NCBI GenBank assembly: GCA_963965975.1
Contig: OZ014419.1
Location: 4,739,677 to 4,803,676 of the forward strand
Direction: 5' to 3'
DNA from: Xestospongia bergquistia
Taxonomy: Eukaryota; Porifera; Demospongiae; Haplosclerida; Petrosiidae
DNA length: 64,000 bases
Shown here piece by piece: positions 1 through 64,000 of the stretch; the first letter of the stretch is position 1; every line of letters begins with the position of its first letter. Position numbers and translations under genes: made by a program. Under the pieces are notes generated by a model. That model had not been told where the DNA came from. It was given only the letters and a program-made list of their open reading frames with translations, and did no database searches.

Positions 1-143
1 TTCACTCAATAGTCTAAACCTTCTAAAGTCTTTATTTTAAAGACTTTAGAGTGTTAATGCAAACCAACCTACTAAACTGTTAATAACAGTTTATTTAGTT
101 AGTCCCATAGAGTCCTTTAGACTGAGCTGTTTACTTTATTAAC
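1..143 (+). repeat. First complete satellite monomer (register reference)
   Basis: Reference unit for numbering: it starts at ttcactcaatag and ends just before the next ttcactcaatag at 144. In order it holds the AGTCTAAA word, the longer palindrome centred on aatttaaag, a gtgttaatgcaaaccaac segment, the shorter palindrome around gttaataac, tttagttagtcccatagagtcc, TTTAGACT, and a gagctgtttactttattaac tail. DraI (TTTAAA) and AluI (AGCT) words occur in nearly every monomer. HpaI (GTTAAC) at the monomer junction occurs only in the subfamily ending ttgttaac. Confidence 0.95.
73..93. repeat. 21 bp satellite palindrome (10+1+10), typical copy
   Basis: Perfect inverted repeat with arm TAAACTGTTA, a central A and the complementary arm TAACAGTTTA. 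Most monomers keep the 9-base core arms. In the subfamily reading gttcattt the outermost bases no longer pair. In a minority subfamily (acgaaactctttatagct) the palindrome is destroyed. Confidence 0.93.
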
Positions 144-161
144 TTCACTCAATAGTCTAAA
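116..161. repeat. Spaced inverted repeat spanning the monomer junction
   Basis: TTTAGACT (116-123) and its complement AGTCTAAA (154-161) flank a 30-base spacer across the chosen monomer boundary. Both words are among the best conserved in the array. In the subfamily reading tccattagact the first arm is shortened by one base. It could extrude as a hairpin, but no function is shown. Confidence 0.75.
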
Positions 162-571
162 CCTTCTAAAGTCTTTAATTTAAAGACTTTAGATTGTTAA
201 TGCAAACCAACTTACAAAACTGTTAATAACAGTTCATTTAGTTTGTCCCATAGAGTCCATTAGACTGAGCTGTTTACTTTGTTAACTTCAATCAATAGTC
301 TAAACCTTCGAAAGTCTTTAATTTACAGACTATAGGGTGTTAAGGCAAACCAAGTTACCAAAGTGTTAATAACAGTTCATTTAGTTAGTCCCATAGAGTC
401 CATTAGACTGTGCTGTTTACTTTGTTAACTTCAATCAATAGTCTAAACCTTCGAAAGTCTTTAATTTAAAGAAATAGAGTGTTAAGGCAAAGCAACTTAC
501 TAAACTGTTAATAACAGTTTATTTAGTTAGTCCCACAGAGTCCTTTAGACTGAGCTGTTTACTTTATTAAC
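144..571 (+). repeat. Recurring three-monomer cassette (M1-M2-M3), first copy
   Basis: Three consecutive monomers carry linked variants. M1 has gattgttaatgc and ttacaaaactg. M2 has tttacagactatag, ggtgttaaggc and ttaccaaagtg. M3 has gttaaggcaaagcaac and tcccacagagtcc. The same order recurs many times, with M2 at about 1188, 4752, 5468, 16757, 17617, 19755, 20900, 28620, 29760, 32050, 49620, 51190, 58190 and 60040. Its repeated order marks it as an old higher-order unit of the array. Confidence 0.8.
166..192. repeat. 27 bp satellite palindrome (13+1+13), typical copy
   Basis: Perfect inverted repeat with arm CTAAAGTCTTTAA, a single central T and the exact complementary arm. It is present in most monomers. 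A recurring subfamily breaks it by changing aaagacttt to cagactata. It contains two overlapping TTAA words in most copies. The transposon inserted at the right-hand TTAA of one copy (46055). Confidence 0.95.
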
Positions 572-3500
572 TTCAATCAATAGTCTAAACCTTCTAAAGT
601 CTTTAATTTAAAGACTTTAGAGTGTTAATGCAAAACAACTTACTAAACTGTTAATAACAGTTTATTTAGTTAGTCCCATAGAGTCCTTTAGACTGAGCTG
701 TTTACTTTATTAACTTCACTCAATAGTCTAAACCTTCTAAAGTCTTTAATTTAAAGACTTTAGAGCGTTAACGCAAACCAACTTACTAAACTATTAATAG
801 CAGTTTATTTAGTTAGTCCCTTAGAGTCCTTTAGACTGAGCTGTTTACTTTATTAACTTCACTCAATAGTATAAACCTTCTAAAGTCTTTAATTTAAAGA
901 CTTTAGAGTGTTAATGCAAACCAACCTACTAAACTGTTAATAACAGTTTATTTAGTTAGTCCCATAGAGACCTTTAGACTGAGCTGTTTACTTTATTAAC
1001 TTCACTCAATAGTCTAAACCTTCTAAAGTCTTTAATTTAAAGACTTTAGATTGTTAATGCAAACTAACTTACAAAACTGTTAATAACAGTTCATTTAGTT
1101 AGTCCCATAGAGTCCATTAGACTGAGCTTCTTACTTTGTTAACTTCAATCAATAGTCTAAACCTTCTAAAGTCTTTAATTTACAGACTATAGGGTGTTAA
1201 GGCAAACCAAGTTACCAAAGTGTTAATAACAGTTCATTTACTTAGTCCCATAAAGTCCATTAGACTGAGCTGTTTACTTTGTTAACTTCAATCAATAGTC
1301 TAAACCTTCTAAAGTCTTTAATTTAAAGACTATAGAGTGTTAAGGCAAAGCAACTAACTTAACTGTTAATAACAGTTTATTCAGTTAGTCCCACAGAGTC
1401 CTTTAGACTAAGCTGTTTACTTTATTAACTTCACTCAATAGTCTAAACCTTCTAAAGTCTTTAATTTAAAGACTTTAGAGTGTTAACGCAAACCAACTTA
1501 CTAAACTGTTAATAGCAGTTTATTTAGTTTGTCCCATAGAGTCCTTTAGACTGAGCTGTTTACTTTATTAACATCACTCAATAGTCCAAACCTTCTAAAG
1601 TCTTTAATTTAAAGACTTTAGAGTGTTAATGCAAACCAACTTACGAATCTCTTTATAGCTGTTCATTTAGGTAGTCCCACGGAGTCCTTTAGACTGAGCT
1701 GTTTACTTTATTAACTTCACTCAATAGTCTAAACCTTCTAAAGTCCTTAATTTAAAGACTTTGGAGTGTTAATGCAAACCAACTTACCAAAGTGTTAATA
1801 ACAGTTGATTTAGTTAGTCCCATAGAGTCCATTAGACTGAGCTGTTTACTTTGTTAACTTCAATCAATAGTCTAAACCTTCTAAAGTCTTTAATTTAAAG
1901 ACTATAGAGTGTTAAGGCAAAGCAACTTACTAAACTGTTAATAACAGGTTATTTAGTTAGTCCCACAGAGTCCTTTAGACTGAGCTGTTTACTTTATTAA
2001 CTTCAATCAATAGTCTAAATTTTCTAAAGTCTTTAATTTAAAGACTTTAGAGTGTTAATGCAAAACAACTTACTAAACTGTTAATAACAGTTTATTTAGT
2101 TAGTCCCATAGAGTCCTTTAGACTGAGCTGTTTACTTTATTAACTTCACTCAATAGCCTAACCCTTCTAAAGTCTTTAATTTAAAGACTTTAGAGTGTTA
2201 ACGCAAACCAACTTACTAAACTGTTAATAGCAGTTTATTTAGTTAGTCCCATAGAGTCCTTTAGACTGAGCTGTTTACTTTATTAACTTCACTCAATAGT
2301 CTAAACCTTCTAAAGTCTTTAATTTAAAGACTTTAGAGTGTTAATGCAAACCAACTTACTAAACTGTTAATAACATTTTATTTAGTTGGTACCATAGAGC
2401 CTTTAAACTGAGCTGTTTACTTTAATAACTTCACTCAATAGTCTATACCTTCTAAAGTCTTTAATTTAAAGACTTTAGAGTGTTAAGGCAAACCAACTTA
2501 CTAAACTGTTAATAACAGTTTATTTAGTTAGTCCCATAGAGGCCTTTAGACTGAGCTGTTTACTTTATTAACTTCACTCAATAGTCTAAACCTTCTAAAG
2601 TCTTTAATTTAAAGACTTTAGATTGTTAATGCAAACCTACTTACTAAACTGTTAATAACAGTTCATTTAGGTAGTCCCATAGAGTCCATTAGACTGAGCT
2701 TTTTACTTTGTTAACTTCAATCAATAGTCTAAACCTTCTAAAGTCTTTACTTTAAAGACTATAGAATGTTAAGGCAAAGCAACTTACTAAACCGTTAATA
2801 ACAGTTCATTTAGTTAGTCCCATAGAGTCCATTAGACTGAGCTTTTTACTTTGTTAACTTCAATCAATAGTCTAAACCTTCTAAAGTCTTTAATTTAAAG
2901 ACTATAGAGTGTTAAGGCAAACCAACTTACTAAACTGTTAATAACAGTTTATTTAGTTAGTCCCATAGAGTCTATTAGACTGAGCTGTTTACTTTGTTAA
3001 GTTCAATCAATAGTCTAAACCTTCTAAAGTTTTTAATTTAAAGACTTTAGATTGTTAATGCAAACCAACTTACTAAACTGTTAATAACAGTTCATTTAGT
3101 TAGTCCCATTGAGTCCATTAGATCGAGCTGTTTACTTTATTAACTTCACTCAATAGTCTAAACCTTCTAAAGTCTTTAATTTAAAGACTTTAGATTGTTA
3201 ATGCAAACCAACTTACAAAACTGTTAATAACAGTTCATTTAGTTAGTCCCATTGAGTCCATTAGACTGAGCTTTTTACTTTGTTAACTTCAATCAATAGT
3301 CTAAACCTTCTAAAGTCTTTAATTTACGACTTTAGGGTGTTAGGGCAAACCAACTTACCAAAGTGTTAATAACAGTTCATTTAGTTAGTCCCATAGTGTC
3401 CATTAGACTGAGCTGTTTACTTTATTAACTTCACTCAATAGTCTAAACCTTCTAAAGTCTTTAATTTAAAGACTATAGGGTGTTAAGGCAAACCAACTTA

Positions 3501-6500
3501 CCAAAGTGTTAATAACAGTTCATTTAGTTAGTCCCATAGAGTCCATTAGACTGAGCTGTTTACTTTGTTAACTTCAATCAATAGTCTAAACCTTCTAAAG
3601 TCTTTAATTTAAAGACTATAGAGTGTTAAGGCAAAGCAACTAACTTAACTGTTAATAACAGTTTGTTTAGTTAGTCCCACAGAGTCCTTTAGACTGAGCT
3701 GTTTACTTTATTAACTTCAGTCAATAGTCTAAACCTTCTAAAGTCTTTAATTTAAAGACTTTAGATTGTTAATGCAAACAAACTTACTAAACTTTTAATA
3801 ACAGTTCATTTAGTTAGTCCCATTGAGTCCATTAGATCGAGCTGTTTACTTTATTAACTTCACTCAATAGTCTAAACCTTCTAAAGTCTTTAATTTAAAG
3901 ACTTTAGATTGCTAATGCAAACCAACTTACAAAACTGTTAATAACAGTTCGTTTAGTTAGTCCCATTGAGTCCATTAGACTGAGCTGTTTACTTTGTTAA
4001 CTTCAATCAATAGTCTAAACCTTCTAAAGTCTTTAATTTACAGACTTTAGGGTGTTAAGGGAAAACAACTTACTAAACTGTTAATAACAGTTCATTTAGT
4101 TAGTCCCTTAGAGTCCATTAGACTGAGCTGTTTACTTTACTAACTTCACTCAATAGTCTAAACCTTCTAAAGTCTTTAATTTAAAGACTATAGGGTGTTA
4201 AGGCAAGCCAACTTACCAAACTGTTAATAACAGTTCATTTAATTAGTCCCATAGAGTCCATTAGACTGAGCTGTTTACTTTGTTAACTTCAATCAATAGT
4301 CTAAACCTTCTAAAGTCTTCAATTTAAAGACTATAGAGTTTAAGGCAAAGCAACTAACTTAACTGTTAATAACAGTTTGTTTAGTTAGTCCCATAGAGTC
4401 CTTTAGACTGAGCTGTTTACTTTATTAACATCACTCAATAGTCTAAACCTTCTAAAGTCTTTAATTTAAAGACTTTCGAGTGTTAATGCAAACAAACCTA
4501 CTAAACTGTTAATAACAGTTTATTTAGTTAGTCCCATAGAGTCCTTTAGACTGAGCTGTTTACTTTATTAACTTCACTAAATAGTCTAAACCTTCTAAAG
4601 TCTTTAATTTAAAGACTTTAGATTGTTAATGCAAACCAACTTACAAAACTGTTAATAACAGTTCATTTAGTTAGTCCCATAGAGTCCATTAGACTGAGCT
4701 GTTTACTTGGTTAACTTCAATCAATAGTTTAAACCTTCTAAAGTCATTAACTTACAGACTATAGAGTGTTAAGGCAAACCAACTTACCAAAGTGTTAATA
4801 ACAGTTCATTTATTTATTCCCATAGAGTCCATTAGACTGAGCTGCTTACTTTGTTAACTTCAATCAATAGTCTAAACATTCTAAAGTCTTTAATTTAAAG
4901 ACTATAGAGTGTTAAGGCAAAGCAACTAACTAAACTGTTAATAACAGTTTATTTAGTTAGTCCCACAGAGTCCTTTAGACTGAGCTGTTTACTTTATTAA
5001 CTTCAATCAATAGTCTAAACCTTCTAAAGTCTTTAATTTAAAGACTTTAGAGTGTTAATGCAAAACAACTTACTAAACTGTTAATAACAGTTTATTTAGT
5101 TAGTCCCATGGTGTCCTTTAGACTGAGCTGTTTACTTTATTATCTTCACTCAATAGTCTAAACCTTCTAAAGTCTTTAATTTAAAGACTTTAGAGCGTTA
5201 ACGCAAACCAACTTACTAAACTCTTAATAGCAGTTTATTTAGTTAGTCCCTTAGAGTCCATTAGACTGAGCTGTTTACTTTATTAACTTCACTCAATAGT
5301 CTAAACCTTCTAAAGTCTTTAATTTAAAGACTTTAGATTGTTAATGCAAACCAACTTACAAAACTGTTAATAACAGTTCATTTAGTTAGTCCCATAGAGT
5401 CCATTAGACTGAGCTGTTTACTTTGTTAACTGCAATCAATAGTCTAAACCTTCTAAAGTCTTCAATTTACAGACTATAGGGTGTTAAGGCAAACCATCTT
5501 ACCAAAGTGTTTATAACAGTTCATTTAGTTAGTCCCATAGAGTCCATTAGACTGAGCTGTTTACTTTGTTAACTTCAATCAATAGTCTAAACCTTCTAAA
5601 GTCTTTAATTTAAAGACTCTAGAGTGTTAAGGCAAAGCAACTAACTTAACTGTTAATAACAGTTTATTTAGTTAGTCCCACAGAGTCCTTTAGACTGAGC
5701 TGTTTACTTTATTAATTTCAATCAATAGTCTAAACCTTCTAAAGTCTTTAATTTAAAGAGTTTAGAGTGTTAATGCAAACCAACTTACTAAACTGTTAGT
5801 AACAGTTTATTTAGTTAGTCCCATAGAGTCCTTTAGACTGAGCTGTTTACTTTATTAACTTCACTCAATAGTCTAAACCTTCTAAAGTCTTTAATTTAAA
5901 GACTTTAGAGTGTTAACGCAAACCAACTTACTAAACTGTTAATAGCAGTTTATTTAGTTAGTCCCATAGAGTCCTTTAGACTGAGCTGTTTACTTTATTA
6001 ACTTCACTCAATAGTCTAAACCTTCTAAAGTCGTTAATTTAAAGACTTTAGAGTGTTAATGCAAACCAACTTACGAAACTCTTTATAGCTGTTCATATAG
6101 TTAGTCCCATGGAGTCCTCTAGACTGATCTGTTTACTTTGTTAACTTCACTCAATAGTCTAAACCTTCTAAAGTCTTTAATTTAAAGACTTTAGAGTGTT
6201 AATGAAAACCAACTTACTAAACTGTTAATAAGAGTTCATTTAGTTAGTCCCTTAGAGTCCATTAGACTGAGCTGTTTACTTTGTCAACTTCAATCAATAG
6301 TCTAAACCTTCTAAAGTCTTTAATTTAAAGACTTTAGAGTGTTAAGGCAGACCAACTTACTAAACTGTTAATAACAGTTTATTTAGTTAGTCCCATGGAA
6401 TCCTTTAGGCTGAGCTGTTTCCTTTATTAACTTCACTCATTAGTCTAAACCTTCTAAAGTCTTTAATTTAAAGACTTTAGACCGTTAATGCAAACCAACT

Positions 6501-6879
6501 TACTAAACTGTTAATAACAGTTTATTTAGTTAGTCCCATAGAATCCTTTAGACTCAGCTGTTTACTTTGTTAACTTCAATCAATAGTCTAAACCTTCTAA
6601 AGTCTTTAATTTAAAGACTTTAGAGTATTAATGCAAACCAACTTACTAAAATGTTAATAACAGTTCACTTAGTTAGTCCCATAGAGTCCATTAGACTGAG
6701 CTGTTTACTTTGTTAACATCAATCAATAGTCTATACCTTCTAAAGTCTTTAATTTAAAAACTTTAGAGTATAAATGCAAACCAACTTACTAAACTGTTAA
6801 TGACAGTTTATTTAGTTAGTCCCATAGAATCCTTTAGACTGAGCTGTTTACTTTGTTAACTTCAATCAATAGTCTAAAC

Positions 6880-9875
6880 CAGCTAAAGTCTTTAATTTAA
6901 AGACTTTTGAGTGTTAAGGCAAACCAACCTACTAAACTGTTAATAACAGTTTATTTAGTTAGTCCTATAGAGTCCTTTAGATTGAGCTGTTTAGTTTAAT
7001 AACTTCACTCAATAGTCTAAACCTTCTAAAGTCTTTAATTTAAAGACTTTAGAGTATTAATGCAAACCAACTTCCTAAACTGTTAATAACAGTTTATTTA
7101 GTTAGTCCCATAGAGTCCTTTAGACTGAGCTGTTTACTTTATTAACTTCACTCAATAGTCCAAACCTTCTAAAGTCTTTAATTTAAAGACTTTAGATTGT
7201 TAATGCAAACCAACTTACTAAACTGTTAATAACAGTTTATTTAGTTAGTCCCAAAGAGTCCATTAGACTGAGCTGTTTGCTTCGTTAACTTCAATCAATA
7301 GTCTAAACCTTCTAAAGTCTTTAATTTAAAGACTCTAGAGTGTTAAGGCAAACCAACTTACTAAACTGTTAATAACCGTTTATTTAGTTAGTCCCATAGA
7401 ATCCTTTAGACTGAGCTGTTTACTTTATTAACTTCACTCAATAGTCTAAACCTTCTAAAGTCTTTAATTTAAAGACTATAGAGTGTTAAGGCAAACCAAC
7501 TTACTAACCTGTTAATAACAGTTTATTTAGTTAGTCTCATAGAATCCTTTAGACTGAGCTGTTTACTTTAGCAACTTCACTCAATAGTCTAAACCTTCTA
7601 AACTCTTTAATTCAAAGACTTTAGAGTGTTAAAGCAAACCAACTTACTAAACTGTTAATAACAGTTTATTTAGCTAGTCCCATAGAGTCCTTTAGACTGA
7701 GCTGTTTACTTTAATAACTTCACTCAATAGTCTAAACCTTCTAAAGTCTTTAATTTAAAGACTTTAGAGTATTAATGCAAAGCAACTTACTAAATTGTTG
7801 ATAAAAGTTAATTTAGTTAGTCCCATAGAATCCTTTAGACTGAGCTGTTTACTTTGTTAACTTCATTCAGTAGTCTAAACCAGCTAAAGTCTTTAATTTA
7901 AAGACTTTAGACTGTTAAGGCAAACCAACTTACTAAACTGTTAATAACATTTTTTTTAGTTAGTCCTATAGAGTCCTTTAGATTGAGCTGCTTAGTTTAA
8001 TAACTTCACTCAATAGTCTAAACCTTCTAAAGTCTTTAATTTTAAGACTTTAGAGTGTTAATGCAAACCAACTTCCTAAACTGTTAATAACAGTTTATTT
8101 AGTTAGTCCCATAGAGTCCTTTAGACTGAGCTGTTTACTTTATTAACTTCACTCAATAGTCTAAACCTTCTAAAGTCTTTAATTTAAAGACTTTAGATTG
8201 TTAATGCAAACCAACTTACTAAACTGTTAATAACAGTTTATTTAGTTAGTCCAAAGAGTCCATTAGACTGAGCTGTTTGCTTCGTTAACTTCAATCAATA
8301 GTCTAAACCTTCTAAAGTCTTTAATTTAAAGACTCTAGAGTGTTAAGGCAAACCAACTTACTAAACTGTTAATAACCGTTTATATAGTTAGTCCCATAGA
8401 ATCCTTTAGACTGAGCTGTTTACTTTATTAACTTCACTCAATAGTCTAAACCTTCTAAAGTCTTTAATTTAAAGACTATAGAGTGTTAAGGCAAACCAAC
8501 TTACTAACCTGTTAATAACAGTTTATTTAGTTAGTCCCATAGAATCCTTTAGACTGAGCTGTTTACTTTAGCAACTTCACTCAATAGTCTAAACCTTCTA
8601 AACTCTTTAATTCAAAGACTTTAGAGTGTTAATGCAAACCAACTTACTAAACTGTTAATAACAGTTTATTTAGCTAGTCCCATAGAGTCCTTTAGACTGA
8701 GCTGTTTACTTTAATAACTTCACTCAATAGTCTAAACCTTCTAAAGTCTTTAATTTAAAGTCTTTAGAGTGCTAATGCAAAGCAACTTACTAAATTGTTG
8801 ATAAAAGTTAATTTAGTTAGTCCCATAGAATCCTTTAGACTGAGCTGTTTACTTTGTTAACTTCAATCAGTAGTCTAAACCAGCTAAAGTCTTTAATTTA
8901 AAGACTTTAGACTGTTAAGGCAAACCAACTTACTAAACTGTTAATAACATTTTATTTAGTTAGTCCTATAGAGTCCTTTAGATTGAGCTGCTTAGTTTAA
9001 TAACTTCACTCAATAGTGTAAACCTTCTAAAGTCTTTAATTTTAAGACTTTAGAGTATTAATGCAAACCAACTTCCTAAACTGTTAATAACAGTTTATTT
9101 AGTTAGTCCCATAGAGTCCTTTAGACTGAGCTGTTTGTTAACTTCACTCAATAGTCTAAACCTTCTAAAGTGTTTAATTTAAAGACTTTAGATTGTTAAT
9201 GCAAACAAACTTACTAAACTGTTAATAACAGTTTATTTAGTTAGTCCCAAAGAGTCCATTAGACTGAGCTGTTTGCTTTGTTAACTTGAATCAATAGTCT
9301 AAACCTTCTAAAGTCTTTAATTTAAAGACTCTAGAGTGTTAAGGCAAACCAACTTACTAAACTGTTAATAACAGTTTATTTAATTAGTCCCATAGAATCC
9401 TTTAGACTGAGCTGTTTACTTTATTAACTTCACTCAATAGTCTAAACCTTCTAAAGTCTTTAATTTAAAGACTATAGAGTGTTAAGGCAAACCAACTTAC
9501 TAACCTGTTAATAACAGTTTATTTAGTTAGTCCCATAGAATCCTTTAGACTGAGGTGTTTACTTTATTAACTTCACTCAATAGTCTAAACCTTCTAAACT
9601 CTTTAATTCAAAGACTTTAGAGTGTTAATGCAAACCAACTTACTAAACTGTTAATAACAGTTTATTTAGCTAGTCCCATAGAGTCTTTTAGACTGAGCTG
9701 TTTACTTTAATAACTTCACTCAATAGTCTAAACCTTCTAAAGTCTTTAATTTAAATTTTTAGAGTGCTAATGCAAAGCAACTTACTAAACTGTTAATAAA
9801 AGTTAATTTAGTTAGTCCCATAGAGTCCTTTAGACTGAGCTGTTTACTTTGTTAACTTCACTCAATAGTCTAAAC
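6880..9875 (+). repeat. Seven-monomer higher-order repeat, three tandem copies
   Basis: The rare word cagctaaag occurs at 6880, 7881 and 8881, and cctatagagtcctttagattgagct recurs with the same spacing (1001 and 1000 bases, 7 x 143). The third unit ends near 9875, shortened by a 5 base deletion (acttt) near 9137 and smaller changes. Other markers shared by the units are taacctgttaataacag, ctttagcaacttc and aaactctttaattcaaag. Related partial blocks lie at 18600-19330 and 25880-26900. Confidence 0.88.
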
Positions 9876-10641
9876 CATCTAAAGTCTTTAATTTAAAGAC
9901 TTTAGACTGTTAAGGCAAACCAACTTACTAAACTGTTAATAACATTTTATTTAGTTAGACCCATAGAGTCCTTTAAACTGAGCTGCTTACTTTATTAACT
10001 TCACTCAATAGTCTAAACCTTCTAAAGTCCTTAATTTAAAGACTTTGGAGTGTTAATGCAAACCAACTTACCAAAGTGTTAATAACAGTTCATTTAGTTA
10101 GTCCCATAGAGTCCATTAGACTGAGCTGTTTACTTTGTTAACTTCAATCAATAGTCTAAACCTTCTAAAGTCTTTAATTTAAAGACTCTAGAGTGTTAAG
10201 GCAAAGCAACTAACTTAACTGTTAATAACAGTTTATTTAGTTAGTCCCATAGAGTCCTTTAGACTGAGCTGTTTACTTTATTAACTTCAATTAATAGTCT
10301 AAACCTTCTAAAGTCTTTAATTTAAAGACTTTAGAGTGTGAATGCAAACCAACCTACTAAACTGTTAATAACAGTTTATTTAGTTAGTCCCATAGAGTCC
10401 TTTAGACTGAGCTGTTTACTTTATCATCTTCACTCAATAGTCTAACCCTTCTAAAGTCTTTAATTTAAAGACTTTAGAGTGTTAACGCAAACCAACTTAC
10501 TAAACTGTTAATAGCAGTTTATTTAGTTAGTCCCATAGAGTCCTTTAGACTGAGCTGTTTACTTTATTAACTTAACTCAATAGTCTAAACCTTCTAAAGT
10601 CTTTAATTTAAAGACTTTAGAGTGTTAATGCAAACCAACTT

Positions 10642-10663
10642 ACGAAACTCTTTATAGCTGTTC
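10642..10663 (+). repeat. Divergent satellite subfamily segment (acgaaactctttatagct)
   Basis: Here the usual palindrome around gttaataac is replaced by acgaaactctttatagctgttc, and the monomer continues cccatggagtcc. The same cluster of changes appears near 1643, 6071, 22505, 24078, 51650 and 60502, always with catggagtcc or cacggagtcc downstream. Seven separate occurrences with identical linked changes indicate a true subfamily rather than independent mutations. Confidence 0.85.
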
Positions 10664-11821
10664 ATTTAGTTAGTCCCATGGAGTCCTTTAGACTGAGCTG
10701 TTTACTTTATTAACTTCACTCAATAGTCTAAACCTTCTAAAGTCCTTAATTTAAAGACTTTAGAGTGTTAATGCGAACCAACTTACTAAACTGTTAATAA
10801 CAGCTCATTTAGTTAGTCCCTTAGGGTCCATTAGACTGAGCTTTTTACTTTGTCAACTTCAATCAATAGTCTAAACCTTCTAAAGTCTTTAATTTAAAGA
10901 CTTTAGAGTGTTAAGGCAAACCAACTTACTAAACTGTTAATAACAGTTTATTTAGTTGGTACCATAGAGTCCTTTAGACTGAGCTGTTTACTTTAATAAC
11001 TTCACTTAATAGTCTATACCTTCTCAAAGTCTTTAATTTAAAGACTTTAGAGTGTTAAGGCAAACCAACTTACTAAACTGTTAATAAGAGTTTATTTAGT
11101 TAGTCCCATAGAGTCCTTTAGACTGACCTGTTTACTTTATTAACTTCACTCAATAGTCTAAACCTTCTAAAGTCTTTAATTTAAAGACTTTAGATTGTTA
11201 ATGCAAACCTACTTACTAAACTGTTAATAACAGTTCATTTAGTTAGTCCCATAGAGTCCATTAGACTGAACTTTTTACTTTGTTAACTTCAATCAATAGT
11301 CTAAACCTTCTAAAGTCTTTAATTTAAAGACTATAGAACGTTAAGGCACAGCAACTTACTAAACTGTTAGTAACAATTCATTTAGTTAGTCCCATAGAGT
11401 CTATTAGACTGAGCTGTTTACTTTGTTAACTTCAATCAATAGTCTAAACCTTCTAAAGTCTTTAATTTAAAGACTTTAGATTGTTAATGCAAACTAACTT
11501 ACTAAACTGTTAATAACAGTTCATTTAGTTAGTCCCATTGAGTCCATTAGACCGAGCTGTTTACTTTGTCAACTTCAATCAATAGTCTAAACCTTCTAAA
11601 GTCTTTAATGTACAGACTATAGAGTGTTAAGGCAAACCAATTTACTAAACTGTTAATAACATTTTATTTAGTTGGTACCATAGAGTCCTTTAGACTGAGC
11701 TGTTTACTTTAATAACTTCACTCAATAGTCTATACCTTCTAAAGTCTTTAATTTAAAGACTTTAGAGTGTTAAGGCAAACCAACTTACTAAACTGTTAAT
11801 AACAGTTTATTTAGTTAGCCC

Positions 11822-14800
11822 CGTAGAGTCCTTTAGACTGAGCTGTTTACTTTATTAACTTCACTCAATAGTCTAAACCTTCTAAAGTCTTTAATTTAAA
11901 GACTTTAGATTGTTAATGCAAACCTACTTACTAAACTGTTAATAACAGTTCATTTAGTTAGTCCCATGGAGTCCATTAGACTGAGCTTTTCACTTTGTTA
12001 ACTTCAATCAATAGTCTAAACCTTCTAAAGTCTTTAATTTAAAGACTATAGAATGTTAAGGCAAAGCAACTTTCTAAACTGTTAATAACAGTTCATTTAG
12101 TTAGTCCCATAGAGTCCTTTAGACTGAGCTTTTTACTTTGTTAACTTCAATCAATAGTCTAAACCTTCTAAAGTCTTTAATTTAAAGACTATAGAGTGTT
12201 AAGGCAAACCAACTTACTAAACTGTTAATAACAGTTTATTTAGTTAGTCCCATAGAGTCTATTAGACTGAGCTGTTTACTTTGTTAAGTTCAATCAATAG
12301 TCTAAACCTTCTAAAGTATTTAATTTAAAGACTTTAGATTGTTAATGCAAACCAACTTACTAAACTGTTAATAACAGTTCATTTAGTTAGTTCCATTGAG
12401 TCGATTAGATCGAGCTGTTTACTTTATTAACTTCACTCAATAGTCTAAACCTTCTAAAGTCTTTAATTTAAAGACTTTAGATTGTTAATGCAAACCAACT
12501 TACAAAACTGTTAATAACAGTTCATTTAGTTAGTCCCATTGAGTCCATTAGACTGAGCTGTTTACTTTGTTAACTTCAATCAATAGTCTAAACTTTCTAA
12601 AGTCTTTAATTTACAGACTTTAGGGTGTTAAGGCACACCAACTTACCAAAGTGTTAATAACAGTTCATTTAGTTAGTCCCTTAGAGTCCATTAGACTGAG
12701 CTGTTTACTTTATTAACTTCACTCAATAGTCTAAACCTTCTAAAGTCTTTAATTTAAAGACTATAGGGTGTTAAGGCAAACCAACTTACCAAAGTGTTAA
12801 TAACAGTTCATTTAGTTAGTCCCATAGAGTCCATTAGACTGAGCTGTTTACTTTGTTAACTTCAATCAATAGTCTAAACCTTCTAAAGTCTTTAATTTAA
12901 AGACTATAGTGTGTTGAGGCAAAGCAACTAACTTAACTGTTAATAACAGTTTATTTAGTTAGTCCCCCAGAGTCCTTTAGACTGAGCTGTTTACTTTATT
13001 AACTTCAGTCAATAGTCTAAACCTTCTAAAGTCTTTAATTTAAAAACTTTAGATTGTTAATGCAAACCAACTTACTAAACTGTTAATAACAGTTCATTTA
13101 GTTAGTCCCATGGAGTCCATTAGATCGAGCTGTTTACTTTATTAACTTCACTCAATAGTCTAAACCTTCTAAAGTCTTTAATTTAAAGACTTTAGATTGT
13201 TAATGCAAACCATCTTACAAAACTGTTAATAACAGTTCATTTAGTTAGTCCCATTGAGTCCATTAGACTGAGCTGTTTACTTTGTTAACTTCAATCAATA
13301 GTCTAAACCTTCTAAAGTCTTTAATTTACAGACTTTAGGGTGTTAAGGCAAACCAACTTACTAAACTGTTAATAACAGTTCATTTAGTTAGTCCCTTAGA
13401 GTCCATTAGACTGAGCTGTTTACTTTATTAACTTCACTCAATAGTCTAAACCTTCTAAAGTCTTTAATTTAATGACTATAGGGTGTTAAGGCAAGCCAAC
13501 TTACCAAAGTGTTAATAACAGTTCATTTAGTTAGTCCCATAGAGTCCATTAGACTGAGCTGTTTACTTTGTTAACTTCAATCAATAGTCTAAACCTTCTA
13601 AAGTCTTTAATTTAAAGACTATAGAGTGTTAAGGCAAAGCTCCTAACTTAACTGTTAATAACAGTTTATTTAGTTAGTCCCACAGAGTCCTTTAGACTGA
13701 GCTGTTTACTTTATTAACTTCAGTCAATAGTCTAAACCTTCTTAAGTCTTTAATTTAAAGACTTTAGAGTGTTAATGCTAACTAATTTACTAAACTGTTA
13801 ATAACAGTTTATTTAGTTAGTCCCATAGAGTCCTTTAGACTGAGTTGTTTACTTTATTAACTTCACTCAATAGTCTAAACCTTCTAAAGTCTTTAATTTA
13901 ATGACTTTAGAGCGTTAACGCAAACCTACTTACTAAACTTTTAATAGCAGTTTATTTAGTTAGTCCCATAGAGTCCTTTAGACTGAGCTGTTTACTTTAT
14001 TAACATCACTCAATAGTCTAAACCTTCTAAAGTCTTTAATTTAAAGACTTTCGAGTGTTAGTGCAAACCAACCTACTAAACTGTTAATAACAGCTTATTT
14101 AGTTAGTCCTATAGAGTCCTTTAGACTGAGCTGTTTACTTTATTAACTTCACTAAATAGTCTAAACCTTCTAAAGTCTTTAATTTAAAGACTTTAGATTG
14201 TTAATGCAAACCAACTTACAAAACTGTTAATAACAGTTTATTTAGTTAGTCCCATAGAGTCCTTTAGACTGAGCTGTTTACTTTATTAACTTCACTCAAT
14301 AGTCTAAACCTTCTAAAGTCTTTAATTTAAAGACTTTAGATTGTTAATGCAAACCTACTTACTAAACTGTTAATAACAGTTTATTTAGTTAGTCCCATAG
14401 AGTCCATTAGACTGAGCTTTTTACTTTGTTAACTTCAATCAATAGTCTAAACCTTCTAAAGTCTTTAATTTAAAGACTATAGAATGTTAAGGCAAAGCAA
14501 CTTTCTAAACTGTTAATAACAGTTCATTTAGTTAGTCCCATAGAGTCCATTAGACTGAGCTTTTTACTTTGTTAACTTCAATCAATAGTCTAAACCTTCT
14601 AAAGTCTTTAATTTAAAGACTATAGAGTGTTAAGGCAAACAAACTTACTAAACTGTTAATAACAGTTTATTTAGTTAGTCCCATAGTGTCTATTAGACTG
14701 AGCTGTTTACTTTGTTAAGTTCAATCAATAGTCTAAACCTTCTAAAGTCTTTAATTTAAAGACTTTAGATTGTTAATGCAAACCAACTTACTAAACTGTT

Positions 14801-16683
14801 ATTAACAGTTCATTTAGTTAGTCCCATTGAGTCGATTAGATCGAGCTGTTTACTTTATTAACTTCACTCAATAGTCTAAACCTTCTAAAGTCTTTAATTT
14901 AAAGACTTTAGATTGTTAATGCAAACCAACTTACAAAACTGTTAATAACAGTTCATTTAGTTAGTCCCATTGAGTCCATTAGACTGAGCTGTTTACTTTG
15001 TTAACTTCAATCAATAGTCTAAACCTTCTAAAGTCTTTAATTTACAGACTTTAGGGTGTTAAGGCAAACCAACTTACCAAAGTGTTAATAACAGTTCATT
15101 TAGTTAGTCCCTTAGAGTCCATTAGACTGAGCTGTTTACTCTATTAACTTCACTCAATAGTCTAAACCTTCTAAAGTCTTTAATTTAAAGACTATAGGGT
15201 GTTAAGTGAAGCCAACTTACCAAAGTGTTAATAACAGTTCATTTAGTTAGTCCCATAGAGTCCATTAGACTGAGCTGTTTACTTTGTTAACTTCAATCAA
15301 TAGTCTAAACCTTCTAAAGTCTTTAATTTAAAGACTATAGTGTGTTGAGGCAAAGCAACTAACTTAACTATTAATAACAGTTTATTTAGTTAGTCCCCCA
15401 GAGTCCTTTAGACTGAGCTGTTTACTTTATTAACTTCAGTCAATAGTCTAAACCTTCTAAAGTCTTTAATTTAAAGACTTTAGATTGTTAATGCAGACCA
15501 ACTTACTAAACTGTTAATAACAGTTCATTTAGTTAGTCCCATGGAGTCCATTAGATCGAGTTGTTTACTTCATTAACTTCACTCAATAGTCTAAACCTTC
15601 TAAAGTCTTTAATTTAAAGACTTTGGATTGTTAATGCAAACCAACTTACAAAACTGTTAATAACAGTTCATTCAGTTAGTCCCATTGAGTCCATTAGACT
15701 GAGCGGTTTACTTTGTTAACTTCAATCAATAGTCTAAACCTTCTAAAGTCTTTAATTTACAGACTTTAGGGTGTTAAGGCAAACCAACTTACTAAACTGT
15801 TCATAACAGTTCATTTAGTTAGTCCCTTAGAGTCCATTAGACTGATCTGTTTACTTTATTAACTTCACTCAATAGTCTAAACCTTCTAAAGTCTTTAATT
15901 TAAAGACTATAGGGTGTTAAGGCAAGCAAACTTACCAAAGTGTTAATAACAGTTCATTTAGTTAGTCCCATAGAGTCCATTAGACTGAGCTGTTTACTTT
16001 GTTAACTTCAATCAATAGTCTAAACCTTCTAAAGTCTTTAATTTAAAGACTATAGAGTGTTAAGGCAAAGCATCTAACTTAACTGTTAATAACAGTTTAT
16101 TTAGTTAGTCCCACAGAGTCCTTTAGACTGAGCTGTTTACTTTATTAACTTCAGTCAATAGTCTAAACCTTCTTAAGTCTTTAATTTAAAGACTTTAGAG
16201 TGTTAATGCAAACTAATTTACTAAACTGTTAATAACAGTTTATTTAGTTAGTCCCATAGAGTCCCTTTGACTGAGTTGTTTACTTTATTAACTTCACTCA
16301 ATAGTCTAAACCTTCTAAAGTCTTTAATTTAATGACTTTAGAGCGTTAACGCAAACCTACTTACTAAACTTTTAATAGCAGTTTATTTAGTTAGTCCCAT
16401 AGAGTCCTTTAGACTGAGCTGTTTACTTTATTAACATCACTCAATAGTCTAAACCTTCTAAAGTCTTTAATTTAAAGACTTTCGAGTGTTAATGCAAACC
16501 AACCTACTAAACTGTTAATAACAGTTTAGTTAGTTAGTCCTATAGAGTCCTTTAGACTGAGCTGTTTACTTTATTAACTTCACTCAATAGTCTAAACCTT
16601 CTAAAGTCTTTAATTTAAAGACTTTAGATTGTTAATACAAACCAACTTACAAAACTGTTAATAACAGTTCATTTAGTTAGTCC
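11822..16683 (+). repeat. Seventeen-monomer tandem duplication (2 x 2431 bp)
   Basis: Markers recur at exactly 2431 bases (17 x 143): tcgattagat at 12401 and 14832, tgtgttgagg at 12910 and 15341, and aatgactttagagcg at 13900 and 16331. The copies run about 11822-14252 and 14253-16683, so they are adjacent. Scattered substitutions separate them, for example catggagtcc against catagagtcc near 11967. A more diverged relative covers about 2340-4480. Confidence 0.88.
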
Positions 16684-19600
16684 CATAGAGTCCATTAGAC
16701 TGAGCTGTTTACTTTGTTAACTTCAATCAATAGTCTAAACCTTCTAAAGTCTTTAATTTACAGACTACAGGGTGTTAAGGCAAACAACTTACCAAAGTGT
16801 TAATAACAGTTCATTTAGTTAGTCCCATAGAGTCCATTAGACTGAGCTGCTTACTTTGTTAACTTCAATCAATACTCTAAACCTTCTAAAGTCTTTAATT
16901 TAAAGACTATAGAGTGTTAAGGCAAAGCAACTAACTAAACTGTTAATAACAGTTTATTTAGTCAGTCCCACAGAGTCCTTTAGACTGAGCTGTTTACTTT
17001 ATTAACTTCAATCAATAGTCTAAACCTTCTAAAGTCTTTCATTTAAAGACTTTAGAGTGTTAATGCAAAAAAACTTATTAAACTGTTAATAACAGTTTAT
17101 TTAGTTAGTCCCATAGAGTCCTTTAGACTGAGCAGTTTACTTTATTAACTTCACTCAATAGTCTAAACCTTCTAAAGTCTTTAATTTAAAGACTTTAGAG
17201 CGTTAACGCAAACCAACTTACTAAACTCTTAATAGCAGTTTATTTAGTTAGTCCCTTAGAGTCCATTAGACTGAGCTGTTTACTTTATTAACTTCACTCA
17301 ATAGTCTAAACCTTCTAAAGTCTTTAATTTAAAGACTTTGGAGCGTTAATGCAAACCAACCTACTAAACTGTTAATAACAGTTTATTTAGTTAGTCCCAT
17401 AGAGTCCATTAAACTGAGCTGTTTACTTTATTAACTTCACTCAATAGTCTAAACCTTCTAAAGTCTTTAATTTAAAGACTTTAGATTGTTAATGCAAACC
17501 AACTTACAAAACTGTTAATAACAGTTCATTTAGTTAGTCCCATAGAGTCCATTAGACTGAGCTGTTTACTTTGTTAACTGCAATCAATAGTCTAAACCTT
17601 CTAAAGTCTTCAATTTACAGACTATAAGGTGTTAAGGCAAACCAACTTACCAAAGTGTTAATAACAGTTCATTTAGTTAGTCCCATAGAGTCCATTAGAC
17701 TGAGCTGTTTACTTTGTTAACTTCAATCAATAGTCTAAACCTTCTAAAGTCTTTAATTTAAAAACTATAGAGTGTTAAGGCAAAGCAACTAACTTAACTG
17801 TTAATAACAGTTTATTTAGTTAGTCCCACAGAGTCCTTTAGACTGAGCTGTTTACTTTATTAACTTCAATCAATAGTCTAAACCTTCTAAAGTCTTTAAT
17901 TTAAAGACTTTAGAGTGTTAATGCAAACCAACTTACTAAACTGTTAATAACAGTTTATTTAGTTAGTCCCATAGAGTCCTTTAGACTGAGCTGTTTACTT
18001 TATTAACTTCACTCAATAGTCTAAACCTTCTAAAGTCTTTAATTTAAAGACTTTAGAGTGTTAACGCAAACCAACTTACTAAACTGTTAATAGCAGTTTA
18101 TTTAGTTAGTCCCATAGAGTCCTTTAGACTTAGCTGTTTACTTTATTAACTTCACTCAATAGTCTAAACCTTCCAAAGTCTTTAATTTAAAGACTTTAGA
18201 TTGTTAATGCAAACCAACTTACTAAACTGTTAATAACAGTTCATGTAGTTAGTCCCATAAGGTTTTTTAGACTGAGCTGTTTACTTTGTTAACTTCAATC
18301 AATAGTCTACACCTTCTAAAGTCTTTAATTTAATGTCTATACAGTGTTAAGGCAAACCAACTTACTAAACTGTTAATAACAGTTTATTTAGCTAGTCCCA
18401 TAGAGTCCTTTAGACTGAGCTCTTTACTTTAATAACTTCACTCAATAGTCTAAACCTTCGAAAGTCTTTAATTTAAAGGCTTTAGAGTGCTAATGCAAAG
18501 CAACTTACTAAATTGTTAATAAAAGTTAATTTAGTTAGTCCCATAGAAACCTTTAGACTGAGCTGTTTACTTTGTTAACTTCAATCAATAGTCTAAACCA
18601 GCTAAAGTCTTTAATTTAAAGACTTTAGACTGTTAAGGCAAACCAACTTACTAAACTGTTAATAACGTTTTATTTAGTTAGTCCTATAGAGTCCTTTAAA
18701 TTGAGCTGTTTAGTTTAATAACTTCACTCAATAGTCTAAACCTTCTAAAGTCTTTAATTTAAAGACTTTAGAGTATTAATGCAAACCAACTTCCTAAACT
18801 GTTAATAACAGTTTATTTAGTTAGTCCCATAGAGTCCTTTAGACTGAGCTGTTTATTAACTTCACTCAATAGTCTAAACCTTCTAAAGTCTTTAATTTAA
18901 AGACTTTAGATTGTTAATGCAAACCAACTTACTAAACTGTTAATAACAGTTTATTTAGTTAGTCCCAAAGAGTCCATTAGACTGAGCTGTTTGCTTTGTT
19001 AACTTCAATCAATAGTATAAACCTTCTAAAGTCTTTAATTTAAAGACTCTAGAGTGTTAAGGCGAACCAACTTACTAAACTGTTAATAAGAGTTTATTAA
19101 GTTAGTCCCATAGAATCCTTTAGACTGAGCTGTTTACTTTACTAACTTCACTCAATAGTCTAAACCTTCTAAAGTCTTTAATTTAAAGACTATAGAGTGT
19201 TAAGGCAAACCAACTTACTAACCTGTTAATAACAGTTTATTTAGTTAGTCCCATAGAATCCTTTAGACTAAGTTCTTTACTTTAGCAACTTCACTCAATA
19301 GTCTAAACCTTCTAAACTCTTTAATTCAAAGACTTTAGAGTGTTAATGCAAACCAACTTACTAAACTCTTAATAGCAGTTTATTTAGTTAGTCCCTTAGA
19401 GTCCTTTAGACTGAGCTGTTTACTTTATTAACTTCACTCAATAGTCTAAACCTTCTAAAATCTTTAATTTAAAGACTTTAGAGTGTTAATGCAAACCAAC
19501 CTACTAAACTGTTACTAACAGTTTATTTAGTTAGTCCCATAGAGTCCTTTAGACTGAGCTGTTTACTTTATTAATTTCACTCAATAGTCTAAACCTTCTA

Positions 19601-22259
19601 AAGTCTTTAATTTAAAGACTTTAGATTGTTATTGCAAACCAACTTACAAAACTGTTAATAACAGTTCATTTAGTTAGTCCCATTGAGTCCATTAGACTGA
19701 GCTGTTTACTTTGTTAACTTCAATCAATAGTCTAAACCTTCTAAAGTCTTTAATTTACAGACTATAGCGTGTTAAGGCAAACCAACTTACCAAAGTGTTA
19801 GTAACAGTTCATTTAGTTAGTACCATAGAGTCCATTAGACTGAGCTGTTTACTTTGTTTACTTCAATCAATAGTCTAAACCTTCTAAAGTCTTTAATTTA
19901 AAGACTATACAGTGTTAAGGCAAAGTAACTAACTAAACTGTTAATAACGGTTTATTTAGTTAGTCCCACAGAGTCCTTTAGACTGACCTGTTTACTTTAT
20001 TAACTTCAATCAATAGTCTAAACCTTCTAAAGTCTTTAATTTAAAGACTTTAGAGTGTTAATTCAAACAAACTTACTAAACTGTTAATAACAGTTTATTT
20101 AGTTAGTCCCATAGAGTCCTTTAGACGAGCTGTTTACTTTATTAACTTCACTCAATAGTCTAAACCTTCTAAAGTCTTTAATTTAAAGACTTTAGAGGAT
20201 TAATGCAAACAAACTTACTAAACTGTTAAGAACAGTTCATTTAGTTACTCCCTCAGAGTCCTTTAGATTGAGCTGTTTACTTTATTAACTTCAATCAATA
20301 GTCTAAACCTTCTAAAGTCTTTAATTTAAGGACTTTAGAGTGTTAATGCAAACCAACTTACTAAACTGTTAATAACAGTTTATTAAGTTAGTCCCATAGA
20401 GTCCTTTAGACTGAGCTGTTTACTTTATTAACTTCACTCAATAGTCTAAACCTTCTAAAGTCTTTAATTTAAAGACTTTAGAGCGTTAACGCAAACCAAC
20501 TTACTAAACTCTTAATTGCAGTTTATCTAGTTAGTCCGTTAGAGTCGTTTAGACTGATCTGTTTACTTTATTAACTTCACTCAATAGTCTAAACCTTCTA
20601 AAGTCTTTAATTTAAAGACGTTAGAGTGTTAATGCAAACCAACCTACTAAACTGTTAATAACAGTTTATTTAGTTAGTCCCATAGAGTCCTTTAGACTGA
20701 GCTGTTTACTTTATTAACTTCACTCAATAGTCTAAACCTTCTAAAGTCTTTAATTTAAAGACTTTAGATTGTTAATGCAAACCAACTTACTAAACTGTTA
20801 ATAACAGTTCATTTAGTTAGTCCCATTGAGTCCATTAGACTGAGCTGTTTACTTTGTTAACTTCAATCAATAGTCTAAACCTTCTAAAGTCTTTAATTTA
20901 CAGACTATAGGGGGTTAAGGCAAACCAACTTACCAAAGTGTTAATAACAGTTCATTTAGTTAGTCCCATAGAGTCCATTAGACTGAGCTGTTTACTTTGT
21001 TAACTTCAATCAATAGTCTAAACCTTCTAAAGTCTTTAATTTAAAGACTATAGAGTGTTAACGCAAAGCAACTAAGTAAACAGTTAATAACAGTTTATTT
21101 AGTTAGTCCCACAGAGTCCTTTAGACTGAGCTGTTTACTTTATTAACTTCAATCAATAGTCTAAACCTTCTAAAGTCTTTAATTTAAAGACTTTAGAGTG
21201 TTAATGCAAACCAACTTACTAAACTGTTAATAACAGTTTAGTTAGTTAGTCCCATAGAGTCCTTTAGACTGAGCTGTTTACTTTATTAAGTTCACTCAAT
21301 AGTCTAAACCTTATAAAGTCTTTAATTTAAAGACTTTAGAGTGTTAACGCAAACCATCTTGCTAAACTATTAATAGCAGTTTATTTAGTTAGTTCCATAG
21401 AGTCCTTTAGACTGAGCTGTTTATTTTATTAACTTCACTCAATAGTCTAAACCTTCTAAAGTCTTTAATTTAAAGACTTTAGAGTATTAATGCAAACAAA
21501 CTTACTAAACTGTTAATAACGGTTCATTAAGTTAGTCCCTTAGAGTCCATTAGACTGAGCTGTTTACTTTGTCAACTTCAATCAATAGTCTAAACCTTTC
21601 TAAAGTCTTTAATTTAAAGACTTTAGAGTGTTAAGGCAAACCAACTTACTAAACTGTTAATAACAGTTTATTTAGTTGGTACCATAGACTCCTTTAGACT
21701 GAGCTGTTTACTTTATTAACTTCAATCAATAGTCTAAACCTTCTAAAGTCTTTAATTTAAAGACTTTAAAGTGTTAAGGCAAACGAACTTACTAAATTGT
21801 TAATAACAGTTTATTTAGTTAGTCCGATAGAGTCCTTTAGACTGAGCTGTTTATTTTATTAACTTCACTCAATAGTCTAAACCTTCTAAAGTCTTTAATT
21901 TAAAGACTTTAGAATGTTAATGCAAACCAACTTACTAAACTGTTAATAACTGTTCATTTAGTTAATCCCATAGAGTCCATTAGACGGAGGTTTTTACTTT
22001 GTTAACTTCAATCAATAGTCTAAACCTTCTAAAGTCTTTAATTTAAAGCCTATAGAGTCTTAAGGCAAAGCAACCTACTAAACTGTTAATAAGAGTTCAT
22101 TTAGTTAGTCCCATAGAGTCTATTAGACTGAGCTGTTTACTTTGTTAACTTCAATCAATAGTCTAAACCTTCTAAAGTCTTTAATTTAAAGACTATAGAG
22201 TGTTAAGGCAAAGCAACTTACTAAAATGTTAATAACAGTTCATTTAGTTAGTCCCATAG

Positions 22260-24339
22260 AGTCCTTTAGACTGAGCTGTTTAGTTTAATAACTTCACTCA
22301 ATAGTCTAAACCTTCTAAAGTCTTTAATTTAAAGACTTTAGAGTGTTAACGCAAACCAACTTACTAAACTGTTAATAGAAGTTTATTTAGTTAGTCCCAT
22401 AGAGTCCTTTAGACTGAGCTGTTTACTTTATTAACTTCACTCAATAGTCTAAACCTTCTAAAGTCTTTAACTTAAAGACTTTTGAGTGTTAATGCAAACC
22501 AACTTACGAAACTCTTTATAGCTGTTCAGTTAGTTAGTCCCATGGAGTCCTTTAGACTGAGCTGTTTACTTTATTAACTTCACTCAATAGTCTAAACCTT
22601 CTAAAGTCTTTAATTTAAAGACTTTAGAGTGTTAATGCAAACCAACTTACTAAACTGTTAATAACAGTTCATTTAGTTAGTCCCTTAGAGTCCATTAGAC
22701 TGAGCTGTTTACTTTGTCAACTTCAATCAATAGTCTAAACCTTCTAAAGTCTTTAATTTAAAGACTATAGAGTGTTAAGGCAAAGCAACTAACTAAACTG
22801 TTAATAACAGTTTTTTTAGTTAGTCCCATAGAGTCCTTTAGACTGAGCTGTTTACTTTATTAACTTCACTCAATAGTCTAAACCTTCTAAAGTCTTTAAT
22901 TTAAAGACTTTAGAGTGTTATTGCAAACCAACTTACTAAACTGTTAATAACAGTTTATTTAGTTAGTCCCATAGAGTCCTTTAGACTGAGCTGTTTACTT
23001 TATTAACTTCACTCAATAGTCTAAACCTTCTAAAGTCTTTAATTTAAAGACTTTAGATTGTTAAGGCAAACAAACTTACTAAACTGTTAATAACAGTTTA
23101 TTTAGTTAGTCCCATGGAATCCTTTAGGCTTAGCTGTTTACTTTATTAACTTCACTCAATAGTATAAACCTTCTAAAGTCTTTAATTTAAAGACTAGAGA
23201 GTGTTAAGGCAAACCAACTTACTAAACTATTAATAACAGTTTATTTAGTCAGTCCCATAGAATCCTTTAGACTGAGCTGTTTACTTTATTAACTTCACTC
23301 AATAGTCTAAACCTTCTAAAGTCTTTAATTTAAAGACTTTAGAGTGTTAATGCAAACCAACTTACTAAACTGTTAATAACAGTTTCTTTAGTTAGTCCCA
23401 TAGAGTCCTTTAGACTGAGCTGTTTACTTTATTAACTTCACTCAATAGTCTAAACCTTCTAAACTCTTTAATTTAAAGACTTTAGACTATTAACGCAAAC
23501 CAACTTACTAAACTGTTAATAACAGTTTATTTAGTTAGTCCCATAGAATCCTTTAGGCTGAGCTGTTTACTTTGTTAACATCACTCAATAGTCTAAACCT
23601 TCTAAAGTCTTTAATTTAAAGACTTTAGTGTATTAATGCAAACCAACTTACTAAACTGTTAATAACAGTTTATTTAGTTAGTCACATAGAATCTTTTAGA
23701 CTGAGCTGTTTACTTTGTTAACTTCAATCAATAGTCTAAACCATCTAAAGTCTTTAATTTAAAGACTTTAGAGTGTTAAGGCAAACCATCTTACTAAACA
23801 GTTAATAACAGTTTATTTAGTTAGTCCTATAGAGTCCTTTAGACTGAGCTGTTTAGTTTAATAACTTCACTCAATAGTCTAAACCTTCTAAAGTCTTTAA
23901 TTTAAAGACTTTAGAGTGTTAACGCAAACCAACTTACTAAACTGTTAATAGCAGTTTATTTAGTTAGTCCCATAGAGTCCTTTAGACTGAGCTGTTTACT
24001 TTATTAACTTCACTCAATAGTCTAAACCTTCTAAAGTCTTTAACTTAAAGACTTTTGAGTGTTAATGCAAACCAACTTACGAAACTCTTTATAGCTGTTC
24101 AGTTAGTTAGTCCCATGGAGTCCTTTAGACTGAGCTGTTTACTTTATTAACTTCACTCAATAGTCTAAACCTTCTAAAGTCTTTAATTTAAAGACTTTAG
24201 AGTGTTAATGCAAACCAACTTACTAAACTGTTAATAACAGTTCATTTAGTTAGTCCCTTAGAGTCCATTAGACTGAGCTGTTTACTTTGTCAACTTCAAT
24301 CAATAGTCTAAACCTTCTAAAGTCTTTAATTTAAAGACT
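22260..24339 (+). repeat. Half-kilobase block duplicated 11 monomers apart
   Basis: About 507 bases at 22260-22766 recur at 23833-24339 with an offset of exactly 1573 (11 x 143). The blocks share the rare words ctttaacttaaagacttttg and gctgttcagttagttag plus the divergent acgaaactctttatagct monomer. Monomers between the two blocks belong to other subfamilies. Confidence 0.82.
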
Positions 24340-27300
24340 TTAGAGTGTTAAGGCAAACCAACTTACTAAACTGTTAATTACAGTTTATTTAGTTGGTACC
24401 ATAGAGTCCTTTAGACTGAGCTGTTTACTTCAATAACTTCACTCAATAGTCTAAACCTTCTAAAGTCTTTAATTTAAAGACTTTAGAGTGTTAAGGCAAA
24501 CGAACTTACTAAACTGTTAATAACAGTTTATTTAGTTAGTCCCATAGAATCCTTTTGACTGAGCTGTTTACTTTATTAACTTCACTCAATAGTCTAAACC
24601 TACTAAAGTCTTTAATTTAAAGACTTTAGATTGTTAATGCAAACCAACTTACTAAACTGTTAATAACAGTTCATTTAGTTAGTCCCATAGAGTCCATTAG
24701 ACTGAGCTTTTCACTTTGTTAACTTCAATCAATAGTCGAAACCTTCTAAAGTCTTTAATTTAAAGACTATAGAGTGTTAAGGCAAAGCAACTTACTAAAC
24801 TGTTAATAACAGTTCATTTAGTTAGTCCCATAGAGTCCATTAGACTGAGCTTTTTACTTTGTTAACTTCAATCAATAGTCTAAACCTTCTAAAGTCTTTA
24901 ATTTAAAGACTATAGTGTGTTAAGGCAAACCAACTTACTAAACTGTTAATAACAGTTCATTTAGTTAGTCCCATAGAGTCTATTAGACTGAGCTGTTTAC
25001 GTTGTTAACTTCAATCAATAGTCTAAACCTTCTAAAGTCTTTAATTTAAAGACTATAGAGTGTTAAGGCAAAGCAACTAACTAAACTGTTAATAACAGTT
25101 TATTTAGTTATTCCCATAGAGACCTTTAGACTGAGCTGTTTACTTTATTAACTTCACTCAATAGTCTAAACCTTCTAAAGTCCTTAATTTAAAGACTTTA
25201 GAGTGTTAATGCAAACCAACTTATTAAACTGTTGATAACAGTTTATTTAGTTAGTCCCATGGAATCCTTTATCTTAGCTGTTTACTTTATTAACTTCACT
25301 CAATAGTCTAAACTTTCTAAAGTCTTTAATTTAAAGACTATATGGTGTTAAGGCAAACGAACTTACTAAACTATTAATAACAGTTTGTTTAGTTAGTCCC
25401 ATAGAATCCTTTAGACTGAGCTGTTTACTTTATTAACTTCACTCAATAGTCTAAACCTTCTAAAGTCTTTAATTTAAAGACTTTAGACTGTTAATGCACA
25501 CCAACTTACTAAACTGTTAATAACAGTTTATTTAGTTAGTCCCATAGAATCCTTTAGACTGAGCTGTTTACTTTGTTAACTTCAATAAATAGTCTAAACC
25601 TTCTAAAGTCTTTAATTTAAAGACTTTAGAGTATTAATGCAAACCAACTTACTAAAATGTTAATAACAGTTCACTTAGTTAGTCCCATAGAGTCCATTAG
25701 ACTGAGCTGTTTACTTTGTTAACTTCAATCAATAGTCTAAACCTTCTAATGTCTTTAATTTAAAGACTTTAGAGTATTAATGCAACCAACCTTCTAAACT
25801 GTTAATAATATTTTATTTAGTTAGTCCCATAGAATCCTTTAGGCTGAGCTGTTTACCTTGTTAACTTCAATCAATAGTCTAAACCATCTAAAGTCTTTAA
25901 TTTGAAGACTATAGAGTGTTAAGGCAAACCAACTTACTAAACTGTTAATAACAGTTTATTTAGTTAGTCCTATAGAGTCCTTTAGATTGAGCTGTTTAGT
26001 TTAATAACTTCACTCAATAGTCAAAACCTTCTAAAGTCTTTAATTTAAAGACTTTAGAGTATTAATGCAAACAAACTTCCTAAACTGTTAATAACAGTTT
26101 ATTTAGTTAGTCCCATAGAGTCCTTTAGACTGAGCTGTTTACTTTATTAACTTCACTCAATAGTCTAAACCTTCCAAAGTCTTTAATTTAATGACTTTAG
26201 ATTGTTAATGCAAACCAACCTACTAAACTGTTAATAACAGTTTATTTAGTTAGTCCCAAAGAGACCATTAGACTGAGCTGTTTGCTTTGTTAACTTCAAT
26301 CAATAGTCTAAACCTTCTAAAGTCTTTAATTTAAAGACTCTAGAGTGTTAAGGCAAACCAACTTACTAAACTGTTAATAACAATTTATTTAGTTAGTCCC
26401 ATAGAATCCTTTAGATTCAGATGTTTACTTTATTAACTTCACTCAATAGTCTAAACCTTCTAAAGTCTTTAATTTAAAGACTATAGAGTGTTAAGGCAAA
26501 CCAACTTACTAACCTGTTAATAACAGTTTATATATTTAGTCCCATAGAATCCTTTAGACTGAGCTGTTTACTTTAGCATCTTCACTCAATAGTCTAAACC
26601 TTCTAAACTCTTTAATTCAAAGACTTTAGAGTGTTAAGGCAAACCAACTTACTAAACTGTTAATAACAGTTTATTTAGCTAGTCCCATAGAGTCCTTTAG
26701 ACTGAGCTGTTTACTTTAATAACTTCACTGAATAGTCTAAACCTTCTAAAGTCTTTAATTGAAAGGCTTTAGAGTGCTAATGCAAAGCAACTTACTCAAC
26801 TGTTAATAAAAATTAATTTAGTTAGTCCCTTAGAGTCCATTAGACTGAGCTGTTTACTTTGTTAACTTCACTCAATAGTCTAAACCATCTAAAGTGTTTA
26901 ATTTAAAGACTTTAGACTGTTAAGGCAAACCAACTTACTAAACTGTTAATAACATTTTATTTAGTTAGACCCATAGAGTCCTTTAGACTGAGTTGTTTAC
27001 TTTATTAACTTCACTCAATAGTCTAAACCTTCTAAAGTCTTTAATTTAAAGACTTTAGAGCATTAATGCAAACGAACTTACTAAACTGTTAAGAACAGTT
27101 TATTTAGTTAGTCCCACAGAGTCCTTTAGATTGAGCTGTTTACTTTGTTAACTTCAATCAATAGTCTAAACCTTCTAAAGTCTTTAATTTAAAGACTTTA
27201 CAGTGTTAATGCAAACCAACGTACTAAACTGTTAATAACAGTTTATTCAGTTAGTCCCATAGAGTCCTTTAGACTGAGCTGTCTACTTTATTAACTTAAT

Positions 27301-29029
27301 TCAATAGTCTGAACCTTCTAAAGTCTTTAATTTAAAGACTTTAGAGCATTAATGCAAACCAACTTACTAAACTCTTAATAGCAGTTTATTTAGTTAGTCC
27401 CGCAGAGTCCTTTGACTGAGCTGTTTACTTTATTAACTTCACTCAATAGTCTAAACCTTCTAAAGTCTTTAATTTAAAGACTTTAGAGTGTTAATGCAAA
27501 CCAACCTACTAAACTGTTAATAACAGTTTATTTAGTTAGTCGCATAGAGTCTTTAGACTGAGCTGTTTACTTTATTAACTTCACTCAATAGTCTAAACCT
27601 TCTAAAGTCTTTAATTTAAAGACTTTAGATTGTTAATGCAAACCAACTTTCAAAACTGTTAATAACAGTTCATTTAGTTAGTCCCATTGAGTCCATTAGA
27701 CTGAGCTGTTTACTTTGTTAACTTCAATCAATAGTCTAAACCTTCTAAAGTCTTTAATTTACAGACTATAGGGTGTTAAGGCAAACCAACTTACCAAAGT
27801 GTTAATAACAGTTCATTTAGTTAGTCTCATAGAGTCCATTAGACTGAGCTGTTTACTTTGTTAACTTCACTCAATAGTCTAAACCTTCTAAAGTCTTTAA
27901 TTTAAAGACTTTAGACTGTTAAGGCAAACCAACTTACTAAACTGTTAATAACATTTTATTTAGTTAGACCCATAGAGTCCTTTAGACTGAGCTGTTTACT
28001 TTATTAACTTCACTCAATAGTCTAAACCTTCTAAAGTCTTTAATTTAAAGACTTTACAGTATTAATGCAAATGAACTTACTAAACTGTTAAGAACAGTTT
28101 ATTTAGTTAGTCCCACAGAGTCCTTTAGATTGAGCTGTTTACTTTGTTAACTTCAATCAATAGTCTAAACCTTCTAAAGTCTTTAATTTAAAGACTTTAG
28201 AGTGTTAACGCAAACCAACTTACTAAACTGTTAATAACAGTTTATTTAGTTAGTCCCATAGAGTCCTTTAGACTGAGCTGTTTACTTTATTAACTTCACT
28301 CAATAGTCTAAACCTTCTAAAGTCTTTAATTTAAAGACTTTAGAGTGTTAATGCAAACCAACCTACTAAACTGTTAATAACAGTTTATTTAGTTAGTCCC
28401 GTAGAGTCCTTTAGACTGACCTGTTTACTTTATGAACTTCACTCAATAGTCTAAACTTTCTAAAGACTTTAATTTAAAGACTTTAGATTGTTAATGCAAA
28501 CCAACTTACAAAACTGTTAATAACAGTTCATTTAGTTAGTCCAATTGAGTCCATTATACTGAGCTGTTTACTTTGTTAACTTCAATCAATAGTCTAAACC
28601 TTCTAAAGTCTTTAATTTACAGACTATAGGGTGTTAAGGCAAACCAACTTACCAAAGTGTTAATAACAGTTCATTTAGTTAGTCCCATAGAGTCCATTAG
28701 ACTGAGCTGTTTACTTTGTTAACTTCAATCAATAGTCTAAACCTTCTAAAGTCTTTAATTTAAAGACTATACAGTGTTAAGGCAAAGAAACTAACTAAAC
28801 TGTTAATAACAGTTTATTTAGTTAGTCCCACAGAGTCCTTTAGACTGAGCTGTTTACGTTATTAACTTCAATCAATAGTCTAAACCTTCTAAAGTCTTTA
28901 ATTTAAAGACTTTAGAGTGTTAATGCAAACCAACTTACTAAACTGTTAATAACAGTTTATTTAGTTAGTCCCATAGAGTCCTTTAGACTGAGCTGTTTAC
29001 TTTATTAACTTCACTCAATAGTCTAAACC

Positions 29030-32000
29030 TTCTAAAGTCTTTTTTAAAGACTTTACAGTGTTAACGCAAACCAACTTACTAAACTGTTAATAGCAGTTTA
29101 TTTAGTCAGTCCCATAGAGTCCTCTAGACAGAGCTGTTTACTTTATTAACTTCACTCAATAGTCTAAACCTTCTAAAGTCTTTAATTTAAAGACTTTAGA
29201 GTATTAATGCAAACCAACTTACTAAACTGTTAAGAACAGTTCATTTAGTTAGTCCCACAGAGTCCTTTAGATTGAGCTGTTTACTTTATTAACTTCAATG
29301 AATAGTCTAAACCTTCTAAAGTCTTTAATTTAAAGACTTTAGAGTGTTAATGCAAACCAACTTCCTAAACTGTTAATAACATTTTATTTAGTTAGTCCCA
29401 TAGAGTCCATTAGACTGAGCTGTTTACTTTATTAACTTCACTCAATAGTCTAAACCTTCTAAAGTCTTTAATTTAAAGACTATAGAGCGTTAACGCAAAC
29501 CAACTTACTAAACTCTTATTAGCAGTTTATTTATTTAGTCCCTTAGAGTCCTTTAGACTGAGCTGTTTACTTTATTAACTTCACTCAATAGTCTAAACCT
29601 TTTAAAGTCTTTAATTTAAACACTTTAGATTGTTAATGCAAACCAAATTACAAAACCGTTAATAACAGTTCAGTTAGTTAGTCCCATTGAGTCCATTAGA
29701 CTGAGATGTTTACTTTGTTAACTTCAATCAATAGTCTAAATCTTCTAAAGTCTTTAATTTACAGACTATAGGATGTTAAGGCAAACCAACTTACCAAAGT
29801 GTTAATAACAGTTCATTTAGTTAGTCCCACAGAGTCCTTTAGACTGAGCTGTTTACTTTGTTAACTTCAATCAATAGTCTAAACCTTCTAAATTTTTTTA
29901 ATTTAAAAACTATAAAGTGTTAACGCAAAGCAACTAACTAAACTGTTAATAACAGTTTATTTAGTTAGTCCCACAGAGTCCTTTAGACTGAGCTGTTTAC
30001 TTTATTAACTTCAATCAATAGTCTAAACCTTCTAAAGTCTTTAATTTAAAGAGTTTAGAGTGTTAATGCAAACCAACTTACTAAACTGTTAATAACAGTT
30101 TAGTTAGTTAGTCCCATAGAGTCCTTTAGACTGAGCTGTTTACTTTATTAACTTCACTCAATAGTCTAAACCTTCTAAAGTCTTTAATTTAAAGACTTTA
30201 GAGTGTTAACGCAAACCAACTTACTAAACTGTTAATAGCAGTTTATTTAGTTAGTCCCATAGAGTCCTTTAGACTGAGCTGTTTATTTTATTAACTTCAC
30301 TCAATAGTCTAAACCTTCTAAAGTCTTTAATTTAAAGACTTTAGAGTGTTAAGGCAAACCAACTTACTAAACTGTTAATAACAGTTCATTTAGTTAGTCC
30401 CTTAGAGTCCATTAGACTGAGCTGTTTACTTTGTCAACTTCAATCAATAGTCTAAACCTTCTAAAGTCTTTAATTTAAAGACTTTAGAGTGTTAAGGCAG
30501 ACCAACTTACTAAACTGTTAATAACAGTTTATTTAGTTAGTCCCATAGTGTCCTTCAGACTGAGCTGTTTACTTTATTAACTTCACTCAATAGTCTAAAC
30601 CTTCTAAAGTCTTTAATTTAAAGACTTTAGATTGTTAATGCAAACCAACTTACTAAACTGTTAATAACAGTTCATTTAGTTAGTCCCATAGAGTCCATTA
30701 GACGGAGCTTTTTACTTTGTTAACTTCAATCAATAGTCTAAACCTTCTAAAGTCTTTAATTTAAAGACTATAGAGTGTTAAGGCAAAGCAACCTACTAAA
30801 CTGTTAATAACAGTTCATTTAGTTAGTCCCAGAGAGTCCATTAGACTGAGCTTTTTACTTTGTTAACTTCAATCAATAGTCTAAACCTTCTAAAGTCTTT
30901 AATTTAAAAACTATAGAGTGTTAAGGTAAACCAACTTACTAAACTGTTAATAACAGTTCATTTAGTTAGTCCCATAGAGTCTATTAGACTGAGCTGTTTA
31001 CTTTGTTAACTTCAATCAATAGTCTAAACCTTCTAAAGTCTTTAATTTAAAGACTATAGAGTGTTAAGGCAAAGCAACTAACTAAACTGTTAATAACAGT
31101 TTATTTAGTTAGTCCCATAGAGTCCTTTAGACTTAGGTGTTTACTTTATTAACTTCACTCAATAGTCTAAACCTTCTAAAGTCTTTAATTTAAAGACTTT
31201 AGAGTGTTAATGCAAACCAACTTACTAAACTCTTAATAACAGTTTATTTAGTTAGTCCCATAGAGTCCTTTAGACTGAGCTGTTTACTTTATTAACTTCA
31301 CTCAATAGTCTAAACCTTCTAAAGTCTTTTTTAAAGACTTTAGAGTGTTAACGCAAACCAACTTACTAAACTGTTAATAGCAGTTTATTTAGTCAGTCCC
31401 ATAGAGTCCTTTAGACAGAGCTGTTTACTTTATTAACTTCACTCAATAGTCTAAACCTTCTAAAGTCTTTAATTTAAAGACTTTTGAGTATTAACGCAAA
31501 CCAACTTACTAAACTGTTAAGAACAGTTCATTTAGTTAGTCCCACAGAGTCCTTTAGATTGAGCTGTTTACTTTATTAACTTCAATGAATAGTCTAAACC
31601 TTCTAAAGTCTTTAATTTAAAGACTTTAGAGTGTTAATGCAAACCAACTTCCTAAACTGTTAATAACAGTTTATTTAGTTAGTCCCATAGAGTCCATTAG
31701 ACTGAGCTGTTTACTTTATTAACTTCACTCAATAGTCTAAACCTTCTAAAGTCTTTAATTTAAAGACTTTAGAGCGTTAACGCAAACCAACTTACTAAAC
31801 TCTTATTAGCAGTTTATTTAGTTAGTCCCTTAGAGTCCTTTAGACTGAGCTGTTTACTTTATTAACTTCACTCAATAGTCTAAACCTTCTAAAGTCTTTA
31901 ATTTAAACAGTTTAGATTGTTAATGCAAACCAACTTACAAAACTGTTAATAACAGTTCAGTTAGTTAGTCCCATTGAGTCGATTAGACTGAGCTATTTAC

Positions 32001-32920
32001 TTTGTTAACTTCAATCAATAGTCTAAATCTTCTAAAGTCTTTAATTTACACACTATAGGGTGTTAAGGCAAACCAACTTACCAAAGTGTTAATAACAGTT
32101 CATTTAGTTAGTCCCATAGAGTCCATTAGACTGAGCTGTTTACTTTGTTAACTTCAATAAATAGTCTAAACCTTCTAAAGTTTTTTAATTTAAAGACTAT
32201 AGAGTGTTAACGCAAAGCAACTAACTAAACTGTTAATAACAGTTTATTTAGTTAGTCCCACAGAGTCCTTTAGACTGAGCTGTTTACTTTATTAACTTCA
32301 ATCAATAGTCTAAACCTTCTAAAGTCTTTAATTTAAAGAGTTTAGAGTGTTAATGCAAACCAACTTACTAAACTGTTAATAACAGTTTAGTTAGTTAGTC
32401 CCATAGAGTCCTTTAGACTGAGCTGTTTACTTTATTAACTTCACTCAATAGTCTAAACCTTCTAAAGTCTTTAATTTAAAGACTTTAGAGTGTTAACGCA
32501 AACAAACTTACTAAACTGTTAATAGCAGTTTACTTAGTTAGTCCCATAGAGTCCTTTAGACTGAGCTGTTTATTTTATTAACTTCACTCAATAGTCTAAA
32601 CCTTCTAAAGTCTTTAATTTAAAGACTTTAGAGTGTTAATGCAAACCAACTTACTAAACTGTTAATAACAGTTCATTTAGTTAGTCCCTTAGAGTCCATT
32701 AGACTGAGCTGTTTAATTTGTCAACTTCAATCAATAGTCTAAACCTTCTAAAGTCTTTAATTTAAAGACTTTAGAGTGTTAAGGCAAACGAACTTACTAA
32801 AGTGTTAATAACAGTTTATTTAGTTAGTCCCATAGTGTCCTTCAGACTGAGCTGTTTACTTTATTAACTTCACTCAATAGTCTAAACCTTCTAAAGTCTT
32901 TAATTTAAAGACTTTAGAGT
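29030..32920 (+). repeat. Sixteen-monomer duplication (offset about 2287 bp)
   Basis: The block at about 29030-30633 recurs at about 31317-32920. Shared rare markers are a shortened palindrome (agtcttttttaaagac), agtcagtcccatag, gttaagaacagttc, ttcaatgaatag, ctcttattagcag (29513 and 31800, offset 2287) and catagtgtccttcag (30544 and 32831). The copies differ at scattered bases, such as cctctagacaga against ctttagacaga, so this duplication is older than the 14-monomer one. Confidence 0.85.
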
Positions 32921-34049
32921 GTTAATGCAAAGAAACTTACTAAACTGTTAATAACAGTTCATTTAGTTAGTCCCTTAGAGTCCATCAGACTGAGCTGTTT
33001 ACTTTCTCAACTTCAATCAATAGTCTAAACCTTCTAAAGTCTTTAATTTAAAGACTTTAGAGTGTTAAGGCAAACCAACTTACTAAACTGTTAATAACAG
33101 TTTATTTAGTTGGTGCCATAGAGTCCTTTAGACTGAGCTGTTTACTTTATTAACTTCAATCAATAGTCTAAACCTTCTAAAGTCTTTAATTTAAAGACTT
33201 TAGAGTGTTAAGGCAAACGAACTTACTAAACTGTTAATAACCGTTTATTTAGTTAGTCCGATAGAGTCCTTTAGACTGAGCTGTTTACTTTATTAACTTC
33301 ACTCAATAGTCTAAACCTTCTAAAGTCTTTAATTTAAAGACTTTAGATTGTTAATGCAAACCAACTTACTAAACTGTTAATAACAGTTCATTTAGTTAGT
33401 CCCATAGAGTCCATTAGACGGAGCTTTTTACTTTGTTAACTTCAATCAATAGTCTAAACCTTCTAAAGTCTTTAATTTAAAGACTATAGAGTGTTAAGGC
33501 AAAGCAACCTACTAAACTGTTAATAACAGTTCATTTAGTTAGTCCCATAGAGTCCATTAGACTGAGATTTTTACTTTGTTAACTTCAATCAATAGTCTAA
33601 ACATTCTAAAGTCTTTAATTTAAAGACTATAGAGTTTTAAGGGAAACCAACTTACTAAACTGTTAATAACAGTTCACTTAGTTAGTCCCATAGAGTCTAT
33701 TAGAATGAGCTGTTTACTTTGTTAACTTCAATCAATAGTCTAAACCTTCTAAGGTCTTTAATTTAAAGACTATAGAGTGTTAAGGCAAAGCAACTAACTA
33801 AACTGTTAATAACAGTTTATTTAGTTAGTCCCATAGAGTCCTTTAGACTTAGGTGTTTACTTTATTAACTTCACTCAATAGTCTAAACCTTCTAAAGTCT
33901 TTAATTTAAGGACTTTAGAGTGTTAATGCAAACCAACTTACTAAACTGTTAATAACAGTTTATTTAGTTAGTCCCATAGAGTCCTTTAGACTGAGCTGTT
34001 TACTTTGTTAACTTCAATCAATAGTCTAAACTTTCTAAAGTCTTTAATT

Positions 34050-37000
34050 TAAAGACTTTAGAGTGTTAAAGCAAACCAACTTACTAAACTGTTAATAAGA
34101 GTTTATTTAGTTAGCCCCATAGAGTCCTTTAGACTGAGCTTTTTACTTTGTTAACATCAATCAATAGTCTAAACCTTCTAAAGTCTTTAATTTAAAGACT
34201 AAAGAGTGTTCATGCAAACCAACTTACTAAACTCTTAATAACAGTTTATTTAGTTAGTCCGATGGAATCCTTTAGGCTTAGCTGTTTACTTTATTAACTT
34301 CACTCAATAGGCTAAACCTTCTAAAGTCTTTAATTTAAAGACTAAAGAGTGTTCATGCAAACCAACTTACTAAACTGTTAATAACAGTTTATTTAGTTAG
34401 TCCGATGGAATCCTTTAGGCTTAGCTGTTTACTTTATTAACTTCACTCAATAGTCTAAACCTTCTAAAGTCTTTAATTTAAAGACTTTAGAGTGTTAATG
34501 CCAACCAACTTACTAAACTGTTAATAACAGTTTCTTTAGTTAGTCCCATCGAGTCCTTTAGACTAAGCTGTTTACTTTATTAACTTCACTCAATATTCTA
34601 AACCTTGTAAAGTCTTTAATTTAAAGACTTTAGACTGTTAATGCAAACCAACTTACTAAACTGTTAATAACAGTTTATTTATTTCGTGCCATAGAATCCT
34701 TTAGGCTGAGCTGTTTACTTTGTTAACTTGCCTCAATAGTCTAAGCCTTCTAAAGTCTTTAATTTAAAGACTTTAAAGTATTAATGCAAACCAACTTACT
34801 AAACTGTTAATAAGAGTTTATTTAGTTAGTCATATAGAATCTTTTAGACTGAGCTGTTTACTTTGTTAACTTCAATCAATAGTCTAAACTATCTAAAGTC
34901 TTTAATTTCAAGACTTTAGAGTGTTAAGGCAAACAAACTTACTAAACTGTTAATAACAGTTTATTTAGTTAGTCGCATAGAGTCCTTTAGACTGAGCTGT
35001 TTACTTTATTAACTTCACTGAATAGTCTAAACCTTCTAAAGTCTTTAATTTAAAGACTTTAGAGTGTTAATGCAAACCAACTTACTAAACTGTTAATAAC
35101 AGTTAATTTAGTTAGTCCCATAGAGTCCATTAGACTGAGCTGTTTACTTTGTCAACTTCAATCAATAGTCTAAACCTTCTAAAGTCTTTAATTTAAAGAC
35201 TTTAGAGTGTTAAGGCAAACCAACTTACTAAACTGTTAATAACAGTTTATTTAGTTAGTCCGATAGAGTCCTTTAGACTGAGCTGTTTACTTTATTAACT
35301 TCACTGAATAGTCTACACCTTCTAAAGTCTTTTATTTAAAGACTTTAGATTGTTAATGCAAACCAACTTACTAAACTGTTAATAACAGTTCATTTAGTTA
35401 GTCCCATAGAGTCCAATAGACGGAGCTTTTTACTTTGTTAACTTCAATCAATAGTCTAAACCTTCTAAAGTCTTTAATTTAAAGACTATAGAGTGTTAAG
35501 GCAAAGCAACCTGCTAAACTGTTAATAACAGTTCATTTAGTTAGTCCCAGAGAGTCCATTAGACTGAGCTTTTTACTTTGTTAACTTCAATCAATAGTCT
35601 AAGCATTCTAAAGTCTTTAATTTAAAGACTATAGAGTGTTAAGGCAAACCAACTTACTAAACTGTTAATAATAGTTCATTTAGTTAGTCCCATAGAGTCT
35701 ATTAGACTGAGCTGTTTACTTTGTTAACTTCACTCAATAGTCTAAACCTTCTAAAGTCTTTAATTTAAAGACTATAGAGTGTTAAGGAAAACCAACTAAC
35801 TAAACTGTTATTAACAGTTTATTTAGTTAGTCCCATAGAGTCCTTTAGACTTAGGTGTTTACTTTATTAACTTCACTCAATAGTCTAAACCTTTTAAAGT
35901 CTTTAATTTAAAGACTTTAGAGTGTTAATGCAAACAAACTTACTAAACTGTTAATAACAGTTTATTTAGTTAGTCCCATAGAGTCCTTTAGACTGAGCTG
36001 TTTACTTTGTTAACTTCAATCAATAGTGTAAACCTTCTAAAGTCTTTAATTTAAAGACTATAGAGTGTTAAGGCAAAGCAACTTACTAAACTGTTAATAA
36101 CAGTTCATTTAGTTAGTCCCAGAGAGTCCATTAGACTGAGCTTTTTACTGTGTTAACTTCAATCAATAGTCTAAACCTTCTAAAGTCTTTAATTTAAAGA
36201 CTATAGAGTGTTAAGGCAAACCATCTTACTAAACTGTTAATAACAGTTCATTTAGTTAGTCCCATAGAGTCTATTAGACTGAGCTGTTTACTTTGTTAAC
36301 TTCAATCAATAGTCTAAACCTTCTAAAGTCTTTATTTTAAAGACTATAGAGTGTTAAGGCAAACCAACTTACTAAAATGTTAATAACAGTTCACTTAGTT
36401 AGTCCCATAGTGTCCATTAGACTGAGCTGTTTACTTTGTTAACTTCAATCAATAGTCTAAACCTTCTAAAGTCTTTAATTTAAAGACTTTAGAGTGTTAA
36501 TGCAAACCAACTTACTAAACTGTTAATAACAGTTCATTTAGTTAGTCCCTTAGATTCCATTAGACTGAGCTGTTTATTTTGTCAACTTCAATCAATAGTC
36601 TAAACCTTCTAAAGTCTTTAATTTAAAGACTTTAGAGTGTTAAGGCAAACCAACTAACTAAACTGTTAATAACATTTATTTAGTTGGTACCATAGAGTCC
36701 TTTAGACTGAGCTGTTTACTTTAATAAATTCACTCAATAGTCTAAACCTTCTAAAGTCTTTAATTTAAAGACTTTAGAGTGTTAAGGCAAACGAACTTAC
36801 TAAGCTGTTAATAACAGTTTATTTAGTTAGTCCCATAGAGTCCTTTAGACTTAGCTGTTTACATTTATTAACTTCACTCAATAGTCTAAACCTTCTAAAG
36901 TCTTTAATTTAAAGACTTTAGATTGTTAATGCAAACCAACTTACTAAACTGTTAATAACAGTTCATTTAGTTAGTCCCATAGAGTCCATTAGACTGAGCT

Positions 37001-40000
37001 TTTTACTTTGTTAACTTCAATCAATAGTCTAAACCTTCCAAAGTCTTTAATTTAAAGACTATAGAGTGTTAAGGCAAACCAACGTACTAAACTGTTAATA
37101 ACAGTTAATTTAGTTAGTCCCATAGAGTCCATTAGACTGAGCCTTTTACTTTGTTAACTTCAATAAATAGTCTAAACCTTCTAAAGTCTTTAATTTAAAG
37201 ACTATAGAGTGTTAAGGCAAACCAACTTACTAACCTGTTAATAACATTTTATTTAGTTAGTCACATAGAATCTTTTACACTGACCTGTTTACTTTGTTAA
37301 CTTCACTCAATAGTCTAAACCATCTAAAGTCTTTAATTTAAAGACTTTAGAGTGTTAAGGCAAACCAACTTACTAACCTGTTAATAACATTTTATTTAGT
37401 TAGTCACATAGAATCTTTTACACTGACCTGTTTACTTTGTTAACTTCACTAAATAGTCTAAACCATCTAAAGTCTTTAATTTAAAGACTTTAGAGTGTTA
37501 AGGCAAACCAACTTCCAAAACTTTAATAAAAGTTTATTTAGTTAGTCCCATAGAGTCCTTTAGACTGAGCTGTTTACTTTATTAACTTCACTCAATAGTC
37601 TAAACCTTCTAAAGTCTTTAATTTAAAGACTTTAGATTGTTAATGCAAACAAACTTACTAAACTGTTAATAACAGTTTATTTAGTTAGTCCCAAAGAGTC
37701 CATTAGACTGAGCTCTTTGCTTTGTTAACTTCACTCAATAGTCTAAACCTTCTAAAGTCTTTAATTTAAAGACTATAGAGTGTTAAGGCAAACCAACCTA
37801 CTAACCTGTTAATAACAGTTTATTTAGTTAGTCCCATAGAATCCTTTAGACTGAGCTGTTTACTTTAGCAACTTCACTCAATAGTCTAAACCTTCTAAAC
37901 TCTTTAATTCAAAGACTTTAGAGTGTTAATGCAAACCAACTTACTAAACTGTTAATAACAGTTTATTTAGCTAGTCCCATAGAGTCCTTTAGACAGAGCT
38001 GTTTACTTTAATAATTTCACTCAATAGTCTAAACCTTCTAAAGTCTTTAATTTAAAGGCTTTAGAGTGCTAATGCAAAGCAACTTACTAAACTGTTAATA
38101 AAAGTTAATTTAGTTAGTCCCATAGAGTCCATTAGACTGAGCTGTTTACTTTGTTAACTTCACTCAATAGTCTAAACCATCTAAAGTCTTTAATTTAAAG
38201 ACTTTAGACTGTTAAGGCAAACCAACTTACTAAACTGTTAATAACATTTTATTTAGTTAGAACCATAGAGTCCTTTAGACTGAGCTGTTTACTTTATTAA
38301 CTTCACTCAATAGTCTAAACCTTCTAAAGTCTTTGATTTAAAGACTTTAGAGTATTAATGCAAACCAACTTACAAAACTGTTAAGAACATTTTATTTAGT
38401 TAGTCCCACAGAGTCCTTTAGATTGAGCTGTTTACTTTATTAACTTCAATCAATAGTGTAAACCTTCTAAACTCTTTAATTTAAAGACTTTAGAGTGTTA
38501 ATGCAAACCAACTTACTAAACTGTTAATAACAGTTCATTTAGTTAGTCCCTTAGATTCCATTAGACTGAGCTGTTTATTTTGTCAACTTCAATCAATAGT
38601 CTAAACCTTCTAAAGTCTTTAATTTAAAGACTTTAGAGTGTTAAGGCAAACCAACTAACTAAACTGTTAATAACATTTATTTAGTTGGTACCATAGAGTC
38701 CTTTAGACTGAGCTGTTTACTTTAATAAATTCACTCAATAGTCTAAACCTTCTAAAGTCTTTAATTTAAAGACTTTAGAGTGTTAAGGCAAACGAACTTA
38801 CTAAGCTGTTAATAACAGTTTATTTAGTTAGTCCCATAGAGTCCTTTAGACTTAGCTGTTTACATTTATTAACTTCACTCAATAGTCTAAACCTTCTAAA
38901 GTCTTTAATTTAAAGACTTTAGATTGTTAATGCAAACCAACTTACTAAACTGTTAATAACAGTTCATTTAGTTAGTCCCATAGAGTCCATTAGACTGAGC
39001 TTTTTACTTTGTTAACTTCAATCAATAGTCTAAACCTTCCAAAGTCTTTAATTTAAAGACTATAGAGTGTTAAGGCAAACCAACGTACTAAACTGTTAAT
39101 AACAGTTAATTTAGTTAGTCCCATAGAGTCCATTAGACTGAGCCTTTTACTTTGTTAACTTCAATAAATAGTCTAAACCTTCTAAAGTCTTTAATTTAAA
39201 GACTATAGAGTGTTAAGGCAAACCAACTTACTAACCTGTTAATAACATTTTATTTAGTTAGTCACATAGAATCTTTTACACTGACCTGTTTACTTTGTTA
39301 ACTTCACTCAATAGTCTAAACCATCTAAAGTCTTTAATTTAAAGACTTTAGAGTGTTAAGGCAAACCAACTTACTAACCTGTTAATAACATTTTATTTAG
39401 TTAGTCACATAGAATCTTTTACACTGACCTGTTTACTTTGTTAACTTCACTAAATAGTCTAAACCATCTAAAGTCTTTAATTTAAAGACTTTAGAGTGTT
39501 AAGGCAAACCAACTTCCAAAACTTTAATAAAAGTTTATTTAGTTAGTCCCATAGAGTCCTTTAGACTGAGCTGTTTACTTTATTAACTTCACTCAATAGT
39601 CTAAACCTTCTAAAGTCTTTAATTTAAAGACTTTAGATTGTTAATGCAAACAAACTTACTAAACTGTTAATAACAGTTTATTTAGTTAGTCCCAAAGAGT
39701 CCATTAGACTGAGCTCTTTGCTTTGTTAACTTCACTCAATAGTCTAAACCTTCTAAAGTCTTTAATTTAAAGACTATAGAGTGTTAAGGCAAACCAACCT
39801 ACTAACCTGTTAATAACAGTTTATTTAGTTAGTCCCATAGAATCCTTTAGACTGAGCTGTTTACTTTAGCAACTTCACTCAATAGTCTAAACCTTCTAAA
39901 CTCTTTAATTCAAAGACTTTAGAGTGTTAATGCAAACCAACTTACTAAACTGTTAATAACAGTTTATTTAGCTAGTCCCATAGAGTCCTTTAGACAGAGC

Positions 40001-43000
40001 TGTTTACTTTAATAATTTCACTCAATAGTCTAAACCTTCTAAAGTCTTTAATTTAAAGGCTTTAGAGTGCTAATGCAAAGCAACTTACTAAACTGTTAAT
40101 AAAAGTTAATTTAGTTAGTCCCATAGAGTCCATTAGACTGAGCTGTTTACTTTGTTAACTTCACTCAATAGTCTAAACCATCTAAAGTCTTTAATTTAAA
40201 GACTTTAGACTGTTAAGGCAAACCAACTTACTAAACTGTTAATAACATTTTATTTAGTTAGAACCATAGAGTCCTTTAGACTGAGCTGTTTACTTTATTA
40301 ACTTCACTCAATAGTCTAAACCTTCTAAAGTCTTTGATTTAAAGACTTTAGAGTATTAATGCAAACCAACTTACAAAACTGTTAAGAACATTTTATTTAG
40401 TTAGTCCCACAGAGTCCTTTAGATTGAGCTGTTTACTTTATTAACTTCAATCAATAGTGTAAACCTTCTAAACTCTTTAATTTAAAGACTTTAGAGTGTT
40501 AATGAAAACCAACTTACTAAACTGTTAATAACAGTTTATTTAGTTAGTCCCATAGAGTCCATTAGACTGAGCTGTTTACTTTATTAACTTCACTCAATAG
40601 TCTAAACCTTTTAAAGTCTTTAATTCAAAGACTATAGAGCGTTAACGCAACCAACTTACTAAACTCTTAATAGCAGTTTATTTAGTTAGTCCCTTAGAGT
40701 CCTTTAGACTGAGCTGTTTACTTTATTAACTTCACTCAATAGTCTAAACCTTCTAAAGTCTTTAATTTAAAGACTTTAGAGTGTTAATGCAAACCAACTT
40801 ACTAAACTGTTAATAAGAGTTTATTTAGTTAGCCCCATAGAGTCCTTTAGACTGAGCTTTTTACTTTGTTAACATCAATCAATAGTCTAAACCTTCTAAA
40901 GTCTTTAATTTAAAGACTAAAGAGTGTTCATGCAAACCAACTTACTAAACTGTTAATAACAGTTTATTTAGTTAGTCCGATGGAATCCTTTAGGCTTAGC
41001 TGTTTACTATATTAACTTCACTCAATAGTCTAAACCTTCTAAAGTCTTTAATTTAAAGACTATAGAGTGTTAAGGCAAACCAACTTACTAAACTATTAAT
41101 AACAGTTTGTTTGTTAGTCCCATAGAATCCTTTAGACTGAGCTGTTTACTTTATTAACTTCACTCAATAGTCTAAACCTTCTAAAGTCTTTAATTTAAAG
41201 ACTTTAGAGTGTTAATGCCAACCAACTTACTAAACTGTTAATAACAGTTTCTTTAGTTAGTCCCATCGAGTCCTTTAGACTTAGCTGTTTACCTTATTAA
41301 CTTCACTCAATATTCTAAACCTTGTAAAGTCTTTAATTTAAAGACTTTAGACTGTTAATGCAAACCAACTTACTAAACTGTTAATAACAGTTTATTTATT
41401 TCGTGCCATAGAATCCTTTAGACTGAGCTGTTTACTTTGTTAACTTGCCTCAATAGTCTAAGCCTTCTAAAGTCTTTAATTTAAAGACTTTAAAGTATTA
41501 ATACAAACCAACTTACTAAACTGTTAATAACAGTTTATTTAGTTAGTCATATAGAATCTTTTAGACTGAGCTGTTTACTTTGTTAACTTCAATCAATAGT
41601 CTAAACTATCTAAAGTCTTTAATTTCAAGACTTTAGAGTGTTAAGGCAAACAAACTTACTAAACTGTTAATAACAGTTTATTTAGTTAGTCCCATAGAGT
41701 CCTTTAGACTGAACTGTTTACTTTATTAACTTCACTGAATAGTCTAAACCTTCTAAAGTCTTTAATTTAAAGACTTTAGAGTGTTAATGCAAACCAACTT
41801 ACTAAACTGTTAATAACAGTTGATTTAGTTAGTCCCTTAGAGTCCATTAGACTGAGCTGTTTACTTTGTCAACTTCAATCAATAGTCTAAACCTTCTAAA
41901 GTCTTTAATTTAAAGACTTTAGAGTGTTAAGGCAAACCAACTTACTAAACTGTTAATAACAGTTTATTTAGTTAGTCCGATAGAGTCCTTTAGACTGAGC
42001 TGTTTACTTTATTAACTTCACTGAATAGTCTACACCTTCTAAAGTCTTTTATTTAAAGACTTTAGATTGTTAATGCAAACCAACTTACTAAACTGTTAAT
42101 AACAGTTCATTTAGTTAGTCCCATAGAGTCCAATAGACGGAGCTTTTTACTTTGTTAACTTCAATCAATAGTCTAAACCTTCTAAAGTCTTTAATTTAAA
42201 GACTATAGAGTGTTAAGGCAAAGCAACCTACTAAACTGTTAATAACAGTTCCTTTAGTTAGTCCCAGAGAGTCCATTAGACTGAGCTTTTTACTTTGTTA
42301 ACTTCAATCAATAGTCTAAGCCTTCTAAAGTCTTTAATTTAAAGACTATAGAGTGTTAAGGCAAACGAACTTACTAAACTGTTAATAACAGTTCATTTAG
42401 TTAGTCCCATAGAGTCTATTAGACTGAGCTGTTTACTTTATTAACTTCAATCAATAGTCTAAACCTTCTAAAGTCTTTAATTTAAAGACTATAGAGTGTT
42501 AAGGCAAACCAACTAACTAAACTGTTATTAACAGTTTATTTAGTTAGTCCCATAGAGTCCTTTAGACTTAGGTGTTTACTTTATTAACTTCACTCAATAG
42601 TCTAAACCTTTTAAAGTCTTTAATTTAAAGACTTTAGAGTGTTAATGCAAACCAACTTACTAAACTGTTAATAACAGTTTATTTAGTTAGTCCCATAGAG
42701 TCCTTTAGACTGAGCTGTTTACTTTGTTAACTTCAATCAATAGTCTAAACCTTCTAAAGTCTTTAATTTAAAGACTATAGAGTGTTAAGGCAAAGCAACT
42801 TACTAAACTGTTAATAACAGTTCATTTAGTTAGTCCCAGAGAGTCCATTAGACTGAGCTTTTTACTGTGTTAACTTCAATCAATAGTCTAAACCTTCTAA
42901 AGTCTTTAATTTAAAGACTATAGAGTGTTAAGGCAAACCAACTTACTAAACTGTTAATAACAGTTCATTTAGTTAGTCCCATAGAGTCTATTAGACTGAG

Positions 43001-45217
43001 CTGTTTACTTTGTTAACTTCAATCAATAGTCTAAACCTTCTAAAGTCTTTATTTTAAAGACTATAGAGTGTTAAGGCAAACCAACTTACTAAAATGTTAA
43101 TAACAGTTCACTTAGTTAGTCCCATAGAGTCCATTAGACTGAGCTGTTTACTTTGTTAACTTCAATCAATAGTCTAAACCTTCTAAAGTCTTTAATTTAA
43201 AGACTTTAGAGTGTTAATGCAAACCAACTTACTAAACTGTTAATAACAGTTCATTTAGTTAGTCCCTTAGAGTCCATTAGACTGAGCTGTTTATTTTGTC
43301 AACTTCAATTAATAGTCTAAACCTTCTAAAGTCTTTAATTTAAAGACTTTAGAGTGTTAAGGCAAACCAACTAACTAAACTGTTAATAACATTTATTTAG
43401 TTGGTACCATAGAGTCCTTTAGACTGAGCTGTTTACTTTAATAAATTCACTCAATAGTCTAAACCTTCTAAAGTCTTTAATTTAAAGACTTTAGAGCGTT
43501 CAGGCAAACGAACTTACTAAGCTGTTAATAACAGTTTATTTAGTTAGTCCCATAGAGTCCTTTAGACTGAGCTGTTTACATTATTAACTTCACTCAATAG
43601 TCTAAACCTTCTAAAGTCTTTAATTTAAAGACTTTAGATTGTTAATGCAAACCAACTTACTAAACTGTTAATAACAGTTCATTTAGTTAGTCCCATAGAG
43701 TCCATTAGACTGAGCTTTTTACTTTGTTAACTTCAATCAATAGTCTAAACCTTCCAAAGTCTTTAATTTAAAGACTATAGAGTGTTAAGGCAAACCAACG
43801 TACTAAACTGTTAATAACAGTTCATTTAGTTAGTCCCATAGAGTCCATTAGACTGAGCCTTTTACTTTGTTAACTTCAATAAATAGTCTAAACCTTCTAA
43901 AGTCTTTAATTTAAAGACTATAGAGTGTTAAGGCAAACCAACTTACTAACCTGTTAATAACATTTTATTTAGTTAGTCACATAGAATCTTTTACACTGAC
44001 CTGTTTACTTTGTTAACTTCACTCAATAGTCTAAACCATCTAAAGTCTTTAATTTAAAGACTTTAGAGTGTTAAGGCAAACCAACTTACTAACCTGTTAA
44101 TAACATTTTATTTAGTTAGTCACATAGAATCTTTTACACTGACCTGTTTACTTTGTTAACTTCACTCAATAGTCTAAACCATCTAAAGTCTTTAATTTAA
44201 AGACTTTAGAGTGTTAAGGCAAACCAACTTCCAAAACTTTAATAACAGTTTATTTAGTTAGTCCCATAGAGTCCTTTAGACTGAGCTGTTTACTTTATTA
44301 ACTTCACTCAATAGTCTAAACCTTCTAAAGTCTTTAATTTAAAGACTTTAGATTGTTAATGCAAACAAACTTACCAAACTGTTAATAACATTTTATTTAG
44401 TTAGTCCCAAAGAGTCCATTAGACTGAGCTCTTTGCTTTGTTAACTTCACTCAATAGTCTAAACCTTCTAAAGTCTTTAATTTAAAGACTATAGAGTGTT
44501 AAGGCAAACCAACTTACTAACCTGTTAATAACAGTTTATTTAGTTAGTCCCATAGAATCCTTTAGACTGAGCTGTTTACTTTAGCAACTTCACTCAATAG
44601 TCTAAACCTTCTAAACTCTTTAATTCAAAGACTTTAGAGTGTTAATGCAAACAAACTTACTAAACTGTTAATAACAGTTTATTTAGCTAGTCCCATAGAG
44701 TCCTTTAGACAGAGCTGTTTACTTTAATAATTTCACTCAATAGTCTAAACCTTCTAAAGTCTTTAATTTAAAGGCTTTAGAGTGCTAATGCAAAGCAACT
44801 TACTAAACTGTTAATAAAAGTTAATTTAGTTAGTCCCATAGAGTCCATTAGACTGAGCTGTTTACTTTGTTAACTTCACTCAATAGTCTAAACCATCTAA
44901 AGTCTTTAATTTAAAGACTTTAGACTGTTAAGGCAAACCAACTTACTAAACTGTTAATAACATTTTATTTAGTTAGACCCATAGAGTCCTTTAGACTGAG
45001 CTGTTTACTTTATTAACTTCACTCAATAGTCTAAACCTTCTAAAGTCTTTGATTTAAAGACTTTAGAGTATTAATGCAAACCAACTTACAAAACTGTTAA
45101 GAACATTTTATTTAGTTAGTCCCACAGAGTCCTTTAGATTGAGCTGTTTACTTTATTAACTTCAATCAATAGTGTAAACCTTCTAAACTCTTTAATTTAA
45201 AGACTTTAGAGTTTTAA
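34050..45217 (+). repeat. Large segmental duplication within the satellite (about 4.4 kb blocks, 47-monomer offset)
   Basis: The order of variant monomers in about 34050-38500 recurs in about 40767-45217, offset 6716-6718 (47 x 143 minus a few bases). Markers include ttagccccatag, tcccatcgagtcc, tttcgtgccatag, ttagtcccagagag, acatttatttagttggtacc and ctttgatttaaag. One monomer pair near 34340/41060 differs strongly inside the matched block, which suggests local conversion or replacement. The right part (36472-38472) has its own extra tandem copy at 38473-40504. Confidence 0.85.
36472..40504 (+). repeat. Fourteen-monomer tandem duplication (2001 bp), copies essentially identical
   Basis: 36472-38472 is repeated at 38473 onward with an offset of 2001. 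Reading both copies side by side I found no difference until 40505, where tgaaaacc faces tgcaaacc at 38504. They share odd variants such as gtttacatttattaac, cttccaaaactttaataaaag, gcccatt-type changes and cacatagaatcttttacactgacc (twice per copy). Identity over 2 kb in a diverged array indicates a very recent exchange, or an assembly error. Confidence 0.9.
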
Positions 45218-46054
45218 TGAAAACCAACTTACTAAACTGTTAATAACAGTTTATTTAGTTAGTCCCATAGAGTCCTTTAGACTGAGCTGTTTACTTTATT
45301 AACTTCACTCAATAGTCTAAACCTTCTAAAGTCTTTAATTTAAAGACTTTAGATTGTTAATGCAAACAAACTTACTAAACTGTTAATAACAGTTTATTTA
45401 GTTAGTCCCAAAGAGTCCATTAGACTGAGCTCTTTGCTTTGTTAACTTCACTCAATAGTCTAAACCTTCTAAAGTCTTTAATTTAAAGACTATAGAGTGT
45501 TAAGGCAAACCAACTTACTAACCTGTTAATAACAGTTTATTTAGTTAGTCCCATAGAATCCTTTAGACTGAGCTGTTTACTTTAGCAACTTCACTCAATA
45601 GTCTAAACCTTCTAAACTCTTTAATTAAAAGACTTTAGAGTGTTAATGCAAACCAACTTACTAAACTGTTAATAACAGTTTATTTAGCTAGTCCCATAGA
45701 GTCCTTTAGACAGAGCTGTTTACTTTAATAATTTCACTCAATAGTCTAAACCTTCTAAAGTCTTTAATTTAAAGGCTTTAGAGTGCTAATGCAAAGCAAC
45801 TTACTAAACTGTTAATAAAAGTTAATTTAGTTAGTCCCATAGAGTCCATTAGACTGAGCTGTTTACTTTGTTAACTTCACTCAATAGTCTAAACCATCTA
45901 AAGTCTTTAATTTAAGGACTTTAGACTGTTAAGGCAAACCAACTTACTAAACTGTTAATAACATTTTATTTAGTTAGACCCATAGAGTCCTTTAGACTGA
46001 GCTATTTACTTTATTAACTTCACTCAATAGTCTAAACCTTCTAAAGTCTTTGAT

Positions 46055-46058
46055 TTAA
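46055..46058. other. Left TTAA target-site duplication
   Basis: TTAA immediately precedes the CCCTTT end of the element. It is the right-hand TTAA of a satellite palindrome whose left TTAA had been lost by a substitution (ctttgatttaaag instead of ctttaatttaaag). Confidence 0.95.
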
Positions 46059-46070
46059 CCCTTTTCGCGC
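46059..46070 (+). repeat. Left terminal inverted repeat
   Basis: CCCTTTTCGCGC, matching the complement of the right end at 11 of 12 bases (the seventh differs). It is followed by the palindrome gcgcatgcgc (46067-46076), which overlaps it and is not mirrored at the other end. Asymmetric subterminal sequence is usual for piggyBac elements. Confidence 0.92.
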
Positions 46071-46704
46071 ATGCGCATAAAGCAAGTAACTACTGCCAAC
46101 GCACGAGTATTTTCAGGGTTGGAGTGGTTGCGTTTAAGCTCTTGTATCATCTCTAAACTGTCTCCTAGAAGTTTAGCTGTTTCAAGTTTGCTTCAATATG
46201 GATACCTGGATGTTTTGTTCTTCTAATGAATTGTGTATTCGTCGTCTACAAGGTAAGCATTATGTTATAACTACGCACACATTGTAAATGACGTATAAAG
46301 CATCTTTCAAGAGTCCCCATGTTTTCTTTATTTGAAATAGACTTAGATGATAGTAGGAATGAGTAGAATGTTTCTTATTTCTTCGTTGCAGTGTTTTTTT
46401 GCGTTGTAGTACTATTTCTTTGAGTGGGCGTGGCCTTCTGTTTTTGGAATGTACTTATCTTGTGGTTGTAAAATAGAGCAATTAGGCATTTTTGAGGATA
46501 GTGAAATAGGTGATCACTAGCTACAGTGTAAGGTTATTAGATGAACAAAAAGCTTCAGCTTTAGTATGTTGCTTTTGTCTGTAGCAAGACATGTGAAGCT
46601 TCTAGTAAGATGTATCATAATTACAAACCACAATTTCAAGACAATAGTTATACAATGCAATACAACACAGTACAAACAGTGACAAGTAAGTAATATTTAT
46701 ATAG
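46071..46704. other. Non-coding left flank inside the transposon (3' side of transposase)
   Basis: About 630 bases without a convincing gene, downstream of the transposase stop. A short plus-strand reading frame (46198-46287, 29 codons) starts ATGGATACC and crosses a good donor-like site, caaggtaagc at 46249-46258, so an outward-facing or host-like first exon is conceivable but unsupported. A second AATAAA on the minus strand lies at 46327-46332. The rest is AT-rich and carries no motif I recognise. Confidence 0.6.
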
Positions 46705-46710
46705 TTTATT
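46705..46710 (-). terminator. Candidate polyadenylation signal AATAAA
   Basis: On the minus strand AATAAA overlaps the last base of the transposase stop codon (46710-46712). A very short 3' untranslated region would follow. The alternative AATAAA at 46327-46332 lies about 380 bases downstream. Only RNA evidence could say which is used. Confidence 0.4.
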
Positions 46711-48678
46711 TATGTAGCTAAATGATAATTAACAAGTTCGTGGTAACGTTCAAAACAAATGTCAGGGTGTAATGGTGGATTATGTGTGCATGTTTTACAA
46801 TAAAAGATAGTGTCATGTCTTTGTCCTCTTTTAGCATTGTTGCATACAATACACCTACGTCTTGACTGTCCTCGTTCAATATAATGACGTCCCTCGAACC
46901 TCTCCTCCAACCTGGTAGGCCGCATGAGCTGTCGTCTTACATCTCCTACAGGCAACCCCTCACACAATCCAACTACAAGCTTACGCCGATAGTCAGAATG
47001 TGACAAATGATTTGAGGAAGTTGCCTTATAGAGGATATAAGAATTCACAAGGCTGACCTCCAGCAACCAGAACATGAGCTTCCTCCACCACTTGATACTC
47101 CTCCTTCCAAATGAATAGTAACATCCATACTGATCAGCTATATCAACTCCACCCATGCTCTGGTTGTACTTGTCAACAACCAGAGGTTTCTCCCTGGTTT
47201 CTCCACGGCGACCTCGAACTGTCGTCATTGACCCCTGATAGACAGTGGAGATCATTACTGTTGGCTTCCCTTTGTCCCTCCATGCCAACACCAATTTCTT
47301 TCCATCTCTCCACGCCTTAGTTTCTCCCTTATTCAATTTGAATCTTTTGCCTCTTACCACACTTGGAAGCTGTTGCCGAGTCCTAACTAATGTCCCAGTG
47401 TAACCAGTGTTACACCTCTCTAGCTCATCAACCAAAGGGACACTAGAATAGAGCCGGTCAGCATAAATATGATGACCCTTGTGAAGATAATTTTCAACAA
47501 GAGCCAACACTATCTGGGTGAGGCTTGGGAGTTCAGGGTTACAATTTGACAGATATATGTCCTTTGTCTCACCTCCAGTGTACGGGATTATATTGAGAAT
47601 AAACCCTGTAGCACTATCAGCAAGAACAAAGGACTTGAGGCCCCATTTAATCGGTTTCAGTGGACAATATTGGCGGAAACCAACCCTACCCTTGAAACCA
47701 ACCATTGTTTCATCCACTGAAATCTCACGTCCAGGGTAGAAAACACTCTGGAATGTTGTAAGCAGTTGATCGAGAAGAGGCTTAACTTTGTCAATTCGTC
47801 GTAGTCTTGTTGATGTTGTGTCTTCTTGTAGATGTAACATCCAGAAGATCTCTTCAAACCTGTTACGTGGAAGAACATCATGGAAGAACGGTATATAACT
47901 CTCCCATGATGTCTTCCAATAGCTAGCTCGTTCCGGGCAGTGCATTACCCCCATGTTTATAATAACCGCCAGGACTGCCTTCATTTCTTCTGTGGTGACT
48001 GGTCTCCACTTCACCCATCTGGATTTTGGAGTTAATTTTCCACCTCTCTCCTTCTCAGCAATAACATCACCAGCATACTCATTTGTACCATCAACAAGCA
48101 TCTGAATTATTACGTCATTAAAGAAAAGAGAAAAGAAATCCAGTGGGGAAGAGTCTGCCGATAGTGAAATTTTTGGTCCTGGCTGTTCCATGAATGGGAT
48201 AGCTGTTGGTGGAATGTCAGCTTGGAGGTCGTCCACTGGTATCCACGGTTCAGCTCCATCACCTCCTTTCCCGTTACTACTACAACCACCTCGTCCCCTA
48301 ACACCACTGTAACAACCACCTCGTCCTCTACCACCACCTCCACGTCCCCTGCCACGCCTATCACGACCTCCACGTACACTTCCACTACCACTTACTATTA
48401 CAGGTAAGTTTTATAATGATAATACAATATATTGCAAAGTAATTTTTATCTTACCATTCAATTGTTCTTTTTCAGTCTCATCAACCGCAACAATATTATC
48501 AGCTACTACATCAATTTCATCATCTATATATATATATAATTTTTTTGCTTTATTGAAATAAAATATAATTAAATATTATAATACCTAAGTCTTCATCAAA
48601 AATGTCACTAAAATCGCTCTCATCTTCATCACTAAACAGCCTTATAATAACATCTTCTGTGGTCAACTTATCTGCCAT
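46710..48678 (-). CDS. piggyBac-type transposase, three-exon model, 615 residues
   Basis: This is a DDE/D transposase that would cut and paste the surrounding element at TTAA. The model joins exons 48678-48585, 48523-48455 and 48394-46710 (minus strand). Both introns begin GT, end AG and keep phase 1. The start is ATG at 48676-48678, with A at -3 and G at +4. The domains in order are an acidic, Ser/Asp-rich N-terminus (residues 14-36), an Arg/Gly-rich stretch (62-91), the family core beginning near PLDFFSLFF with the TNEYA motif (158-162), and the catalytic aspartates. These are D282 in ISVDETMVGFKGR, D367 in YADRLYSS, and D472 (with D475) in MGGVDIADQ. A C-terminal Cys/His domain follows (C569, C572, C587, C590, H597, C601, H606). 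Length fits the family (insect piggyBac is 594). No frameshift or stop breaks the third exon. The longest continuous frame opens at GTG (48236), which is not a credible eukaryotic start. If the introns are wrong, the first in-frame ATG is 48189-48191. Confidence 0.93.
48395..48454 (-). other. Predicted intron 2 of the transposase gene (60 bp)
   Basis: On the minus strand it starts GTAAGA after AATG and ends GTAATAG. Removal joins G to TA as a valine codon and carries the frame through 52 codons into the long exon. Reading straight through from exon 2 meets a TAA stop within the intron. The acceptor has a weak pyrimidine tract, so the exact 3' site is less certain than the donor. Confidence 0.75.
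48524..48584 (-). other. Predicted intron 1 of the transposase gene (61 bp)
   Basis: On the minus strand it starts GTATTA and ends TATATAG after an alternating TA run. Removal joins G to AT as an aspartate codon and extends the acidic N-terminus (…DEDL-DDEID…). AT-rich content and small size suit a compact eukaryotic intron. Confidence 0.75.
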
Positions 48679-48813
48679 TGTGTAATGTTTTCACAGCTGC
48701 TAACTAAGGTGTTTTACGGTATAAGGGAGTGGTTTATTAAAGTAAAATTGGAAAAAAGGTCATGTTCTGTGAAATACTGAAGTTTCTGGGTAAATCGATC
48801 AACGTACGAGATG
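48679..48813 (-). promoter_or_regulatory. Presumed 5' untranslated leader of the transposase gene
   Basis: AT-rich sequence between the TATA-like box and the start codon, with no ORF of its own on the coding strand. An insect-type initiator word TCAGT lies at 48776-48780 (minus strand), about 40 bases from the TATA-like box, a little farther than the usual spacing. The transcription start is not determined. Confidence 0.4.
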
Positions 48814-48820
48814 TTATATA
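48814..48820 (-). promoter_or_regulatory. TATA-like box for the transposase gene
   Basis: TATATAA on the minus strand, about 140 bases upstream of the predicted start codon and about 80 bases inside the right end of the element. Promoters lying just inside the end upstream of the transposase are normal for piggyBac elements. Confidence 0.5.
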
Positions 48821-48826
48821 CACGAA

Positions 48827-48885
48827 ACGCATAAATGCGTCGTCGGCGCTGGTGAACAATCAGCAACAGACGCATAAATGCGTCG
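48827..48885. repeat. Subterminal direct repeats near the right end
   Basis: The 16-base word acgcataaatgcgtcg occurs at 48827-48842 and again at 48870-48885. Each copy is nearly palindromic (the second is gacgcat-aa-atgcgtc). They lie just inside the right terminal repeat and upstream of the TATA-like box. Only a weak echo (gcgcataaagc, 46073 region) is seen at the left end. Such repeats are candidates for transposase binding. Confidence 0.8.
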
Positions 48886-48888
48886 GTG

Positions 48889-48900
48889 GCGCGGAAAGGG
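48889..48900 (-). repeat. Right terminal inverted repeat
   Basis: On the minus strand CCCTTTCCGCGC, matching the left end at 11 of 12 bases and directly abutting TTAA at 48901. Confidence 0.92.
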
Positions 48901-48904
48901 TTAA
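48901..48904. other. Right TTAA target-site duplication
   Basis: TTAA follows the right end of the element and continues as agactttagagtattaatgc. This is the same sequence that follows the single TTAA in the empty copy at 50473. Confidence 0.95.
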
Positions 48905-50472
48905 AGACTTTAGAGTATTAATGCAAACCAACTTACAAAACTGTTAAGAACATTTTATTTAGTTAGTCCCACAGAGTCCTTTAGATTGAGCTGTTTACTT
49001 TATTAACTTCAATCAATAGTGTAAACCTTCTAAACTCTTTAATTTAAAGACTTTAGAGTGTTAATGAAAACCAACTTACTAAACTGTTAATAACAGTTTA
49101 TTTGGTTAGTCCCATAGAGTCCATTAGACTGAGCTGTTTACTTTATTAACTTCACTCAATAGTCTAAACCTTTTAAAGTCTTTAATTTAAAGACTATAGA
49201 GCGTTAACGCAACCAACTTACTAAACTCTTAATAGCAGTTTATTTAGTTAGTCCCTTAGAGTCGTTTAGACTGATCTGTTTACTTTATTAACTTCACTCA
49301 ATAGTCTAAACTTTCTAAAGTCTTTAATTTAAAGACTTTAGAGTGTTAATGCAAAAAAAACTACTAAACTGTTAATAACAGTTTATTTAGTTAGTCCCAT
49401 AGAGTCCTTTAGACTAAGCTGTTTACTTTATTAACTTCACTCAATAGTCTAAACCTTCTAAAGTCTTTAATTTAAAGACTTTAGATTGTTAATGCAAACC
49501 AACTTACAAAACTGTTAATAACAATTCATTTAGTTAGTCCCATTGAGTCCATTAGACTGAGCTGTTTACTTTGTTAACTTCAATCAATAGTCTAAACCTT
49601 CTAAAGTCTTTAATTTACAGACTATAGGATGTTAAGGCAAACCAACTTACCAAAGTGTTAATAACAGTTCATTTAGTTAGTCCCATAGAGTCCATTAGAC
49701 TGAGCTGTTTACTTTGTTAACTTCAATCAATAGTCTAAACCTTCTAAAGTCTTTAATTTAAAGACTATAGAGTGTTAAGGCAAAGCCACTAACTAAACTG
49801 TTAATAACAGTTTATTTAGTTAGTCCCACAGAGTCCTTAAGACTGAGCTGTTTGCTTTATTAACTTCAATCAATAGTCTAAACCTTCTAAAGTCTTTAAT
49901 TTAAAGACTATAGAGTGTTAAGGCAAACCAACTTACTAACCTGTTAATAACAGTTTATTTAGTTAGTCCCATAGAATCCTTTAGACTGAGCTGTTTACTT
50001 TAGCAACTTCACTCAATAGTCTAAACCTTCTAAACTCTTTAATTAAAAGACTTTAGAGTGTTAATGCAAACCAACTTACTAAACTGTTAATAACAGTTTA
50101 TTTAGCTAGTCCCATAGAGTCCTTTAGACAGAGCTGTTTACTTTAATAATTTCACTCAATAGTCTAAACCTTCTAAAGTCTTTAATTTAAAGGCTTTAGA
50201 GTGCTAATGCAAAGCAACTTACTAAACTGTTAATAAAAGTTAATTTAGTTAGTCCCATAGAGTCCATTAGACTGAGCTGTTTACTTTGTTAACTTCACTC
50301 AATAGTCTAAACCATCTAAAGTCTTTAATTTAAGGACTTTAGACTGTTAAGGCAAACAAACTTACTAAACTGTTAATAACATTTTATTTAGTTAGACCCA
50401 TAGAGTCCTTTAGACTGAGCTATTTACTTTATTAACTTCACTCAATAGTCTAAACCTTCTAAAGTCTTTGAT

Positions 50473-50476
50473 TTAA
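50473..50476. other. Empty target site (paralogous, uninterrupted)
   Basis: In the tandem copy of the insertion block, ctttgatttaaagactttag is continuous with a single TTAA and no footprint. Further uninterrupted relatives with the same ctttgatttaaag word lie near 38331, 40332, 45047, 57467 and 58466. Confidence 0.92.
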
Positions 50477-52871
50477 AGACTTTAGAGTATTAATGCAAAC
50501 CAACTTACAAAACTGTTAAGAACATTTTATTTAGTTAGTCCCACAGAGTCCTTTAGATTGAGCTGTTTACTTTATTAACTTCAATCAATAGTGTAAACCT
50601 TCTAAACTCTTTAATTTAAAGACTTTAGAGTGTTAATGAAAACCAACTTACTAAACTGTTAATAACAGTTTATTTGGTTAGTCCCATAGAGTCCATTAGA
50701 CTGAGCTGTTTACTTTATTAACTTCACTCAATAGTCTAAACCTTTTAAAGTCTTTAATTTAAAGACTATAGAGCGTTAACGCAACCAACTTACTAAACTC
50801 TTAATAGCAGTTTATTTAGTTAGTCCCTTAGAGTCGTTTAGACTGATCTGTTTACTTTATTAACTTCACTCAATAGTCTAAACTTTCTAAAGTCTTTAAT
50901 TTAAAGACTTTAGAGTGTTAATGCAAAAAAAACTACTAAACTGTTAATAACAGTTTATTTAGTTAGTCCCATAGAGTCCTTTAGACTAAGCTGTTTACTT
51001 TATTAACTTCACTCAATAGTTTAAACCTTCTAAAGTCTTTAATTTAAAGACTTTAGATTGTTAATGCAAACCAACTTACAAAACTGTTAATAACAATTCA
51101 TTTAGTTAGTCCCATTGAGTCCATTAGACTGCGCTGTTTACTTTGTTAACTTCAATCAATAGTCTAAACCTTCTAAAGTCTTTAATTTACAGACTATAGG
51201 ATGTTAAGGCAAACCAACTTACCAAAGTGTTAATAACAGTTCATTTAGTTAGTCCCATAGAGTCCATTAGACTGAGCTGTTTACTTTGTTAACTTCAATC
51301 AATAGTCTAAACCTTCTAAAGTCTTTAATTTAAAGACTATAGAGTGTTAAGGCAAAGCCACTAACTAAACTGTTAATAACAGTTTATTTAGTTAGTCCCA
51401 CAGAGTCCTTAAGACTGAGCTGTTTGCTTTATTAACTTCAATCAATAGTCTAAACCTTCTAAAGTCTTTAATTTAAAGACGTTAGAGTGTTAATGCAAAC
51501 CAACTTACTAAACTGTTAATAACATTTTATTTAGTTAGTCCCATAGAGTCCTTTAGACTGAGCTGTTTACTTTATTAACTTCACTCAATAGTCTAAACCT
51601 TCTAAAGTCTTTAATTTAAAGACTTTAGAGTGTTAATGCAAACCAACTTACGAAACTCTTTATAGCTGTTCATTTAGTTAGTCCCATGGAGTCCTTTAGA
51701 CTGAGGTGTTTACTTTTTTAACTTCACTCAATAGTCTAAACCTTCTAAAGTCTTTTATTTAAAGACTTTAGAGTGTTAATGCAAACCAACTTACTAAACT
51801 GTTAATAACAGTTCATTTAGTTAGTCCCATAGAGTCCATTAGACTGAGCTTTTTACTTTGTCAACTTCAATCAATAGTCTAAACCTTCTAAAGTCTTTAA
51901 TTTAAAGACTTTAGTTTGTTAAGGCAAACCAACTTACTAAACTCTTAATAACAGTTTATTTAGTTGGTCCCATAGAGTCCTTTAGACTGAGCTGTTTACT
52001 TTAATAACTTCACTCAATAGTCTAAACCTTCTAAAGTCCTTAATTTAAAGACTTTAGAGTGTTAAGGCAAACGAACTTACTAAACTGTTAATAACAGTTT
52101 ATTTAGTTAGTCCCATATAGTCCTTTAGACTGAGCTGTTTACTTTGTTAACTTCAATCAATAGTCTAAACCTTCTAAAGTCTTTAATTTAAAGACTATAG
52201 AGTGTTAAGGCAAACCAACTTACTAAACTGTTAATAACAGTTCCTTTAGTTAGTCCCATAGAGTCTATTAGACTGAGCTGTTTACTTTGTTAACTTCAAT
52301 CAATAGTCTAAACCTTCTAAAGTCTTTAATTTAAAGACTATAGAGTGTTAAGGCCAAGCAACTAACTAAACTGTTAATAACAGTTTATTTAGTTAGTGCC
52401 ATAGAGTCCTTTACACTGAGCTGTTTACTTTATTAACTTCACACTATAGTCTAAACCTTCTAAAGTCTTTAATTTAAAGACTTTAGAGTGTTAATGCAAA
52501 CCAACTTACTAAACTGTTAATAACAGTTTATTTAGTTAGTGCCTTAGAGTCCATTAGCCTGAGCTGTTTACTTTGTCAACTACAATCAATAGTGTAAACC
52601 TTCTAAAGTCTTTAATTTAAAGACTTTAGAGTGTTAAGGCAAACGAACTTACTAAAGTGTTAATAACAGTTTATTTAGTTAGTCCCATAGAGTCCATTAG
52701 ACTGAGCTGTTTACTTTATTAACTTCACTCAATAGTCTAAACCTTCTAAAGTCTTTAATTTAAAGACTTTAGAGTGTTAATGCAAACCAACTTACTAAAC
52801 TGTTAATAACAGTTCATTTAGTCAGACCCTTAGAGTCCATTAGACTGAGCTGTTTACTTTGTCAACTTCAA

Positions 52872-54913
52872 TCAATAGTCTAAACCTTCTAAAGTCTTTA
52901 ATTTAAAGACTATTGAGTGTTAAGGCAAACCAACTTACTAAACTGTTAATAACAGTTTATTTAGTTGGTGCCATAGATCCTTTAGACTGAGCTGTTTACT
53001 TTATTAACTTCAATCTATAGTCTAAACCTTCTAAAGTCTTTAATTTAAAGACTTTAGAGTGTTAAGGCGAACGAACTTACTAAACTGTTAATAACAGTTT
53101 ATTTAGTTAGTCCGATAGAGTCCTTTAGACTGAGCTGTTTACTTTATTAACTTCACTTAATAGTCTAAACCTTCTAAAACCTTTAATTTAAAGACTTTAG
53201 ATTGTTAATGCAAACCAACTTACTAAACTGTTAATAACAGTTCATTTAGTTAGTCCCATAGAGTCCATTAGACGGAGCTTTTTACTTTGTGAACTTCAAT
53301 CAATAGTCTAAACCTTCTAAAGTCTTTAATTTAAAGACTATAGAGTGTTAAGGCAAAGCAACCTACTAAACTGTTAATAACAGTTTATTTAGTTAGACCC
53401 ATAGAGTCCATTAGACTGAGCTTTTTACTATGTTAACTTCAATCAATAGTCTAAACCTTCTAAAGTCTTTAATTTAATGTCTATAGAGTGTTAAGGCAAA
53501 CCAACTTACTAAACTGTTAATAACAGTTCATTTAGTTAGTCCCGTAGAGTCTATAAGACTGAGCTGTTTACTTTGTTAACTTCAATCAATAGTCTAAACC
53601 TTCTAAAGTCTTTAATTTAAAGACTATAGAGTGTTAAGGCAAAGCAACTAACTAAACTGTTAATAACAGTTTATTTAGTTAGTCCCATAGAGTCCTTTAG
53701 ACTTAGGTGTTTACTTTATTAACTTCACTCAATAGTCTAAACCTTCTAAAGTCTTTAATTTAAAGACTTTAGACTGTTAATGCAAACCAACTTACTAAAC
53801 TGTTAATAACAGTTTATTTAGTTAGTCCCATAGAGTCCTTTAGACTGCGCTGTTTACTTTGTTAACTTCACTCAATAGTCTAAACCTTCTAAAGTCTTTA
53901 ATTTAAAGACTATTGAGTGTTAAGGCAAACCAACTTACTAAACTGTTAATAACAGTTTATTTAGTTGGTGCCATAGATCCTTTAGACTGAGCTGTTTACT
54001 TTATTAACTTCAATCTATAGTCTAAACCTTCTAAAGTCTTTAATTTAAAGACTTTAGAGTGTTAAGGCGAACGAACTTACTAAACTGTTAATAACAGTTT
54101 ATTTAGTTAGTCCGATAGAGTCCTTTAGACTGAGCTGTTTACTTTATTAACTTCACTTAATAGTCTAAACCTTCTAAAACCTTTAATTTAAAGACTTTAG
54201 ATTGTTAATGCAAACCAACTTACTAAACTGTTAATAACAGTTCATTTAGTTAGTCCCATAGAGTCCATTAGACGGAGCTTTTTACTTTGTGAACTTCAAT
54301 CAATAGTCTAAACCTTCTAAAGTCTTTAATTTAAAGACTATAGAGTGTTAAGGCAAAGCAACCTACTAAACTGTTAATAACAGTTTATTTAGTTAGACCC
54401 ATAGAGTCCATTAGACTGAGCTTTTTACTATGTTAACTTCAATCAATAGTCTAAACCTTCTAAAGTCTTTAATTTAATGACTATAGAGTGTTAAGGCAAA
54501 CCAACTTACTAAACTGTTAATAACAGTTCATTTAGTTAGTCCCGTAGAGTCTATAAGACTGAGCTGTTTACTTTGTTAACTTCAATCAATAGTCTAAACC
54601 TTCTAAAGTCTTTAATTTAAAGACTATAGAGTGTTAAGGCAAAGCAACTAACTAAACTGTTAATAACAGTTTATTTAGTTAGTCCCATAGAGTCCTTTAG
54701 ACTTAGGTGTTTACTTTATTAACTTCACTCAATAGTCTAAACCTTCTAAAGTCTTTAATTTAAAGACTTTAGACTGTTAATGCAAACCAACTTACTAAAC
54801 TGTTAATAACAGTTTATTTAGATAGTCCCATAGAGTCCTTTAGACTGCGCTGTTTACTTTGTTAACTTCACTCAATAGTCTAAACCTTCTAAAGTCTTTA
54901 ATTTAAAGACTAT
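52872..54913 (+). repeat. Seven-monomer tandem duplication (offset 1000 bp)
   Basis: 52872-53871 is repeated at 53872-54871 and the match extends to 54913. Shared rare words are gactattgagtg, ttggtgccatagatcc, ttcaatctatag, ggcgaacgaac, ctaaaacctttaattt and cccgtagagtctataag. I saw two differences, at 53480/54480 (t/a) and 53822/54822 (t/a). A diverged third version lies at about 61570-62480. Confidence 0.9.
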
Positions 54914-57900
54914 AGAGTGTTAATGCAAACCAACTTACTAAAGTATTAATAACAGTTTATTTAGTTAGTCCCGTGGAATCCTTTAGGCTTAGCTGTTTAC
55001 TTTATTAACTTCACTCAATAGTCTAAACCTTCTAAAGTCTTTAATTTAAAGACTATATAGTGTTAAGGCAAACCAACTTACTAAACTATTAATAACAGTT
55101 TGTTTAGTTAGTCCCATAGAATCCTTTAGACTGAGCTGTTTACTTTATTAAGTTGACTCAATAGTCTAAACCTTCTAAAGTCTTTAATTTAAAGACTTTA
55201 GAGTGTTAATGCCAACCAACTTACTAAACTGTTAATAACAATTTCTTTAGTTAGTGCCATAGAGTCCTTTAGACTGAGCTGTTTACTTTATTAACTTCAC
55301 TCAATACTCTAAACCTTGTAAAGTCTTTAATTTAAAGACTTTAGACTGTTAATGCAAACCAACTTACAAAACTGTTAATAACAGTTTATTTAGTTAGTCA
55401 CATAGAATCTTTTAGACTGAGCTGTTTACTTTATTAACTTCACTCAATAGTCTAAACCTTCTAAAGTCTTTAATTTAAAGACTTTAGAGTTTTAATGCAA
55501 ACAAACTTACTAAACTGTTAATAACAGTTCATTTAGTTAGTCCCTTAGAGTCCATTAGACTGAGCTGTTTACTTTGTCAACTTCAATCAATAGTCTGAAC
55601 CTTCTAAAGTCTTTAATTTAAAGACTTTAGAGTGTTAAGGCAAACCAACTTACTAAACTGATAATAACAGTTTATTTAGTTGGTACCATAGAGTCCTTTA
55701 GACTGAGCTGTTTACTTTAATAAATTCACTCAATAGGCTAAACCTTCTAAAGTCTTTAATTTAAAGACTTTAGAGTGTTAAGTCAAACGAACTTACTAAA
55801 CTGTTAATAACAATTTATTTAGTTAGTCCCATATAGTCCTTTAGACTGAGCTGTTTACTTTATTAACTTCACTCAATAGTCTAAACCTTCTAAAGTCTTT
55901 AATTTAAAGACTTTAGATGGTTAATGCAAACCAACTTACTAAACTGTTAATAACAGTTCATTTAGTTAGTCCCATAGAGTCCATTAGACTGAGCTTTTTA
56001 CTTTGTTAACTTCAATCAATAGTTTAAACCTTCTAAAGTCTTTAATTTAAAGACTATGGAGTGTTAAGGCAAACCAACGTACTAAACTGTCAACAACAGT
56101 TCATTTAGTTAGTCCCATAGAGTCCATTAGACTGAGCTTTTTACTTTGTTAACTTCAATAAATAGTCTAAACCTTCTAAAGTCTTTAATTTAAAGACTAT
56201 AGAGTGTTAAGGCAAACCAACTTACTAAACTGTTAATAACAGTTCATTTAATTAGTCCCACAGAATCTATTAGACTGAGCTGTTTACTTTGTTAACTTCA
56301 ATCAATAGTCTAAACCTTCTAAAGTCTTTAATTTAAAGACTATAGAGTGTTAAGGCAAACCAACTTACTAAACTGTTAATAACAGTTCATTTAGTTAGTC
56401 CCATAGAGTCTATTAGACTGAGCTGTTTACTTTGTTAACTTCAATCAATAGTCTAAAACTTGTAAAGTCTTTAATTTAAAGACTTTAGATTGTCAATGCA
56501 AACAAACTTACTAAACTGTTAATAACATTTGATTTAGTTAGTCACATAGAAACCTTTAGACTGAGCTGTTTACTTTGTTAACTTCACTCAATAGTCTAAA
56601 CCATCTAAAGTCTTTAATTTAAAGACTTTAGAGTGTTAAGGCAAACCAACTTCCTAAACTGTTAATAACAGTTTATTTAGTTAGTCCCATAGAGTCCTTT
56701 AGACTGAGCTGTTTACTTTATTAACTTCACTCAATAGTCTAAACCTTCTAAAGTCTTTAATTTAAAGACTTTAGATTGTTAATGCAAACAAACTTACTAA
56801 ACTGTTAATAACAGTTTATTTAGTTAGTCCCAAAGAGTCCATTAGACTGAGCTGTTTGCTTTGTTAACTTCAATCAATAGTCTAAACCTTCTAAAGTCTT
56901 TAATTTAAAGACTATAGAGTTTTAAGGCAAACCAACTTACTAAACTGTTAATAACAGTTTATTTAGTTAGTCCCATAGAATCCTTTAGACTGAGCTGTTT
57001 ACTTTAGCAACTTCACTCAATAGTCTAAACCTTCTAAACTCTTTAATTCAAAGATTTTAGAGTATTAATGCAAACCAACTTACTAAACTGTTAATAACAG
57101 TTTATTTAGCTAGTCCCACAGAGTCCTTTAGACAGAGCTGTTTACTTTAATAATTTCACTCAATAGTGTCTAACCTTCTAAAGTTTTTAATTTAAAGGCT
57201 TTAGAGTGCTAACGCAAAGCAACTTACTAAACTGTTAATAAAAGTTAATTTAGTTAGTCCCATAGACTCCATTAGACTGAGCTGTTTATTTGTTAACTTC
57301 ACTCAATAGTCTAAACCATCTAAAGTCTTTAATTTAAAGACTTTAGACTGTTAAGGCAAACCAACTTACTAAGCTGTTAATAACATTTTTAGTTAGACCC
57401 ATAGAGTCCTTTAGTCTGAGCTGTTTACGTTATTAACTTCACTCAATAGTCTAAACCTTCTAAAGTCTTTGATTTAAAACCTTTAGAGTATTAATGCAAA
57501 CCAACTTACAAAACTGTTAAGAACATTTTATTTAGTTAGTCCCACAGAGTACTTTAGATTGAGCTGGTTACTTTATTAACTTCAATCAATAGTGTAAACC
57601 TTCTAAACTCTTTAATTTAAAGACTTTAGAGTGTTAATGCAAACCAACTTACTAAACTGTTAATAACAGTTTAGTTAGTTAGTCCCATAGAGTCCTTTAG
57701 ACTGAGCTGTTTACTTTATTAACTTCACTCAATAGTCTAAACCTTTTAAAGTCTTTAATTTAAAGACTATAGAGCGTTAACGCAACCAACTTACTAAACT
57801 CTTAATAGCAGTTTATTTAGTTAGTCCCTTAGAGTCCTTTAGACTGAGCTGTTTACTTTATTATTTCAATCAATAGTCTAAACCTTCTAAAGTCTTTAAT

Positions 57901-58736
57901 TTAAAGACTTTAGAGTGTTAATGCAAACCAACCTAATAAACTGTTAATAACAGTTTAATTAGTTAGTCCCATAGAGTCCTTTAGACTAAGCTGTTTACTT
58001 TATTAACTTCACTCAATAGTCTAAACCTTCTAAAGTCTTTAATTTAAAGACTTTAGATTGTTAATGCAAACCAACTTACAAAACTGTTAATAACAATACA
58101 TTTAGTTAGTCCCATTGAGTCCATTAGACTGAGCTGTTTACTTTGTTAACTTCCATCAATAGTCTAAACCTTCTAAAGTCTTTAATTTACAGACTATAGG
58201 GTGTTAAGGCAAACCAACTTTCCAAAGTGTTAATAACAGTTCATTTAGTTAGTCCCATAGAGTCCATTAGACTGAGCTGTTTACTTTGTTAACTTCAATC
58301 AATAGTCTAAACCTTCTAAAGTCTTTAATTTAAAGACTTTAGACTGTTAAGGCAAACCAACTTACTAAACTGTTAATAACATTTTATTTAGTTAGACCCA
58401 TAGAGTCCTTTAGACTGAGCTGTTTACTTTATTAACTTCACTCAATAGTCTAAACCTTCTAAAGTCTTTGATTTAAAGACTTTAGAGTATTAATGCAAAC
58501 CAACTTACAAAACTGTTAAGAACATTTTATTTAGTTAGTCCCACAGAGTCCTTTAGATTGAGCTGTTTACTTTATTAACTTCAATCAATAGTGTAAACCT
58601 TCTAAACTCTTTAATTTAAAGACTTTAGAGTGTTAATGAAAACCAACTTACTAAACTGTTAATAACAGTTTATTTAGTTAGTCCCATAGAGTCCTTTAGA
58701 CTGAGCTGTTTACTTTATTAACTTCACTCAATAGTC

Positions 58737-60016
58737 TAAACCTTTTAAAGTCTTTAATTTAAAGACTATAGAGCGTTAACGCAACCAACTTACTAAACTC
58801 TTAATAGCAGTTTATTTAGTTAGTCCCTTAGAGTCGTTTAGACTGATCTGTTTACTTTATTAACTTCACTCAATAGTCTAAACTTTCTAAAGTCTTTAAT
58901 TTAAAGACTTTAGAGTGTTAATGCAAAAAAACTACTAAACTGTTAATAACAGTTTATTTAGTTAGTGCCATAGAGTCCTTTAGACTAAGCTGTTTACTTT
59001 ATTAACTTCACTCAATAGTCTAAACCTTCTAAAGTCTTTAATTTAAAGACTTTAGATTGTTAATGCAAACAAACTTACTAAACTGTTAATAACAGTTTAT
59101 TTAATTAGTCCCATAGAGTCCATTAGACTGAGCTTTTTACTTTGTTAACTTCAATCAATAGTTTAAACCTTCTAAAGTCTTTAATTTAAAGACTATAGAG
59201 CGTTAACGCAACCAACTTACTAAACTCTTAATAGCAGTTCATTTAGTTAGTCCCTTAGAGTCGTTTAGACTGATCTGTTTACTTTATTAACTTCACTCAA
59301 TAGTCTAAACTTTCTAAGTCTTTAATTTAAAGACTTTAGAGTGTTAATGCAAAAAAACTACTAAACTGTTAATAACAGTTTATTTAGTTAGTGCCATAGA
59401 GTCCTTTAGACTAAGCTGTTTACTTTATTAACTTCACTCAATAGTCTAAACCTTCTAAAGTCTTTAATTTAAAGACTTTAGATTGTTAATGCAAACCAAC
59501 TTACAAAACTGTTAATAACAATTCATTTAGTTAGTCCCATTGAGTCCATTAGACTGAGCTGTTTACTTTGTTAACTTCAATCAATAGTCTAAACCTTTTA
59601 AAGTCTTTAATTTAAAGACTATAGAGCGTTAACGCAACCAACTTACTAAACTCTTAATAGCAGTTTATTTAGTTAGTCCCTTAGAGTCGTTTAGACTGAT
59701 CTGTTTACTTTATTAACTTCACTCAATAGTCTAAACTTTCTAAAGTCTTTAATTTAAAGACTTTAGAGTGTTAATGCAAAAAAACTACTAAACTGTTAAT
59801 AACAGTTTATTTAGTTAGTGCCATAGAGTCCTTTAGACTAAGCTGTTTACTTTATTAACTTCACTCAATAGTCTAAACCTTCTAAAGTCTTTAATTTAAA
59901 GACTTTAGATTGTTAATGCAAACCAACTTACAAAACTGTTAATAACAATTCATTTAGTTAGTCCCATTGAGTCCATTAGACTGAGCTGTTTACTTTGTTA
60001 ACTTCAATCAATAGTC
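58737..60016 (+). repeat. Three-monomer higher-order repeat, three tandem copies
   Basis: The word gagcgttaacgcaacc occurs at 58771, 59198 and 59624, spacings 427 and 426 (3 x 143 minus 2-3). Each unit also shows gtcgtttagactgatc, aactttcta and gcaaaaaaactac in the same order. The unit is a shorter offspring of the block seen at 49190-49480 and 50750-51040. Confidence 0.88.
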
Positions 60017-60879
60017 TAAACCTTCTAAAGTCTTTAATTTACAGACTATAAGGTGTTAAGGCAAACCAACTTACCAAAGTGTTAATAACAGTTCATTTAG
60101 TTAGTCCCATAGAGTCCATTAGACTGAGCTGTTTACTTTGTTAACTTCAATCAATAGTCTAAACCTTCTAAAGTCTTTAATTTAAAGACTATAGAGTGTT
60201 AAGGCAAAGCAACTAACTAAACCGTTAATAACAGTTTATTTAGTTAGTCCCACAGAGTCCTTAAGACTGAGCTGTTTACTTTATTAACTTCAATCAATAG
60301 TCTAAACCTTCTAAAGTTTTTAATTTAAAGACTTTAGAGTGTTAATGCAAACCAACTTACTAAACTGTTAATAACATTTTATTTAGTTAGTCCCATAGAG
60401 TCCTTTAGACTGAGCTGTTTACTTTATTAACTTCACTCAATAGTCTAAACCTTCTAAAGTCTTTAATTTAAAGACTTTAGAGTGTTAATGCAAACCAACT
60501 TACGAAACTCTTTATAGCTGTTCATTTAGTTAGTCCCATGGAGTCCATTAGACTGAGCTGTTTACTTTTTTAACTTCACTCAATAGTCTAAACCTTCTAA
60601 AGTCTTTTATTTAAAGACTTTAGAGTGTTAATGCAAACCAACTTACTAAACTGTTAATAACAGTTCATTTAGTTAATCCCATAGAGTCCATTAGACTGAG
60701 CTGTTTACTTTGTCAACTTCAATCAATAGTCTAAACCTTCTAAAGTCTTTAATTTAAAGTCTTTAGTTTGTTAAGGCAAACCAACTTACTAAACTCTTAA
60801 TAACAGTTTATTTAGTTGGTCCCATAGAGTCCTTTAGACTGAGCTGTTTACTTTAATAACTTCACTCAATAGTCTAAAC

Positions 60880-60910
60880 CTTCTAAAGTCTTTAACAAAC
60901 GAACTTACTA
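60880..60910 (+). repeat. Satellite monomer with a 24 bp deletion
   Basis: agtctttaacaaacgaac replaces the usual run, removing about 24 bases: the right arm of the 27 bp palindrome plus the following gagtgttaagg segment. The paralogous monomer near 52050 is full length, so the loss happened after those blocks were copied. Confidence 0.85.
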
Positions 60911-63900
60911 AACTGTTAATAACAGTTTATTTAGTTAGTCCCATATAGTCCTTTAGACTGAGCTGTTTACTTTGTTAACTTCAATCAATACTCTAAACCT
61001 TCTAAAGTCTTTAATTTAAAGACTATAGAGTGTTAAGGCAAAGCAACTAACTAAACAGTTAATAACAGTTTATTTAGTTAGTGCCATAGAGTCCTTTAGA
61101 CTGAGCTGTTTACTTTATTAACTTCACTCTATAGTCTAAACCTTCTAAAGTCTTTAATTTAAAGACTTTAGAGTGTTAATGCAAAAGAACTTACTAAACT
61201 GTTAATAACAGTTCATTTAGTTAGTGCCTTAGAGTCCATTAGACTGAGCTGTTTACTTTGTCAACTACAATCAATAGTGTAAACCTTCTAAAGTCTTTAA
61301 TTTAAAGACTTTAGAGTGCTAAGGCAAACGAACTTACTAAAGTGTTAATAACAGTTTATTTAGTTAGTCCCATAGAGTCCTTCAGACTGAGCTGTGTACT
61401 TTATTAACTTCACTCAATAGTCTAAACCTTCTAAAGTCTTTAATTTAAAGACTTTAGAGTGTTAATGCAAACCAACTTACTAAACTGTTAATAACAGTTC
61501 ATTTAGTTAGTCCCTTAGAGTCCATTAGACTGAGCTGTTTACTTTGTCAACTTCAATCAATAGTCTAAACCTTCTAAAGTCTTTAATTTAGAGACTATTG
61601 AGTGTTAAGGCAAACCAACCTACTAAACTGTTAATAACAGTTTATTTAGTTGGTGCCATTGATCCTTTAGACTGAGCTGTTTAGTTTATTAACTTCAATC
61701 TATAGTCTAAACCTTCTAAAGTCTTTAATTTAAAGACTTTAGAGTGTTAAGGCGAACGAACTTACTAAACTGTTAATAACAGTTTATTTAGTTAGTCCGA
61801 TAGAGTCCTTTAGACTGAGCTGTTTACTTTATTAACTTCACTTAATAGTCTAAACTTTTAAAACCTTTAATTTAAAGACTTTAGATTGTTAATGCAAACC
61901 AACTTACTAAACTGTTAATAACAGTTCATTTAGTTAGTCCCATAGAGTCCATTAGACGGAGCTTTTTACTTTGTGAACTTCAATCAATAGTCTAAACCTT
62001 CTAAAGTCTTTAATTTAAAGACTATAGAGTGTTAAGGCAAAGCAACCTACTAAACTGTTAATAACAGTTTATTTAGTTAGACCCATAGAGTCCATTAGAC
62101 TGAGCTTTTTACTTTGTTAACTTCAATCAATAGTCTAAACCTTCTAAAGTCTTTGATTTAAAGACTATAGAGTGTTAAGGCAAACCAACTTACTAAACTG
62201 TTAATAACAGTTCATTTAGTTAGTCCCGTAGAGTCTATAAGACTGAGCTTTTTACTTTGTTAAATTCAATCAATAGTCTAAACCTTCTAAAGTCTTTAAT
62301 TTAAAGACTATAGAGTGTTAAGGCAAAGCAACTAACTAAACTGTTAATAACAGTTTATTTAGTTAGTCCCATAGAGTCCTTTAGACTTAGGTGTTTACTT
62401 TATTAACTTCAATCTATAGTCTAAACCTTCTAAAGTCTTTAATTTAAAGACTTTAGACTGTTAATGCAAACCAACTTACTAAACTGTTAATAACAGTTTA
62501 TTTAGTTAGTCCCATAGAGTCCTTTAGACTGAGCTGTTTACTTTGTTAACTTCAATCAATAGTCTAAACCTTCTAAAGTCTTTAATTTAAAGACTTTAGA
62601 GTGTTAATGCAAACCAACTTACTAAACTGTTAATAACAGTTCACTTAGTTAGTCCCATAGAGTCCATTAGACGGAGCTTTTTACTTTGTTAACTTCAATC
62701 AATAGTCTAAACCTTCTAAAGTCTTTAATTTAAAGACTATAGAGTGTTAAGGCAAAGCAACTTACTAAACTATTAATAACAGTTTATTTAGTTAGTCACA
62801 TAGAATCCTTTAGACTGAGCTGTTTACTTTATTAACTTCACTCAATACTCTAAACCTTGTAAAGTCTTTAATTTAAAAACATTAGACTGTTAATGCAAAC
62901 CAACTTACTAAACTGTTAATAACAGTTTATTTAGTTAGTGCCATAGAGTCCTTTAGACTGAGCTTTTTACTTTATTAACTTCACTCAATACTCTAAACCT
63001 TGTAAAGTCTTTAATTTAAAGACTTTAGACTGTTAATGCAAACCAACTTACTAAACTGTTAATAACAGTTTATTTAGTTAGTGCCATAGAATCCTTTAGG
63101 CTGAGCTGTTTACTTTGTTAACTTCCCTCAATAGTCTAAACCTTCTAAAGTCTTTAATTTAAAGACTTTAGAGTATTAATGCAAACCAACTTACTAAACT
63201 GTTAATAACAGTTTATTTAGTTAGTCACATAGAATCTTTTAGACTGAGCTGTTTACTTTGTTAACTTCAATCAATAGTCTAAACTATCTAAAGTCTTTAA
63301 TTTAAAGACTTTAGAGTGTTAAGGCAAACAAACTTACTAAACTGTTAATAACAGGTTATTTAGTTAGTCCCATAGAGTCCTTAAGACTGAGCTGTTTACT
63401 TTATTAACTTTACTCAATAGTCTAAACCTTCTAAAGTCTTTAATTTAAAAACTTTAGAGTTTTAATGCAAACCAACTTACTAAACTGTTAATAACAGTTC
63501 ATTTAGTTAGTCCCTTAGAGTCCATTAGACTGAGCTGTTTACTTTGTCAACTTCAATCAATAGTCTAAACCTTCTAAACTCTTTAATTTAAAGACTTTAG
63601 AGTGTTAAGGCAAACCAACTTACTAAACTGATAATAACAGTTTATTTAGTTGGTACCATAGAGTCCTTTAGACTGAGCTGTTTACTTTAATAAATTCACT
63701 CAATAGTCTAAACCTTCTAAAGTCTTTAATTTAAAGACTTTAGAGTGTTAAGGCAAACGAACTTACTAAACTGTTAATAACATTTTATTTAGTTAGTCCC
63801 ATATAGTCCTTTAGACTGAGCTGTTTACTTTATTAACTTCACTCAATAGTCTAAACCTTCTAAAGTCTTTAATTTAAAGACTTTAGATTGTTAATGCAAA

Positions 63901-64000
63901 CCAACTTACTAAACTGTTAATAACAGTTCATTTAGTTAGTCCCATAGAGTCCATTAGACTGAGCTTTTTACTTTGTTAACTTCAATCGATAGTCTAAACC

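Follow-up and report, generated by a model that had tools for sequence, protein, structure and literature searches.

A piggyBac element in a satellite array of Xestospongia bergquistia lies directly beside a nearly identical satellite block that lacks it, and we consider it probable that the block was duplicated first and that the element then inserted into one of the two copies. The window, by which we mean the whole stretch of 64,000 nucleotides analysed here (C9:4,739,677-4,803,676), is a single array of a 143-bp satellite with one break, the 2,842-bp element (Table 1). The genome has a nuclear receptor whose closest structures are RXR and HNF4 and gave no match to chlorophyll-binding proteins, which marks the host as an animal; its one receptor locus would point to a sponge. 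Element and array behave in known ways and no known biology is overturned; it is their arrangement that is unusually clean. The exact empty site adjoining a fresh insertion gives the boundaries of the element without other genomes, and the locus offers a clean population test of whether transposition or exchange within the array came first.

Table 1. Features of the window, with positions counted from its first nucleotide
Feature	Position	Strand	Remark
143-bp satellite array	1..64000	+	occupies the whole window except the piggyBac element
Empty paralogous target site D	38338..38341	+	2 mismatches in 200
Empty paralogous target site F	40339..40342	+	2 mismatches in 200
Empty paralogous target site C	45054..45057	+	1 mismatch in 200
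Filled satellite block, left part	45452..46058	+	closes with the left TTAA; block alignment
Left TTAA	46055..46058	.	target-site duplication
piggyBac element, 2842 bp	46059..48900	.	ends CCCTTT...AAAGGG; bounded by TTAA; absent from the sister block
Transposase gene, predicted	46710..48678	-	615 aa; predicted exons 48678-48585, 48523-48455, 48394-46710
Subterminal repeat, two copies	48827..48892	.	48827-48849 and 48870-48892; 91% identical
Right TTAA	48901..48904	.	target-site duplication
Filled satellite block, right part	48905..49908	+	block alignment
39-bp tract	49870..49908	+	end of block 1 and start of block 2; probable crossover tract
Empty sister block, 1611 bp	49870..51480	+	3 mismatches to the filled block; all three derived states here
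Unoccupied TTAA equivalent to the insertion site	50473..50476	+	in the empty block
Empty paralogous target site G	58473..58476	+	1 mismatch in 200

The piggyBac element and its predicted transposase

The element has short terminal inverted repeats that start with CCC, as in the piggyBac superfamily, and its inverted ends (46055-46070 and 48889-48904, 16 nt including the TTAA) are 94% complementary. The minus strand contains a frame of 508 amino acids with a GTG start, which carries the Pfam domains DDE_Tnp_1_7 and zf-Tnp_2. On the main exon, DDE_Tnp_1_7 (PF13843) scored 283.9 bits against a cut-off of 22.4, and the C-terminal cysteine-rich zinc finger zf-Tnp_2 (PF13842) 27 bits against a cut-off of 24. 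The two predicted introns, of 61 and 60 bp, come from a search for GT-AG boundaries alone and represent the top simple splice score among 459 open solutions with one or two introns. Matches of the transposase in the PDB reached E values of 1.6e-55 and 2e-32. In its alignment with piggyBat and Trichoplusia ni piggyBac, the three catalytic aspartates are aspartate in both; for T. ni piggyBac we take these to be D268, D346 and D447, with positions counted on the alignment. The longest open stretch measures 566 codons in six of the eight copies compared and is shorter in two (L003, L008). The transposase frame looks intact. The enzyme may be active, and on transposition and seamless excision by this copy it is the near-identity of copies elsewhere that bears.

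The sequence alone suffices to assign the element to the piggyBac superfamily. With T. ni piggyBac and piggyBat it shares the TTAA duplication, the CCC...GGG ends, the DDE_Tnp_1_7 domain, the aspartate triad and the zinc-finger tail. It differs from them in being distant in sequence, in its two small predicted introns, and in that some members of its family sit at CTAG or CTAA rather than at TTAA.

The filled block, its empty sister and the order of events

We removed the element and one TTAA and compared 45452-46058 plus 48905-49908 with 49870-51480. The two blocks were identical at 1,608 of 1,611 bases (0.19% divergence) with a shift of 1,572 bp, or 10.99 monomers of 143 bp. The mismatches (filled/empty) are 45940 C / 50358 A, 49449 C / 51021 T and 49560 A / 51132 C. 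At the same shift, the several hundred bases on each side of the block showed about 3-12 mismatches per 100 bases, so the block pair, with three in 1,611, lies well under the background of the array. The original prediction of a tandem copy without the element, with about three differences over some 1.6 kb, thus agrees with the alignment, as do the extents it gave; its block starts were each one base late, 45452 and 49870 being correct. The empty copy also fixes the ends of the element and the target duplication as had been proposed, for 46059-48900 is bounded by TTAA on both sides, the empty block holds a single TTAA, and the duplication occurs at the filled block only.

The match exceeds the shift by 39 bases, so that the same 39 bases stand at the start of the first copy, between the copies and at the end of the second. 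A crossover displaced within this tract would explain the duplication, because the exchange would have doubled the 11-monomer (1,572-bp) block in tandem. A five-block tree built on 756 colinear bases placed the filled and the empty block as sisters with support of 97/93; the other three blocks in it were all empty. The inner branch that separates the pair from the other copies measured 0.0027, and the end branches of the pair 0 and 0.0013.

We searched C9:4,719,000-4,903,676 for paralogous target sites within 8 mismatches of 200, and all nine copies found besides the pair were empty, which argues that the empty state is ancestral. Seven of the nine were compared further. At position 45940 all seven carried the base of the filled block, and at 49449 and 49560 the copies that were in register (F, I and J) did so too. 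All three differences are therefore derived in the empty block, and the flank of the filled block lacks derived changes wherever its 1,611 bp can be polarised, which suggests a short residence of the element.

Duplication followed by insertion is the simpler course, since it takes two events rather than the three of insertion, duplication and excision. After the block had doubled, the transposase would have joined a member of a family with recent activity to one TTAA among the many present; insertion in one copy would have duplicated the TTAA there and left the other copy as the untouched target. Three points weigh against this order. Precise excision would yield an identical empty block, the counts are small (three block differences and three element differences), and the inner branch of the tree exceeds the end branches, so that the time available for an insertion before the duplication was not short. 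Of the two courses originally proposed, insertion after duplication or excision, the former is thus favoured by the nine empty paralogues; the pair of options was itself incomplete, as exchange between homologues and conversion had been omitted.

We give some limited credence to unequal exchange between homologues. If the insertion was polymorphic at a single block, one crossover between homologues with and without the element, out of register by 11 monomers, would have produced the pair in a single step. Such an exchange predicts the identical 39-bp tract at the junction, the array contains many displaced duplications, and the divergence between the blocks is low enough to be allelic. The route requires, however, that the insertion was polymorphic when the exchange happened, and no sequence feature distinguishes its outcome from that of insertion after duplication.

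Precise excision seems unlikely; here a block already carrying the element would have been duplicated, and the element would then have left the second copy seamlessly with its TTAA restored. The transposase frame is open, and piggyBac is known for excision that can be seamless (excerpt of PMC7351741). The course nevertheless needs the additional loss, which would leave no testable trace, and the other target sites in the array are uniformly empty. If anything, the element has diverged less from its nearest copy (3/2,842) than the blocks have from each other (3/1,611), although not significantly (Poisson P = 0.23 for equal rates).

It is quite improbable that the assembly wrote the filled and empty haplotypes of one block in succession. 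Satellite arrays are difficult to assemble, and the divergence would suit alleles. Yet the arrangement spans about 6 kb, less than ordinary long reads, its duplication junction of 39 bp is clean, and several other short duplications in the array show similar divergence. Conversion of a filled second block by an empty paralogue can practically be set aside: many empty donors are present and the array is a mosaic, but variants of the donor would be expected near the site, and at the three differences the base of the empty block occurs in no readable paralogue.

Copies of the element and its target sites

In the 146.5 Mb searched, the element matched at least 71 pieces, at least 12 of them full-length (40 of 76 candidates scored). 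Among the matches scored, C9 carries no other copy, and a deletion derivative of 928-929 bp occurs at at least eight loci. Relative to the element in the window, the nearest copies carry 3, 11 and 24 substitutions over about 2,842 bases, and the third of them one indel column as well; the copy with 3/2,842 differences lies on another contig. The three bases in question are all unique to the window copy among eight aligned, and no base is unique to its nearest relative. TTAA borders all three nearest copies at both ends, and their flanks do not match the satellite. The family thus includes near-identical copies and not solely old, degraded ones, and it has therefore moved recently, whatever befell the two blocks. 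Recent activity, which had been proposed for this locus, is in this way supported independently of the blocks and more strongly than by them; the claim that either course at the blocks would imply it does not hold from the blocks alone, since exchange or conversion would date the duplication or the conversion rather than the insertion.

Eight of the 12 full-length copies have TTAA on both sides, three have TTAA and CTAA and represent one amplified insertion, and one has CTAG on both sides. Seven of the 12 lie outside the satellite. The satellite contains 33.5 TTAA per kb, compared with 9.1 over 75 kb of adjoining non-satellite DNA, and in 57 kb of it we counted 1,910 TTAA where dinucleotide composition predicts about 1,112. 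We estimated about 7.2 Mb of satellite in the genome from 26,152 exact 17-mers, taking about 3.65 of them per kb as measured only in the C9 array and in 22 kb of C13, and this amount with the two densities places roughly 16% of all TTAA in satellite. When the C13 trio described below is counted once, three of the 10 full-length insertion events fall in satellite (P = 0.21). Adding nine short copies, of which eight had both junctions read and the ninth, at C13:2.90 Mb, is partial, brings this to five of 19 events (P = 0.18). The count of 19 omits other partial or rearranged copies, including the remaining pieces on C1, C3, C4, C11 and C13. Among those omitted, no satellite was found at the junctions of the copies on C12, at C13:4.40 and 4.43 Mb and at C1:16.89 Mb, nor at the left junctions of those at C1:8.88 and C5:5.47 Mb. 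We rejected satellite-specific targeting as unneeded, since neither proportion is a significant excess over the estimated share of TTAA. Insertion appears simply to follow TTAA density.

A close parallel is Pokey, which excerpts of PMC3849761 describe as a piggyBac-superfamily element of Daphnia ribosomal DNA. Pokey likewise resides in a tandem array subject to turnover of its units, and it has deletion derivatives (MITEs). By the same excerpts it has a specific 28S target, whereas the present family occupies a satellite array, has most of its full-length copies outside it and seems to insert by TTAA density. Transposons of centromeric satellite arrays, as outlined in general terms in abstracts, also land in arrays that themselves undergo duplication, whereas here it is a cut-and-paste TTAA element that adjoins its exact empty site. 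We did not find this arrangement in the titles and abstract openings of the piggyBac, satellite-array and sponge literature, which does not show its absence from print.

Turnover of the satellite and amplified insertions

The satellite array on C9 starts at about 4.72 Mb and runs beyond 4.9037 Mb, the limit of the sequence examined. It is interior on its contig (4.7 of 7.5 Mb), a position that is no proof of a centromere, and motifs of the satellite occur thousands of times genome-wide. A scan of C9:4,719,000-4,903,676 (185 kb) for duplicate pairs 600 bp or more in length and no more than 0.5% divergent returned nine, among which the filled and empty blocks rank third by identity. Seven of the nine are near-adjacent, with a shift of at most 1.7 times their length. 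Short near-adjacent duplications are thus routine in this array, which is a mosaic with segments common to distant copies; unequal exchange would drive its growth and turnover. The original prediction had missed that the block pair is not unique and that further empty copies of the target monomer exist.

A wider reading, which we hold only tentatively and rather doubt, is that the satellite serves the family as both landing ground and copier, so that copy number rises without further transposition. If so, copies would land according to TTAA density, and unequal exchange would then multiply filled blocks, as on C13, or pair a filled with an empty one, as on C9.

The C13 copies are more informative here than the pair in the window, as the array has multiplied filled blocks, and they show that a cut-and-paste element can gain copies through satellite turnover. 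Three full-length copies stand at 3.67, 3.86 and 4.07 Mb, spaced by 188 and 210 kb, with the same satellite sequence at their junctions, a single insertion thus being present in three places. Two of them are one element base and five bases in 3,000 of near flank apart, and their right flanks show 11 differences over 7 kb, beyond which an indel breaks the register. This near-identity in element and flank argues that the filled block was copied along with the array. The third copy is older: its element differs from those of this pair at nine and 10 positions, and its flanks diverge by 1.1-2.7%, with 287 gap columns in the left flank. Each member of the trio is bounded by TTAA at one end and by CTAA at the opposite one. 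Of the 12 unoccupied sites that match best in the three C13 flanks, two of which are nearly duplicate, eight read CTAA and four CTAT. The original insertion may have occurred at CTAA, with the element supplying one TTAA.

Multiplication of the element on contig C13

The satellite array multiplied the piggyBac element on C13: a single insertion occupies the same satellite site in three full-length copies, L007, L005 and L006 (see the table), which are spaced 188 and 210 kb apart. In two of the three copies, the flanks are near-identical over about 8.5 kb, comprising 1.5 kb on the left and 7 kb on the right. The target duplication of this trio departs from TTAA, as it does at two further insertions, on C7 and C10. 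Exceptions to the piggyBac target, CTAA among them, are mentioned in PMC10813416.

Short derivatives and array edge

Eight loci in the genome match a 928-929-bp derivative of the element, formed by internal deletion. Two of these derivatives are located in the satellite, and three lie near contig ends, in telomere-like DNA with TTTAGGG. The short element copy within the satellite at L052/L053 (C3) sits at the monomer position of the element in the window, ATTTAA/AGA. The left 8 kb of the C9 array is a decayed array edge, where the match to the satellite consensus is about half that of the interior.

Element copies, target duplications and array edge
Feature	Contig	Position	Detail
L007	C13	3.67 Mb	TTAA/CTAA
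L005	C13	3.86 Mb	TTAA/CTAA
L006	C13	4.07 Mb	TTAA/CTAA
L033/L034	C7		CTAG on each side
L062/L063	C10		CTAA on each side
L052/L053	C3	4.229 Mb	short copy
Derivative	C3		satellite
Derivative	C4		
Derivative	C5		near contig end
Derivative	C10		satellite
Derivative (three)	C11		one near contig end
Derivative	C15		near contig end
Left array edge	C9	4,719,677-4,727,676	

TTTAGGG arrays

Arrays of (TTTAGGG)n are unusual in animals. Such an array was not found at the seven other contig ends that were readable, and one forms the end of C15 (at the element match L074), with 71 units in 500 bases. Genome-wide, three-unit TTTAGGG matches number 1,977.
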